From the NCBI GenBank assembly GCA_902799385.1, contig CADCAK010000013.1, forward strand, positions 2,073 through 49,532: a stretch of DNA of 47,460 nucleotides, in the 5' to 3' direction. Shown piece by piece: positions 1 to 47,460 of this stretch. The notes under the pieces are model-generated. The model was not told the DNA's origin, ran no database searches, and saw nothing but the letters and a program-made list of their open reading frames with translations. The stretch is from an uncultured bacterium. GTDB lineage: Bacteria; Verrucomicrobiota; Kiritimatiellia; RFP12; UBA1067. A program made the translations under genes and the position numbers. Every line of letters begins with the position of its first letter. Position 1 is the first letter of the stretch.

Positions 1-58
1 TGGATTGTGATGTGCTTCACAATCCAATTGCGATTCGCTTCACAATTGAATTGCGATT
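1..58. repeat. Hairpin plus two tandem 22-bp units at left edge
   Basis: Bases 1-10 (TGGATTGTGA) are perfectly inverted at 17-26 (TCACAATCCA), giving a 10-bp stem with a 6-base loop. In addition, 14-35 and 37-58 are direct repeats of a 22-bp unit that differ at only two adjacent positions (CC versus TG), with a 23-bp period. The array may continue to the left outside the window. No coding potential was recognised. It could be the end of an intergenic repeat family. Confidence 0.6.
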
Positions 59-377
59 GAGCGGCTCTCCTTAGGCGAAAGGACAACATCATGGACAACA
101 TCTTCGCAAAAATGCGGTGTTTCTGCAAATATTGCATTTCTGAGCCGAAAACACCCCTGTTTTAACTCCATTTTCGGTCAAGTCGGCTAAAATGCCGCAT
201 TCTGACTGGATGACGGAATCTCGCTCGAAAACCCAGAAGCATTGACAGAAACGGTTTTGCGCAGTTAACTAGTGAGCATTGCAGTACCTAAACCGCTGCA
301 CTGTCAACCGGTGCGGGAGGGACCCTCTACTGAAAAAATTTACAAAAAGTAGTTGCGCGGCAAGGGGTGGAATATGG
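59..377. other. Intergenic region, no gene recognised
   Basis: About 320 bases without a supported gene. A 24-codon ATG frame at 91-165 has no ribosome binding site and no recognisable product, so it is not called. There is a duplicated GGACAACATC (81-90 and 93-102) and a short inverted repeat, CCGAAAA (145-151) against TTTTCGG (171-177). The 3' end leads into the promoter of the first gene. Confidence 0.4.
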
Positions 378-383
378 TATAAT
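353..383 (+). promoter_or_regulatory. Extended -10 promoter of the DUF4091 gene
   Basis: TGG-TATAAT lies at 375-383, a perfect -10 hexamer with the TGN extension. A weak -35 candidate TTGCGC is at 353-358 with a 19-base spacer. The predicted transcription start near 390 would leave a leader of about 110 nt before the ATG at 501. Confidence 0.7.
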
Positions 384-414
384 GTGCAACATCGCTTGAG
401 GGTATGTTAAGTGA

Positions 415-440
415 ACGCCTAAGTCGGTAGGCGTGGTTTT
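415..440 (+). promoter_or_regulatory. Leader hairpin followed by GGTTTT
   Basis: ACGCCTA (415-421) and TAGGCGT (428-434) form a perfect 7-bp stem with a 6-base loop, followed by a short T stretch at 437-440. It lies inside the predicted leader of the first gene. It could be an attenuator or a simple mRNA stability element. The T-run is too short to call a confident intrinsic terminator. Confidence 0.35.
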
Positions 441-500
441 GACATGCTTGAAGCGCTCGAAGGTCGCACAAGGACAGGAGTCCATAAAAGGATATAACCG

Positions 501-2579
501 ATGACGACGATAATAGCAAAAATCCATAGGGGTATTGGTAAAGTTGTAAGTTATTTTCTTGTCGCTTGTTTTTCGCTCGCGTCTTGCGCAATGGCGAAAC
601 CGCTGAAACACCCGGTTTACGAACCTGACGGGCGCACCGCATCGGGCGACGTTGCGTCGGGGCCTCGGAACCTTTTCCTGAAGGCAAAGGCCACGGCGTC
701 CGGGCAGTTCGACAAGTATGCGCCGACGTTTGCCGTGGACGGCAGACGTGACTCGTGCGATTACTACTGGGCGGCCGAGAACCTCCCCCAGTCGCTTACT
801 GTGGACATGGGCGAGGCGAAGTCGCTTTCGTGCGTCAGGCTCTATCCATATTGGGCCGACGGGCGAATCTACGGCTTCAAGGTTGAGGGGTCGGCAGACG
901 GCGAGAACTGGAAGCTGCTCGACGACAAGACGGCAAATTCCATCTGCGCCGGTTTCGACGGATTCACGCTTGTGTTCGAGCCTGCAGAAGTGCGCTATGT
1001 GCGCACAACGTTCACGTCCAACACGCGTGGTTCGGTGAACGGCGCGCACATAGTGGAGATAGAAGGGTACGATTTTGGCAGTCACGGCGAAGGGTTCTTG
1101 CTTGCAGGCGACATCTACACGCGCTACGACCGCGACAAGGCGGTGGATCCCGGGACCCTCGCGCCCGTGGCGAAGCTGACGGGATGGCGCGGCGAGCGCG
1201 TGAGCGCCATGCTCGTCGCATGCTCGGCTACGGGATTCGGCGAACTGCTTCTATCGGCGGGCGACGCCAAGGCGCGGCTCGATGTGCTTCGCTATACGCT
1301 CGCCAAAGGCGTCCTCTACGGCGACATCCTCGACGGCACGGCAGAGACCGCATTCAAGGGCGTGACAAGGCCTGTCGTCTACACATACGACATCCCCGCC
1401 AACGCCTCCGGCGTCATCAGGGATTCCGTCACCGCCATGATCAACGGCGTGAGGCATGTGCTTCCCGTCGAGATAACGGTCGTGCCGCGCACATTGCCGC
1501 CCGTAAAGGACTGGAAGTTCCACCTTGACATCTGGCAGCATCCTGATGCCATTGCGAGGTGGCACGACGTGCCGTTCTGCGGCGACGAACACATGCGCCT
1601 TCTTTTGCCGTACAACCGCGTCCTCGCCGACATGGGGCAGAAGGCGATAACGACCACGCTTGCCGACGAGGCGTGGGACGGGCAGACGTACGACCGCTTC
1701 CGCTCCTGCGTGCAGGCAACGAAACGCGCCGACGGCAGCTGGTCCTACGACTACACGGTGTTCGACAAGGTCGTGGAGAGCATGATGGAGGCCGGCGTGT
1801 CCGAACAGATCGACTGCTACGGGATGCTTCCGTGGTCGCTCAGGTTCCGCTACTTCGACGAGAAGAGCGGATGCAGCGTTGCGCCCAGGATGGAGCCCGG
1901 CGGCGCAGAATACGAGGACTTCTGGGGCCACCTGCTCGCCGACTTCTCGCGCCACCTCAAGAAGAAGGGCTGGTTCGAGCGCACCAAGATTGCGGTGGAC
2001 GAACGTCCCGACCGACTCCTCGCGCCTGCGCTCGCCGTGCTGCACAAGTACGCCCCTGGCATCGGAATGGTCATGGCCTGCAATGCCCCCTCGAAGCTGA
2101 ATGCCGAGGCGTTTGACGTGTCGTACTCCTACAACCACAGCGGCAGTCTTGCGAAGTATGCAGCGGAACGCCGCGCGCAGGGCAAGTTCACTACCTACTA
2201 TGTGTGCTGCGGTCCGGCGCGTCCCAACACGTTCATGTCGAGCGATCCCGCGGAATCGGAGTGGCTGGCGCCGTTCTCGGCGGCAATGGGCTTCGACGGC
2301 TTTCTCCGCTGGGCCTGGTGCAGCTGGGTCGAGAACCCGCTTGCGAGCCAGGACTTCACCAAGTGGCCTGCGGGCGACACCGCGCTCGTCTATCCGGGCC
2401 CCCGCCTTTCGCTACGCGCGCTTCTGCTGCGCGACGGCATCGAGACGTTCGAGAAGATCCGCATCCTCGGTGGCGACATCCCGGCGCTGAAGGCGTTCAC
2501 CGTGGAGCGCGGCGGAAAGAAGGGCGTGCATGCGGACGACGTTCGCGCACTCAACGCCGCCGTCAACGCCAATTTATGA
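501..2579 (+). CDS. Secreted/lipoprotein F5/8C + DUF4091 (GH123-like) glycoside hydrolase
   Basis: This is a predicted surface glycan hydrolase. The N-terminus has a hydrophobic segment (residues 17-30) ending in SLASC, a plausible lipobox with Cys29. Residues ~50-195 look like an F5/8 type C (discoidin, CBM32-like) sugar-binding domain. Residues ~335-690 match the DUF4091 hydrolase domain related to GH123 N-acetylgalactosaminidases, opening with WKFHLDIWQHP. The pair D500-E501 in KIAVDERPD sits where this family keeps its catalytic Asp/Glu; that is family knowledge, not shown here. The start is chosen at ATG 501, with AAAGGA 8 bases upstream. It appears monocistronic, because the next promoter overlaps its stop codon. 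Exact substrate is unknown; an N-acetylated hexosaminide is the best guess. Confidence 0.85.
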   Translation: MTTIIAKIHRGIGKVVSYFLVACFSLASCAMAKPLKHPVYEPDGRTASGDVASGPRNLFLKAKATASGQFDKYAPTFAVDGRRDSCDYYWAAENLPQSLTVDMGEAKSLSCVRLYPYWADGRIYGFKVEGSADGENWKLLDDKTANSICAGFDGFTLVFEPAEVRYVRTTFTSNTRGSVNGAHIVEIEGYDFGSHGEGFLLAGDIYTRYDRDKAVDPGTLAPVAKLTGWRGERVSAMLVACSATGFGELLLSAGDAKARLDVLRYTLAKGVLYGDILDGTAETAFKGVTRPVVYTYDIPANASGVIRDSVTAMINGVRHVLPVEITVVPRTLPPVKDWKFHLDIWQHPDAIARWHDVPFCGDEHMRLLLPYNRVLADMGQKAITTTLADEAWDGQTYDRFRSCVQATKRADGSWSYDYTVFDKVVESMMEAGVSEQIDCYGMLPWSLRFRYFDEKSGCSVAPRMEPGGAEYEDFWGHLLADFSRHLKKKGWFERTKIAVDERPDRLLAPALAVLHKYAPGIGMVMACNAPSKLNAEAFDVSYSYNHSGSLAKYAAERRAQGKFTTYYVCCGPARPNTFMSSDPAESEWLAPFSAAMGFDGFLRWAWCSWVENPLASQDFTKWPAGDTALVYPGPRLSLRALLLRDGIETFEKIRILGGDIPALKAFTVERGGKKGVHADDVRALNAAVNANL

Positions 2580-2585
2580 TATAAT
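2577..2585 (+). promoter_or_regulatory. Extended -10 promoter overlapping the upstream stop codon
   Basis: TGA-TATAAT. The TG of the extended -10 is the TGA stop of the DUF4091 gene (2577-2579). There is no good -35. Predicted start of transcription is near 2592, so the upstream in-frame ATG at 2591 cannot be used from this promoter. This supports the ATG at 2645. Confidence 0.7.
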
Positions 2586-2644
2586 ATAGCATGGTGGGGG
2601 GGTACATGCCCCGGCACGGCAAACCAGTCCAAGGAGATAACGAG

Positions 2645-4768
2645 ATGAAAGAACACACAGCACTGTCCGCTGTCCGCAGATGGCTCGTCGCGGGCGTAGC
2701 GGCTGCACTTGCAGGCGCGGCGTTGGCCGGCACCCCAGAGTTCACCGTCGAAAACGGCGTGTTAACGGGCGTAGTCCTGAACGGCGCGACGGGCGTCACC
2801 GTGCCCAACGGCGTGACCGCCATAGCCGACGGGGCGTTCGGCGGTTGCCTCGGGCTCAAGACCGTGACCATCCTGGGCAGCGTGACGAACGTTAGCACGC
2901 GTGCGTTCGAAGGCTGCAGCGGCCTCGAGTCGTTTTCCGTCGCGGGCTCCAGCGCGAGTTACAAGTCGGTGGGTGGCCTGCTGCTTTCGAAGGACGGCAA
3001 GACCCTCGTCCATGGCGTCAATGGCGACGTCGACATCCCCGAGGGCGTGACGGAAATCGGCGCGTTTGCGTTCGAGCGCTGCGTCGGCCTTTTCAGCGTG
3101 TCTATCCCCGAAAGCGTGCAGGTCATTGGCGACTTCGCCTTCGGCGGCTCCGGGCTTGAGGACGTGGAGTTCAAGGGCTTCGCCGGCGACATAGAGGCCG
3201 ACTACGCCAGCGTGTTCTGCGACACGGGCTTTCTCGCCGCCGCAAACGCCAACGACAACTTCGCCGACGCGAAGGAGATATCGGGCTCGTCGGGCGCCAT
3301 CGGCGGCATCAACATCTTCGCCACTGACGAGGACGTGGAGCCCATCAAGGTGCCCATCGAGAGCGCAACCTGCACGATGTGGTACAAGTGGACGGCTCCG
3401 GCGAACGCGGCGTCGGCGGTTTTCCACACCTGCTGGAGCGACTTCGACACGTGCATAGGGGTATTCCAGGGGAAGACGCTCGCCTCGCTTGCCTGCGTCG
3501 CGTGGAGCGACGATTGCGGCGACGACCTGTCCAGCAGGGTGAAGTTCAGCGTGAAGGCTGGGCAGACGTATTTCATCTGCGTGTCCAGCACCTTGTACGA
3601 CACCCCGGAGTACGGCTCCCGCGAGCGGGGCGACTTCCTGTTGTCTTGGGAGACTTCGGCGGGGACGCCGGTGTTCGTCATCTCCGCCGGAACGCTGTGC
3701 GGCATGGCCGGGCGCTGCCCCGAGACGCTTGTGGTGCCATACGGCGTCACCCGCATCGCGGCAAATGCATTTGATTCGTTCTTCGATTCCTCCGCCGAGA
3801 ACATCAGGACGGTGACGATACCCGACAGCGTCACGAGCATAGGCGAGGATGCGTTCTACGGGTGCATCGGCCTTGCCGAAGTGTCCCTGCCGGCCGATCT
3901 CAGGGGCAGCATAGACGAGTCGTCGGTGTTCGCGGAATGCCCGATCAGGCTACGGATCGTCTATCGGTCTTCGGGCGGCGAGACATGGAAGATTAGGTTC
4001 CACAAGAACGACCCGAACGTCCAGAACGGCGGGGACGTGACGGTTGACCAGGACTTCGCCGCAGGCGAGACGAGGCACCTGCTCTATCTCGATTCGCAGA
4101 TCGGCTGGGCCATAAAGGACGAAGGCGACTTCAGCTACATCTTCCTCGGCTGGGCCAAGTCCAGGACCGGTGCCGCTGTATACTCGAACGGCGAGCAGGT
4201 GTGCGACCTCGCGGAGGTCGGTAAGGTCATGCACCTCTACGCGGTTTGGCAGAAGCGCGCCTACCAGGTGATATTCCACAGCAACGACGGCCGCAACCTC
4301 GCCGAGACGCAGGAGTTCCGCCCCAACATCGCGAAGAACCTGCTCTGGCTCGACTCTGGCCTCGGCTGGACGCGATCCGGGTACGACTTCCTCGGCTGGG
4401 CGAAGGCGCCCACCAGCACGGCGGTCGTCTACACGAACGGCCAGAATGTGAACAACCTCGTGGCGATTGGCGAGAAGCTGCACCTCTACGCCGTCTGGCG
4501 CGACCGCCGCTGGACGATACGCTACCACAGGAACTACGACTCGGGCGATGACGAATACGAGGACCAGAAGATCCCCGTCGGTGCGTCGGTAACGCTCTAT
4601 TGGCTCGACTCCCAGCTCGGCTGGACCCGCAACGGGTACAGGTTCAACGGCTGGGCCAAGTCCCGGACTGCGGGAGCCGTATACCAGAACGGCCAGACGG
4701 TCAAGGACCTCGTGCCGGGCGGACAGGTCCTCCACATCTACGGCGCCTGGACCCCGAAGACCAAGTAA
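2645..4768 (+). CDS. Secreted BspA-type LRR + PPC-like protein with three InlB-like C-terminal repeats
   Basis: The start is ATG 2645 (707 aa): AAGGAG at 2631-2636 is 8 bases upstream, and a signal peptide follows (ALAGAALAG near residue 28). Residues ~30-180 and again ~345-430 carry BspA/LRR_5 repeats (VTIPDSVTSIGEDAFYGC). Residues ~200-340 resemble a bacterial pre-peptidase C-terminal-like domain (NDNFADAKEI, MWYKWTAP). Residues ~446-707 are three copies of an ~85-aa InlB/Listeria-Bacteroides-like repeat (FLGWAKS, VYSNGE, LHLYAVWQ), and the protein ends directly after the third. No LPXTG, PEP-CTERM or C-terminal membrane segment is visible. It is followed after 28 bases by a related gene, probably in one operon. 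Likely a cell-surface adhesion or binding protein; the ligand is unknown. Confidence 0.85.
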   Translation: MKEHTALSAVRRWLVAGVAAALAGAALAGTPEFTVENGVLTGVVLNGATGVTVPNGVTAIADGAFGGCLGLKTVTILGSVTNVSTRAFEGCSGLESFSVAGSSASYKSVGGLLLSKDGKTLVHGVNGDVDIPEGVTEIGAFAFERCVGLFSVSIPESVQVIGDFAFGGSGLEDVEFKGFAGDIEADYASVFCDTGFLAAANANDNFADAKEISGSSGAIGGINIFATDEDVEPIKVPIESATCTMWYKWTAPANAASAVFHTCWSDFDTCIGVFQGKTLASLACVAWSDDCGDDLSSRVKFSVKAGQTYFICVSSTLYDTPEYGSRERGDFLLSWETSAGTPVFVISAGTLCGMAGRCPETLVVPYGVTRIAANAFDSFFDSSAENIRTVTIPDSVTSIGEDAFYGCIGLAEVSLPADLRGSIDESSVFAECPIRLRIVYRSSGGETWKIRFHKNDPNVQNGGDVTVDQDFAAGETRHLLYLDSQIGWAIKDEGDFSYIFLGWAKSRTGAAVYSNGEQVCDLAEVGKVMHLYAVWQKRAYQVIFHSNDGRNLAETQEFRPNIAKNLLWLDSGLGWTRSGYDFLGWAKAPTSTAVVYTNGQNVNNLVAIGEKLHLYAVWRDRRWTIRYHRNYDSGDDEYEDQKIPVGASVTLYWLDSQLGWTRNGYRFNGWAKSRTAGAVYQNGQTVKDLVPGGQVLHIYGAWTPKTK

Positions 4769-4796
4769 AAACGCTTCAGGAAAGGATCAAGACAAG

Positions 4797-6680
4797 ATGA
4801 AACACGGAATGCACAAGTTGGCAAAGTCAGTTGCATGGGGGGTTGCGGGCGTCGTGCTGTCGGCTCAGACTGCGATGGGCGTCAGCTACGACAATTTCGC
4901 AAATGCCTACGAGATTCCGGCTGGAGTCACCAGCTTCACGTTTTCCAACTCGGGCTATACGTTGGAGACTGGCGAGCCGATGCATTCGTCGGGCGACTTT
5001 CCGGGCGGCGCCTCCGGGTGGGCGGCGTGGACGGCTCCCAAGAGTGGCCAGTACACTTTCTGCCTTGAGGGGAGCATCGACGCCTCGTTCGATACGCAGC
5101 TCGCCATATACACGGGAACGTCCGTTGGCGCCCTGACGCTCGTCGCGGCCAACGACGACTCGCCCCTCGGCGGGTATTCGAGCATGCTGTCCTTCAGCGC
5201 GACCGCGGGGGTGAAGTATAGGATCGCCATGGACAGCTACTATGGAAGCAGGGGGAATATGACGTTGCGCTTAGCGGAGGGCGCCGCGCCATCCCTGACG
5301 TTCAAGGGGTACGGCCGAAAGGCGTTTGCCCCGTCGTCGGGGTGCACGATGGAGATTAACATCGAGTCGTCGGCCGCCTGGAGCGTAGTGGGCAGTTCTG
5401 ACTGGATCGTCCCGAGCACCATGTCCGGATCGAACGGCTCCAAGCTTGCATTTACGGTCTTGGCCAATTCCACGGGCTCTACGCGCACAGGGTCGCTGAC
5501 GCTGCAGCTTGGCGGCGGATTGGCACGGCAGACAACGCTTTCGGTGTGGCAGCACGTCTTTGACTTCGTCACGACGAAGACGGCGGCCGAATCGGCCGCG
5601 AAGTCGAAGAACAAGCGCATCCTGCTCTTCTACGGCAGGGAAGAGTGCTATAATACGCGCCAGACGTTCTACAGGTCGTCCGTGTCGGAAGACGTAAAGG
5701 CGCTGATTGATTCGGGCTATGTCGTCTGGTACAGCAACTGCGACCGTCAGTCGGACGCCAGAGGGTATGCTTCGGGGCTTTCTGGCTGGTCCCTGCCGCT
5801 CATCTGCATAATAAACCCAGCGAACATGTCTACATATGTCGCAAGGGAGACGGACTACCACTATGCCGAAGATATGCTGTCGTTCCTGAGCAAGGCCTCA
5901 GGAGGCTCCAGGATCTGGACGGTGAAGTACCACAAGAACGACCCTTGCGTCGCGGACGAGACGAAAAGCCAGAACTTAGTGGTCGGCCAGGCGCAGCGCC
6001 TGCTGTACCTCGACTCCGCGCTCAAGTGGTCGTGCAAGGATGCCGACGGGTTCAGCTACACGTTCCTCGGCTGGGCGAAGTCGCAGACCGGCGCTGCCGT
6101 GTACTCGAACGGGCAGTTGGTGACGGATCTTGTCGCCGCCGGCAAGGTGCTGCACCTCTACGCCGTGTGGCAGAAACGCGCCTACCAGGTTGTGTTCCAC
6201 AGCAACGACGGCCGCAGCCTCTCGAAGACGCAGGAGTTCCGCCCCGGCATTGCGAAGAACCTGTACTGGCTCGACTCCGGCCTGAAGTGGACGCGCTCCG
6301 GGTACGACTTCCTCGGTTGGGCGAAGTCGGAGAAGGGGGGCGTGGTGTACACGAACGGCCAGACTGTAAAGGACATCGCCAAGCAGGGGCAGGTCCTTCA
6401 CCTCTATGCCGTGTGGCGCGAGCGCAAGTGGTTCGTGCGCTTCCACCGGAACTACGGGGACAACGCCGTGTGCGACCAGCCTATCGCGGCCGGCGTCCCG
6501 ACAAAGCTCTACTGGGTCGATTCGCAGCTTGGGTGGACCCGTTCCGGATACTGGTTCAAGGGCTGGGCGAAGTCGCCTACGGCCGATCCCGTCTACAAGA
6601 ACGGCGATGCCGTCAAGGACCTTGCTGGAATCGGCAAGACGTTCCACCTCTACGGCGTGTGGGGCAAGAAGACCAAGTGA
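4797..6680 (+). CDS. Secreted PPC/BACON/thioredoxin-like protein with three InlB-like repeats
   Basis: A 627-aa protein with a signal peptide (residues 1-28, ending TAMG). Residues ~30-165 are a PPC-like beta domain (YDNFANAYEI, GWAAWTAP). Residues ~168-255 resemble a BACON-type Ig-like domain (SSAAWSVVGSSDWI). Residues ~258-365 look like a thioredoxin fold (KRILLFYGREEC, WSLPLICIINP), but only one Cys (C284) stands where a CxxC would be, so dithiol redox activity is doubtful. Residues ~371-627 are three InlB-like repeats ending in KKTK, as in the upstream protein. AGGAAAGGA at 4778-4786 supports the start. It is the second gene of the operon with 2645-4768. Function is inferred only as extracellular binding; the thioredoxin-like call is moderate. 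Confidence 0.8.
   Translation: MKHGMHKLAKSVAWGVAGVVLSAQTAMGVSYDNFANAYEIPAGVTSFTFSNSGYTLETGEPMHSSGDFPGGASGWAAWTAPKSGQYTFCLEGSIDASFDTQLAIYTGTSVGALTLVAANDDSPLGGYSSMLSFSATAGVKYRIAMDSYYGSRGNMTLRLAEGAAPSLTFKGYGRKAFAPSSGCTMEINIESSAAWSVVGSSDWIVPSTMSGSNGSKLAFTVLANSTGSTRTGSLTLQLGGGLARQTTLSVWQHVFDFVTTKTAAESAAKSKNKRILLFYGREECYNTRQTFYRSSVSEDVKALIDSGYVVWYSNCDRQSDARGYASGLSGWSLPLICIINPANMSTYVARETDYHYAEDMLSFLSKASGGSRIWTVKYHKNDPCVADETKSQNLVVGQAQRLLYLDSALKWSCKDADGFSYTFLGWAKSQTGAAVYSNGQLVTDLVAAGKVLHLYAVWQKRAYQVVFHSNDGRSLSKTQEFRPGIAKNLYWLDSGLKWTRSGYDFLGWAKSEKGGVVYTNGQTVKDIAKQGQVLHLYAVWRERKWFVRFHRNYGDNAVCDQPIAAGVPTKLYWVDSQLGWTRSGYWFKGWAKSPTADPVYKNGDAVKDLAGIGKTFHLYGVWGKKTK
5999..6190 (+). repeat. Near-identical DNA block shared with 9059-9250
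   Basis: The InlB-repeat coding DNA around 5999-6190 matches 9059-9250 at a fixed offset of 3060 bases with few substitutions (e.g. GCC/TCC near 6041/9101). This is far more similar than the rest of the two genes. A less similar copy lies around 4080-4260. The pattern points to recent duplication or gene conversion between the surface-protein genes. Confidence 0.75.
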
Positions 6681-6681
6681 A

Positions 6682-6710
6682 TTGACATCGGCTGAGGGAT
6701 TTTGTATAAT
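6682..6710 (+). promoter_or_regulatory. Consensus sigma-70-type promoter
   Basis: TTGACA (6682-6687), a 17-base spacer and TATAAT (6705-6710): a full consensus match. It begins right after the stop codon of the upstream gene. Unlike most promoters in the window it has no TGN extension, which fits its perfect -35. Predicted start of transcription is near 6717. Confidence 0.85.
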
Positions 6711-6767
6711 GCGTGCAACAATGGGTAAAAACCGTTGGTAACATATAACATAAAACAAGGAGAGTCT

Positions 6768-9700
6768 ATGCAGAAGAAGATTCTGTCGTTGTTCGTCGCC
6801 CTGGGCACGTTGGTTGCCTTTGGCTCGGATGTAAGTCTTGATGCATGGCGGGACACGCTACATGGCTCCCGTCCGAAGGTGCCGGCGCGGAGCACCCGCT
6901 CGCCAATGACCTTGTCGATGTCGGCGGTTTTGACCGCCAAGAACGGCGGCGGGGCGTATGACGCCGCGAAGTCGGTGGCGTCTAAGGTGTTCGGCGACGA
7001 GGTGATGCGGACCATCTCGTGGCAGACCGCGTTCTCGTCCGACGAAGAGCGCCTGGATGTCGGCACGTTTGCGACGCCAGACGGATTGCAGAACAGCTTC
7101 GCGGTCTACGGACAGCTGGGCAACTTTGTGCCGTACTACTGGACCGTCAGCGGGCTTGCGGGCGGACAGGATGTGCCGAGCCTGCTGGCCGACGCCGGAC
7201 TCATGGGCGGCAGATCGGCTGCCTACATGGTTGACGGATTGCTGTCTGCCGCCGATACTGTGATGCTCGACAAGGGCGCGCCGGTCGCCATTCCGTTCGA
7301 GAGGTTCTACTTTGCCTTCGTGGATGACGTTCCGCGCGCCAACTGGGAGCATCCGTGCCGCTATGTGTTCGTCTCCGAAGACGCCACGTCCTTTGCGGTG
7401 CTCTACAAGATGATGCCGCCGCGCCTGCGGTCCAGGGCGACGTCCGAGGCCATTCGCCTCTCGCCCATTGCGGAAGCGCAGGGCGAATGCCACAACCACG
7501 CAGAGTCGCTTGACGCCGTTACGGGGAAAGTGTACGCGTATGCCAACAGTCTTGTGCCGAACATCCTCTCATACAGCACTGGCGACAAGAGCAAGTCCTA
7601 CTTCGTGCTGATAAGCGGCGGCATCGACCCTGAGAACAACGGAATCCGCTTCTGGAGCGACACGGCCATGATGTATTCCACGCTCACCAAGAAGTATGGC
7701 GTGAGCAAGGACAATATCTTTGTATATATTTCGGACGGCACTTCTTCCGGGAAAGATGCGAACTTGAGCGGTTGGAACAGTCCGGTTTTGGTCGATTCCC
7801 CTCGCGATCTTGACGGCGATGGCTCCAGCGACGTCGACGGCGCAGCCAGTTCCTCCGTGATAAGCGGCGCCTTTGCCGCCCTCAGAAGCTCTTTGACGGC
7901 CAATGACCAGCTCTGGGTGTTCATAACGAGCCATGGAGGGCCAGACGGGGAGCAAGGCCCGAACAACCACGACTGCACGGCTTCGCTTTTCAGCAGCGAC
8001 GGCTCCGACCAGTTCACGGACGATCAGCTTGCCAGCTGGACGAGCGGCTTCAAGTGCCCCGTTGCCTTCCTTATCGAAACGTGCTTCTCAGGCGGCTTTG
8101 TGGACGACATCAGCAAGACGGCAAATCGCGTCATAGCAACGGCATGCAACCACAACGAGTATTCGTGGGGCATCACGCCCAGTGATGTCACGACGGTCTG
8201 GGACAACGTAGGCTACACACGTGCGTACAATACTTTTTCGGCGCCGTTCATTGCGGCCATAAGAGGCTGGAAGCCCGCTTCTTACAGCAACTATGGATAT
8301 CCGTGGTCGGATGGAAATTCAGTCAGTTCGGACGCAAACGGCGACGGGCTGGTCAGCTTCAGCGAGGCGAACGACTATGCATGTGCGAATGACTCGCAAA
8401 TATGCAAAAAGTCGTCGCACCCTGATTGGTGCAGCTATGAATATGACGACTGGGGCAATTATGGAAGCACCAAGGAGCATCCGCAGTATGCGTCGAATCC
8501 ATCGACGCTGGGTTCGTCTTTTTACGTACTCAAGCAGAATGGCGGTGGAACGACGCCAGTTCCCGAGTCGCACTATGGACTTGACTGCGCTACCGTGTCG
8601 CTTGCGACCGGAACTCCCCCGTGGTACGAGCAGACGTCCGTGAGCTACTATGGCGGCTCAGCTGCGTGCAGCGGCGTTGTCGGCGACAATGAATCGTCTT
8701 ACCTGCAGACGACGGTCACGGGGCCATGTACCGTTTCCTTTTACTGGAAGGTTTCTAGCGAGCAAAACTGGGACATACTGTCTTTCTATGTGGATGACGA
8801 GAGCATGGGCAACATAAGCGGCGAGGTTGACTGGACGCAGAAGTCGGTTTCCATTGGTAGCGGTACGCATACCATAAGATGGCGCTATGTAAAAGACGGC
8901 GGCTGGAAATCGGGAAGCGACTGCGGATGGGTTGACAAGCTCGTGGTGACGCCTAGTGGCGGCGGGTCCAGGATATGGACAGTAAAGTACCACAAGAACA
9001 CCCCGGGCGGTGCAGACGAGACGAAAAGCCAGAACTTCGTCGTCAACCAGGCGCAGCGTCTGCTGTACCTCGACTCCGCGCTCAAGTGGTCGTGCAAGGA
9101 TTCCGACGGGTTCAGCTACACGTTCCTCGGCTGGGCGAAGTCGCAGACCGGCTCCCCCGTGTACTCGAACGGGCAGTCGGTGACGGACCTCGTCGCCGCC
9201 GGCAAGGTGCTGCACCTCTATGCCGTCTGGCAGAAGAAGGCATACAACGTGGTCTACCACAGCAATGACGGGAGGAACCTGAAGTCAACCCAGGAGTTCA
9301 GGCCGAAAATCGCCAAGACCCTGCTGTGGCTTAGCTCGGGGCTCCGGTGGACGCGCTCCGGCTACGACTTCCTCGGCTGGGCCAAGTCGCCTTCTGGCGG
9401 TGCCATCTACAAGAACGGACAGAATGTGGTTGATCTCGTGGACGTTGGCGAAACGCTGCATCTGTACGCAAAGTGGCAGGACAGGAGCGCAACGTATACG
9501 GTGCGGTTCCACAAGAACGACGGCACGTCGACGGTGGCGGACCAGGTATTCAAGGTCATCGACACCAAGTCGCTCACATGGGTGGAGTCGGGGCTCGGCT
9601 GGTCCGTGAAGGTCGGCTCGTACAAGTGCGCGTTCATCGGATGGGCGTTGTCGCCTACGGGCGGCATCGTCTACAAGAACGGCGAGAAGGTGCATGGCCT

Positions 9701-9836
9701 GGCGGCGGCCGGATCTACGCTGCATCTGTATGCGGCATGGCAGATATACCTTGCCAACGGCCGCGTCGTGAACGTGGTCAACGGACGTATCGTGCAGGAT
9801 GGCGGTAGGGAGTTGTCTTGCCAAGAGTATCCGTAG
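6768..9836 (+). CDS. Secreted clan CD (C13/legumain-like) cysteine protease with three InlB-like repeats
   Basis: Start ATG 6768 (1022 aa), supported by AAGGAGAG at 6757-6764; an earlier TTG at 6735 is less likely. A signal peptide is at residues 1-21. A caspase-fold peptidase spans residues ~250-530, with His389 in ITSHGG and Cys439 in IETCFSGG. This matches the clan CD rule of a His-Gly block and an E-x-C-x-S-G block (legumain family). Residues ~600-730 form a beta-sandwich module (WRYVKDGG, SDCGWVDK). Residues ~734-992 are three InlB-like repeats, followed by a 30-residue tail. The third repeat is preceded by parts nearly identical at DNA level to those in the gene at 4797. The last 19 bases overlap the next gene, a glycosyltransferase. 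Substrates could be host or dietary proteins, or the co-encoded surface proteins. Confidence 0.8.
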   Translation: MQKKILSLFVALGTLVAFGSDVSLDAWRDTLHGSRPKVPARSTRSPMTLSMSAVLTAKNGGGAYDAAKSVASKVFGDEVMRTISWQTAFSSDEERLDVGTFATPDGLQNSFAVYGQLGNFVPYYWTVSGLAGGQDVPSLLADAGLMGGRSAAYMVDGLLSAADTVMLDKGAPVAIPFERFYFAFVDDVPRANWEHPCRYVFVSEDATSFAVLYKMMPPRLRSRATSEAIRLSPIAEAQGECHNHAESLDAVTGKVYAYANSLVPNILSYSTGDKSKSYFVLISGGIDPENNGIRFWSDTAMMYSTLTKKYGVSKDNIFVYISDGTSSGKDANLSGWNSPVLVDSPRDLDGDGSSDVDGAASSSVISGAFAALRSSLTANDQLWVFITSHGGPDGEQGPNNHDCTASLFSSDGSDQFTDDQLASWTSGFKCPVAFLIETCFSGGFVDDISKTANRVIATACNHNEYSWGITPSDVTTVWDNVGYTRAYNTFSAPFIAAIRGWKPASYSNYGYPWSDGNSVSSDANGDGLVSFSEANDYACANDSQICKKSSHPDWCSYEYDDWGNYGSTKEHPQYASNPSTLGSSFYVLKQNGGGTTPVPESHYGLDCATVSLATGTPPWYEQTSVSYYGGSAACSGVVGDNESSYLQTTVTGPCTVSFYWKVSSEQNWDILSFYVDDESMGNISGEVDWTQKSVSIGSGTHTIRWRYVKDGGWKSGSDCGWVDKLVVTPSGGGSRIWTVKYHKNTPGGADETKSQNFVVNQAQRLLYLDSALKWSCKDSDGFSYTFLGWAKSQTGSPVYSNGQSVTDLVAAGKVLHLYAVWQKKAYNVVYHSNDGRNLKSTQEFRPKIAKTLLWLSSGLRWTRSGYDFLGWAKSPSGGAIYKNGQNVVDLVDVGETLHLYAKWQDRSATYTVRFHKNDGTSTVADQVFKVIDTKSLTWVESGLGWSVKVGSYKCAFIGWALSPTGGIVYKNGEKVHGLAAAGSTLHLYAAWQIYLANGRVVNVVNGRIVQDGGRELSCQEYP
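9059..9250 (+). repeat. Near-identical DNA block shared with 5999-6190
   Basis: Second copy of the conserved repeat-coding block, inside the C13-like protease gene, in the same reading frame. See the entry at 5999. It encodes the first of the three InlB-like repeats (LDSALKWSCKD, FLGWAKSQTG). Confidence 0.75.
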
Positions 9837-12800
9837 TAGTCCCGGTATGCAACGTAGAGGCGTATCTTCGGCAGTGCCTGGATTCGGTTGTCGGCCAGTC
9901 GCTGCGCGACATGGAGATAATATGCGTTGACGACGGCTCGACCGACGCAAGCGCTGCGATTCTCCGCGAGTATGCGGCAAGGGACGGCCGCGTCAGGGTT
10001 CTGCTGCGCGAGCACTCCGACGCAGGCGCCGCGCGCAACGCCGGCATCGCCGCGGCGACGGGGGAATACCTCGGGTTCGTGGATGCCGACGACTGGTGCG
10101 AGCCGACGCTTTTCGAGAAGGCGTACGCAAAGGCGAAGGCCGTCGACGCCGATTTGGTGTTCTGGCGGCATCGCGAGCGCGACGCCGCCGGCAAGACCCT
10201 GAGGGAGGCCGCGTTCGCGTTGCCTGCTGGCATCCGGGACCCGTTTTCAGGGCCGGACCTCGGGGACAACGTCTTTTCCGCATTCAACCTTGCGCCGTGG
10301 AACCGCATAGTCAGGCGCGACGTCGTACAGCGGTGCCGGCTGGAGTTCCAGCAGATCGAACGCTCCAACGACGTCAGCTTCGGATGCCTGGCGCTGGCGG
10401 TCGCCGAGCGCATCTCGGTCGTCGACGAGCCGCTGTACAACTACAGGGTCCGTGTCGCCGGGAATCTCCAGGCCGAGAATCACAGGACGCCGCTTTCGAT
10501 TGTCGCGGCCTGGAGCCTGCTCGCGAAGGAGCTGGCGGAACGCGGCTTGCTTGATCGGTATCGCAGGGGCGTCGCGCTGGCTTCCATGTATTGCTTCTCG
10601 AGGACGATGGACACGCTGTCGGAGCACGAGGGCGAGTATGCGGCGCTGTTCGGGGCGCTGAAGTCGCTGTTTGAAAAGGACGGGTTCTTTGCGTCGATTG
10701 AACCAGGAGAAATCGGCAATGACATCATGGCGAATTCCCTGAAGATGCTCAGGGCGTCGGATTCGTTTTCGGGGTTTGCCCTTCGGCAGGCGTCGGATTC
10801 GGGAAGGTGGATGGCCAAATTCTACAGGGAACGCCAGCAGGCGCGAAAGGAGCTTGGATGCATGCGGGATGAACTTCCGAAGATAAGGGCGGAGCTGTCC
10901 GGCGCGATAGAAAGGCTGACGACCGCCAGAAGCCTGCCGGGCGTTTCCCTGCTGCTTGTGTCGGACGGCGATGCAGACCGCAGGGCGGACTTCGTGCGCC
11001 ACGCCGGGGAGTCGTCCATCTCCGATTTCGAGATCGTCGACGTCGCCGAGATCTCGGCGAGCGCGCTTGAACGGGTCGGCAAGGATTACCTGGCGATAGT
11101 CAGGCCCGGCAACCGCTATGTCAACGAGTACGCGCTCGAGCTGCTTGTCAATACCGCAGCGTACGAGAAGGCCGATGTCGTCGGCGGCATTGCCTCGGAA
11201 TCGGCCGTGAACGTGTCCAATTTCGTCTTCAACGCCGCATGGCTGCGTAGGAATGCCGACCTGCTTCCGGCCTTGCAGGTCGACGACCAGGCGTTTGTCG
11301 CGGCGGCGATAGCAAGGGCGGGGAAGCACATAGTCCGCAGGCGGGTGTTCACCGAGACGCTGTGCGCAAGCTCGTCGCCGCTTGTCTCCGTGGTGGTCCC
11401 GGCATACAACGCCGAGCGCTATCTCGACAGATGCCTCGGAAGCCTTGTCGGCCAGACGCACCGCAACCTGGAAATCATCGTCGTCGATGACGGTTCTACG
11501 GATTCCACTGCGGACATTGCCAATCGGTGGGCGGCCGAAGACAGCCGGATAAAGGTCGTCCGCAGGCAGAACGGCGGGCAAGGCGCTGCGCGCAATGTCG
11601 GAATGCGCATGGCAGGCGGCAAGTACATTGGCTTTGTGGACGCGGACGACTATGTGGAACTCGACATGTTCGGCCAGATGGCCGAGGCGCTCGAGTGCCA
11701 TCCCGCCTGCGATGTCGCCAAATGCGAGGTCGCGGTCGAATACACGTACAAGGTTTCCGCAGCGGAGCAGAAGGCCACGCAAGCCTATTTCCTCAATCCG
11801 TGCAGGGGCGAGTCCCGCCCCGGGTTTGACGTCGTGAGCGGCACGGATGTAGGTCCGGTGGACAAGCTCTACCGCGCGGATTTCCTGAGGAACAACGGCA
11901 TTCTGTTCCCCGAGGGCGTCAAGAACGAGGACGAGGCGTTCTTCTTCGCCGTATTCTGCCGGATCCGCAATTGCTTCTACATCCCGAGGAGCTACTACCA
12001 CTACCTGCGTAACGAAGGCGGCACGATGGCCGTCCAGCAGAAGACCGCAGACAAGGGCAAGATGCCGGATGCGGTGCAGGTCTTCCAGTTCATTGCGGAG
12101 CTTCTCGAACGTGAGAACCGCCGCGACCTGCTTGGCGTCCTGTACCGGCACATGGTTGGTTTCGTCCAGCGGTTCCTCGGTACGCCGATCGAGGATGCAG
12201 TGTGCAGGCGTATTGCCGGCATCCTGCACGGGACCCGTGCATTCTTCTATGCCGACCTGGTCTGCGGCGCCAACCGCACGTGGGTGCAGAACCGGGTGTT
12301 TGAGCTCATGAACCTTGTCGAGCCGTGCGGGCTGCCGCGCGCCGCCGTGCCGGAAGCGTGGTTCCCGTTGGTCCCCCCTCCGGCGATTTGCGCCGGCGCG
12401 ACCCCGCTCGTCTCGTTTGTCGTGCCGGTGTACAACGCCGAGAAATACATCGCCGTCGCGCTGGAATCCCTCCGGCGGCAGACGTTGCAGGACTTCGAGG
12501 TCGTCTGCATTGACGACGGCTCCGTCGATGACAGCGGAAAGGTTCTCGACTTCTATGCGGGCGTCGATCCCCGCATCAAGGTGTGGCATCTCGAAAACGG
12601 GGGCGTGTCGCGGGCCAGGAACTTCGGCCTCGAAAAGGCGCGCGGCCGCTACGTCGCCTTCTTCGACGGCGACGACAGGCTGCATCCGCGAATGGCCGCG
12701 CGGACTGTCCTGACGGCCGCCCTCGACGACCTGGAGTCGGTCATGTTCGACTATCGGTGCTTCGACTACGATACGCTGAAGCCGGTCGATCACTATTGGT

Positions 12801-14554
12801 ACCTCTCGAAGCACATCGGGGAGTTCCCGCAGGACAGGGTGTTCGCGCCGTCGGAACTCCGTAGACTGTTCGTCTACGGGTCGAGTTGCACGTTCCTGTG
12901 GAACCGCAGCTTCCTGCAGGAGGCGGGCGTGCCGTTCCCGGGGATAAAGCTCGGCGAGGACCTCGTCTGGGTTCTCTCGGTGCTCTCCAAGGTCCGGCGG
13001 ATGAGGGTCTGCAACGCCCCGTTCTACGGCTATCGCCGCGGCAATCCGTCGTCTGCCGTTTCGCGTCTGCAGACAAATGCGAGCGACGCCCCGGTTCTCG
13101 CGCTCCGCGGACTCGCAGGCGTCCTTTCGCAAGTCCCGAGGCAGAGCTTCCGCGTCGCACTCCTGAACAGGATGATCGGCGACATACTTTTCTACGGCGA
13201 GAAGTTCCCGAAGGTCCGTGCCTGGCTTCAGGACGGGGGATTCGAGGCTTTTGGCGGCGTGGAATACGTCAAGTACGCGTGCCCGGGCCAGGCTGCACGG
13301 ATTGACGCGCTGTTCGCGGGGCGGACATCGGGGCCGGTGGTCGACATCGAGCATTTCATCGGGCAGACGCCGCGCAAGGTGCAGGCGATCATGCGTGGTG
13401 CGATTGTCGCGAGGAAGGGCACCGCAAAGGACATGGTCATAGTCTGCGGGCAGCTGAATTCGACTTCCAACGAGCCCATCGACTCCTGGACGTTCTTCCG
13501 GTGGCTGCAGGCAAACGGCGTCCCGTGCCGCTACGTCGCCTGGCGGAAGCATTGCATGGTGGGGCGCATGCGCGCGGAAAACGGGCTGAAGGACGTAATA
13601 CTCCTTTCCGGCAACGGAGTGGACGACTACGAGTTCATCGAAAGGACGGCAGACCTGCTGCCCAGGCTCAAGGCCGTGGTTATGGAAAACACGGCCCTGA
13701 ATCCGCTAACGTGGCGCTATTTCCACATGCTGGAGGGCTGCAGCTACGTATTCATGCAGCATGGCCCCACGTTTTGGAAGATGGGGCCGAAGCTCGCGAG
13801 CGCCTTTGCCGTCGCGAACTACGTCAACGTCGCCTCCGAACGGGAAAAGGAGTTCCTCGAGCAGTATGTCCCCGAGCATTGGGAAACCGGCCGCAAGCCA
13901 CAATACCTCATCGCTGGCCTGCCACGCTGGGACCTGCTCAAGGACGAAAGCGGCGGGGAGCGCGAGAAGGTGGTGTTCTACATGCCGACATGGCGCGCTG
14001 CGTTCAACAGCGGCATGGACACGATTGCCAAGTCGGCATATTTCTCGGGTGTGCGCCGGCTCGTCAGCGACGAGAACCTTGCAAGGCTGAAAAAGCGGAA
14101 TCTCAGGCTTGTCATGGCGGCGCATCACCATCTCGTGAACCATGTGAAGGACCTTGATTTCGCCCTGCCGGTCGAGCTGGTCGCGTCGTCCGAGATTTCA
14201 TACTGGATTCGCCACGCCTCCATTTGCATTACCGATTATTCAAGCGTCAGCTTCGACTTCCTCTTCCTCGACAAGCCGTGCATATTCTGGTCGCCCGACC
14301 GCTACGACGGGCTCTTGCGAGGCGACGACTATGCGGAAGTGGTGTTTGCCGAATACCAGGGCGTGAACATGTTCAATCGCGTCGGTTCGGTCGAGGAAGT
14401 GCTTAAAATGGTCGAGGCATACGCAGATTCGGGATTCAGGCTCGAACCGGAAAAGCGGAAGGTCTCAGACGGCTATTTCAAGTACCGCAAAGACGTGTGC
14501 AGGCACCTTTACGAGCAGATCTGCGCAATTGACGAGAAGGGAGGTGAAGCGTGA
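9818..14554 (+). CDS. Multidomain glycosyltransferase: three GT2 domains + CDP-glycerol glycerophosphotransferase-like domain
   Basis: A 1578-aa cytoplasmic or membrane-peripheral enzyme for surface glycan assembly. The first GT-A (GT2) domain begins at residue 1 (SVVVPVCN, VDDGSTD, VDADDW). The second begins near 519 (SVVVPAYN, VDADDY) and the third near 862 (SFVVPVYN, FDGDDR). Residues ~1203-1578 resemble the TagF/CDP-glycerol:poly(glycerophosphate) glycerophosphotransferase GT-B fold (QHGPTFWKMG, GLPRWD, YMPTWR, ITDYSSVSFDF). Residues ~380-500 look like a fourth, degenerate GT-A domain without a DxD. The start is TTG 9818, because the GT2 fold begins at once and AGGGAG lies at 9807-9812. 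It overlaps the upstream protease gene by 19 bases and the downstream gene by 4 (GTGA). It likely makes a phosphoglycerol- or sugar-decorated polysaccharide; linkages are unknown. Confidence 0.88.
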   Translation: MPRVSVVVPVCNVEAYLRQCLDSVVGQSLRDMEIICVDDGSTDASAAILREYAARDGRVRVLLREHSDAGAARNAGIAAATGEYLGFVDADDWCEPTLFEKAYAKAKAVDADLVFWRHRERDAAGKTLREAAFALPAGIRDPFSGPDLGDNVFSAFNLAPWNRIVRRDVVQRCRLEFQQIERSNDVSFGCLALAVAERISVVDEPLYNYRVRVAGNLQAENHRTPLSIVAAWSLLAKELAERGLLDRYRRGVALASMYCFSRTMDTLSEHEGEYAALFGALKSLFEKDGFFASIEPGEIGNDIMANSLKMLRASDSFSGFALRQASDSGRWMAKFYRERQQARKELGCMRDELPKIRAELSGAIERLTTARSLPGVSLLLVSDGDADRRADFVRHAGESSISDFEIVDVAEISASALERVGKDYLAIVRPGNRYVNEYALELLVNTAAYEKADVVGGIASESAVNVSNFVFNAAWLRRNADLLPALQVDDQAFVAAAIARAGKHIVRRRVFTETLCASSSPLVSVVVPAYNAERYLDRCLGSLVGQTHRNLEIIVVDDGSTDSTADIANRWAAEDSRIKVVRRQNGGQGAARNVGMRMAGGKYIGFVDADDYVELDMFGQMAEALECHPACDVAKCEVAVEYTYKVSAAEQKATQAYFLNPCRGESRPGFDVVSGTDVGPVDKLYRADFLRNNGILFPEGVKNEDEAFFFAVFCRIRNCFYIPRSYYHYLRNEGGTMAVQQKTADKGKMPDAVQVFQFIAELLERENRRDLLGVLYRHMVGFVQRFLGTPIEDAVCRRIAGILHGTRAFFYADLVCGANRTWVQNRVFELMNLVEPCGLPRAAVPEAWFPLVPPPAICAGATPLVSFVVPVYNAEKYIAVALESLRRQTLQDFEVVCIDDGSVDDSGKVLDFYAGVDPRIKVWHLENGGVSRARNFGLEKARGRYVAFFDGDDRLHPRMAARTVLTAALDDLESVMFDYRCFDYDTLKPVDHYWYLSKHIGEFPQDRVFAPSELRRLFVYGSSCTFLWNRSFLQEAGVPFPGIKLGEDLVWVLSVLSKVRRMRVCNAPFYGYRRGNPSSAVSRLQTNASDAPVLALRGLAGVLSQVPRQSFRVALLNRMIGDILFYGEKFPKVRAWLQDGGFEAFGGVEYVKYACPGQAARIDALFAGRTSGPVVDIEHFIGQTPRKVQAIMRGAIVARKGTAKDMVIVCGQLNSTSNEPIDSWTFFRWLQANGVPCRYVAWRKHCMVGRMRAENGLKDVILLSGNGVDDYEFIERTADLLPRLKAVVMENTALNPLTWRYFHMLEGCSYVFMQHGPTFWKMGPKLASAFAVANYVNVASEREKEFLEQYVPEHWETGRKPQYLIAGLPRWDLLKDESGGEREKVVFYMPTWRAAFNSGMDTIAKSAYFSGVRRLVSDENLARLKKRNLRLVMAAHHHLVNHVKDLDFALPVELVASSEISYWIRHASICITDYSSVSFDFLFLDKPCIFWSPDRYDGLLRGDDYAEVVFAEYQGVNMFNRVGSVEEVLKMVEAYADSGFRLEPEKRKVSDGYFKYRKDVCRHLYEQICAIDEKGGEA

Positions 14555-15087
14555 AGACGCTTCGTAAGACGCTTAAGCTGCTGCCTCCGGCTTTTGCCAT
14601 GAGGATATGGCTCGAAAGGCGGTATGGAATAAAGGTCAAGCCGTCGCCATGGCGAGGTGTCGCCGGGTTCGCCCTGGCGATTCTGCCGTATGCGTTTACC
14701 GCCGCCCTGTCCGTTCGTGAGGATTCGGATGTCAGGCTGCTGAAATACTTCCTTCCGTACGGAAAGATGAAGAAATTCGTGCGGCTGGCCTATGGAATGC
14801 AAAGGGGCGATGCGTCGCTTGACCGCGGGGCGGTTGGCTGGTTCAGGTCACTGATGCCGTACGGACTTGTCCTCTGGTGGGATGCGGAACGCGACAAGGG
14901 TGCCCCAGTCCCAAAAGCTGGCGAGGGAACTCCGGCGCCAGTGAACGCAAAGTCGCCGGCGTATTGCCTAAACGTCGATGGGCGCATTTCCGAGAGGCAG
15001 CGCATGGAATTCCTGCGGATGGACAGGATAGAGGCAAGGACCTTGAGAGTCCTCATAATGACTGAGCAGGCACCTTTGGCAAACTAA
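14551..15087 (+). CDS. Unknown protein coupled to the multidomain glycosyltransferase
   Basis: 178 aa, starting with GTG at 14551 that overlaps the TGA of the glycosyltransferase gene (GTGA), with GGGAGG just upstream. Not recognised. The first half is basic and hydrophobic, with one possible membrane-associated segment (residues ~36-52, AGFALAILPYAFTAAL). A Pro/Ala-rich stretch lies at ~118-135. Tight coupling suggests a role with the glycosyltransferase, for instance membrane tethering; this is inference from context only. It ends 13 bases before the giant C10-protease gene. Confidence 0.6.
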   Translation: MKTLRKTLKLLPPAFAMRIWLERRYGIKVKPSPWRGVAGFALAILPYAFTAALSVREDSDVRLLKYFLPYGKMKKFVRLAYGMQRGDASLDRGAVGWFRSLMPYGLVLWWDAERDKGAPVPKAGEGTPAPVNAKSPAYCLNVDGRISERQRMEFLRMDRIEARTLRVLIMTEQAPLAN

Positions 15088-15100
15088 GCGGAATCCGACT

Positions 15101-18100
15101 ATGAAAAAAAGACCACTGACAGCAGTATTTGGAGCAGTTGCGGCTTTGCTCGGGACTTTCGCGGTTCCCGTCGCTGCGGCGACCGTTACTCAGGATGCCG
15201 CCCTCGCGGCGGCGAACGGCTTCGTCGGGCAAGGAGGATTCGGCGCGCGGCTTCTGCCAGGACGTTCGGTCGCGTCCGCCACTGCATGGGGCAACCTTTG
15301 GGTCGTCGCGCTTGAGCCGTCGGGGCACATCGTCGTCGCCGGCTCGGACAAGTGCCCGCCTATCGCGTTCTTCTCGTCGAAAGACTTTGTCGAGCCGGAA
15401 GTCGGCTCGCCTTTTGCGGCCAAGCTCACCGCCGATAGCGCGTGGGCGGCGGAGAAGGAGGCTGATGAATCGGCCGAGGTCAATCCTGAGTGGGCGAAGC
15501 TGACTGCGTCCGTCGGCAGGACCCGGCGTCTGCGCGCCGCGCCGTCGGGCACGACCGGCGTCGTTGTCCCTCTGATGAACTGCGGCTGGGGACAGAGTGC
15601 GCCGTTCAACGACCTCTCTCCGCTTTCCAGCCTCTGCGGCTGTATGGCGACTGCCGCCGGACAGGAGCATCGCTACTGGCGCTGGCCCTATCGCTACGAG
15701 AAGTCGCGCCAGGGAACTCACGGCCTCAGGAACTCGCTTGGCGAATACTCGGACCACGTGCTGCGCCCTGACGGCCGCGTGCCGTTCAACTACGACAAGG
15801 TGGTGGCCTATGCCCCGAATCCATCTTCCACTCCGTGGGCGACTGACAAGGAGGCGACCTATCAGACGGCATGGCTCTCCCTCTGGATGCAGTCGTTGAC
15901 GGGCATGGGCTACAAGCCCGGCGCGTCCGGCGGCACGCAGAAGCTCTGCAACTTCGCCGAACAGTACTGGTTTGAGGCCGGTCCCGTGATGAGCTATTGG
16001 CGCGACGGCTACACTAACCTCTGGAACGCAATCAAGGCCGACCTCGACTTCGGCTCGCCGATCCAGGTAAACTCCCCCGGGCACCAGATGGTCGTTGACG
16101 GCTACGCAATCGAAAACGAGGGCGAGGCGAACGAAGTCGACTACATCAACATCAACTACGGGTGGGGCAGCCCGGAAGGGTGGGTAAATCTCCTTACGGC
16201 TGTGACGGAAAGCACTTCTGGCGGCAAGCTCGCCGACTTCCAGATCGGCTACCGTCCGCAGAAGATCGTTCAGTTCGAGCCGGTTCCCAAGGTGAGCACA
16301 GGCAACATGACGCTCAAATGGCACTTGCCGCCTTGCTACACCAACCGCACGACGGGATTCACGGTTGAAATCGCAAAGGCGGGCGGCGCAACGACAGTCG
16401 ATACGGTTGCGACGCATGAGGAAACTACGACCTACACGGCGGTGGGCCTTGAGAACGGCGGTTCCTACACCTTCACCGTCACGCCGATCATGAGCGATGG
16501 CTCGGAAGCGCGTTCCAATGTCGCGGTCACGACAATCGGCACGCCCAAGGCTGCGCCGGAAATCCTTGGCGTCTCTTCCGTCGCCTGCGGAATCGACCTC
16601 GTCCAGCAGGGCTTCTACATTGAATGCGGACGCGGTGTCACAAACACGATAGACGTCACATGCTCGACCTCCGTTACCAGCCTCGAGACATATTCCAGCC
16701 ATCTGACCGTCCTTCCGGATAACAAGGTCAGCACCGTGGACAATGGCAACGGAAGCTGGACGGTCAATGTCGATGCGACCACGATGGCGAAGGATTGGGA
16801 CGGCGACATGCTGATTCTCACGCTCGTCGCAGCCAACGACGACGGCACCGAGGCGTACAAGAACCTGATGCTCCGCTTCAACTCGATGCGTCAGGAACTG
16901 GGCGGCACGTATGACATCGTCGAAACCGCCGCGAACAATGCGGTGTGGTTCTGTGGCACCACCACGCTCGACGCGAAGGGGCAAAACGTGACATTCGGCG
17001 CAAGTGCATTCTGCGGCACGGGCACGATTACGCTCGCCGACTCGACCGGCGGCGGATCTTTCACGTTCCAGGGCTTGGACAACTTCACGGGAACGCTCAA
17101 GTGGGCGCCGTCTGTTACCGTCAATCTCCCAGCGGATATGGGCAACTTCGCCGGTACGCTCAACTTTGATTCGTACGCCTCGACCTATCGTCTCGCGAGG
17201 AGCCTTGGCAGCAAGGCGAAGGTTTATATCGGCGGCACGACGCAGCTTTACATCGACAACAACGTGACCGTAGATGCGGCGATCACGGGTGGCGGCTACA
17301 TCATGGTCGTCGGTAGTGCGCCGACATTCGGCAATCTCAGTGGCTTTACTGGCCATATCAGCCTTGGCGACTTCGTCAATTCCGGCACAGTTACCATCCC
17401 TGCCGGACAGGAAAAGGGCGTTGTCATCGACAATGGCACCGTAAATCTGATTCTTTCCAGGGCGCAGGTCGCATACGGATATTCCACATCGGCTATAACG
17501 ATGCAGGGTTGGGGCTCGGTAGTGTTCAAGGACGAGTCCGGGAATGTGCTGCAAACCTGGACTATCAGCCAGTCGACATACGCCATCTCGTCCAGCGCCA
17601 ACACCTGGACTCCCGACAGCTTGGGTACCGGCAATTTCTGGGATGCCGCAAGGTGGTCACAGGGCTTGCCGAGCGCGGGCGATTACGTCATCTTCAACGA
17701 CACCGTCGGTGATTCGGAGATGACGCTCAACCTCGCGTCCGACTTCAATCTCGGCTATGTGCTTGTAACCGGAACTAAACTGAATATTTCGGCAGCGAGT
17801 GGTTCAGCGACACTTTCCGTTGATACGTTCAGGAATACGGCCATTGCTGCAATCGCTACTCTCAAGTGTGCGCCGACGGCGGTTGTGCCGGAGGGTAAGT
17901 TGCGCTTGCAAAGTGGGCTTGGGATCAGCTGCGACGTCGATAGTTCCCTTGCCGACAACATGAAGTGGTATTACGACGATACAGTGCCCGCCATGTATTT
18001 TGCGGATATCTGGAAGGGCACCGTTGTGTTCTCCGGCTATGCGGCCGCCGGTCTTGACTTGAGCTATTGGGCAAATGACGATTCCGTAGTCAGGCTCAAC

Positions 18101-21100
18101 GGCGTTACTGGATATCTGGCAAACAAGGAATTCAAATATACGGTTGAACTCGTCGACAAGGGCGAGACCTCGGCACTCAACTGGAGCAACGGTTCCAGCG
18201 GCGCGCAATCTACCTTCGACATCTTGACCGGAACCGGCACGTTCCAGACGACCGCCGGAGGCGGCAACACGGAGAAGGTGCTGATAAAGGATGTTTCCGG
18301 CTTTGCCGGCTCGTTCAACCTCGCCGCGAAGAACGTTGCGATTGCCGATGCGATGCCGGATGACGCGACGGCAAGCAATGGAAGGCTTTATGTCGAGAAG
18401 GAAGTCGAAATCTCCGCCAGTAGGGGATGGGCGGCAAACGGCGGGCTCTATCTCGGCGCGGGTGCCGACCTCACGGTCAGCGGCGCCTTCGCTACCGGCT
18501 CGGCCATCAATACCTATGGCGAAGGAACGGTGTTGACGCTTGAGGACGGCGGGAGCGTAAAGGTCAACGGCGCCATTTCAGGCGACAATGCGCCGACTCT
18601 CAACTTCAAGGCAGGTACGTATCAGATCACCAGGAACGTGACTGAAACGAAGACGGTCAACTTCTGCGCGGCGACAGGCAAGTACACGACTCTCGACGCA
18701 AACGGCAATACATTTACCCTTGGTGCCAACTTCTTCTCCGGCTCGGGCGACGTCTACCTCAAGACCTCCGTCTCTGGCGGTTCGTTTGTGATTCAGGGAA
18801 TTCCCGTCGCCTACACCGGCACGATCTACGTGGATAACGCCATCGGGCTTACGGTTCCCGGCGACCTGTCGTCGATGGGCGGCAAGATCAACATTTCCGA
18901 CATCACGCTTTCGCGCAACTCGTCAAACATCGGCAAGGTCGAAGTCTGCTCAGGCGCGACGCTTCAGGTCGTGCTGACCGACGACGAGGCGATGGAAGGC
19001 TTCACGGCTACGGGCGTTACGCTCAACGGCGGTACAATTGAGTTTGTCGATCAGCGCGGCACGGTTGTCGGCTCCAGCACGGAAAGCCTGGTCTATGTGA
19101 AGCCAGAGGACTATACGGTTCCCAGTCCGGAGGCGACGGCAATCTGGTACAATGACTTCAGCGCGACCAATGATGGCTACACGCTAACTGATTGGCAGCT
19201 GACGCACGGAGAGAACAACTCTTCCGTAACAATTGACCGCAACAATCAAGGTCTGTTTGTTGACTTCGCAAGCGCAAAGGGCTACTTCACCGTTATTGTA
19301 AAGTACTCCGACCTCGCGGCTTCCTCCAGCTACAAGCGTGTCCTTTTTGCGACGACGGGCAACAGCAACTATACGCGTGACCGTTGCGGCATCCGCCTGC
19401 TCACGGACAGCAAGGTGCAGGGTCTGTGGAACGCGTCCTTGTCCGCCAACAACGATGCGGATTACGGCTCCGCCAGCTCTAGCACAGTTCCTTCCGCTGG
19501 TACGCTCGCGTTCGTTTACGACAAGGGCTCTAGCGGCACTTCTGCCTATGTTGCGGGGATCAATGAGTCGTTACCTAGTACTGCGCTTTGGAATAATACC
19601 GCGCTTAAGGGTGGTGACATGTATGGCTTTGCGGTCGGCGGCATGTGCAGGGATGCTGCAGTGTCCGGTGTCGAGGCTGCAAAGGGTATGACGATAACTG
19701 GTCTAGCCATATTCGACAGGGTGCTTACGACATCTGAACTCAAGTATTTCCGTTGGCCTGAGGAAAGCTCGGGCGACGATCCCGAGCCGGAACCAGAGCC
19801 GACTTTGACGGTTTCGCCTGCGTCTGGCGCGGTTGCCGCAGGGACGAAGATGACCGTCACATGCGATAATCCCAACGCCACGATCTGGTACAAGAAACTT
19901 GAGGATGAGGAATATACGGCATACACCGAACCTGTAGAGTTGGCAACGGGAATCAACTACTACTACGTAAAAGTCAATGACGGTGAACCGACGTTGTACA
20001 CATACGTTGTCGCAGCACCGGAGCCGGAACCGGAACCTGAATACGAAGGGCCTGCGCCTGTTGCCGTCTGGGTCACTGGCGAGTTCGGCGACGACAGAAG
20101 CGCGCATGGCGGATGCGAGTTCGCGCTCAATGGCAACACGACAAATGCGGTTGGCGAAATCGTGATCGGCAACGCCACCACTCTTGGCGCGACGATTGCA
20201 GTTCCAAATTATGACAACGCGACAATGCTCGTGAAGTACGAGATTCCGTCTGGTGGTGCGCCAGCTGCGAATTCCGTTCCTGCGTCCGTGTTTGTGACAA
20301 AGGAAATGGGTGCTATTGCTGGCAGCGGTTCGTCCGCCCTTGACGGATATTGGCTAAATGGTTCGAGTATAACTGCTGGTTACGCATTTTCTTCTCCCGC
20401 ACCATCAATCCCGCAGGAAGGATATCTACTCATCTCTGTTCCTGCGAATTCGAATCAGAATCCAGGGAACCACTACACGGCTGCGTATGTCGGCAAAACT
20501 GTTTCTGCGCTGTCCGGCGGCGAGACTTCTGGTTTGAGATTCACGGGCGATAACAATCGCGTAACCAGTATGGGCGTTGGCGGGCCGACTGTCGCTGGTG
20601 CTGTGCCGTGGGCGGGCATGGTTATCAAGGGTGTTGCACTCTTCGACTCTTGGCTCACGCCTGATGACATCAGGGGCTACAAGTTCCCTGAGCAGGGCGC
20701 GGTTCAGCCCGAGGATTCCGACCTCTATGCTATCGAGCCTGTCGCGCGTTGGGTCAACAACTTCAAGACTGCCGAGACGAATGGCTGCACGCTTTCTGTC
20801 AGCGGCACGACTGCCGCCAAGGACGATTCGTTTGGCGGCACGCTCACCATCGGCGATGCTGCGGCGGTGATTGATACGACATCAGCCGAGGCTCTTACCG
20901 TTCTTGTGAAATACCGGGCTGCCCCAAATATTCAAAGCGCTCCAGTAGTTACGTTTGGTGGCGATGCAGCAGTGACGTTTGATTCCGGCATTTGCACTGA
21001 TACATCTGTGGATAGACAATTGGCGGCCTACTACAGTTTTATCTACAACAATAGCCGGATGAGAGGCATATATGCTGTTGATGGCAATCCGACTTTGTCG

Positions 21101-23551
21101 TCTGATGGAGGATATTTGGTCTGTGCTAGAAAATACAACGAATGCCTCGCCTATGTTGGCGATACGCTAGACAATATGACGGGTGGGGTTTGCACGGCAG
21201 GCATGCAAATTTCCAATAGCACCTTGAGGAAAATTGGAATTGGCGGGCAGACCGAACTCTCCAGCAATGATGCAAACATGGTACCGTTCACCGGCTTCGT
21301 CGTCGAAAAGGTCGTTGTCTTCAACGGTTACTATACACCTGACGAAATTCGCTATGTGTCGATTCCTGAAGATGCGGACACGCTTGCAATCGGCAATGGC
21401 AAGACGTGGCGTTTTGCCGCGGGAACGACGCGGACATATACGAACATTGGAACGCTTAGCACGGGCGGCACTATTGCAATAACCAATGCCGCCGAGCTGA
21501 CAGAGGGCTCGTATCCTCTCGCTACTTGGACTACGGCGCAGAAGAAGTCAACTGGTTACGGCCGTGTTGGCACGCTCGATGTCACAGGTCTCCCCGCTGG
21601 ACTTTCAGCCGAACTTGTCTATGGTGCGAAGGCGATTTATCTACGCGTCTGGAATCCGACGACCCAGGCGGAGAAGGGCACCATCAAGGTTTGGCCGTAT
21701 GGCGACTCGATCACAGAGGGCTTCAATGCCGGCGGAACCAGAGCGAACTATCGCGTCCTCTTGGCCCAGAAGCTTTCGATGCTCGGCTACAACGTTGAGA
21801 TGGTCGGTTGCTACGACAAGATAAATAATGCGGATGGCATTGATCCTTCGGGGCAGGCAATCCCCGACGCGTGGAAGTGGCACTCCGCCAAGCATGGTGC
21901 GACTGCCGGTCCAACGACGAGCGCGGCGGTTAGGGCCAACCTTTGCGAGAATGTCGATACCTTGAGCGCTCAGGCGGGCAATCCCGATGTCGTGCTGCTC
22001 CTCGCCGGTGCAAACGACATAGTTCCTGCGACCGGTCGCTCTGCCCAGCAGGTGGTAAGTTCGATTACGAACATTGTCGCGCATCTTGCTACGAACCTGC
22101 CGGACTCGAAGATTGTCGTCGGTAATCAGCTCAATGTCGAACCTGGGTATACTAGCTACAACTACAACCATGTGACCAACATGATTCCTCAAGTCAATGC
22201 GCTCTTGAAGACTTATGCTGATAATTTGCCCGAAGAACTGGTCGGCAAGGTGTTTCTGGCGGATCTCAATTCCTACGTTAAGAGTGGCGAGGATGGCATC
22301 CTATATGCAGACGACCACCTGCATCCCGACTGGTGGGGCCACGACCAGATGGCGGAAGGGTGGCTCTCTATTGTCACCAACCAGTTCACCTCGACTCAGA
22401 CATTCCCGTCCGCGACTGTTCCTACAGCGCCAACAGCCGAGGAGCTTGGTGCTGCGGCGAAGACGGAACTTGAAGCATATCGCCAGGGCTTCAAGCTGGC
22501 GCGCAGGATTGACGCCGCAAGCAACCTCGATACCGCCAATCCATACGCCGCCACTGGCGATGGCGCGACGGAAAACATCGAGAAGGTCGCCTACTTCGTC
22601 GAATACGTCCGCGCCGACAACAACGCCCACAAGTGGGTGTGGGTGGACATGGACGCCTTCGGTACGACGATTGGCGATGTAGGACTGCCATCGGCCAACC
22701 ATCAGCATGTGGTTACTAAGCTTCATGTAAAGTCCAACCACAATGGCATTGACGATATTGCGGCGGGTGACGATTCTGTTACTGGCTTTGTCGAGTTCTC
22801 GCCATACAACTACGATGGTAATGCTTCTGGCGTATCTGGCGCACCGGCGGGCAATGGTTCTTGCTGCGATTGGAACGATACGCTTTCTGAATCCGGCTCC
22901 TACAGCTGTATGCAGGTGCATCGTGTTTTCTCGCCTGCCAAGGCGGCGGCTGACGGAATAACCCGTGGCGGACAGGTATTGTTCGCCTACAACAACTGGC
23001 AGTCCAGCTCGTCGACGGCTGAGTTCGGCATCGGCAACTTCTCGTCGCACTTCTATCGCGGCGCAAGTGACGCGCAGACGCTCGACTATACCTATACTGC
23101 CAATGCGCCCAAGATGAACGCCGACGCCTATTCGGTCAAGCGTATCGAGATCTGGACAAAGGCGACTGATGGCGACAAGGAAACGGCGACGACGGACTTC
23201 CCTGTCCCCTATTCGTGGATCGAGGCCTGCTTCCCCAGCATCTCGGGGCAGCCCGATGCAATGTACGAAACAATGGCGAAGTCGTCTGGCGACAATGGCT
23301 ACAAGTATTGGGAAAGCTACGTGCTGGGGCTGGAGCCGACGAACTCCATGAGCAAGTTCACGGCGACGATTCGCATGGACGGCACGACGCCAATTGTCGA
23401 GTTCTCGCCGACGAACGAGTTGCTGAGGGCGAGCGGCGCGATAGAGTACATCCTTCAGGGCAAGCCGGCGCTTACGAACGACTGGCAGGACGTCGAGTTC
23501 GACGAGCCAGGCGACACCAACCGCTTCTTCCGCGTTAGGGTGACTTGGTAG
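15101..23551 (+). CDS. Giant secreted C10 (streptopain-like) protease / SGNH esterase fusion
   Basis: 2816 aa with a signal peptide (residues 1-27). Residues ~28-130 resemble a Spi-type propeptide. Residues ~150-390 are a C10 peptidase: GCMATAAGQ with Cys181 and GHQMVVDGYA with His328, plus INYGWGSPEGW. An FN3-like module (~400-485) is followed by autotransporter-type beta-helix modules, with a ~100-aa unit seen twice (~610 and ~1180). Three LamG-like modules lie at ~1345-1555, ~1645-1870 and ~1880-2090, with Pro-Glu linkers and a chitobiase-C-like module (~1565-1640). Residues ~2195-2430 are an SGNH hydrolase: GDSIT (Ser2203), GAND (2303-2306), and D2405-H2408 in DDHLHP. The end, FFRVRVTW, has no anchor. 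The ribosome binding site is weak; the start is only 13 bases after the upstream stop. Likely cleaves glycoprotein and deacetylates its glycans. Confidence 0.85.
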   Translation: MKKRPLTAVFGAVAALLGTFAVPVAAATVTQDAALAAANGFVGQGGFGARLLPGRSVASATAWGNLWVVALEPSGHIVVAGSDKCPPIAFFSSKDFVEPEVGSPFAAKLTADSAWAAEKEADESAEVNPEWAKLTASVGRTRRLRAAPSGTTGVVVPLMNCGWGQSAPFNDLSPLSSLCGCMATAAGQEHRYWRWPYRYEKSRQGTHGLRNSLGEYSDHVLRPDGRVPFNYDKVVAYAPNPSSTPWATDKEATYQTAWLSLWMQSLTGMGYKPGASGGTQKLCNFAEQYWFEAGPVMSYWRDGYTNLWNAIKADLDFGSPIQVNSPGHQMVVDGYAIENEGEANEVDYININYGWGSPEGWVNLLTAVTESTSGGKLADFQIGYRPQKIVQFEPVPKVSTGNMTLKWHLPPCYTNRTTGFTVEIAKAGGATTVDTVATHEETTTYTAVGLENGGSYTFTVTPIMSDGSEARSNVAVTTIGTPKAAPEILGVSSVACGIDLVQQGFYIECGRGVTNTIDVTCSTSVTSLETYSSHLTVLPDNKVSTVDNGNGSWTVNVDATTMAKDWDGDMLILTLVAANDDGTEAYKNLMLRFNSMRQELGGTYDIVETAANNAVWFCGTTTLDAKGQNVTFGASAFCGTGTITLADSTGGGSFTFQGLDNFTGTLKWAPSVTVNLPADMGNFAGTLNFDSYASTYRLARSLGSKAKVYIGGTTQLYIDNNVTVDAAITGGGYIMVVGSAPTFGNLSGFTGHISLGDFVNSGTVTIPAGQEKGVVIDNGTVNLILSRAQVAYGYSTSAITMQGWGSVVFKDESGNVLQTWTISQSTYAISSSANTWTPDSLGTGNFWDAARWSQGLPSAGDYVIFNDTVGDSEMTLNLASDFNLGYVLVTGTKLNISAASGSATLSVDTFRNTAIAAIATLKCAPTAVVPEGKLRLQSGLGISCDVDSSLADNMKWYYDDTVPAMYFADIWKGTVVFSGYAAAGLDLSYWANDDSVVRLNGVTGYLANKEFKYTVELVDKGETSALNWSNGSSGAQSTFDILTGTGTFQTTAGGGNTEKVLIKDVSGFAGSFNLAAKNVAIADAMPDDATASNGRLYVEKEVEISASRGWAANGGLYLGAGADLTVSGAFATGSAINTYGEGTVLTLEDGGSVKVNGAISGDNAPTLNFKAGTYQITRNVTETKTVNFCAATGKYTTLDANGNTFTLGANFFSGSGDVYLKTSVSGGSFVIQGIPVAYTGTIYVDNAIGLTVPGDLSSMGGKINISDITLSRNSSNIGKVEVCSGATLQVVLTDDEAMEGFTATGVTLNGGTIEFVDQRGTVVGSSTESLVYVKPEDYTVPSPEATAIWYNDFSATNDGYTLTDWQLTHGENNSSVTIDRNNQGLFVDFASAKGYFTVIVKYSDLAASSSYKRVLFATTGNSNYTRDRCGIRLLTDSKVQGLWNASLSANNDADYGSASSSTVPSAGTLAFVYDKGSSGTSAYVAGINESLPSTALWNNTALKGGDMYGFAVGGMCRDAAVSGVEAAKGMTITGLAIFDRVLTTSELKYFRWPEESSGDDPEPEPEPTLTVSPASGAVAAGTKMTVTCDNPNATIWYKKLEDEEYTAYTEPVELATGINYYYVKVNDGEPTLYTYVVAAPEPEPEPEYEGPAPVAVWVTGEFGDDRSAHGGCEFALNGNTTNAVGEIVIGNATTLGATIAVPNYDNATMLVKYEIPSGGAPAANSVPASVFVTKEMGAIAGSGSSALDGYWLNGSSITAGYAFSSPAPSIPQEGYLLISVPANSNQNPGNHYTAAYVGKTVSALSGGETSGLRFTGDNNRVTSMGVGGPTVAGAVPWAGMVIKGVALFDSWLTPDDIRGYKFPEQGAVQPEDSDLYAIEPVARWVNNFKTAETNGCTLSVSGTTAAKDDSFGGTLTIGDAAAVIDTTSAEALTVLVKYRAAPNIQSAPVVTFGGDAAVTFDSGICTDTSVDRQLAAYYSFIYNNSRMRGIYAVDGNPTLSSDGGYLVCARKYNECLAYVGDTLDNMTGGVCTAGMQISNSTLRKIGIGGQTELSSNDANMVPFTGFVVEKVVVFNGYYTPDEIRYVSIPEDADTLAIGNGKTWRFAAGTTRTYTNIGTLSTGGTIAITNAAELTEGSYPLATWTTAQKKSTGYGRVGTLDVTGLPAGLSAELVYGAKAIYLRVWNPTTQAEKGTIKVWPYGDSITEGFNAGGTRANYRVLLAQKLSMLGYNVEMVGCYDKINNADGIDPSGQAIPDAWKWHSAKHGATAGPTTSAAVRANLCENVDTLSAQAGNPDVVLLLAGANDIVPATGRSAQQVVSSITNIVAHLATNLPDSKIVVGNQLNVEPGYTSYNYNHVTNMIPQVNALLKTYADNLPEELVGKVFLADLNSYVKSGEDGILYADDHLHPDWWGHDQMAEGWLSIVTNQFTSTQTFPSATVPTAPTAEELGAAAKTELEAYRQGFKLARRIDAASNLDTANPYAATGDGATENIEKVAYFVEYVRADNNAHKWVWVDMDAFGTTIGDVGLPSANHQHVVTKLHVKSNHNGIDDIAAGDDSVTGFVEFSPYNYDGNASGVSGAPAGNGSCCDWNDTLSESGSYSCMQVHRVFSPAKAAADGITRGGQVLFAYNNWQSSSSTAEFGIGNFSSHFYRGASDAQTLDYTYTANAPKMNADAYSVKRIEIWTKATDGDKETATTDFPVPYSWIEACFPSISGQPDAMYETMAKSSGDNGYKYWESYVLGLEPTNSMSKFTATIRMDGTTPIVEFSPTNELLRASGAIEYILQGKPALTNDWQDVEFDEPGDTNRFFRVRVTW
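19777..20055 (+). repeat. Two Pro-Glu-rich linker stretches in the giant protein
   Basis: The reading frame carries DDPEPEPEPT near 19777-19806 and APEPEPEPEYEG near 20014-20050. They flank a chitobiase-C-like module and separate LamG-like units. Such acidic Pro-rich linkers usually act as extended spacers between extracellular domains. Confidence 0.6.
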
Positions 23552-23566
23552 CAAGGAGACAGGACA

Positions 23567-26500
23567 ATGAAAAAAGGCGTTGCTGCAATTGCAGTTTTTG
23601 TGGCGCTGTCGGTCTGCGCCGCAGAGAAGACAAAGGTTGCCTGCATTGGCGATTCGATAACATACGGCTTGGGGCTCGCCGACCGTGCGAGCGAGTCTTA
23701 TCCCGCACAGCTCCAGAAGATGCTGGACGAGTCGGAGCCGGGCAAGTACGAGGTTCGCAACTTCGGCAACTCCGGGCGCGGCATCTACCTCGACTCGATG
23801 CGCGGCAACGAGAAGCGCGGGTTCCGCTACATGCCCGAGCACAAGGCGGCCCTCGAATGGAAGCCGGACATCGTCATCTGCAATCTCGGAATAAACGACA
23901 ATGGCGAGTATATCAAGGAATATACCGGCGGACGGAAGCGCGGACAGTTCGAAGGCGACTACCTCGCGCTTCTCGAAGACTACCTCAAGGTAAACCCAAA
24001 GACGAAATTCGCCATTTGGACGAAGCTCTCGCCGCTTGCGGAAGGGCAGAAGTTCTATCGCAGCCCCGAGCCGTTTTTGATGCAGGCAGACCTCGAGGCG
24101 GTCGCGAAGAAGATGGACGCCGTCGGCATTGACATGCAGGAGCCGCTTCGCGAGAAGATGGATGAAATCTTCGCCCGCGACAAGATCCACCCGAACGCCG
24201 AGGGCGCGAAGATCATCGCAGAAGTCACGTTTGCAAAACTGTTTACCAAGCCATTCCCGTGTGCGCTTATGCCAGATATTGAGTCAGCTCCCGCGACATT
24301 CAAGACGACAAAGCCTTCCGAGATCTGGCTTTGCGCAGGCCAGTCGAACATGCAGAAGGGATGGAACGAGTTCAACTGGACGCCCGCCGAGAAGGAACGC
24401 GTGAAGGGCGAAATGGCGCGGCTTGCGAAATGCGAGATACACTTCTGGGACTTCAACGACGGCAAGTGGACGCGGCTGACGCCCGAGAACGCGCTGCGCA
24501 AGAGCGCATTCGGCGTTTCGTTCGCGATCCGTCGCGCTGAAGTTACGGGCAAGGCCATCGGCATGCTCTATGTCGCGGCTGGCGGTGCGCCTACGGAATC
24601 GTTCCTCTCCGAGCAGACGATGTGTGCGATTGGCAAGGACGGCAAGCCGCTCTATCCGCATCTTGCCGCGATTGCGACGAATCGCCACCGCCTTGACCAG
24701 AACAAGGACTTCCCGTGCGCATGGGTCGCGAGGGAGTATCCGCGCCGCCGCGCGAACAAGGAAGAGGCCTACTGGTGGCCTGTGTCGCTTATGTACGACA
24801 ATGGCATCAAGCGCATAAAGAGTGGCAAGATTCAGATTGACGGCATCCTATGGTATCAGGGCGAGTCGAACGCGACGACATGCGTTGCGCCAGACAAGCC
24901 GACAGACCGCGACTACCAGCTCGAGACGCTTCGCGCCCTCGTCTCGGAACTGCGTAGCCTCATGCCACAAAACCACCAAACCACGGAACCACTAAACCAC
25001 CAAACCTTTATCATGATGGGGCTTCCCAAGATGAACCGTCCGTGGGAGCAGTATCGCGCCGTGCAGAAGCAAGTCTGCGAAGAGACGGGTGCGATCTTCG
25101 TAGACACCTTCGCCGCTGGCTTGGGCGATCCGAACGACGTCCATCCTCGCGACAAGACGGTATTCGCCGACCTTGCCGCAAAAGCCGCCGCCGAGGCGAC
25201 GGTCGTGTCTGCTGTGCAGACGGACTGCCTTGACGAGCTTATGCCGCGTCCGAGGATCGTCCATCGCGGATCTGATGACATAAACGCGACGCATGCAGCA
25301 TTCGCCGGCGGCTATACTCTTCGTGTGCGTGGCGGCAAGCCGGTGATTGAGGGCGATGCGGAAGGCAAGCGCTATGCGCGTGCGACATGGACCCAGCTAA
25401 ACAGGCTCGCGGGGGATGGGAAAGTCCCCGATTGCACGATAGTAGACTGGCCGGAATTCAAGTACAGGGGGCTTATGCTCGACTGCGGTCGCAACTACCA
25501 GAGCCTTGAATCCATCAGGGACGTCATATTGATGCTTCACGCCTACAAGTTCAATGCCTTTCACTGGCACTTGACCGACAACCACGGCTGGCGTCTGGAA
25601 TCGAAGAGGCATCCCGAGCTGCAGAAGGGTGAGGCGTTCTCGCGCAACGTCGGGAAGTTCTACACGCAGGACGAGTTCAGGGAAGTCCTCGCCTTCGCGA
25701 AGAAGCATGGCGTGACAGTCGTGCCGGAGCTGGACATGCCGGGACACACTCTCGCGTTTCGCAAGGCGACGGGACTCGCCGACCTTTCCGACGAAAGGGC
25801 CAAGATTGTTCTTGGCGAGCTCATAGACGAGCTTTGTTCGCTTGCGTCTGCGGAGGACATGCCGATGATCCACCTCGGCACGGACGAGGCGCGGGAGCGC
25901 GGCGAAAAGGTTCCGCAGTCGCATCTCGACTATTGGGCCAAGAAGGTGACCGACAACGGGCGGACGCTGGTCGGCTGGTCGCCGGGTCTGCGGCTTCCTG
26001 GACAGGGCGTCAAGCAGCTGTGGATGGGCGCGAAAGACCCGCGTGGCGATGCGACGCCCTACATAGACTCGCAGAACAGCTTCTACATCAACCACGTCGA
26101 TCCAGAGGAACTGCTTTCCGTAGCGGCATATCAGCAGCCATGCAGGTGGGGTGCGAAAGGGGAGAAGTTTGGTGCGGAAATCTGCGTCTGGCACGACGAT
26201 GCCATTGCCGACACCGAGGACGTCGTGCGCATGAACGCCGTGTATCCTGCGATAGTTCTTCTCTCCGACAGCTTTTGGCGCGGGCGCGAGAAGGACGAAC
26301 CCTCGCTTTACGCCCGTCTTCCCGCACCGGACGACCCGCGCTTTGCGCTTGCCGCCGATTTGGAGCGCCGCACCGTTGCCCAGCGCGACAAGATGCTCAA
26401 GGGCTTTAGGCATCCATTCCCCTACGTCGCGCAGACTCAGATGCGCTGGCGGATGGCGGATGGCGCCGGAAACGTCCTCGCCGCCGACATACCTCAGGCG

Positions 26501-26977
26501 ACTGTCTACCCGCGTCACTTCTGGTTCCCGCAGGGAGCATACGCGCCTGGCGGCGACGGCGTGGTGACGCTTGAGACGTGGATAACGAGCGAGCGTGACG
26601 TGGACTGCGGCGCGTGGATCGGGATGACTGGCTTCTCGCGCTCCGACGGGAGGAAGCGCGACGCCCCCACGCCAAAACATGGCGAGTGGAACAAGCATGG
26701 CGCGACGGTGGCGGTAAACGGCGAGATAATCGCCCCGCCAGAATGGGTCCATCCCGGCGCGGGCGCGAATTCCGGCGAGACGCCGCTCGTGGACGAGGAC
26801 TACTGGTACCGTGCGCCGACGCCTATCCACTTGAAGAAGGGCGTGAACCATGTCAAGATGACCCTGCCCAAAAAGGGCGGCTGGAAGTGGATCGGGACGT
26901 TTGCGCCGATCCTCGGCACGAGCGACCATCCGTGCGAAGTCCCGGGGCTTGAATACTCTTCGCGAAGGGCAGGATGA
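23567..26977 (+). CDS. Secreted three-enzyme fusion: SGNH hydrolase + sialate O-acetylesterase + GH20 hexosaminidase
   Basis: 1136 aa, signal peptide residues 1-19, AAGGAGA at 23553-23559, 15 bases after the giant gene, so co-transcribed. Module 1 (~22-225) is an SGNH/GDSL esterase: GDSIT with Ser30, GIND (108-111), D205-H208 in DKIHPN. Module 2 (~245-555) is a SASA-type sialate O-acetylesterase: CAGQSNM with Ser260, WYQGESN (429-435), DVHP (524-527). Module 3 (~590-900) is GH20 beta-N-acetylhexosaminidase: FHWHLTDNHGW, MPGHT and HLGTDEAR with the catalytic pair D773-E774. Residues ~930-1136 are a beta-rich tail. Known family roles suggest stepwise deacetylation of sialylated or N-acetylated glycans, then release of terminal HexNAc. 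A minisatellite-like insert lies inside module 2. Confidence 0.88.
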   Translation: MKKGVAAIAVFVALSVCAAEKTKVACIGDSITYGLGLADRASESYPAQLQKMLDESEPGKYEVRNFGNSGRGIYLDSMRGNEKRGFRYMPEHKAALEWKPDIVICNLGINDNGEYIKEYTGGRKRGQFEGDYLALLEDYLKVNPKTKFAIWTKLSPLAEGQKFYRSPEPFLMQADLEAVAKKMDAVGIDMQEPLREKMDEIFARDKIHPNAEGAKIIAEVTFAKLFTKPFPCALMPDIESAPATFKTTKPSEIWLCAGQSNMQKGWNEFNWTPAEKERVKGEMARLAKCEIHFWDFNDGKWTRLTPENALRKSAFGVSFAIRRAEVTGKAIGMLYVAAGGAPTESFLSEQTMCAIGKDGKPLYPHLAAIATNRHRLDQNKDFPCAWVAREYPRRRANKEEAYWWPVSLMYDNGIKRIKSGKIQIDGILWYQGESNATTCVAPDKPTDRDYQLETLRALVSELRSLMPQNHQTTEPLNHQTFIMMGLPKMNRPWEQYRAVQKQVCEETGAIFVDTFAAGLGDPNDVHPRDKTVFADLAAKAAAEATVVSAVQTDCLDELMPRPRIVHRGSDDINATHAAFAGGYTLRVRGGKPVIEGDAEGKRYARATWTQLNRLAGDGKVPDCTIVDWPEFKYRGLMLDCGRNYQSLESIRDVILMLHAYKFNAFHWHLTDNHGWRLESKRHPELQKGEAFSRNVGKFYTQDEFREVLAFAKKHGVTVVPELDMPGHTLAFRKATGLADLSDERAKIVLGELIDELCSLASAEDMPMIHLGTDEARERGEKVPQSHLDYWAKKVTDNGRTLVGWSPGLRLPGQGVKQLWMGAKDPRGDATPYIDSQNSFYINHVDPEELLSVAAYQQPCRWGAKGEKFGAEICVWHDDAIADTEDVVRMNAVYPAIVLLSDSFWRGREKDEPSLYARLPAPDDPRFALAADLERRTVAQRDKMLKGFRHPFPYVAQTQMRWRMADGAGNVLAADIPQATVYPRHFWFPQGAYAPGGDGVVTLETWITSERDVDCGAWIGMTGFSRSDGRKRDAPTPKHGEWNKHGATVAVNGEIIAPPEWVHPGAGANSGETPLVDEDYWYRAPTPIHLKKGVNHVKMTLPKKGGWKWIGTFAPILGTSDHPCEVPGLEYSSRRAG
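24969..25006 (+). repeat. In-frame minisatellite-like insert in the SASA domain
   Basis: The 13-mer AAACCACCAAACC occurs at 24970-24982 and again at 24994-25006, with a period of 24 bases, so the frame is kept. It encodes NHQTTEPLNHQT between two conserved parts of the sialate esterase. The A/C-only composition differs sharply from the surrounding GC-rich codons. Confidence 0.65.
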
Positions 26978-27013
26978 CTTGGCGACGCCGTGCAGTCCGG
27001 CAGTGTCGGATTA

Positions 27014-27022
27014 TGATATAAT
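27014..27022 (+). promoter_or_regulatory. Extended -10 promoter of the gpmI operon
   Basis: TGA-TATAAT with no recognisable -35. Predicted start of transcription near 27029 leaves a leader of only ~14 nt, just enough to hold the Shine-Dalgarno AAAGGAGA (27031-27038) before the ATG at 27043. Confidence 0.75.
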
Positions 27023-27042
27023 ATCCCATCAAAGGAGAAAAA

Positions 27043-28668
27043 ATGAGACCTGTTGTTTTCATCATCCGCGACGGCTGGGGCGTCAATCCCCGTGCTGACG
27101 GCAATTCTGTCTATGGCGCAAAGACGCCTGTTATCGACCAGATCAGGGCGCGCTACCCGCACTGCCTTCTCGACTGCTGCGGCGAGGCGGTGGGGCTTCC
27201 CGACGGCTATCAGGGATCGTCCGAGGTCGGCCACCTCAACATGGGCGCGGGGCGCATCGTCGTCCAGGAATTGAAGCGTATCGACGACGGCCTTTCATCC
27301 GGCGAGCTCTTCAAGAGCCCGAAGTGGCAGAACCTCATCGCGAACTGGAAGAAGAATAACTCGCAGTTCCACTTCTTCGGCCTTCTTCAGGACGAGGGCG
27401 TTCATGCCCACCAGGAGCATCTCTTCAAGCTGATGAAGCGTGCGCGTCAGGAGTTCCCTGAAGGGCGCATCGTCGTTCATCCGTTCCTCGATGGCCGTGA
27501 CACGCCGCCACGTTCGACGCTGGAGTACATCGCTCGCCTCAAGGCCGAGCTCGCCGCCGTCGGGGGCGCCACGATCGGCACCGCGATGGGTCGCTACTAC
27601 GGCATGGACCGTGTGAAGAACTGGAAGCTCACGAGCGAGGCCTACGACTGCATCGTCGGCTGCAAGGGCAAGAAGGCCGCGACGATCGAGGAGTGCGTCA
27701 AGGCGGAGTACGAAAGCGGCAAGACGCCTGACGGAACGCCTATGACCGACGAGTACATTCCGTGCTACGTCATCGGCGGCTACGCTGGGATGAAGGACGG
27801 CGACGTCGTCATGCACACCAACTACCGCCAGGATCGCGCGATCCAGCTCACGCAGGCTTTCGTCTGCGACGACTACGCCGGCGGGCGCTGCGCGCGTCCG
27901 AAGGTCACGTTCCTCGGCTTCACGCGCTACTGGGACGAGTTCGAGGACTACCTCCTCGGCGCGATGGGCGCGGGCGGTGGAATGGACAACCTTCTCGGCG
28001 AGGTCGTCTCGAAGGCAGGCATCAAGCAGCTCCGCCTCGCCGAGACGCAGAAGTTCCGCCACGTGACGAGCTTCTTCAACGGCAAGTCCACGACTCCTTC
28101 TGCGGGCGAGGATCAGGTCGAGGTGAAGAGCCGATTCGACCCGGCGACGTTCGCGTCGCATCCCGAAATGGACGCCTACAATGTTACTGACGAACTCCTC
28201 CGCCGCATCGGCATAGATCCCTCGGCACCAAGCACCAAGCACCAGGCACCAAGCACCGAATACGGCTTCATCGTCGTCAACTACGCGAACTGCGACATGG
28301 TTGGCCACACGGGCGACGAGAAGGCCGCGACGAAGGCGGTCGAAGTGACCGACGAGTGCATCGGGAAGATTCTCCCGCGCCTGCTCGAACTCGACGCGCA
28401 CGTTCTCATTTTCGCTGACCACGGCAACGCCGAGCAGATGGTCGACTACAAGTCTGGTCTCACGAAGACTTCGCACACGCTGAATCTTGTCGACTGCTTC
28501 TATGTCGCGAACGACGCCGCCGGCGTGCGGCTCACCCCGCTCGCGAAGCTCTCGGCCGTTGCGCCGACGGCCCTGCAGATGCTGGGACTCCCCGTGCCGC
28601 CCGAAATGACGACGCCGTCGCTTCTCGCCGGCAAGGAGCCTTGGAGCAAAACCGCTCTCAACGTCTGA
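27043..28668 (+). CDS. gpmI: 2,3-bisphosphoglycerate-independent phosphoglycerate mutase
   Basis: 541 aa cytoplasmic glycolytic enzyme interconverting 3- and 2-phosphoglycerate. Family signatures: IIRDGWG with metal-binding Asp10, the phospho-Ser region GSSEVGHLNMGAG with Ser60, HPFLDGRDTPP, and the metal-binding ADHGNAEQM and SHT blocks near the C-terminus. Length is typical or slightly long. The excess partly comes from an insert of about 15 residues (PSAPSTKHQAPSTE) at 28220-28260, between the conserved VTDELLRRI and GFIVVNYANCDMVGH blocks. First gene of an operon; the stop is one base before the rbfA start. Strong AAAGGAGA ribosome binding site. Confidence 0.95.
   Translation: MRPVVFIIRDGWGVNPRADGNSVYGAKTPVIDQIRARYPHCLLDCCGEAVGLPDGYQGSSEVGHLNMGAGRIVVQELKRIDDGLSSGELFKSPKWQNLIANWKKNNSQFHFFGLLQDEGVHAHQEHLFKLMKRARQEFPEGRIVVHPFLDGRDTPPRSTLEYIARLKAELAAVGGATIGTAMGRYYGMDRVKNWKLTSEAYDCIVGCKGKKAATIEECVKAEYESGKTPDGTPMTDEYIPCYVIGGYAGMKDGDVVMHTNYRQDRAIQLTQAFVCDDYAGGRCARPKVTFLGFTRYWDEFEDYLLGAMGAGGGMDNLLGEVVSKAGIKQLRLAETQKFRHVTSFFNGKSTTPSAGEDQVEVKSRFDPATFASHPEMDAYNVTDELLRRIGIDPSAPSTKHQAPSTEYGFIVVNYANCDMVGHTGDEKAATKAVEVTDECIGKILPRLLELDAHVLIFADHGNAEQMVDYKSGLTKTSHTLNLVDCFYVANDAAGVRLTPLAKLSAVAPTALQMLGLPVPPEMTTPSLLAGKEPWSKTALNV
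28224..28257 (+). repeat. In-frame minisatellite-like insert in gpmI
   Basis: GGCACCAAGCACC occurs at 28224-28236 and 28245-28257, with a 21-base period (seven codons), encoding APSTKHQ-APST. It interrupts a position that is normally a short loop in this enzyme family. The frame is preserved. Confidence 0.7.
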
Positions 28669-28669
28669 T

Positions 28670-29020
28670 ATGGCTGTCGACAGGATAGAAAGGGTAGACA
28701 GTCTCCTCAAGCGGGTCATCGCAGAGGCGATGTTCTCCGTCATGCAGGGCGACACGGTCGCTCCCGGGCTCATCACCGTGACGGATGTCCACTGCGGGAA
28801 GGATCTCCGCGACGCGACCGTCAAGGTGTCGGTGTTCGGCGACGACGGGCTCAAGGAGGCTGCGCTTCAGCACCTTAAGCACAATGCGCGGCGCTTCCAG
28901 CAGATAATCAACCGAGAAGTGCGGCTGAAGTTCACGCCGCGGCTTCTCTTCCAGCTCGATCGTTCGCTTGAAAAGGGCGACGAGGTGCTGGCGATTCTGG
29001 ACAAGCTCGGAAATGGCTAA
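28670..29020 (+). CDS. rbfA: Ribosome-binding factor A
   Basis: 116 aa, small KH-fold protein that binds the 30S subunit and helps late 16S rRNA maturation. The N-terminus (DRIERVDSLLKRVIAEAM) and the middle (ITVTDVHCGKDLRDATVKVS) fit the RbfA pattern, as does the RLKFTPRLLFQLD segment near the end. No clear Shine-Dalgarno; the start ATG lies one base after the gpmI stop, suggesting coupling. It overlaps truB by 8 bases. The rbfA-truB-ribF order is widely conserved in bacteria, which supports the call. Confidence 0.92.
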   Translation: MAVDRIERVDSLLKRVIAEAMFSVMQGDTVAPGLITVTDVHCGKDLRDATVKVSVFGDDGLKEAALQHLKHNARRFQQIINREVRLKFTPRLLFQLDRSLEKGDEVLAILDKLGNG

Positions 29021-29696
29021 CCTGACACAGCTGAGGATGCTTGAGGAGCTTGACGGGCTTCTTCTCGTCGATAAGCCTGTGGGCATCGCGTTCTCATCTG
29101 TCGTAAAGACCGTAAAGCGCAAGTTCAATCTCGTGAAGGTCGGTCACGGCGGCTCGCTGGACGCGATGGCGTCTGGGCTTTTCGTCGTGCTCCTCGGCGG
29201 CGCGAACAAGTTTGTCGGCGACATAATGGGCGCCGACCGTTCGTACACGGGAACGATGAAGTTCGGCGAGACGACCGACACGGGCGACCGCTATGGCAGG
29301 CCAGTTCCTCTTCCCGAACGCGTGATGAAGCCGGAAGAGGCGAAGGGCGATATTTTCCAGATTGAGCCGCGCTTCTGCGCCGTCCGCCGCGAGGGCTCGG
29401 CGCAGTACGTCATAGCCGACACGGGCGAGCACACGCAGTTCCTCGCGCACGTCTACCGCTTCGAAGTCGGCGAGAGGGACGCGTCGTCGGGCGAGTCCGC
29501 CTTTTCGCTCGTCGCCTCGAAGGGCGTGATAGTCCGCGCTCTCGCGCAGGACCTCGGCGCGACGCTCATGTCGCTTAGGCGCACGAAGATCGGCAGGCTT
29601 TCCGTTGACGACGCGATTCCGTTTGACAAGCTCCTTGAAACAGACATCGGAAACCTTCCGTCATGCGTAGTGCCGATTTCCAGAGCGTTGCGGTAG
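29013..29696 (+). CDS. truB: tRNA pseudouridine synthase B
   Basis: 227 aa. It modifies U55 in the tRNA T-loop. DGLLLVDKPVGIAFSSVV is the N-terminal motif. The catalytic loop GHGGSLDAMASG carries Asp50, in place of the more usual GHTGTLDPLATG. It is shorter than many TruB proteins (~300 aa) and lacks a C-terminal PUA-like domain, as in several phyla. The start is ATG 29013, inside the end of rbfA (8-base overlap); an earlier in-frame start at 28968 would give a non-conserved N-terminus. It overlaps ribF by 34 bases. Confidence 0.92.
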   Translation: MANLTQLRMLEELDGLLLVDKPVGIAFSSVVKTVKRKFNLVKVGHGGSLDAMASGLFVVLLGGANKFVGDIMGADRSYTGTMKFGETTDTGDRYGRPVPLPERVMKPEEAKGDIFQIEPRFCAVRREGSAQYVIADTGEHTQFLAHVYRFEVGERDASSGESAFSLVASKGVIVRALAQDLGATLMSLRRTKIGRLSVDDAIPFDKLLETDIGNLPSCVVPISRALR

Positions 29697-30499
29697 GCTT
29701 CTTCGACGGCGTCCACTTGGGGCACCAGGCCATACTGGACGGTGCCGAGGCGGCGCTTACTTTCCGTAGCCACCCGCTGGCCGTCCTTTCGCCCGAGAGG
29801 GCGCCGCGTCTTTTGATGGATGTCGAAGAGCGCCTTGCCGCGATCCGCGCCTGCGGCGTGAAGGAAGTCGTCGCCCTCGACTTTACGCCCGAGTTTGCTC
29901 GTCTTTCGCCAGAGGAGTTTCTCGCGATGGCGGGGATTTCAAAGGAGACGAAGATTCGCTGCGGCGCGAACTGGCGCTTCGGGCGCGGCGGAACGGCCGA
30001 TGCTACTTGGCTTCGCGCGCATGGCTATTCGGCAGAGGTTGTTCCCGCCGTGGAGTATCGCGGCGAAGCCGTTTCCTCGACGCGCATCCGCGCCGCGCTC
30101 GAGCGTGGCGAAGTCGAGGACGCATGTGCGATGCTTGGGCGGCCGTTCGAGGTGCGCGGCGAGGTCTTTGCGGGGAAGGGCGAGGGCTCGCGCCTTGGCT
30201 ACCCCACGGTGAACGTCAAGCCGAGGGCGCTCAGGATTCGCCTTCCGCTCGGCGTCTATGCGGCCGAGCTGGGCGGAGTGCGCGCGGTTGCAAACTACGG
30301 GCTCGCGCCGACGTTTGGCGAGCGCGCGTGGGAAGAGCCGGTCGTGGAGGTACATTTTTTGCGGCAGATGCCCGACGCGCAGGAAGGAAGTCTCGTGGAA
30401 GTGAAGCTTTTCCGCTTCCTGCGAGCGGAGCGCGAGTTTGACTCTCCCGATGCGCTCAAGGCGCAGATCGCTCAAGACTGCGCCGCCGCATTGGCGTGA
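29663..30499 (+). CDS. ribF: Bifunctional riboflavin kinase/FAD synthetase
   Basis: 278 aa cytoplasmic enzyme making FMN and FAD from riboflavin. The N-terminal nucleotidyltransferase shows GFFDGVHLGHQ (HxGH-type motif) near residues 12-22, GANWRFGRGG and the SSTRIRAAL block. The C-terminal kinase domain has GKGEGSRLGYPTVNV (~170-185). Slightly short for the family (~305). It begins inside truB, and its last 28 bases run into the 3' end of the minus-strand glycosyltransferase gene, so the operon ends in a tail-to-tail overlap. No intrinsic terminator is visible. Confidence 0.93.
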   Translation: MRSADFQSVAVGFFDGVHLGHQAILDGAEAALTFRSHPLAVLSPERAPRLLMDVEERLAAIRACGVKEVVALDFTPEFARLSPEEFLAMAGISKETKIRCGANWRFGRGGTADATWLRAHGYSAEVVPAVEYRGEAVSSTRIRAALERGEVEDACAMLGRPFEVRGEVFAGKGEGSRLGYPTVNVKPRALRIRLPLGVYAAELGGVRAVANYGLAPTFGERAWEEPVVEVHFLRQMPDAQEGSLVEVKLFRFLRAEREFDSPDALKAQIAQDCAAALA

Positions 30500-31560
30500 A
30501 GCCTGTCGCGAAGTTCCGTGAGGGGGAAGTACGCCCTGCGGAAGAACGCGTCGGCGAGCCACGCCATCGAGGGATGCCTCACAAACAGTTTCACGAACAG
30601 GGAGGCGACGCGGCGCTGGGCGGTGGCTGCGCGCGTGATGGCGTCAAAGTCGCCGAATCCGTCCGCGAAGAGCTGCCGTAGGGTCTCGACCCTGCGCTCG
30701 CGCGGCGTGCCCCTAATGACGCGCGGCGCGAACCAGTAGTAGCATATCCAGTTCAGCCAGTGGCGCGACCAGAATGCCGATATCCTGCGGTCGAACCCCG
30801 GTTCGCGGCACACCTTGGCGTGGAACGCGAGAAGCGACTTCAGTATGGCGGCGTAGTCCTTCAGGAAGTAGTCCGTTTTCTTCGCGAGCGTCGATATCGA
30901 GCCAGCCCTTATCCTGTAGAGATAGTACGGCACGTGGATTGGGATTACGCGCTTTGCGAGGTACAGGGCGCGTGGCGCGAACTCGCTGTCCTGACGCTTC
31001 ATCCCGTGCAGGCACTTGAGCCCGTTTGAGACGAGGTGCCCGCGCCTGAACACCGACAGCTGCAGCATAGGGCAGGGGTCGCGCCGGCGCGTGTATATCA
31101 TCAATGTCGCGGAAGGGCCGTCGAGCTCGCCGTTGAAGTCGGGCGGGTAGTTGTCGCGCAGGGGCGCATTGCCACCGTGCACCTCGTCGATTACCGGCAT
31201 GGCGCAGGGGTAGATGTCGGCCCCGGGGCGTTCGGCGATCCTGTCGTGGATGCGCTGGAGCGATCCCTCGGCAATCGTGTCGTCGCCGTCGAGGAAGATG
31301 ACGTATTCGCCGGTCGCCATGTCGACGCCAGTGTTGCGCGAGGCCGAGCACGATCCGCTGCGCGGGCCCGTGAACATCCTGAAGCGCGGGTCTTTCGCCA
31401 CGTACTCGCGCACGATTTCCTCGGTCCCGTCCTTCGACGTCTCGACGCCGAGAATGCACTCCCAGTCGGTGAAGGGGTCGCGCAGCACGGATTCGAGGCA
31501 TGCGCGCAGGTACGGCTCAACATCGCAGCAGGGGACGACTATCGAGAAAAAGGGTTTCAT
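30472..31560 (-). CDS. Family 2 glycosyltransferase
   Basis: 362 aa from ATG at 31560 (MKPFFSIVVPCCDVEPYL). GT-A fold: SIVVPCCD near the start, SRNTGVDMATGEYVIF and the DxD motif FLDGDD. Expected to transfer a sugar from a nucleotide donor during surface polysaccharide synthesis. The start overlaps the stop of the upstream UDP-glucuronate 4-epimerase gene by 4 bases (ATGA), so donor supply and transferase are co-translated. Galacturonic acid is a plausible donor, by context only. The extra N-terminal codons up to 31584 would lie within the epimerase gene and are not needed. The 3' end overlaps ribF on the other strand by 28 bases. Confidence 0.88.
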   Translation of the reverse strand: MKPFFSIVVPCCDVEPYLRACLESVLRDPFTDWECILGVETSKDGTEEIVREYVAKDPRFRMFTGPRSGSCSASRNTGVDMATGEYVIFLDGDDTIAEGSLQRIHDRIAERPGADIYPCAMPVIDEVHGGNAPLRDNYPPDFNGELDGPSATLMIYTRRRDPCPMLQLSVFRRGHLVSNGLKCLHGMKRQDSEFAPRALYLAKRVIPIHVPYYLYRIRAGSISTLAKKTDYFLKDYAAILKSLLAFHAKVCREPGFDRRISAFWSRHWLNWICYYWFAPRVIRGTPRERRVETLRQLFADGFGDFDAITRAATAQRRVASLFVKLFVRHPSMAWLADAFFRRAYFPLTELRDRLHANAAAQS

Positions 31561-32519
31561 AGCCCGTGGTACTCCCTGTACCACTTCGCAAACACTGGGA
31601 TGCCCTCCTTGATCGTCGTCTTCGGCTCGTAGCCGACGGCCTTGTTCAGCTTCTCTATGCTCGCGTAGGTGGCGTAGACGTCGCCCGGCTGCATCGGAAG
31701 CATTTCCATCTTGGGCTCCACCCCGAGCGCGTCCGCGAGGGTCTTGATGACGTCGAGGAGCTTCTCGCTCCTATGGTTGCCGATGTTGTAGATGTCGTAG
31801 AGCGGCAGCCCGCCAGACTCGGCTACGCGGACGATGCCATCGACTATGTCGTCCACGAACGTGAAGTCGCGGCGCATGTCGCCGTTGTTGAACACCTTAA
31901 TCGGCCTGCCGTGCAGCATTGCGTCCGCGAAGAGCGAGAGCGCCATGTCGGGACGGTACCACGCGCCGTAGACGGTGAAGAACCTGAGCCCTATCGTCTG
32001 CATCTTGTAGAGGTGCGAGTACGTGTGCGCCATCAGCTCGTTGGCCTTCTTCGTCGCGGCGTAGAGGCTCACGGGGGTGTCGACCTGGTCGGACTCCTCG
32101 AACGGCATCTTCGTGTTGCCGCCGTAGACGGACGACGACGACGCGAAGACGAGCTTCGGCACCTTCGCGGCGTGGCGGCAGCACTCGAGGACGTTTAGGA
32201 AGCCCTCGACGTTTGTCTTCTGGTAGACGAAGGGGTGCGTCGTCGAGTACCTCACTCCCGGCTGCGCGGCGAGGTTTAGGACGACGTCAGGCGATTCCTC
32301 CGCAAAGGCCGCCTTAAGTCCGCCGAGGTCGCAGATGTCGAGCTCGCGCGCAGAGAACCCGGGCGTGCCGCCGAGCATTGCCGCGCGGTCGCGCTTGAGT
32401 TTCACGTCGTAGTAGTCGCAGAAGTTGTCGATGCCGACTACTTCCCACCCGCGGCGCAGGAATTCACGCGCCGCGTGGAAGCCGATGAAGCCGGCGAAAC
32501 CAGTGATGATGACTTTCAT
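31557..32519 (-). CDS. UDP-glucuronate 4-epimerase
   Basis: 320 aa, short-chain dehydrogenase-type NAD epimerase converting UDP-glucuronate to UDP-galacturonate. It starts at ATG 32519 with the Rossmann motif MKVIITGFAGFIGFHAA. Active-site blocks are FASSSSVYGGNTKMPF and SLYAATKKANELMAHTYSH (the YxxxK motif), then RFFTVYG and MRRDFTFVDDIVDG, all strongly like the GAE/CapI family. No Shine-Dalgarno is seen in its ~31-nt leader. Transcribed from a minus-strand extended -10 promoter that faces away from the SUMF1 operon promoter. First gene of a two-gene operon with the GT2. Confidence 0.92.
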   Translation of the reverse strand: MKVIITGFAGFIGFHAAREFLRRGWEVVGIDNFCDYYDVKLKRDRAAMLGGTPGFSARELDICDLGGLKAAFAEESPDVVLNLAAQPGVRYSTTHPFVYQKTNVEGFLNVLECCRHAAKVPKLVFASSSSVYGGNTKMPFEESDQVDTPVSLYAATKKANELMAHTYSHLYKMQTIGLRFFTVYGAWYRPDMALSLFADAMLHGRPIKVFNNGDMRRDFTFVDDIVDGIVRVAESGGLPLYDIYNIGNHRSEKLLDVIKTLADALGVEPKMEMLPMQPGDVYATYASIEKLNKAVGYEPKTTIKEGIPVFAKWYREYHGL

Positions 32520-32556
32520 TGATGTGATGCAGTTGCAAGTTCGATTTGTGACGTAC

Positions 32557-32565
32557 ATTATACCA
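32557..32565 (-). promoter_or_regulatory. Extended -10 promoter of the epimerase-GT2 operon
   Basis: On the minus strand TGG-TATAAT (32565 down to 32557), with start of transcription predicted near 32550. Its -35 position coincides with the -10 of the divergent promoter at 32581-32589; no TTGACA-like -35 is present. Confidence 0.7.
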
Positions 32566-32580
32566 CTTTCGCCCGAGATG

Positions 32581-32589
32581 TGCTATAAT
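32581..32589 (+). promoter_or_regulatory. Extended -10 promoter of the SUMF1-polysaccharide operon
   Basis: TGC-TATAAT, predicted start of transcription near 32596 and only ~3 nt before the ATG at 32599. Back-to-back with the minus-strand promoter: only 21 bases separate the two -10 hexamers, so both cannot be occupied by RNA polymerase at once. Confidence 0.7.
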
Positions 32590-32598
32590 CTACAATAC

Positions 32599-33435
32599 AT
32601 GAAAGCAGAAATGTCCACAATGTGCCTCGCATTTGCGGCGATGGCCGCAGCTTTTGCCGCCGGGGAACCGGCGGCGCAGCCGGCCGCCGGACAGGTGCGC
32701 AGGAGCGGAGAGTCTAAGACCATCACCTTGCCAGGCGGCGTGAAGATGGAGATGATATGGTGCGCGCCGGGGAAGTTCGAGATGGGCAGTCCCGTCGACG
32801 AGACCGGCCGATTCGACAACGAAACGCGCCACCCGGTGACGATAACGAAGGGCTTCTGGCTCGGGAAGTACGAGGTCACGCAGCGGCAGTGGGAATGCGT
32901 CATGCGTAGCAACCATTCCCGATTCAAGGGCCCGGATAGGCCGATGGAGAACGTGTCGTGGTTGGACTGCGAGACGTTCGTCCGCCGGGTGAACGCCCAG
33001 CTCGGGGGCCTGGCGCGCTTCCCGACCGAGGCGGAATGGGAGTACGCCTGCCGCGCTGGCTGCGACGGGCCCGTGTCCGGTTCCGACACGCTTGCGGACG
33101 TCGCGTGGTACGACTGCAACAGCGACAGCCAGACGCACGAGGTGGGGCGCATCAAGCCGAACGCCTGGGGCTTCTACGACATGCACGGAAACGTTCTCGA
33201 GTGGTGCTCGGACTGGTTCTCGGCCCTTCCCGGTAAGCCCGTGGACCCCAAGGGTCCGCCTTCCGGGTCGTTCAAGGTCCTCCGCGGCGGATGCTGGTTC
33301 TTCTACGAGAGGGACTGCCGCTGCGCCTACAGGCTCAAGAGGGAGCCGAGCCTCAGGAACTGCATATTCGGCTTCCGCCTCGCATGCTCGGACGACGGAA
33401 CCACCAAGGCAGCTGCGCCGGAAGTGAAGAAATGA
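32599..33435 (+). CDS. Secreted SUMF1/formylglycine-generating-enzyme-fold protein
   Basis: 278 aa, start ATG 32599 with a signal peptide (CLAFAAMAAAFAAG). Residues ~45-265 follow the FGE-sulfatase (C-lectin fold) pattern: WCAPGKFEMGS, LGKYEVTQRQWE, ARFPTEAEWEYACRAG, GFYDMHGNVLEWCSDW and VLRGGCWFFYERDCRCAYR. True FGEs bind copper through a C-x4-C pair in the last block. Here the first Cys position is Phe and only the second Cys remains, so sulfatase activation is doubtful; a binding or structural role is more likely. No Shine-Dalgarno: the start is almost leaderless. ATGs at 32611 and 32620 are alternatives. It overlaps the next gene (ATGA). Confidence 0.82.
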   Translation: MKAEMSTMCLAFAAMAAAFAAGEPAAQPAAGQVRRSGESKTITLPGGVKMEMIWCAPGKFEMGSPVDETGRFDNETRHPVTITKGFWLGKYEVTQRQWECVMRSNHSRFKGPDRPMENVSWLDCETFVRRVNAQLGGLARFPTEAEWEYACRAGCDGPVSGSDTLADVAWYDCNSDSQTHEVGRIKPNAWGFYDMHGNVLEWCSDWFSALPGKPVDPKGPPSGSFKVLRGGCWFFYERDCRCAYRLKREPSLRNCIFGFRLACSDDGTTKAAAPEVKK

Positions 33436-34016
33436 ACAAGTCGGCCCTTCTTTTCGCGTCAATCCTCGTCGGCGGCTGCTTCTCATCCAGGTCGCCATAC
33501 GACCACCTTGAGAACTGGCTCATCCGCGAGGACCCGGTGCGTCCGTTCGCCGTCGCCGTTGACATCATATACGTGCAGGGCGACCTCTACGTGGACATGA
33601 ACAACGTCGCGCCGATGTATTCCTATGCGAAGGACGCCGTCGGCAACGGCAAGTTCGACGGGCTCGCTCGCGTGTTCTCGCCTCTCGTCGCCGCGCCGGA
33701 GGACGTCGAGATGGCGATCAAGTGGTATCTTGACAGGCATCACACGGGCAATCGGCCCTTCGCGTTCATCGGCGAGGGGGTCGGCGGCGAGATGCTGAAG
33801 GCGTACGAGGAGGAGAACGCGGATCGCCTTTTGAAGCTCGGCCTTGTCGCGAGCTTCTACACGAAAAAGGCATACAAGGATTTCGTGACCGAGGAGATGG
33901 TGCGCGAAATTAGGAATGCCGTCGCCCGCGCCAGGTACCGTGCCCAATGGGGCAGGGAGATGCCCGAGGGCATGATTAAGGAAGATGGCGCGGCGCATGC
34001 GGGGCGCAGTCAATGA
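33432..34016 (+). CDS. Lipoprotein, possible degenerate alpha/beta-hydrolase (DUF3089-like)
   Basis: 194 aa. Start ATG 33432 overlaps the upstream stop by 4 bases. The lipobox LVGGC gives Cys16 as the likely lipidated residue. The middle (DIIYVQGDLYVDMNN, VFSPLVAAPEDVEMAIKWYL, RPFAFIGEGVGGEML) recalls DUF3089-type alpha/beta-hydrolases. The nucleophile elbow, however, reads GEGVG instead of GxSxG, so the catalytic Ser is missing. Family assignment is tentative. Fully coupled to the genes on both sides (ATGA overlaps), so it is likely an envelope component of the same polysaccharide operon. Confidence 0.65.
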   Translation: MNKSALLFASILVGGCFSSRSPYDHLENWLIREDPVRPFAVAVDIIYVQGDLYVDMNNVAPMYSYAKDAVGNGKFDGLARVFSPLVAAPEDVEMAIKWYLDRHHTGNRPFAFIGEGVGGEMLKAYEEENADRLLKLGLVASFYTKKAYKDFVTEEMVREIRNAVARARYRAQWGREMPEGMIKEDGAAHAGRSQ

Positions 34017-35020
34017 CGGCACCCAATATCGTGGCGACGCCGCTGAGGAAGGTCAAGCGGGCGGTCGCGGCGGCGATCCTCATGGCGCGCACAAGGCGCG
34101 AGGCGCGCGCGGCGTTCCGGTACGACATGGCGCAGTTCATGGAGAACGCGGGCGCGCTGCACCTCGACCGTAAGGCGGCCGCGCGCGCGGAGATCGTGAT
34201 GGGCTACCACGTCGTGGAGAAGGGGCTCACCATGCCGCGCCGCCGGCTTGGCTTCGGCAAGGGCGCGGTCGTGCACTTGATGAACCTGGTCGATTCGTTC
34301 GAGCGGCGCTTCGGTGAGGATGGCCAGGTCGCGCACGCAGTCGGCGTGCTGCGGGCGTACAGGGAGCTCCACCGCGAATGGCCCGAGCCCATGCCCCGCC
34401 TCGACGCCTTCCTCGCCGCGCGGAGCGACGTCCCGGCCGCCGTCGAGCCGCATGTCTCCCGTTCGGACTTCTTCGCCGCGAAGGATGCGCCGTTCCCCGA
34501 GTTCGCCGCCTCGCGCCATGTTTGCAGGCATTTCGCGGGGCCTGTCCCCCGGGAAACGGTCGAGAGGGCCGTCGAGATTGCCGCCACCGCGCCCAGCGCA
34601 TGCAACCGCCAGCACGCCCGCGTCCACGTCGTAGACGACCCGGCGCTCAGGGACAGGCTCTTCGCCGTGCAGGGCGGGACGCGCGGCTTCGGTGCGGATG
34701 CCGACAAGGTGCTCGTCGTCACCGCCGACCTATCGTGCGTGCGTTGGGCATGGGAACGCCACGACTGCTACGTGAACGGCGGTATCTTCGTCATGAACCT
34801 CTGCTACGCGTTGCACAGCCTCGGAGTGGCGCACTGCATACTCCACTGGAGCGTCTCTCCAGACGCCGACCGCGAGGCGCACCGCTTGCTGGACATCCCG
34901 CCGAACGAGGCGATAGTCCAGGTCATTGCGTGTGGAACGCCGCCCGAGGAGTTTGACGTCGCGCGTTCGCCCAGGCTTGCCGTTGGCGACATCCTGACAT
35001 GGCATGGAGGTGGACGGTGA
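34013..35020 (+). CDS. Nitroreductase-family flavoprotein
   Basis: 335 aa. Residues ~165-330 match the FMN-binding nitroreductase fold: SRHVCRHFAGPVPRETVERA, AATAPSACNRQHARVHVV and a C-terminal GTPPEEF block. Residues 1-160 form an N-terminal extension (helical, basic, with YHVVEKGLTMPRRRLGFG) seen in nitroreductases from polysaccharide clusters. ATG overlaps the stop of the lipoprotein gene (ATGA), and its own stop overlaps the GTG of the pyruvyl transferase fusion (GTGA). The redox substrate is unknown; pairing with polysaccharide pyruvyl transferases is a recurrent genomic pattern. Confidence 0.85.
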   Translation: MTAPNIVATPLRKVKRAVAAAILMARTRREARAAFRYDMAQFMENAGALHLDRKAAARAEIVMGYHVVEKGLTMPRRRLGFGKGAVVHLMNLVDSFERRFGEDGQVAHAVGVLRAYRELHREWPEPMPRLDAFLAARSDVPAAVEPHVSRSDFFAAKDAPFPEFAASRHVCRHFAGPVPRETVERAVEIAATAPSACNRQHARVHVVDDPALRDRLFAVQGGTRGFGADADKVLVVTADLSCVRWAWERHDCYVNGGIFVMNLCYALHSLGVAHCILHWSVSPDADREAHRLLDIPPNEAIVQVIACGTPPEEFDVARSPRLAVGDILTWHGGGR

Positions 35021-36996
35021 AAATCCTTCTAGGCGGCATTCCGCTCGGCTGCGACAACATCGGCGACGAGGCGATAATCGCCGCAGTCGTGGGCATGCTG
35101 AAGGGGTCCGTCCCCGGCGTTGAGCTGACGGTCGCGACCGCCGACCCGGCGACGGCCGGGCTTCTCGGCGTCGGTGTCGTTCCGCCATACGGCTTTGCGG
35201 GGCGCGGACTCGCGGGCTTCGAAGAGGCGGTTCGCGGTCACGACGCATACGTCTGGTGCGGGGCGACCGGCCTTTCGGACTATCCGCACGTCGCGCTCGA
35301 CCTCCTTGAGATCGCGCAGAGAGCCGGTGTCGCGACGTATGTCTGGGGCGTCGGCATGGACGACGAGCTCAACCCCGTGTTCTTCAGGGCTCACGGCAAG
35401 AAGCGTCTCGCGCTCGGGTGCCTCGGTCTTGTCGGATGGTACGAACGCCGCCTTCGCGAAAGACTGCGCCGTCGCATCGCGGCGGTTCTGCCCCGCTGCA
35501 GGGGCGTATGGCTGCGCGACCCGCAGAGCGCGGCAATGCTCGCGTCCACCGGCTTCGCGAACGCCTCCGTCGCCGCCGACACGGCGATACTGCTTGGGAA
35601 TGGGAAAGGCCTCGCGCAGGGGCGTGGAGGCGCTGGGGGCCCTACGCTGGGCCTGTGCATTTCGACGCAGAGGCAGGTCGCCGACCTCGACGGGGTGAAA
35701 GGCCTCATTGCGGCGGTGCGCGAATCTGGCGCGAAGGTACTTGGCATCCCGATGAACCCGAAGACCGACCGTGCGCTTCTCGAACGGCTTGGCGTCGAGT
35801 GCATTGAGGGCGCGACGCCGGAAGCGGTGATGTCTGCCGCCGCAAACTGCGACGTCGTGCTGTCGAGCAGGCTTCACCTTCTTATCCTCGCGGCGAATGT
35901 CGGCACCATGGGGCTTGGCATCGCTCGCGGCTCGAAGCTCGCCAACTGGCTTTCGAACTTCGGCCAGACCGTCGAGGGGAGCGTACGCGACTGCGACTGG
36001 GAAAAGGTCACGGGACGAGTCCTTGCGGCGCTCAAGGGCCGTGGCGAATGGGGCAATGTGCGCGACAGGGCATACGAAGGGCTTCTCTCGCGCCTTTCGC
36101 GTGCGCGCGGCGAATTTGCCGCGCGGCTTGTGGGCGAGGCCCCTGCGGACTGGCCGCGCGTAAGCGTGCTCGTCAGGGCGAGGAACGACGAAGCGCTGGT
36201 CGGGAAGACTCTCAAGGCGATCTTCTCACAGTGGCCGCCGCCGTTCGAGGTCGTCGTATGCGACGACAATTCAACCGACCGCACGCGCGAAGTCGCGGCG
36301 AAGTTCCCCGTCAGGTTCGTCGAGCGTCCGGCGGGCCCGTACAAGCCGGGTCGCACCCTAAACGCCCTCGTGCGCGAGGCCAGGGGCGACGTGGTGGTGT
36401 TCAACAACTCCGATGCAGTGCCCTGCGACCCGCACTGGCTCGCGGCGCTCGCGCGCCCGCTCGTGGCCGAGAGGGGGGCGTTCGCATTTGCGAACCAGCT
36501 GCCGCGCCCGGACGCGACGATGCTCGTGAGGAAGGATTCGGAACGCGCCTTTGGCGACGGGAAGGTGCAGGCCACGTGGAAGTTTTTCTTTTCGCTTGCG
36601 AGTTCGGCAACGTGGCGGCAGAACCTCGTTGACGTGCCGTTCGACGAGCAGATACAGTATTCGGAGGACGTCGAGTGGACTTGGCGCAACTCGCGGCGCA
36701 AGGACGATCCCGTGAAGGTCGTCTACTGCCCCGACTCTCGCGTGGAGCATTCCCACAACTACACGCTACGCGAACTGTGGAAGCGCTTCCGTGGCGAGGG
36801 GGTCGCCGACCGCGTCATCTTTGGGGTCAGGCCCTCGCTTGCCCGCGAATTTCTTGGTGCGGCACGCGAAACATTACGCGACTTTGCGTATCTCCTGCCA
36901 AGGCCAAAGGGATGGCCCGAGATTCCGCTTGCTCCGGTCCGCCGTCTCGTCCAGCGCCTCGCCCACTGGCGCGGCGCGAGGAAATCGCTGGCGTAG
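35017..36996 (+). CDS. Polysaccharide pyruvyl transferase / GT2 glycosyltransferase fusion
   Basis: 659 aa from GTG 35017 (MKILLGGIPLGCDNIGDEAI), with GGAGG at 35006-35010. Residues 1-~365 are a CsaB/WcaK-type pyruvyl transferase (GCDNIGDEAII, WGVGMDDELNPVF, SSRLHLLILAANVG), adding ketal pyruvate to a sugar. Residues ~380-640 are a GT2 glycosyltransferase (SVLVRARNDEALVGKTL, CDDNSTDRTREV), with NSD in place of the usual DxD in VFNNSDAVP. A Gly-rich stretch (GNGKGLAQGRGGAGGP) near 35595-35642 may be an inserted segment. Last gene of the operon that starts at 32599. It likely adds a pyruvylated residue to a capsule or exopolysaccharide. Confidence 0.88.
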   Translation: MKILLGGIPLGCDNIGDEAIIAAVVGMLKGSVPGVELTVATADPATAGLLGVGVVPPYGFAGRGLAGFEEAVRGHDAYVWCGATGLSDYPHVALDLLEIAQRAGVATYVWGVGMDDELNPVFFRAHGKKRLALGCLGLVGWYERRLRERLRRRIAAVLPRCRGVWLRDPQSAAMLASTGFANASVAADTAILLGNGKGLAQGRGGAGGPTLGLCISTQRQVADLDGVKGLIAAVRESGAKVLGIPMNPKTDRALLERLGVECIEGATPEAVMSAAANCDVVLSSRLHLLILAANVGTMGLGIARGSKLANWLSNFGQTVEGSVRDCDWEKVTGRVLAALKGRGEWGNVRDRAYEGLLSRLSRARGEFAARLVGEAPADWPRVSVLVRARNDEALVGKTLKAIFSQWPPPFEVVVCDDNSTDRTREVAAKFPVRFVERPAGPYKPGRTLNALVREARGDVVVFNNSDAVPCDPHWLAALARPLVAERGAFAFANQLPRPDATMLVRKDSERAFGDGKVQATWKFFFSLASSATWRQNLVDVPFDEQIQYSEDVEWTWRNSRRKDDPVKVVYCPDSRVEHSHNYTLRELWKRFRGEGVADRVIFGVRPSLAREFLGAARETLRDFAYLLPRPKGWPEIPLAPVRRLVQRLAHWRGARKSLA

Positions 36997-37085
36997 AATC
37001 GGTGCCAAGGGTCCGTGGATTGTTAGGCGAACGCAAGGCGACTGGGTCGGGCGCAGGCCTCCTTGTGATGCAGTTGGTGAAGTTA

Positions 37086-37094
37086 TGGTATAAT
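37086..37094 (+). promoter_or_regulatory. Extended -10 promoter of the alpha-galactosidase gene
   Basis: TGG-TATAAT. A poor -35 candidate TTGTGA at 37063-37068 would need a 20-base spacer. Predicted start of transcription near 37101; ribosome binding site AAAGGAG at 37115-37121. Confidence 0.7.
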
Positions 37095-37132
37095 AGAAGT
37101 CAAATTATGTCAAGAAAGGAGTTCTGCAGACT

Positions 37133-38842
37133 ATGACGGCGATGGTCCTTGCCGCTGCGGCGACGGCGGCGTTTTCATTCGGAGAGGTCAAGGTCGATTG
37201 CGAGGAACGCGACGGTTGGAAGCTTGCGTTTTCCCGCGAGGTCGCGCCTGACGGCGCGGAGATCGCGAAGATCTCGCTCGACTGCGCAGAGTCGAAGCTC
37301 CCGCCGAAAACGCGACTGTCGCTGGTGGTTCCCCAGGTCGGCATGGACTATTGCTGGAACGTCAACACGGGCGACTGCGGAATGCGCCCGAACTGGGGCG
37401 CACGCTCGCAAACCGAGGTCGCGCAAGGAATGCCGGTCTTCGTCTACTTCGACGGAAACGACACGAGCCATTTCTCCGTCGCGGCCGAGGAGTGCGTGCG
37501 CCACCTCAACCATGTGGGCGGCGTCCGCGAGGAAGGGAGCCTTCTCGAAATCGGCATCGCCTGGTTCGAGACGCCCGAGGCCCCGATCTCGCACTACGAG
37601 ACGCGCGTGAGGTTCGATGCACGCGCGAAGGGCTTTGCCGACGCGGTGCGCGAGGCAGTCGCGTGGATCGAGAAGACGGCGGGCGTCGTGCCCTGTCCCG
37701 TTCCAAAGTCAGCCTGCGACCCGCTCTACTCAAGTTGGTACAACTTCCATCAGGACGTCTTCGCCGCCGACATAGAGGCGGAGCTCGCAATCGCCGCGAA
37801 GCTCGGCATGAAGACATTCATCGTAGACGACGGCTGGCAGACCGACGACACCAACCGCGGCTACGCGTACTGCGGCGACTGGCAAGTGTCGAAGCGCCGC
37901 TTCCCCGACATGGCCGCGCACGTGAAGAGGGTGCAGGACATGGGGATCAAGTACATGATGTGGTACTCCGTTCCGTTTGTCGGGCACAAGAGCGCGAACT
38001 TTGCGCGGTTCAAGGGCAAGTACATCGGCGAGAGGTCCAGCCTTAGCACCGCAGTTCTCGACCCGCGCTTCCCCGAGGTGAGGAAGTTCCTTGTCGACAC
38101 ATACGTAAAGGCGCTCAAGGACTGGAACATCGACGGTTTCAAGCTCGACTTCATCGACGCCTTCCGTTTCTCGGGCAAGGATCCCGCCGTCAAGGAGAAG
38201 TACGCCGGACGCGACATCAAGTCGCTTCCGCTTGCCGTCGACACGCTTATGACAGAGGTCAAGGAAGCGCTCACCGCGATCAAGCCCGACATCCTCGTCG
38301 AATTCCGCCAGAGCTACGTCGGGCCCGCGATCAGGAAGTACGGCAACATGTTGCGCGTAGGCGACTGCCCAGGCAACATGCGCCGCAACCGCTTCGCGAC
38401 GGCGAACCTGCGCCTCGCTTCCGGCGGCGCCGCAGTCCATTCCGACATGCTAGAGTGGAACTTCGCGGAGAGCCCCGAGCATGCGGCGCTATACGTCATC
38501 AACGCAATGTTCGGCGTCGTGCAGTATTCTGTCATGCTCCGCAACGCGCCGAAGGAACATCTCGCGATGGTGGAGAAGTGGATCAAGTTCTCGCAGGACC
38601 ACCGCGACACGCTTCTCAACGGCAAGTTCACGCCGCACCATCCCGAACTGCAGTACCCCGTCATCGAGGCCGAGGGCGACAATGAGGTCGTCATCGGGCT
38701 TTACGACGACGGCCGCATAGTGGACGTCCCCGAGAAGAAGACGTTCGTCATGAACGCGTCAGGCAAGGATTCCTTCGTTATCCGCCGAGGCGGAAAGATC
38801 TCCGAAGTCTCCTGCAAGTCGGGCGACTGGGTCGAGCTCTGA
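37133..38842 (+). CDS. GH36-type alpha-galactosidase
   Basis: 569 aa, predicted retaining alpha-galactosidase (melibiase clan D). An N-terminal beta-sandwich (~20-180) is followed by a TIM barrel: YSSWYNFHQDV, TFIVDDGWQTDD, GIKYMMWYSVPFVG. The nucleophile Asp339 is in DGFKLDFID, the acid/base candidate Asp411 in RVGDCPGN. These placements follow GH36 family knowledge. The short hydrophobic N-terminus (MVLAAAATAAFS) may be a signal peptide, so it may act in the periplasm. AAAGGAG lies 11 bases before ATG 37133; ATG 37142 is an alternative. It stands alone between two promoters. Natural substrates would be raffinose-type sugars, galactomannan or host alpha-galactosides. Confidence 0.88.
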   Translation: MTAMVLAAAATAAFSFGEVKVDCEERDGWKLAFSREVAPDGAEIAKISLDCAESKLPPKTRLSLVVPQVGMDYCWNVNTGDCGMRPNWGARSQTEVAQGMPVFVYFDGNDTSHFSVAAEECVRHLNHVGGVREEGSLLEIGIAWFETPEAPISHYETRVRFDARAKGFADAVREAVAWIEKTAGVVPCPVPKSACDPLYSSWYNFHQDVFAADIEAELAIAAKLGMKTFIVDDGWQTDDTNRGYAYCGDWQVSKRRFPDMAAHVKRVQDMGIKYMMWYSVPFVGHKSANFARFKGKYIGERSSLSTAVLDPRFPEVRKFLVDTYVKALKDWNIDGFKLDFIDAFRFSGKDPAVKEKYAGRDIKSLPLAVDTLMTEVKEALTAIKPDILVEFRQSYVGPAIRKYGNMLRVGDCPGNMRRNRFATANLRLASGGAAVHSDMLEWNFAESPEHAALYVINAMFGVVQYSVMLRNAPKEHLAMVEKWIKFSQDHRDTLLNGKFTPHHPELQYPVIEAEGDNEVVIGLYDDGRIVDVPEKKTFVMNASGKDSFVIRRGGKISEVSCKSGDWVEL

Positions 38843-38868
38843 GGCGCCGGGGCGCTGGTCGCCGCAAA

Positions 38869-38889
38869 GGCTAAAGTGTAAGTACAGGC
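38869..38889. promoter_or_regulatory. Candidate operator upstream of the glycerophosphodiesterase operon
   Basis: GGCTAAA begins at 38869 and 38887 (18-base period), just upstream of the -35 at 38912. The site contains AAGTGTA (38874-38880) and AAGTACAGGC (38880-38889). The same words occur in the AraC-type regulator's own promoter region: AAGTGTA at 44658-44664 and AAGTATAGGC at 44638-44647. This suggests a shared binding site; the assignment is an inference. Confidence 0.4.
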
Positions 38890-38911
38890 TAAAAATTACA
38901 ATTCTCCTCCG

Positions 38912-38940
38912 TTGATTTGCATAGCCGCATTTGGGATAAT
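38912..38940 (+). promoter_or_regulatory. Promoter of the glycerophosphodiester/G1P operon
   Basis: TTGATT (38912-38917), a 17-base spacer, and GATAAT (38935-38940) preceded by TGG, so an extended -10 with both hexamers in place. Predicted start of transcription near 38947, leaving a leader of ~27 nt that contains the strong ribosome binding site GGGAGGAGA (38956-38964). Confidence 0.75.
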
Positions 38941-38973
38941 TGTCGGCATGAACACGGGAGGAGATTTTTCGCG

Positions 38974-39921
38974 ATGAAGGGCCTCGCATTGGCGACGGTT
39001 CTGGCGGGCGCGTTGGTTGCGTGCGGCGGCGCGGCGGCGGCCGCTGTGGTTCCGCCGCAGGGAACGGAACTGTTCAGGTGCCAGGTGCATCGCGGCGGGG
39101 GGCGGGACACTCGCCCCGACAATGCCCTTGAGACTTTTCTCTGGTGCTGGGGCCACGGCGTCGCGCCGGAGGCCGACGCCCGGCTTACCAAGGACGGCGT
39201 CGCAATCGCGCTCCACGACGAAACGCTTGCGCGCGTAGGGCGCGGCATTTCAAAGAAACTTGCAACGGCGAAGGTAAAAGACCTCGACTGGGCGCAGATT
39301 CGGGATGTGGACACCGGCTCGTATCTCGATCCGTCGTATTCTTCCATTCGAATCACGACGATAGATTCCGTGCTTGCCGCGATGGCGGGGCGGCCCGACA
39401 GACTTCTGTATCTCGACGAGAAGGGTGCACCGCCGGAGCTGGTGGCTGGACTCGCCCGCAAGCACGGCGTCGAAAAGCAGATATACTACACGTCGCCGAA
39501 GTTCGAGCTTGTGGCGCGATGGCAGGATGTCGTTCCTGGCGGATTTGGCATGGTCTGGCTCGGGACGTGGCCGAAGGACAATTCGCCGAAGTCCGTCGCT
39601 CGCGCCGACAAGTTCCTGAGCGGCACTCTCGACCGTATGGAGGCAACGGGATGGAAGGGGGTAAGCCAGGTCCAGATACACATCCGCACGGACCTGTCCT
39701 GTCCCGATCCGTTCTGCCCGTCGTCCGACTGCATCCGCAAGGCGATCAAGCGGCTTCATGCAAACGGCATAACCGTGCAGGCGTTCACATGGACCGAGGG
39801 CGCGAACAAGGAAGCCCTGCGCAAGATATGGAATCTCGGATTCGACAATTTTGCCACGGACGATCCACTTGCGCTGTTTGAACTCCTGCCGGAACTCGGC
39901 AAACGCCATGTGTTGAAGTAG
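38974..39921 (+). CDS. Glycerophosphodiester phosphodiesterase lipoprotein
   Basis: 315 aa from ATG 38974, with GGGAGGAGA at 38956-38964. Lipobox ALVAC gives Cys17 as the lipidated residue, so it is probably attached to the envelope. The GDPD (GlpQ/UgpQ) TIM-barrel signatures follow: HRGGGRDTRPDNALETF, EADARLTKDGVAIALHDETLARVG and YLDEKGAP. The usual HRG...PENT block has PDNA here, so the Glu is Asp. The enzyme hydrolyses glycerophosphodiesters (deacylated phospholipids or polyglycerol-phosphate) to glycerol phosphate and an alcohol. First gene of an operon; the next start is 10 bases downstream. The neighbours (G1P dehydrogenase, HAD phosphatase, GlpT-type carrier) suggest its product is taken up and used. 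Confidence 0.88.
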   Translation: MKGLALATVLAGALVACGGAAAAAVVPPQGTELFRCQVHRGGGRDTRPDNALETFLWCWGHGVAPEADARLTKDGVAIALHDETLARVGRGISKKLATAKVKDLDWAQIRDVDTGSYLDPSYSSIRITTIDSVLAAMAGRPDRLLYLDEKGAPPELVAGLARKHGVEKQIYYTSPKFELVARWQDVVPGGFGMVWLGTWPKDNSPKSVARADKFLSGTLDRMEATGWKGVSQVQIHIRTDLSCPDPFCPSSDCIRKAIKRLHANGITVQAFTWTEGANKEALRKIWNLGFDNFATDDPLALFELLPELGKRHVLK

Positions 39922-39931
39922 GGGAAGAAGC

Positions 39932-41281
39932 ATGGCGATGATGGAAGAGGCTCTTGCCGTCGCAACGGACACGAAGGAATGCATGGTCGGTCCCGGTGCT
40001 GCGGACGGCGCGGCGGCGATGTTCCGCAAGCTGTTCCCGTCGGCGGCAAAGGCGCTTGTAGTCGAAGATCCACGAACTAAGTCCGTCGCCGGCGACAATG
40101 TGGCTTCACGACTCAGGGAGGCGGGAATTGAGGTGGCCGAATACGTGGTGAATCCCGACGGGTCTGACTTCCATGCCACATACGCGAAGGTCGAGGAGGT
40201 ACGCGAGGCGATCCGCGCAAGCGGAGCCGTCGCCGTGGCTGTCGGGTCAGGGACTCTGAACGACCTGACGAAACGCGCATCTGACGAACTGGGGCTGCGG
40301 TACATGGTCGTCGGCACGGCGGCGTCGATGGACGGCTACACGGCCTACGGCGCGGCAATCACGAAGGACGGCATGAAGCAGACGCTTTCCTGCAGGGCGC
40401 CGCTCGGTTGCATCGTCGATAGTGCGGTCGCGGCATCCGCCCCGCGCGAGATGACGGCAAGCGGCTATGCCGACCTCATCGCGAAGATTCCGGCGGGCGC
40501 GGACTGGATGCTTGCCGACGCGATTGGCTCCGAGGCGATCCATCCGCTCGCATGGCGGCTCGTGCAGGAACCGCTGAGGGAGGCGATTTCAAATCCGTCA
40601 GGATGCGCGTCGGGCGACGAGCGCGAGGTGAGGAAGCTATGCGAAGGGCTTGTGATGAGCGGCTTCGCTATGCAGGCGATGGGGTCTTCCCGTCCGGCGA
40701 GCGGCACGGAACACCAGGTTTCGCATTATTGGGACATGGAAGACCTTTCCTTCGGCGGCCGGCCCGTATCGCACGGCTTCAAGGTGGGAATCGGCACGCT
40801 TTTCTCCACGAAGACGCTTGAGTTCCTTCTCCGCCGCGACCTTTCTACGCTCGACGTTGACAAGGCGGTCGCGTCGTGGCCGGCGACGTTCGACGCGCTT
40901 AAGGCGACGTTCCCCGCCGTTTACGGCGACCGCCCCGCGCACATCCGCCGCGCCGAGGGCGAGATGGCGAAGAAGTATTCGACGCCCGCCAAACTGCGCG
41001 AGGAGCTTTCGACGTTCAAGCGCGTCTGGCCGGAACTTTCGCAGCGCATCCGCTCGCAGATAATGCCGTTTGACGAGGTGAGGGAGAACCTGCGCCTTGC
41101 GGGCGCGCCCTGCGAGCCGGAACAGATCGGCGTGACACGGGCGAGGTTCCGCAACACATGCCGCGGCGTGCCGTACATGCGCAACCGCTATTTCGGACTC
41201 GACCTGGTTGAACGGCTCGGACTCATGGACGAATTGCTGGGCGAGCTATTCGGTCCTGGTGGAATCTGGGAAGTGAAATAA
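39932..41281 (+). CDS. sn-glycerol-1-phosphate dehydrogenase (AraM/EgsA family)
   Basis: 449 aa, NAD(P)-dependent, metal-dependent enzyme interconverting sn-glycerol-1-phosphate and dihydroxyacetone phosphate. Signatures: GSGTLNDLTK (nucleotide binding), GTAASMDGYTAYGAA, and metal-ligand blocks GTEHQVSHYWDMED and SHGFKVGIGTL, as in Bacillus AraM. Longer than archaeal EgsA (~350 aa), as bacterial AraM relatives are. The ribosome binding site is GGGGAAG just after the upstream stop. The stop overlaps the next ATG (TAATG). In archaea and Bacillus it works in lipid synthesis. Here the partner genes (GDPD, phosphatase, GlpT) point to oxidation of imported G1P; this is inference. No PcrB-like prenyltransferase is in the window. 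Confidence 0.9.
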   Translation: MAMMEEALAVATDTKECMVGPGAADGAAAMFRKLFPSAAKALVVEDPRTKSVAGDNVASRLREAGIEVAEYVVNPDGSDFHATYAKVEEVREAIRASGAVAVAVGSGTLNDLTKRASDELGLRYMVVGTAASMDGYTAYGAAITKDGMKQTLSCRAPLGCIVDSAVAASAPREMTASGYADLIAKIPAGADWMLADAIGSEAIHPLAWRLVQEPLREAISNPSGCASGDEREVRKLCEGLVMSGFAMQAMGSSRPASGTEHQVSHYWDMEDLSFGGRPVSHGFKVGIGTLFSTKTLEFLLRRDLSTLDVDKAVASWPATFDALKATFPAVYGDRPAHIRRAEGEMAKKYSTPAKLREELSTFKRVWPELSQRIRSQIMPFDEVRENLRLAGAPCEPEQIGVTRARFRNTCRGVPYMRNRYFGLDLVERLGLMDELLGELFGPGGIWEVK

Positions 41282-42150
41282 TGAGCGGCGACCAAACAGC
41301 GTGGAATCTCGCGGGCAAGAACGCATTCGTCTGCGATCTCGACGGAACGCTCTTCATGGGGCCGAACCCGATAGCCCCTGCAGTCGATTTCGTGATACGC
41401 AATACGAATTCGGGACGGTTCAAGTTCTTCTACCTCACCAACAACACGTCGAAGTGTCCCGAGGAATACTTGAAGAAGATCGCGGGCGCGGCGATTCCCG
41501 TGGAAGAAAGCCAGATACTTACGCCGCTCATCACGCTTGAGGCGTACATCCGCGAGAAGGGCTACAGGTCTGTCTATCTCATTGCGGGCGAAAAGGTAAA
41601 GGCGCACATGGCGGAACGGCTCTCGGACGCGGGCGTGTCGCTCGACTACGACCCCGAGCGCAACGAGCTTATTGCCCTCACCTACGACAAGGAGCTGACG
41701 TACGACAAACTCGCCAAGGCGACGGGGCTTTGGAACATGAGGAACTGCCCGCCGTCGCCCATGTGCCCGGTCCGGACGAAGAACCAGACGCCCGTCGATT
41801 TCGTGGCGACCCATCCCGACAACTGCTGTCCGTCGGAGCGCGGCCCTATTCCCGACATCGGCGGCATGATGAAGTTTCTTGAGATTACGAACGGCATGAA
41901 GCCGAGCCATGTGTTCGGCAAGCCCTCGCCCACGCTCCTCGCGCCGGTTCTGGCGCAGTTTGCGCCTAAGGAGATTGCAGTCGTCGGGGACAGGCTGTAT
42001 ACCGACAAGGCGATAGCGGACAACGCGGGAGTCGATTTCGTCTGCGTCCTCTCCGGCGAGACGACGCGAGAGGACCTTGCTGCCTACAAGGGAACGCCGC
42101 CTGCGATAGTCGTTGACACTTTCGACAAGGTTGAAGCGCAAGGCAGCTGA
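41281..42150 (+). CDS. HAD-IIA (NagD/AraL-type) phosphatase
   Basis: 289 aa, haloacid-dehalogenase phosphatase of the NagD/AraL subfamily. Motif I is FVCDLDGTLFMG, with nucleophile Asp19 and Asp21; motif II YLTNNTSK; the motif III lysine lies in HVFGKPSP; motif IV is VVGDRLYTDKAIADNAG. Such enzymes hydrolyse small sugar or glycerol phosphates. The ATG overlaps the stop of the G1P dehydrogenase gene (TAATG). AraL and AraM are also neighbours in the Bacillus arabinose operon, so the pair is a recurrent unit. Possible role: removing excess or toxic glycerol- or triose-phosphate in this pathway. Confidence 0.87.
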   Translation: MSGDQTAWNLAGKNAFVCDLDGTLFMGPNPIAPAVDFVIRNTNSGRFKFFYLTNNTSKCPEEYLKKIAGAAIPVEESQILTPLITLEAYIREKGYRSVYLIAGEKVKAHMAERLSDAGVSLDYDPERNELIALTYDKELTYDKLAKATGLWNMRNCPPSPMCPVRTKNQTPVDFVATHPDNCCPSERGPIPDIGGMMKFLEITNGMKPSHVFGKPSPTLLAPVLAQFAPKEIAVVGDRLYTDKAIADNAGVDFVCVLSGETTREDLAAYKGTPPAIVVDTFDKVEAQGS

Positions 42151-42161
42151 AAGGAGAAGCA

Positions 42162-43484
42162 ATGAAGGACGAAAAGTTCATAAAGGCCCAGTGGCGTTTC
42201 ATCGCGTTCAGCGCGATCTCCTACGCTTTCTTCTACATCGCGCGCAAGAACCTCTCGATGGCGCAGCCGGCCATGCTGGATGAGGGGGTAATCTCCACCT
42301 ATGCGCTTGGAATCGTCATGACAGTCCACGGGGTTCTATACGGCCTTAGCCGTTTCATAAACGGATTCTGGGCCGATCGGCTCAACGGGCGCGTCTTCAT
42401 GGCCGTGGGGCTCGCGCTTTCCGCCGTGACTAATTTCTTCTTCGGGTGTTCAAGTCTCACGCTGTTCTTCGCGCTATTCTGGATTCTTAACGGCTGGGCG
42501 CAGGGCATGGGCTTTCCGCCGTGCGCCAAGATGCTTGCGCACTGGATTCATCCAAAGGAACTTGCGACCAAGATGTCGGTGTGGAACGCTTCGCACAGCG
42601 TGGGCGCGGTGCTCGCGCTCGGGCTTTGCTCCGCGTTGTTTGCGCTTGGCTTTGGCTGGCGCTGGTGCTTCTGGGTTCCTGCCGCGCTCGCGGTGGCGGC
42701 TGCTGTCTTCACCTTCCTCTGCGTGAAGGAGACGCCTGTCGAGGCGGGCTTGCCGCCGTTGGAATTGGGTAACGGGGAAGGGGGAACGTATCCCCCGAGC
42801 GAAGCGAGTCGCCGAAGGCGATGCCCTAGCAGGGGTGGGAATGGGGAAGGGAAGAGTGGGTTGACGGATGCGGAGCGCAGGCGCCTCGTATTTGGCAACA
42901 GGGTGATCTGGCTTGTCGCGCTCGCGAACTTCTTCGTTTATGTCGTCCGGTTCGGGTTCCTCGACTGGGGCCCCACCTTCCTAAAGCAGATGAAGGGCAT
43001 CCCAGTCGCCAAGGGAGGGCTAATGATAATCGCGTTCGAGCTCGCGGCAGTCGTCGGCACGATATTCGCAGGATGGGTGACGGACAAGGTTTTCAAGGGA
43101 CGCGGATGCCGCACGGGAGTGTTCTTCATGCTTTTTGCGGCAGTGTTTGCGTTTGGCTTCTGGTGCCTTCCCGAAGGTGCTCCCGCGTGGCAGGCGACGC
43201 TACTCCTGATGGGGGCGGGGTTCTGCATCTACGGGCCGCAGGCCCTGACCGGCATAATCGTCGCCAACCAGGCGACAAAGGAGGCCGCCGCGCTTGCGAC
43301 GGGCTTTGCGGGGATCATGGGCTATCTTTCAACGACTGTTTCCGGCATCGGCATCGCGTTCATCAAGGAGCAGTTTGGGTGGGGCGTTGCGCTTTGCGCC
43401 ATCGCGGCGTTCGCGATTGTCGGCATGGCGCTTTTCCTGTGCGCGTGGTCTGCCAAGGCCGACGGCTACGCCCGCAAGTCGTAG
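42162..43484 (+). CDS. GlpT/UhpT-type organophosphate:phosphate antiporter (MFS)
   Basis: 440 aa inner-membrane transporter with about 12 TM helices. It keeps the GlpT substrate determinants. YIARKNLSMAQP (Arg28) corresponds to YLVRKNFALAMP with Arg45. ASHSVGAVL has His145 (His165 in GlpT). VVRFGFLDWGPTFLK has Arg263 (Arg269 in GlpT, RYGILDWSPTYLK). A glycerol phosphate is therefore the likely substrate. AAGGAG at 42151-42156. The cytoplasmic loop between TM6 and TM7 carries a GC-rich in-frame insert (~42767-42860; see repeat entry). Last gene of the operon; its 3' end overlaps the convergent regulator gene by 19 bases. Confidence 0.92.
   Translation: MKDEKFIKAQWRFIAFSAISYAFFYIARKNLSMAQPAMLDEGVISTYALGIVMTVHGVLYGLSRFINGFWADRLNGRVFMAVGLALSAVTNFFFGCSSLTLFFALFWILNGWAQGMGFPPCAKMLAHWIHPKELATKMSVWNASHSVGAVLALGLCSALFALGFGWRWCFWVPAALAVAAAVFTFLCVKETPVEAGLPPLELGNGEGGTYPPSEASRRRRCPSRGGNGEGKSGLTDAERRRLVFGNRVIWLVALANFFVYVVRFGFLDWGPTFLKQMKGIPVAKGGLMIIAFELAAVVGTIFAGWVTDKVFKGRGCRTGVFFMLFAAVFAFGFWCLPEGAPAWQATLLLMGAGFCIYGPQALTGIIVANQATKEAAALATGFAGIMGYLSTTVSGIGIAFIKEQFGWGVALCAIAAFAIVGMALFLCAWSAKADGYARKS
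42767..42862 (+). repeat. In-frame palindromic insert in the transporter gene
   Basis: A ~95-base segment encodes an Arg/Ser/Gly-rich loop (TYPPSEASRRRRCPSRGG). It is bounded by imperfect direct repeats, AACGGGGAAGGGGG (42771-42784) and AATGGGGAAGGG (42840-42851). Its core holds small hairpins: TCGCC-GAA-GGCGA (42809-42821), CCCT-AGC-AGGG, and CCCC (42792-42795) against GGGG (42832-42835). Composition differs from the flanks. It resembles a small palindromic repeat element that inserted without breaking the frame, as Rickettsia RPE elements do. Confidence 0.55.
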
Positions 43485-44602
43485 GGCTTGCGCCACTTCT
43501 TCGGGGAAACGCCTTCCGTGTCCCTAAAGATGTTGGTGAAATACGCCGGGTTGCAGAAGCCGAGCTTGTTGGCGATCTCGGCGAGCGAGAGATCGGTGGA
43601 CGCCATCAGCCGCTTTGCCTCGTCCAGCCTAAGTCGCATAAGCATCTTGGACGGCGACAGTCCTATGTCGCCTGCGAAGGCGCGGTCCAGCGCGGCGCGT
43701 GAGACGCCAAGGCGCTCCACTAACTGCGCGGTGGACGGCGGGTTCGCCAACGCGTCCATGTAGATGTCCCGCACGCGGCGGACAATGTCGGAAGATATGG
43801 CGAGCGCATCCGTAGATGCCCGTTCCGTCACGCCCTTTGGCTTTATGAGGATAGGCTTGGCAGGCGGCTTGCCGCCGTTCATCAGCCGTTCCAGAAGGGC
43901 GGCTCCGGCGTATCCTATTCGGTGGATGTCGTGCTGCACTGAGGAAATCGGCACGGCCTGGTTCTCGCAAATCACCGTGTCGTCGCCGACGCCAAGCACT
44001 GCAACGTCGCTTGGAACCGACAGCCCCGACTCGATTGCGGCGGATTCGACGCGTGAGGCGTCGGCGTCGTCGAAGCAGAACACGGCAAGCGGACGCGGCG
44101 CATGGCGGAGCTTGTTCGCAAGCCAGCGCGACAGGGCGTTCCAGTCGTCGGCGCCGGACTTGCGCGAGGCGAGCGCCCATGCCCACTTTTCGCAGTTGCC
44201 CTCCATCGCCTCTGAGAACGCCGCATATCGCAGTTCGTGCTGGTTTCCCCATCCCGTAGAGAACCACGCCGCGTTTTTGTATCGCTTCAACTTGAAATGC
44301 TCTGCGGCCATGCGTCCAATTGCCGCGTTGTCTCCTGCGACGCGTGGCATCTTTACGTCGGGGCGCGTCAGGCTGAGGTCGACGGTGTGGACTCCCTGGC
44401 GGCGAAGTCGGCGCACGTATGAAATCCCCGCGTCGTCGCGAAGGGTAACGAGCGCGCCGTCGCCCCTCCATCCGTCGAACGAGTGGGTGAGATGGTCGGC
44501 GATTGTGAGATGCCACGATTTCGCCTTTGCAAAGAGGGCAATGCCCTCCAACCGCCTTGGGTTCGACGGCGTGAGTAGCAGCAGTACGTTTCGCATCTTC
44601 AT
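43466..44602 (-). CDS. XylR-like AraC-family transcriptional regulator
   Basis: 378 aa. Residues 1-~265 are a LacI/periplasmic-binding-like effector domain (GDNAAIGRMAAEHF, VGDDTVICENQAVPISSV). Residues ~275-378 are an AraC/XylS double helix-turn-helix (GVSRAALDRAFAGDIG, LSLAEIANKLGFCNPAYFTNIF, GVSPKKW). The architecture matches XylR. It starts at ATG 44602, only ~2 nt after the predicted transcription start, with no Shine-Dalgarno: a likely leaderless mRNA. Convergent with the G1P operon, with a 19-base overlap. It likely controls that operon and itself, given shared sequence words in both promoter regions. The effector is unknown; a sugar or glycerol phosphate is possible. Confidence 0.88.
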   Translation of the reverse strand: MKMRNVLLLLTPSNPRRLEGIALFAKAKSWHLTIADHLTHSFDGWRGDGALVTLRDDAGISYVRRLRRQGVHTVDLSLTRPDVKMPRVAGDNAAIGRMAAEHFKLKRYKNAAWFSTGWGNQHELRYAAFSEAMEGNCEKWAWALASRKSGADDWNALSRWLANKLRHAPRPLAVFCFDDADASRVESAAIESGLSVPSDVAVLGVGDDTVICENQAVPISSVQHDIHRIGYAGAALLERLMNGGKPPAKPILIKPKGVTERASTDALAISSDIVRRVRDIYMDALANPPSTAQLVERLGVSRAALDRAFAGDIGLSPSKMLMRLRLDEAKRLMASTDLSLAEIANKLGFCNPAYFTNIFRDTEGVSPKKWRKPYDLRA

Positions 44603-44610
44603 GGTACGGT

Positions 44611-44639
44611 ATTATATCACCCCATCCCAAAAAACGCAA
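44611..44639 (-). promoter_or_regulatory. Promoter of the AraC-type regulator
   Basis: On the minus strand TTGCGT (44639-44634), a 17-base spacer and TATAAT (44616-44611) preceded by TGA. Predicted start near 44604 for an ATG at 44602, so essentially leaderless. Confidence 0.75.
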
Positions 44640-44664
44640 GTATAGGCGAGGAATTGCAAGTGTA
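44635..44664. promoter_or_regulatory. Candidate AraC-type operator (direct repeat, 20-bp period)
   Basis: CGCAAGTATA (44635-44644) and TGCAAGTGTA (44655-44664) are direct repeats exactly 20 bases apart, two helical turns, the usual geometry for AraC/XylR-type sites. The first copy overlaps the regulator's -35, which suggests autoregulation. Similar words lie upstream of the glycerophosphodiesterase operon (38874-38889). Confidence 0.5.
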
Positions 44665-44683
44665 TTCCAGCATTTGGCAGCAA

Positions 44684-44713
44684 TTGATGTCGTGCCATCT
44701 TTTTTGGTATAAT
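44684..44713 (+). promoter_or_regulatory. Promoter of the DUF3791/DUF3990 module
   Basis: TTGATG (44684-44689), an 18-base spacer and TATAAT (44708-44713) preceded by TGG. Predicted start near 44720, three bases before the ATG at 44723, so the first gene is probably read from a leaderless mRNA. Confidence 0.75.
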
Positions 44714-44722
44714 ACGACCGCC

Positions 44723-44935
44723 ATGAGCGACAAGAGAATCAACAATTCGATTTTCATCATGTTCCTGCTGTCGGGAGCATATTGTGCCGCTCACAACATT
44801 TCTACCAAGGAATTTCTTGCCCTCGACGACAAGTATGCGATTTTGAATTATATAGCCGAATGTCCCGATGTATTCGATTCAATGACCGAGGAAGAAATGG
44901 TCAAGGAGATAGACGAATATGTCAAGGGCGTTTGA
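44723..44935 (+). CDS. DUF3791-family small protein (putative antitoxin)
   Basis: 70 aa. The C-terminal half (ILNYIAECPDVFDSMTEEEM, then VKEIDEYVKG) fits DUF3791, a small acidic helical protein usually found next to DUF3990. No ribosome binding site: start of transcription is predicted ~3 nt upstream, so leaderless translation is likely. The gene end overlaps the DUF3990 gene by 17 bases. By position and family company it is a likely antitoxin or partner. No direct evidence of that function can be read from the sequence. Confidence 0.75.
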   Translation: MSDKRINNSIFIMFLLSGAYCAAHNISTKEFLALDDKYAILNYIAECPDVFDSMTEEEMVKEIDEYVKGV

Positions 44936-45479
44936 ACAACCTCTCTATCACGGCACGATTGAGGCGATTCAGCGAATTGACGTGTCGCGCGGCAGGGCGC
45001 ATAAAGACTTCGGCAGGGGCTTTTACATGTCGATGACTCCAAAACAGGCAATCGGCATGATGCACAAGAAGCTTCGCGAAGCTGTGAGAAGGAGCCGCAA
45101 TGCAGAACGTAGCGAGTTTGTCGAGCATTTGTACAGGGTTCAGCTGAAGCCGTCTTTCGAATCGGAACTCAAGGTGAAGGTGTTCGACATCGCTGACATG
45201 GAGTGGCTTGAGTTCATTTTGATGTGTCGTGAATCAGAACTTCCACACCCACATGGATTCGACATTGTCATCGGGCCTACTGCTGATGACGACACGCTTG
45301 TTTCATTGCAAAACTACTGGAAGGGCGTGTATGGCCCGATTGGGTCGGTGGCTGCCAAGATGGCCCTGCTTTCGGTTCTTGAACCTGAGAATCTTGGAAT
45401 TCAATGTTGTTTGTGCTCCAAGGAAAGTGAATCTTCGGTAATGACATTTGCACCGGTCAACTGGAAAATGTATGTATGA
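44919..45479 (+). CDS. DUF3990 protein, ADP-ribosyltransferase-fold (putative toxin)
   Basis: 186 aa. LYHGTIEAI (His11) and KDFGRGFYMSMTPKQAI (Tyr36) match the first two elements of the H-Y-[EDQ] ADP-ribosyltransferase pattern. GIQCCLCS near the C-terminus (Gln162) sits where DUF3990 proteins have QYCF, the third element. Family assignment is by motif memory; NAD-dependent activity is inferred. It starts inside the DUF3791 gene and ends in an ATGA overlap with the next gene, typical of a toxin-antitoxin-like operon. The region is visibly more AT-rich than the neighbouring metabolic operons, consistent with transfer. Confidence 0.78.
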   Translation: MSRAFEQPLYHGTIEAIQRIDVSRGRAHKDFGRGFYMSMTPKQAIGMMHKKLREAVRRSRNAERSEFVEHLYRVQLKPSFESELKVKVFDIADMEWLEFILMCRESELPHPHGFDIVIGPTADDDTLVSLQNYWKGVYGPIGSVAAKMALLSVLEPENLGIQCCLCSKESESSVMTFAPVNWKMYV

Positions 45480-45727
45480 CAGACGGGAAGATAAAAGTTG
45501 TAACCGGTGGCAAAGTTATTGAGCTGACGCGCTATCTCATGTCGCGCGACGGAACAGCGCAGGATGTGGCATACCACAAACTTTGCGGGATGAAATTGTT
45601 CGAATTGCTGTCAGATTCCGAGACAAGACTATATCTTGAAAGCGATGATTATCTGAAATTGGCGTGTGCGTCGGAACTTGACCATGGTCTTGACGCACTG
45701 TATGATTTCATAAAGCCAGAGGTATAA
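45476..45727 (+). CDS. Small third gene of the DUF3990 module
   Basis: 83 aa, ATG overlapping the DUF3990 stop (ATGA). Not firmly recognised. The middle and end (LCGMKLFELLSDSETRLYLE, then SDDYL) recall small helical proteins found in DUF3990 operons with a T-x-LY-x-ES pattern. The C-terminus is ELDHGLDALYDFIKPEV. It may be a second antitoxin or chaperone-like partner. Coupled translation supports a shared complex, but the role is not shown. Confidence 0.65.
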   Translation: MTDGKIKVVTGGKVIELTRYLMSRDGTAQDVAYHKLCGMKLFELLSDSETRLYLESDDYLKLACASELDHGLDALYDFIKPEV

Positions 45728-45967
45728 CAGCACCAATATCTGCAGTGTGTCTCTTTGCGTGGATGTGACACTAATGGCGAGTGAAATCTGGCGTGGCGGT
45801 GACAAATTGCGTCCGACTCGCTTCCCCGCCAAGTTTTGCGACAGCAAAAAGGGAATGTTGTGGCATTATTTGGCATAGCGCATCGAATTTCTTGTCGAAA
45901 ATGTGCAAAGTGCTATTGTATTTGCGTCAAAAATGTGCTATCATATTTTGCGAAAGGGCGATATTAG
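45728..45967 (+). other. AT-rich intergenic stretch with weak promoter-like site
   Basis: No gene supported. A 34-codon ATG frame at 45774-45878 has no recognisable product. TGC-TATCAT at 45936-45944 is a near-consensus extended -10, positioned to read into the ATPase remnant. AATGTGCAAAGTGCTATTG and AAAATGTGCTATCA (45900-45944) repeat the same words, suggesting an old promoter duplication. Confidence 0.4.
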
Positions 45968-46260
45968 ATGAAAAGAGATGTAGAAATTGAGTTTTCTCGC
46001 TGGAAGGAGAGAGGAAATCGTAAACCTATTGGGCAGAGCGAGCCGACAGGGAAATAGATTTCGTTCTCCAGCACGGAGACAATGCCGTGCCTGTGGAAGT
46101 CAAGGCCGGCGGCGACAAACGCGCATCGTCCTTCAAGGGCTATGTCAATTCCAAAAAACCGAAGTTTGCAATTCGTTTTTCCGAGCGCAACCTCAAGAAG
46201 GATGGAGCCTTCGTGAACATCCCGCTGTATCTGGCGCCGCGGTTCGCAAAGTGCTTTTGA
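45968..46260 (+). pseudogene. Internally deleted DUF4143-type AAA ATPase gene
   Basis: The ATG frame at 45968 reads MKRDVEIEFSRWKERGNRKP, typical of the start of the AAA+ATPase/DUF4143 family, which normally continues into a Walker A. Instead, at ~46030-46042, the sequence jumps in another frame to the C-terminal part of the same family: REIDFVLQHGDNAVPVEVKA, a nuclease-like block, then NIPLYLAPRFAKCF and a stop at 46258-46260. About 300 codons of the usual ~390-430-aa protein are missing, and the two ends are out of frame. The reading frame from 45968 stops at ~46057. It is a decayed remnant. Ends of the deletion cannot be fixed to the base. Confidence 0.85.
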
Positions 46261-46337
46261 TGCTTAAAAAAGGTCTTTCGTGGGGAGAGTCCCAGCGAAA
46301 CCGATGTAATGGTATCTCATACAAGCTGTAGCTTCTT

Positions 46338-46373
46338 ACTCCCGGGGATGTGAGGCTCATACTCCCAGGGATG
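46338..46373. repeat. Two direct copies of ACTCCCRGGGATG
   Basis: ACTCCCGGGGATG (46338-46350) and ACTCCCAGGGATG (46361-46373) differ at one base and are 23 bases apart, the same spacing class as the arrays at both ends of the window. Noncoding. Confidence 0.5.
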
Positions 46374-46439
46374 CTTAGCGGCATTCAGCTTCGACCCTTT
46401 GACTCCAGCTGGTTAGCCACCAACCATCAACTGCCAAAA

Positions 46440-46555
46440 TCTCGTGTAGGAAAGTCAAACCCTCCGTGTAGGGAGAGCGCCCACCCCGTGCGAGGAGAAC
46501 GCCCATCCCGTGCAGAGGGAACGCGTCTCCCGTGCGGGCGGACTCATGCTTGTCC
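46440..46555. repeat. Degenerate ~22-bp tandem repeat array
   Basis: About five units of roughly 22 bases, each opening with (C)TCCGTG or CCCGTGC and followed by an AG/GA-rich and a CGCCCA or CGTCT part (units near 46440, 46462, 46484, 46507 and 46529). Units are only partly conserved and there are no unique spacers, so it is not a CRISPR. It is probably a dispersed intergenic repeat family. The rest of 46261-46574 shows no gene. Confidence 0.6.
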
Positions 46556-46574
46556 CCGCCAGTTCGTTCAAACT

Positions 46575-47321
46575 TCAATCCGGCAGGTCCGCCTCGGGAT
46601 AGGCCATAAGTTCGTTGATGGTGTTGGTGACATAGTTTGTCAGCAGTGGATTCCAGCATCTATTTTGAGCCGCCCGCATGACTGCAAGACGACGTTTACT
46701 GTACTGATAAGTTGGATCGGCAGTGCAAATTGCCTCATCGAGGCTTTTATGCATTATGCTTACGTTCTGAGCATAGTCAACTGCAGCGGTTAAACATGCT
46801 GGCTTAAGATATGCAATGCTTGGAGATGTTGAGACTTCTTTAAGCAGCCACTCACACAAATCCGATCGGTTGTAATCCATTATTTGAGTAACGGAATTAG
46901 TAATGGCAAAATAACTCTGAGCTACCGCAATAGAATTGCTTGTCACGCCCTCGATGCGCAGAACTGCCCTTACCGCCCTATTGCCGACAGCGGGGTTCGT
47001 TGCGCAGGAACAAAGGAACGGCAACTGCTCGCTCGTCCCATATTTCTCGAGCTGCCACATGGCCATTTCGGCATACCATGCATCGTTCGTCTGGGCAAGT
47101 TCAACGAGGATTCGCGCAAGCCTGTTTGTGTCACCGTTTACGTCGAGCGCATCTATCAGTTCTGGCCTGCGCGGCCCTGGCCCTTCCGCCCGCCGCCCGC
47201 CGCACTTCGGGGCGAGGCGCATAACAACGTCCTTCATAATCGCCGAGTCCTCGGAAGTCAAGGCATAGCCTTCAAGCGCAAACGCCAGCAGCAACGCTAC
47301 AGTCAAAGTCTTGCAGTGCAT
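46575..47321 (-). CDS. Secreted protein of unknown function
   Basis: 248 aa when started at ATG 47321, which has AAGGAG (minus strand; 47335-47330) 8 bases upstream; ATG 47327 is too close to it. A signal peptide is clear (TLTVALLLAFALEGYA). The mature part is alpha-helical, with HEAT-like short repeats (NRLARILVELAQTNDAWYAE, TSEQLPFLCSCATNPAVGNR). A GC-rich stretch encoding GGRRAEGPGPRRPEL (47155-47205) is out of keeping with the flanks and may be an insert. Family not recognised; probably an envelope or periplasmic scaffold-type protein. Confidence 0.7.
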   Translation of the reverse strand: MHCKTLTVALLLAFALEGYALTSEDSAIMKDVVMRLAPKCGGRRAEGPGPRRPELIDALDVNGDTNRLARILVELAQTNDAWYAEMAMWQLEKYGTSEQLPFLCSCATNPAVGNRAVRAVLRIEGVTSNSIAVAQSYFAITNSVTQIMDYNRSDLCEWLLKEVSTSPSIAYLKPACLTAAVDYAQNVSIMHKSLDEAICTADPTYQYSKRRLAVMRAAQNRCWNPLLTNYVTNTINELMAYPEADLPD

Positions 47322-47460
47322 TGTCATTTCTCCTTATCTGGAGCCAACAGGGTCAGCAACTGTAGATTGCCACAGGTACGCCAAGCAAAGCTCGGCAGAA
47401 CTAATAGCGGAAGGAGCTATATCGTAAAGAAATCGACATACGATTAGGACATATCCGCCG
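47322..47460. other. Right-edge intergenic sequence
   Basis: Upstream region of the minus-strand secreted protein. It holds that gene's ribosome binding site (47330-47335). No convincing -10/-35 or further gene start is seen before the window ends. Confidence 0.4.

Follow-up and report, generated by a model that had tools for sequence, protein, structure and literature searches.

Escherichia coli glpT–glpQ provides a carrier for sn-glycerol-3-phosphate (G3P) and a periplasmic diesterase, and GlpD or GlpABC acts inside the cell. Rv1692-type enzymes are glycerol-3-phosphate phosphatases in glycerophospholipid recycling. The sn-glycerol-1-phosphate (G1P) dehydrogenases (G1PDHs) generally favour reduction of dihydroxyacetone phosphate (DHAP) in vitro. 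Bacterial G1PDHs are treated as lipid-synthesis enzymes in the portions of the literature found. In Bacillus subtilis, AraL and AraM are encoded among arabinose genes (PMC3207120; PMC5059525), and PcrB is present in the genome. Bacterial growth on G1P and its import were published in December 2025 (PMC12718374, PNAS); in that marine Phaeobacter (GpxB, UgpB) G1P is likewise a bacterial nutrient, but the carriers are of the ABC type and archaeal lipid is the proposed source. The words 'AraM', 'GlpT', 'operon' and 'teichoic' are absent from the main text of that report.

The window analysed here covers 47,460 nucleotides of DNA from a Kiritimatiellae gut bacterium and holds four close-set genes and a regulator, according to an ORF listing and a Pfam profile search. 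The set shares with E. coli glpT–glpQ an exported GDPD-family diesterase, a GlpT-family carrier and a dehydrogenase predicted to give DHAP; however, an AraM/EgsA-like protein replaces the flavin G3P dehydrogenase, and a HAD phosphatase is added. Unlike B. subtilis AraL–AraM, it includes GDPD and GlpT, PcrB was not found in its genome, and the two AraM proteins are 26–29% identical. We favour, with somewhat better than even confidence, a reading in which the operon scavenges glycerol phosphates and its AraM-like enzyme is predicted to oxidise G1P to DHAP. No description of a catabolic G1PDH–GDPD–GlpT operon was found in the available literature texts, nor any paper with both enzyme names, subscription papers and preprints being outside the scope of the search. 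A conserved catabolic context would hand many bacterial G1PDHs another job and would point to an organism that uses up the mirror-image glycerol phosphate found in lipoteichoic acid (LTA).

Layout of the locus

The genes for GDPD (38974..39921; PF03009), the AraM-like protein (39932..41281; PF13685), the HAD-IIA phosphatase (41281..42150; PF13344, PF13242) and the GlpT-like carrier (42162..43484; MFS_1) all lie on the plus strand where the earlier note had placed them, with gaps of 10, −1 and 11 bases. Because of this spacing, the four genes are predicted to form one operon. The XylR-like regulator that was said to face them is present on the minus strand (43466..44602) and combines a periplasmic-binding-protein-like domain (Peripla_BP_3) with an AraC-type HTH (HTH_18); its orientation is convergent with the operon, and the 3′ ends overlap by 19 bases. 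Relatives of the regulator are divergent at two other loci, one (56%) adjoining DAO–DUF1667–HAD–GlpT (L156) and the other (85%) about 5 kb upstream of the operon (L040). A weak promoter-like site, TTGATT-17-GATAAT, lies upstream of the operon (38912..38940, plus strand). The region has two such sites, of which this is the well-placed one, and shuffled sequences average 1.5; the promoter and terminator counts of the regional scan were not in excess of shuffles. Rfam gave no match at gathering score anywhere in the window.

Dehydrogenase, phosphatase and diesterase

The dehydrogenase matches Fe-ADH_2 (PF13685, 1.2e-31) and belongs to a subfamily of AraM/EgsA-like proteins of about 445 residues, of which we know of no characterised member. 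It contains an Asp/His/His set of the metal-ligand type (D181, H261 and H281, which we take to be the ligands) and SRPASGTEH, which fits the RPxSGxEH motif. In an alignment of AraM-like proteins (A1), D181, H261, H265, H281 and SRPASGxEH are invariant, and the motif residues line up with G1PDH structures. The fold matches B. subtilis AraM first, then 3ce9 and the archaeal G1PDHs, and then other glycerol dehydrogenases. The earlier assignment to the G1PDH (EgsA/AraM) family is upheld by sequence and fold. The score against the NCBIfam G1PDH equivalog PRK00843 is 163.4 bits, below the cut-off of 413. As judged from sequence, the protein resembles G1PDHs but falls into a separate subfamily and cannot be certified as an equivalog. 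The window AraM also branches far from B. subtilis AraM in a quick tree that has long branches, includes the latter as a fragment and was used only for contexts near the window. This tree omits L056 and L060 (no full ORF), L087 (short) and the duplicates L063, L114 and L127 (of L034, L041 and L044, respectively), and ORFs of more than 480 residues were trimmed to the last 460.

The known direction of B. subtilis AraM and archaeal EgsA is G1P synthesis (PMC5059525), and here the phosphatase gene lies directly 3′ of AraM. It is nevertheless highly improbable that AraM makes G1P from DHAP for lipid, or that AraM and HAD make glycerol as an electron sink. PcrB/GGGP synthase gave no match in any of 58 genomes, the window's own among them, nor in 20 genomes that hold other AraM loci; positive controls were matched in both searches, and the B. 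subtilis genome, a control, gave its PcrB. The earlier note had proposed this absence as a check, and the outcome speaks for its reading. Absences in the window genome are soft because it is 77.5% complete. Synthesis would also leave GDPD and GlpT unexplained, and GpsA and PlsY, both matched in the same genome (GpsA by its domain), would serve ordinary lipids. Archaeal-type lipid synthesis by AraM with PcrB was set aside on the PcrB counts. Bacteroidetes homologues of GGGP synthase with G1P activity have been reported (PMC7852524); none of this type was detected among the genomes examined.

The phosphatase, described earlier as AraL-like, proves to be a HAD-IIA protein of the NagD/AraL type with a DLDGT (DxDGT) motif. 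It matches PF13344 (Hydrolase_6; 7.9e-17, 61.6 bits) and PF13242 (Hydrolase_like; 2.1e-15, 56.8 bits), both above the Pfam cut-offs, and scores 82.7 bits against TIGR01460, below the cut-off of 100.15. Structure-database matches are PDB 1pw5/1vjr (3e-36) and the Rv1692-type Glycerol 3-phosphate phosphatase 4i9f, which is also HAD-IIA; similarity to the latter is distant (9.3e-14), and a glycerol phosphate substrate may be common to both. B. subtilis AraL was inactive on glycerol-3-phosphate (PMC3207120), which tells against the reading favoured here; the AraL study offers no guidance on G1P.

The diesterase belongs to the GDPD family by its match to PF03009 (6.7e-14; 53 bits against a cut-off of 23.6, covering profile positions 1–95 of 244), by a conserved His/Glu/Asp/His set and by its fold, the AlphaFold2 model (pLDDT 85.5) having GDPD 2pz0 as its top Foldseek match (5.1e-16). 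It retains H39, R40, E66, D68, H81, D148 and K150, presumably the catalytic residues, and an alignment of ten sequences (A2) has 34 invariant columns. A signal peptide is followed by the lipobox-like LVAC (Cys17), in line with the lipid-anchored enzyme proposed before; however, in the 89%-identical stretch of L040 this cysteine is replaced by Ser, so the predicted anchoring is not conserved.

Gene neighbourhoods in related genomes

Among the best 80 AraM loci of a capped scan, GlpT lies within 6 kb in 39, HAD in 33 and GDPD in 24, regardless of strand, and 17 have none of GlpT, HAD, GDPD and DAO within this distance. Densities per Mb at 0–3 kb versus 5–8 kb are 89 versus 0 for GlpT, 71 versus 3 for HAD and 54 versus 3 for GDPD. 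Within the genus, a hand count over 37 AraM match rows gave a GlpT homologue (E < 1e-50) within 8 kb of AraM at eight places in seven genomes, the window's own included, against a chance expectation of about 0.13 from rounded inputs. A chance neighbourhood was rejected on the near/far control and on this excess. The ORF-based locus maps miss some carriers found by tblastn, the ORFs having run long.

The subfamily spreads over Kiritimatiellota, Bacteroidota, Verrucomicrobiota and Planctomycetota. AraM, GlpT and HAD occur with GDPD and/or a GlpD-like DAO in a Bacteroides sp. and Bacteroidales (L098, L108, L128), GDPD–AraM–GlpT–HAD–DAO in Opitutaceae bacterium EW11 (L096), and AraM–GlpT–HAD in Pedobacter (L094, L099, L100, L101, L106), including the cultured Pedobacter insulae DSM 18684. 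A conserved catabolic context would be directly testable in cultured relatives such as P. insulae DSM 18684 or Opitutaceae bacterium EW11. The catabolic-looking context anticipated by the earlier note does recur across phyla, so that its second proposed check, on gene-order conservation, also comes out in its favour, with the qualification that the four genes in precisely this order are a variant seen locally.

Not all neighbours point to glycerol phosphates. In the nearest larger clade, many AraM genes of Bacteroidales, at about 54% identity, adjoin RPE, class II aldolase or metallophosphatase without GDPD or GlpD, in the orders RPE–AraM–GlpT–MetPhos and AldII–AraM–GlpT; in the same clade, GDPD and GlpT lie close to AraM at L072, L081, L083, L085 and L090. 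Members from Actinomycetota and Planctomycetota are accompanied by FGGY kinases and in part by RbtT-type polyol carriers; among the best 80 loci, the kinase is near AraM in 15 and the carrier in 5, and the L140 kinase is a ribulokinase (651 bits). These contexts support the main rival, which we regard as unlikely: the subfamily would oxidise another polyol phosphate brought in by the carrier, such as ribitol-5-phosphate or an arabinitol phosphate, for which ribitol teichoic acids may be the source. Against this, GDPD is present in the window operon and in those most closely related to it, the sister operons have a G3P-oxidase-like DAO with DUF1667, and a scan of nine ORFs at 34999–47327 found no domain of a kinase, an epimerase or a class II aldolase.

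Loci of the same genus retain HAD and GlpT, and the dehydrogenase slot holds a G3P-oxidase-like flavoprotein, AraM or both; AraM is the only dehydrogenase gene in the window operon. The recurring unit is a G3P-oxidase-like DAO with DUF1667 and/or AraM, together with HAD and GlpT, often with GDPDs. Among NCBIfam models, the flavoprotein scores best with type 2 glycerol-3-phosphate oxidase (294 and 311 bits; a cut copy, 238), short of the cut-off of 460. At L153, L154 and L156 (G006, G009 and G024), orthologous HAD and GlpT accompany this DAO without AraM, which lies elsewhere in G006 and G009 and was not found in G024. An operon that scavenges G3P only, with AraM as an accidental neighbour or minor partner, would account for these loci. 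We give it very little weight, since AraM is the sole dehydrogenase gene of the window operon, neither the DAO nor DUF1667 was detected in the window's own 77.5% complete genome, and AraM lies close to GlpT in several phyla. Because the genus unit mixes the G3P-oxidase-like DAO with AraM, handling of both enantiomers by the genus is likelier than handling of G1P alone.

Substrate source and the carrier

In the scavenging reading that we favour, the exported GDPD would cleave diesters beyond the cytoplasmic membrane and so free glycerol phosphate. The most plausible sources are LTA or deacylated phosphatidylglycerol of neighbours, in which glycerol bears its phosphate at sn-1. Import would fall to the carrier, probably in exchange for phosphate and with loose selectivity between enantiomers. 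AraM would then turn G1P into DHAP for glycolysis, using NAD(P)+, and the HAD phosphatase would dephosphorylate glycerol phosphate in surplus, yielding glycerol as well as phosphate for the carrier. By adding or substituting the flavoprotein, sister species would let the genus together cover both enantiomers. Archaeal lipids, one of the two sources suggested earlier, would be poor GDPD substrates because their sn-2 oxygen is etherified; LTA, the other, or the head groups of phosphatidylglycerol are more probable. LTA is a polymer of sn-G1P that resists GlpQ (PMC7086022), and its use would therefore call for another enzyme. We consider it an even bet that the subfamily is a catabolic sn-G1P dehydrogenase that, with G3P oxidases around one carrier, completes a both-hands pathway for eating the glycerol phosphates of LTA and phosphatidylglycerol, which would explain the scatter of G1PDHs in bacteria without archaeal-type lipids.

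A non-selective carrier could also admit G1P along with G3P, and AraM and HAD might remove it lest PlsY build mirror-image phospholipids, which would be clearance rather than nutrition. In both E. coli and B. subtilis, PlsY and PlsC take either enantiomer (PMC13400652), the window's genome has PlsY, and marine G1P-binding proteins barely discriminate (PMC12718374). However, AraM would yield DHAP, a central metabolite, so that clearance need not exclude nutrition, and this genome gave no match to the flavoprotein or to the DUF1667 that sister operons carry; we judge clearance improbable.

The carrier matches E. coli GlpT (PDB 1pw4, 1.2e-68), and Arg28, His145 and Arg263, reported before as conserved, are present and aligned to Arg, His and Arg of that structure. 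Its scores are below cut-off against TIGR00881 (327.7 bits) and against the GlpT equivalog TIGR00712 (275.5 bits; cut-off 632.55). By sequence it is a GlpT/UhpC/PgtP-type organophosphate carrier (MFS) for which a glycerol phosphate is the predicted substrate. The central loop contains an in-frame 84-bp dispersed repeat (42768..42851, plus strand) that is absent from the 12 other carriers aligned. The repeat has 19 matches in the window's own genome, counting the carrier copy and partial ones; within the genus, 23 of 35 genomes contain a match.

Exchange of the dehydrogenase inside the genus

The exchange of dehydrogenases inside the genus is the most telling comparison made. In the window, AraM, the AraM/EgsA-like sn-glycerol-1-phosphate (G1P) dehydrogenase (39932–41281, +), is the only dehydrogenase beside the HAD-IIA phosphatase (41281–42150, +) and the GlpT-like carrier (42162–43484, +). 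At three loci (L153, L154 and L156), the orthologous HAD and GlpT genes occur without AraM, together with DUF1667 and a large flavoprotein composed of DAO, BFD-like and pyridine-nucleotide oxidoreductase domains; at L156, a 56% XylR relative lies divergently in front. Both the flavoprotein and AraM adjoin the orthologous HAD and GlpT genes at L031, L033 and L036, and L034 carries the flavoprotein, AraM and HAD, with GlpT not seen. NCBIfam matches the flavoprotein best to type 2 glycerol-3-phosphate oxidase, with two full-length copies scoring 294 and 311 bits and a cut copy 238 bits, all below the cut-off of 460. Copies above 1200 bits are found in 13 of the 58 genomes searched and DUF1667 in 18, the window's own genome yielding neither in this search. 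In the close relative G026, the flavoprotein is located on the contig of AraM, about 23 kb away, and HAD was not seen between AraM and GlpT. The same carrier thus serves AraM in certain species and, elsewhere in the genus, a glycerol-3-phosphate (G3P)-type dehydrogenase, as would be expected of a glycerol phosphate pathway whose handedness can be interchanged.

AraM neighbourhoods and alternative roles

An 11-sequence AraM alignment, scanned against contigs from one genome per species, yielded at least 594 pattern matches, 580 of which encode a relative. Among the best 80 of these 580 loci, viewed 6 kb each way on either strand and mutually related, so that counts are not independent events, AraM lies within 6 kb of a GlpT homologue in 39, HAD-IIA in 33, GDPD in 24, a GlpA/GlpD-like DAO in nine and none of these in 17. 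Without the nine loci taken as Kiritimatiellae, the values are 33, 29, 19 and 7 of 71. Densities around these 80 AraM genes fall from 89 (GlpT), 71 (HAD) and 54 (GDPD) per Mb at 0–3 kb to 0, 3 and 3 at 5–8 kb, which speaks against a chance neighbourhood. The recurrence favours the earlier note, which had proposed a search of related genomes for the four-gene order, although that exact order is a local variant. GDPD and GlpT accompany AraM in Bacteroides, other Bacteroidales, Alistipes, Opitutaceae and Kiritimatiellae, and Pedobacter shows an AraM–GlpT–HAD arrangement. Outside the class, AraM shares a cluster with a GlpD-like enzyme (281–335 bits; cut-off 360) at L108 and L128 in Bacteroidales and at L096 in Opitutaceae EW11.

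The main rival to G1P is pentitol phosphates, on which some members of the AraM subfamily may act. In the clade nearest the window, Bacteroidales AraM proteins of about 54% identity to the window enzyme adjoin ribulose-phosphate 3-epimerase, class II aldolase or metallophosphatase genes; the epimerase (L065–L067, L074, L076 and L125) or the aldolase (L068, L075, L078, L080 and L091) directly precedes AraM, hinting at pentulose phosphates. Actinomycetota and Planctomycetota members adjoin FGGY kinases and partly RbtT-type carriers. However, other loci of the nearest clade have GDPD and GlpT nearby (L072, L081, L083, L085 and L090). We predict, with somewhat better than even confidence, that the substrate of the window AraM is G1P. 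A distant AraM relative in G053 (L058:1955–3253) may be catalytically different or inactive, since it lacks the SxDGY and SRPASGxEH stretches present in the others.

A role of AraM, matched in 29 of the 58 genomes, in lipid synthesis was also considered and is countered by several observations. PcrB, its archaeal-type lipid partner, whose absence the earlier note had proposed to check, was found in none of the 58 genomes, the window's own included (B. subtilis and archaeal controls positive), and in none of 20 genomes of other AraM loci, taken from the 80 best. The GpsA C-terminal domain occurs in 51 of the 58, among them the window's own genome, which also encodes PlsY; the two together point to ordinary G3P lipids.

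Proposed route and source of G1P

The earlier view that no such catabolic operon had been described holds for the literature searched, in which a G1P dehydrogenase–GDPD–GlpT cluster was not found; however, bacterial growth on G1P with uptake via GpxB and UgpB was reported in December 2025 (PMC12718374), in a paper whose main text mentions neither AraM nor GlpT, nor the words operon and teichoic. GlpQ enzymes reportedly cleave solely sn-glycerol-3-phosphoryl ends and are unable to chip lipoteichoic acid, described as a G1P polymer (PMC7086022). A GDPD (38974–39921, +) tolerant of G1P ends could trim lipoteichoic acid or deacylated phosphatidylglycerol. Lipoteichoic acid remains a plausible source, as first suggested, but of the archaeal lipids also suggested, intact ethers are unlikely to be a direct one because a GDPD probably needs a free 2-hydroxyl. 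The window carrier belongs to a family of phosphate exchangers. Marine G1P binding proteins are reported to bind both enantiomers within threefold (PMC12718374). AraM would hand electrons to NAD(P)+, yielding dihydroxyacetone phosphate, and HAD may drain surplus glycerol phosphate. In both E. coli and B. subtilis, PlsY and PlsC reportedly use either enantiomer (PMC13400652), so clearing imported G1P could also guard lipid handedness.

Carrier repeat and other genes of the window

An 84-bp REP-like dispersed repeat (42768–42851), read in frame with the GlpT-like gene, lies in the part that encodes the carrier's central loop. The element has 19 matches in its own genome, counting the carrier copy and partial ones, and is matched in 23 of the 35 genomes of the genus. 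None of the 12 further carriers in the alignment has it, not even that of G026 at 88% identity; at this position, L062 and L159 hold different repeat-like inserts.

A 1578-aa ORF (9818–14551) combines three matches to GT2 glycosyltransferases with a CDP-glycerol glycerophosphotransferase-like domain (PF04464, 1.5e-21), so the organism itself may make a glycerol-phosphate-bearing surface polymer. Three neighbouring ORFs (3980–9743) have 79–300-nt direct repeats in common, and each matches the Listeria–Bacteroides repeat (Flg_new). In a 2816-aa ORF (15101–23551), a peptidase C10 domain lies close to the N terminus, with a GDSL lipase domain a long way downstream. A DUF3990 (PF13151) gene (44919–45479) lies just past the XylR-like regulator (43466–44602, −).
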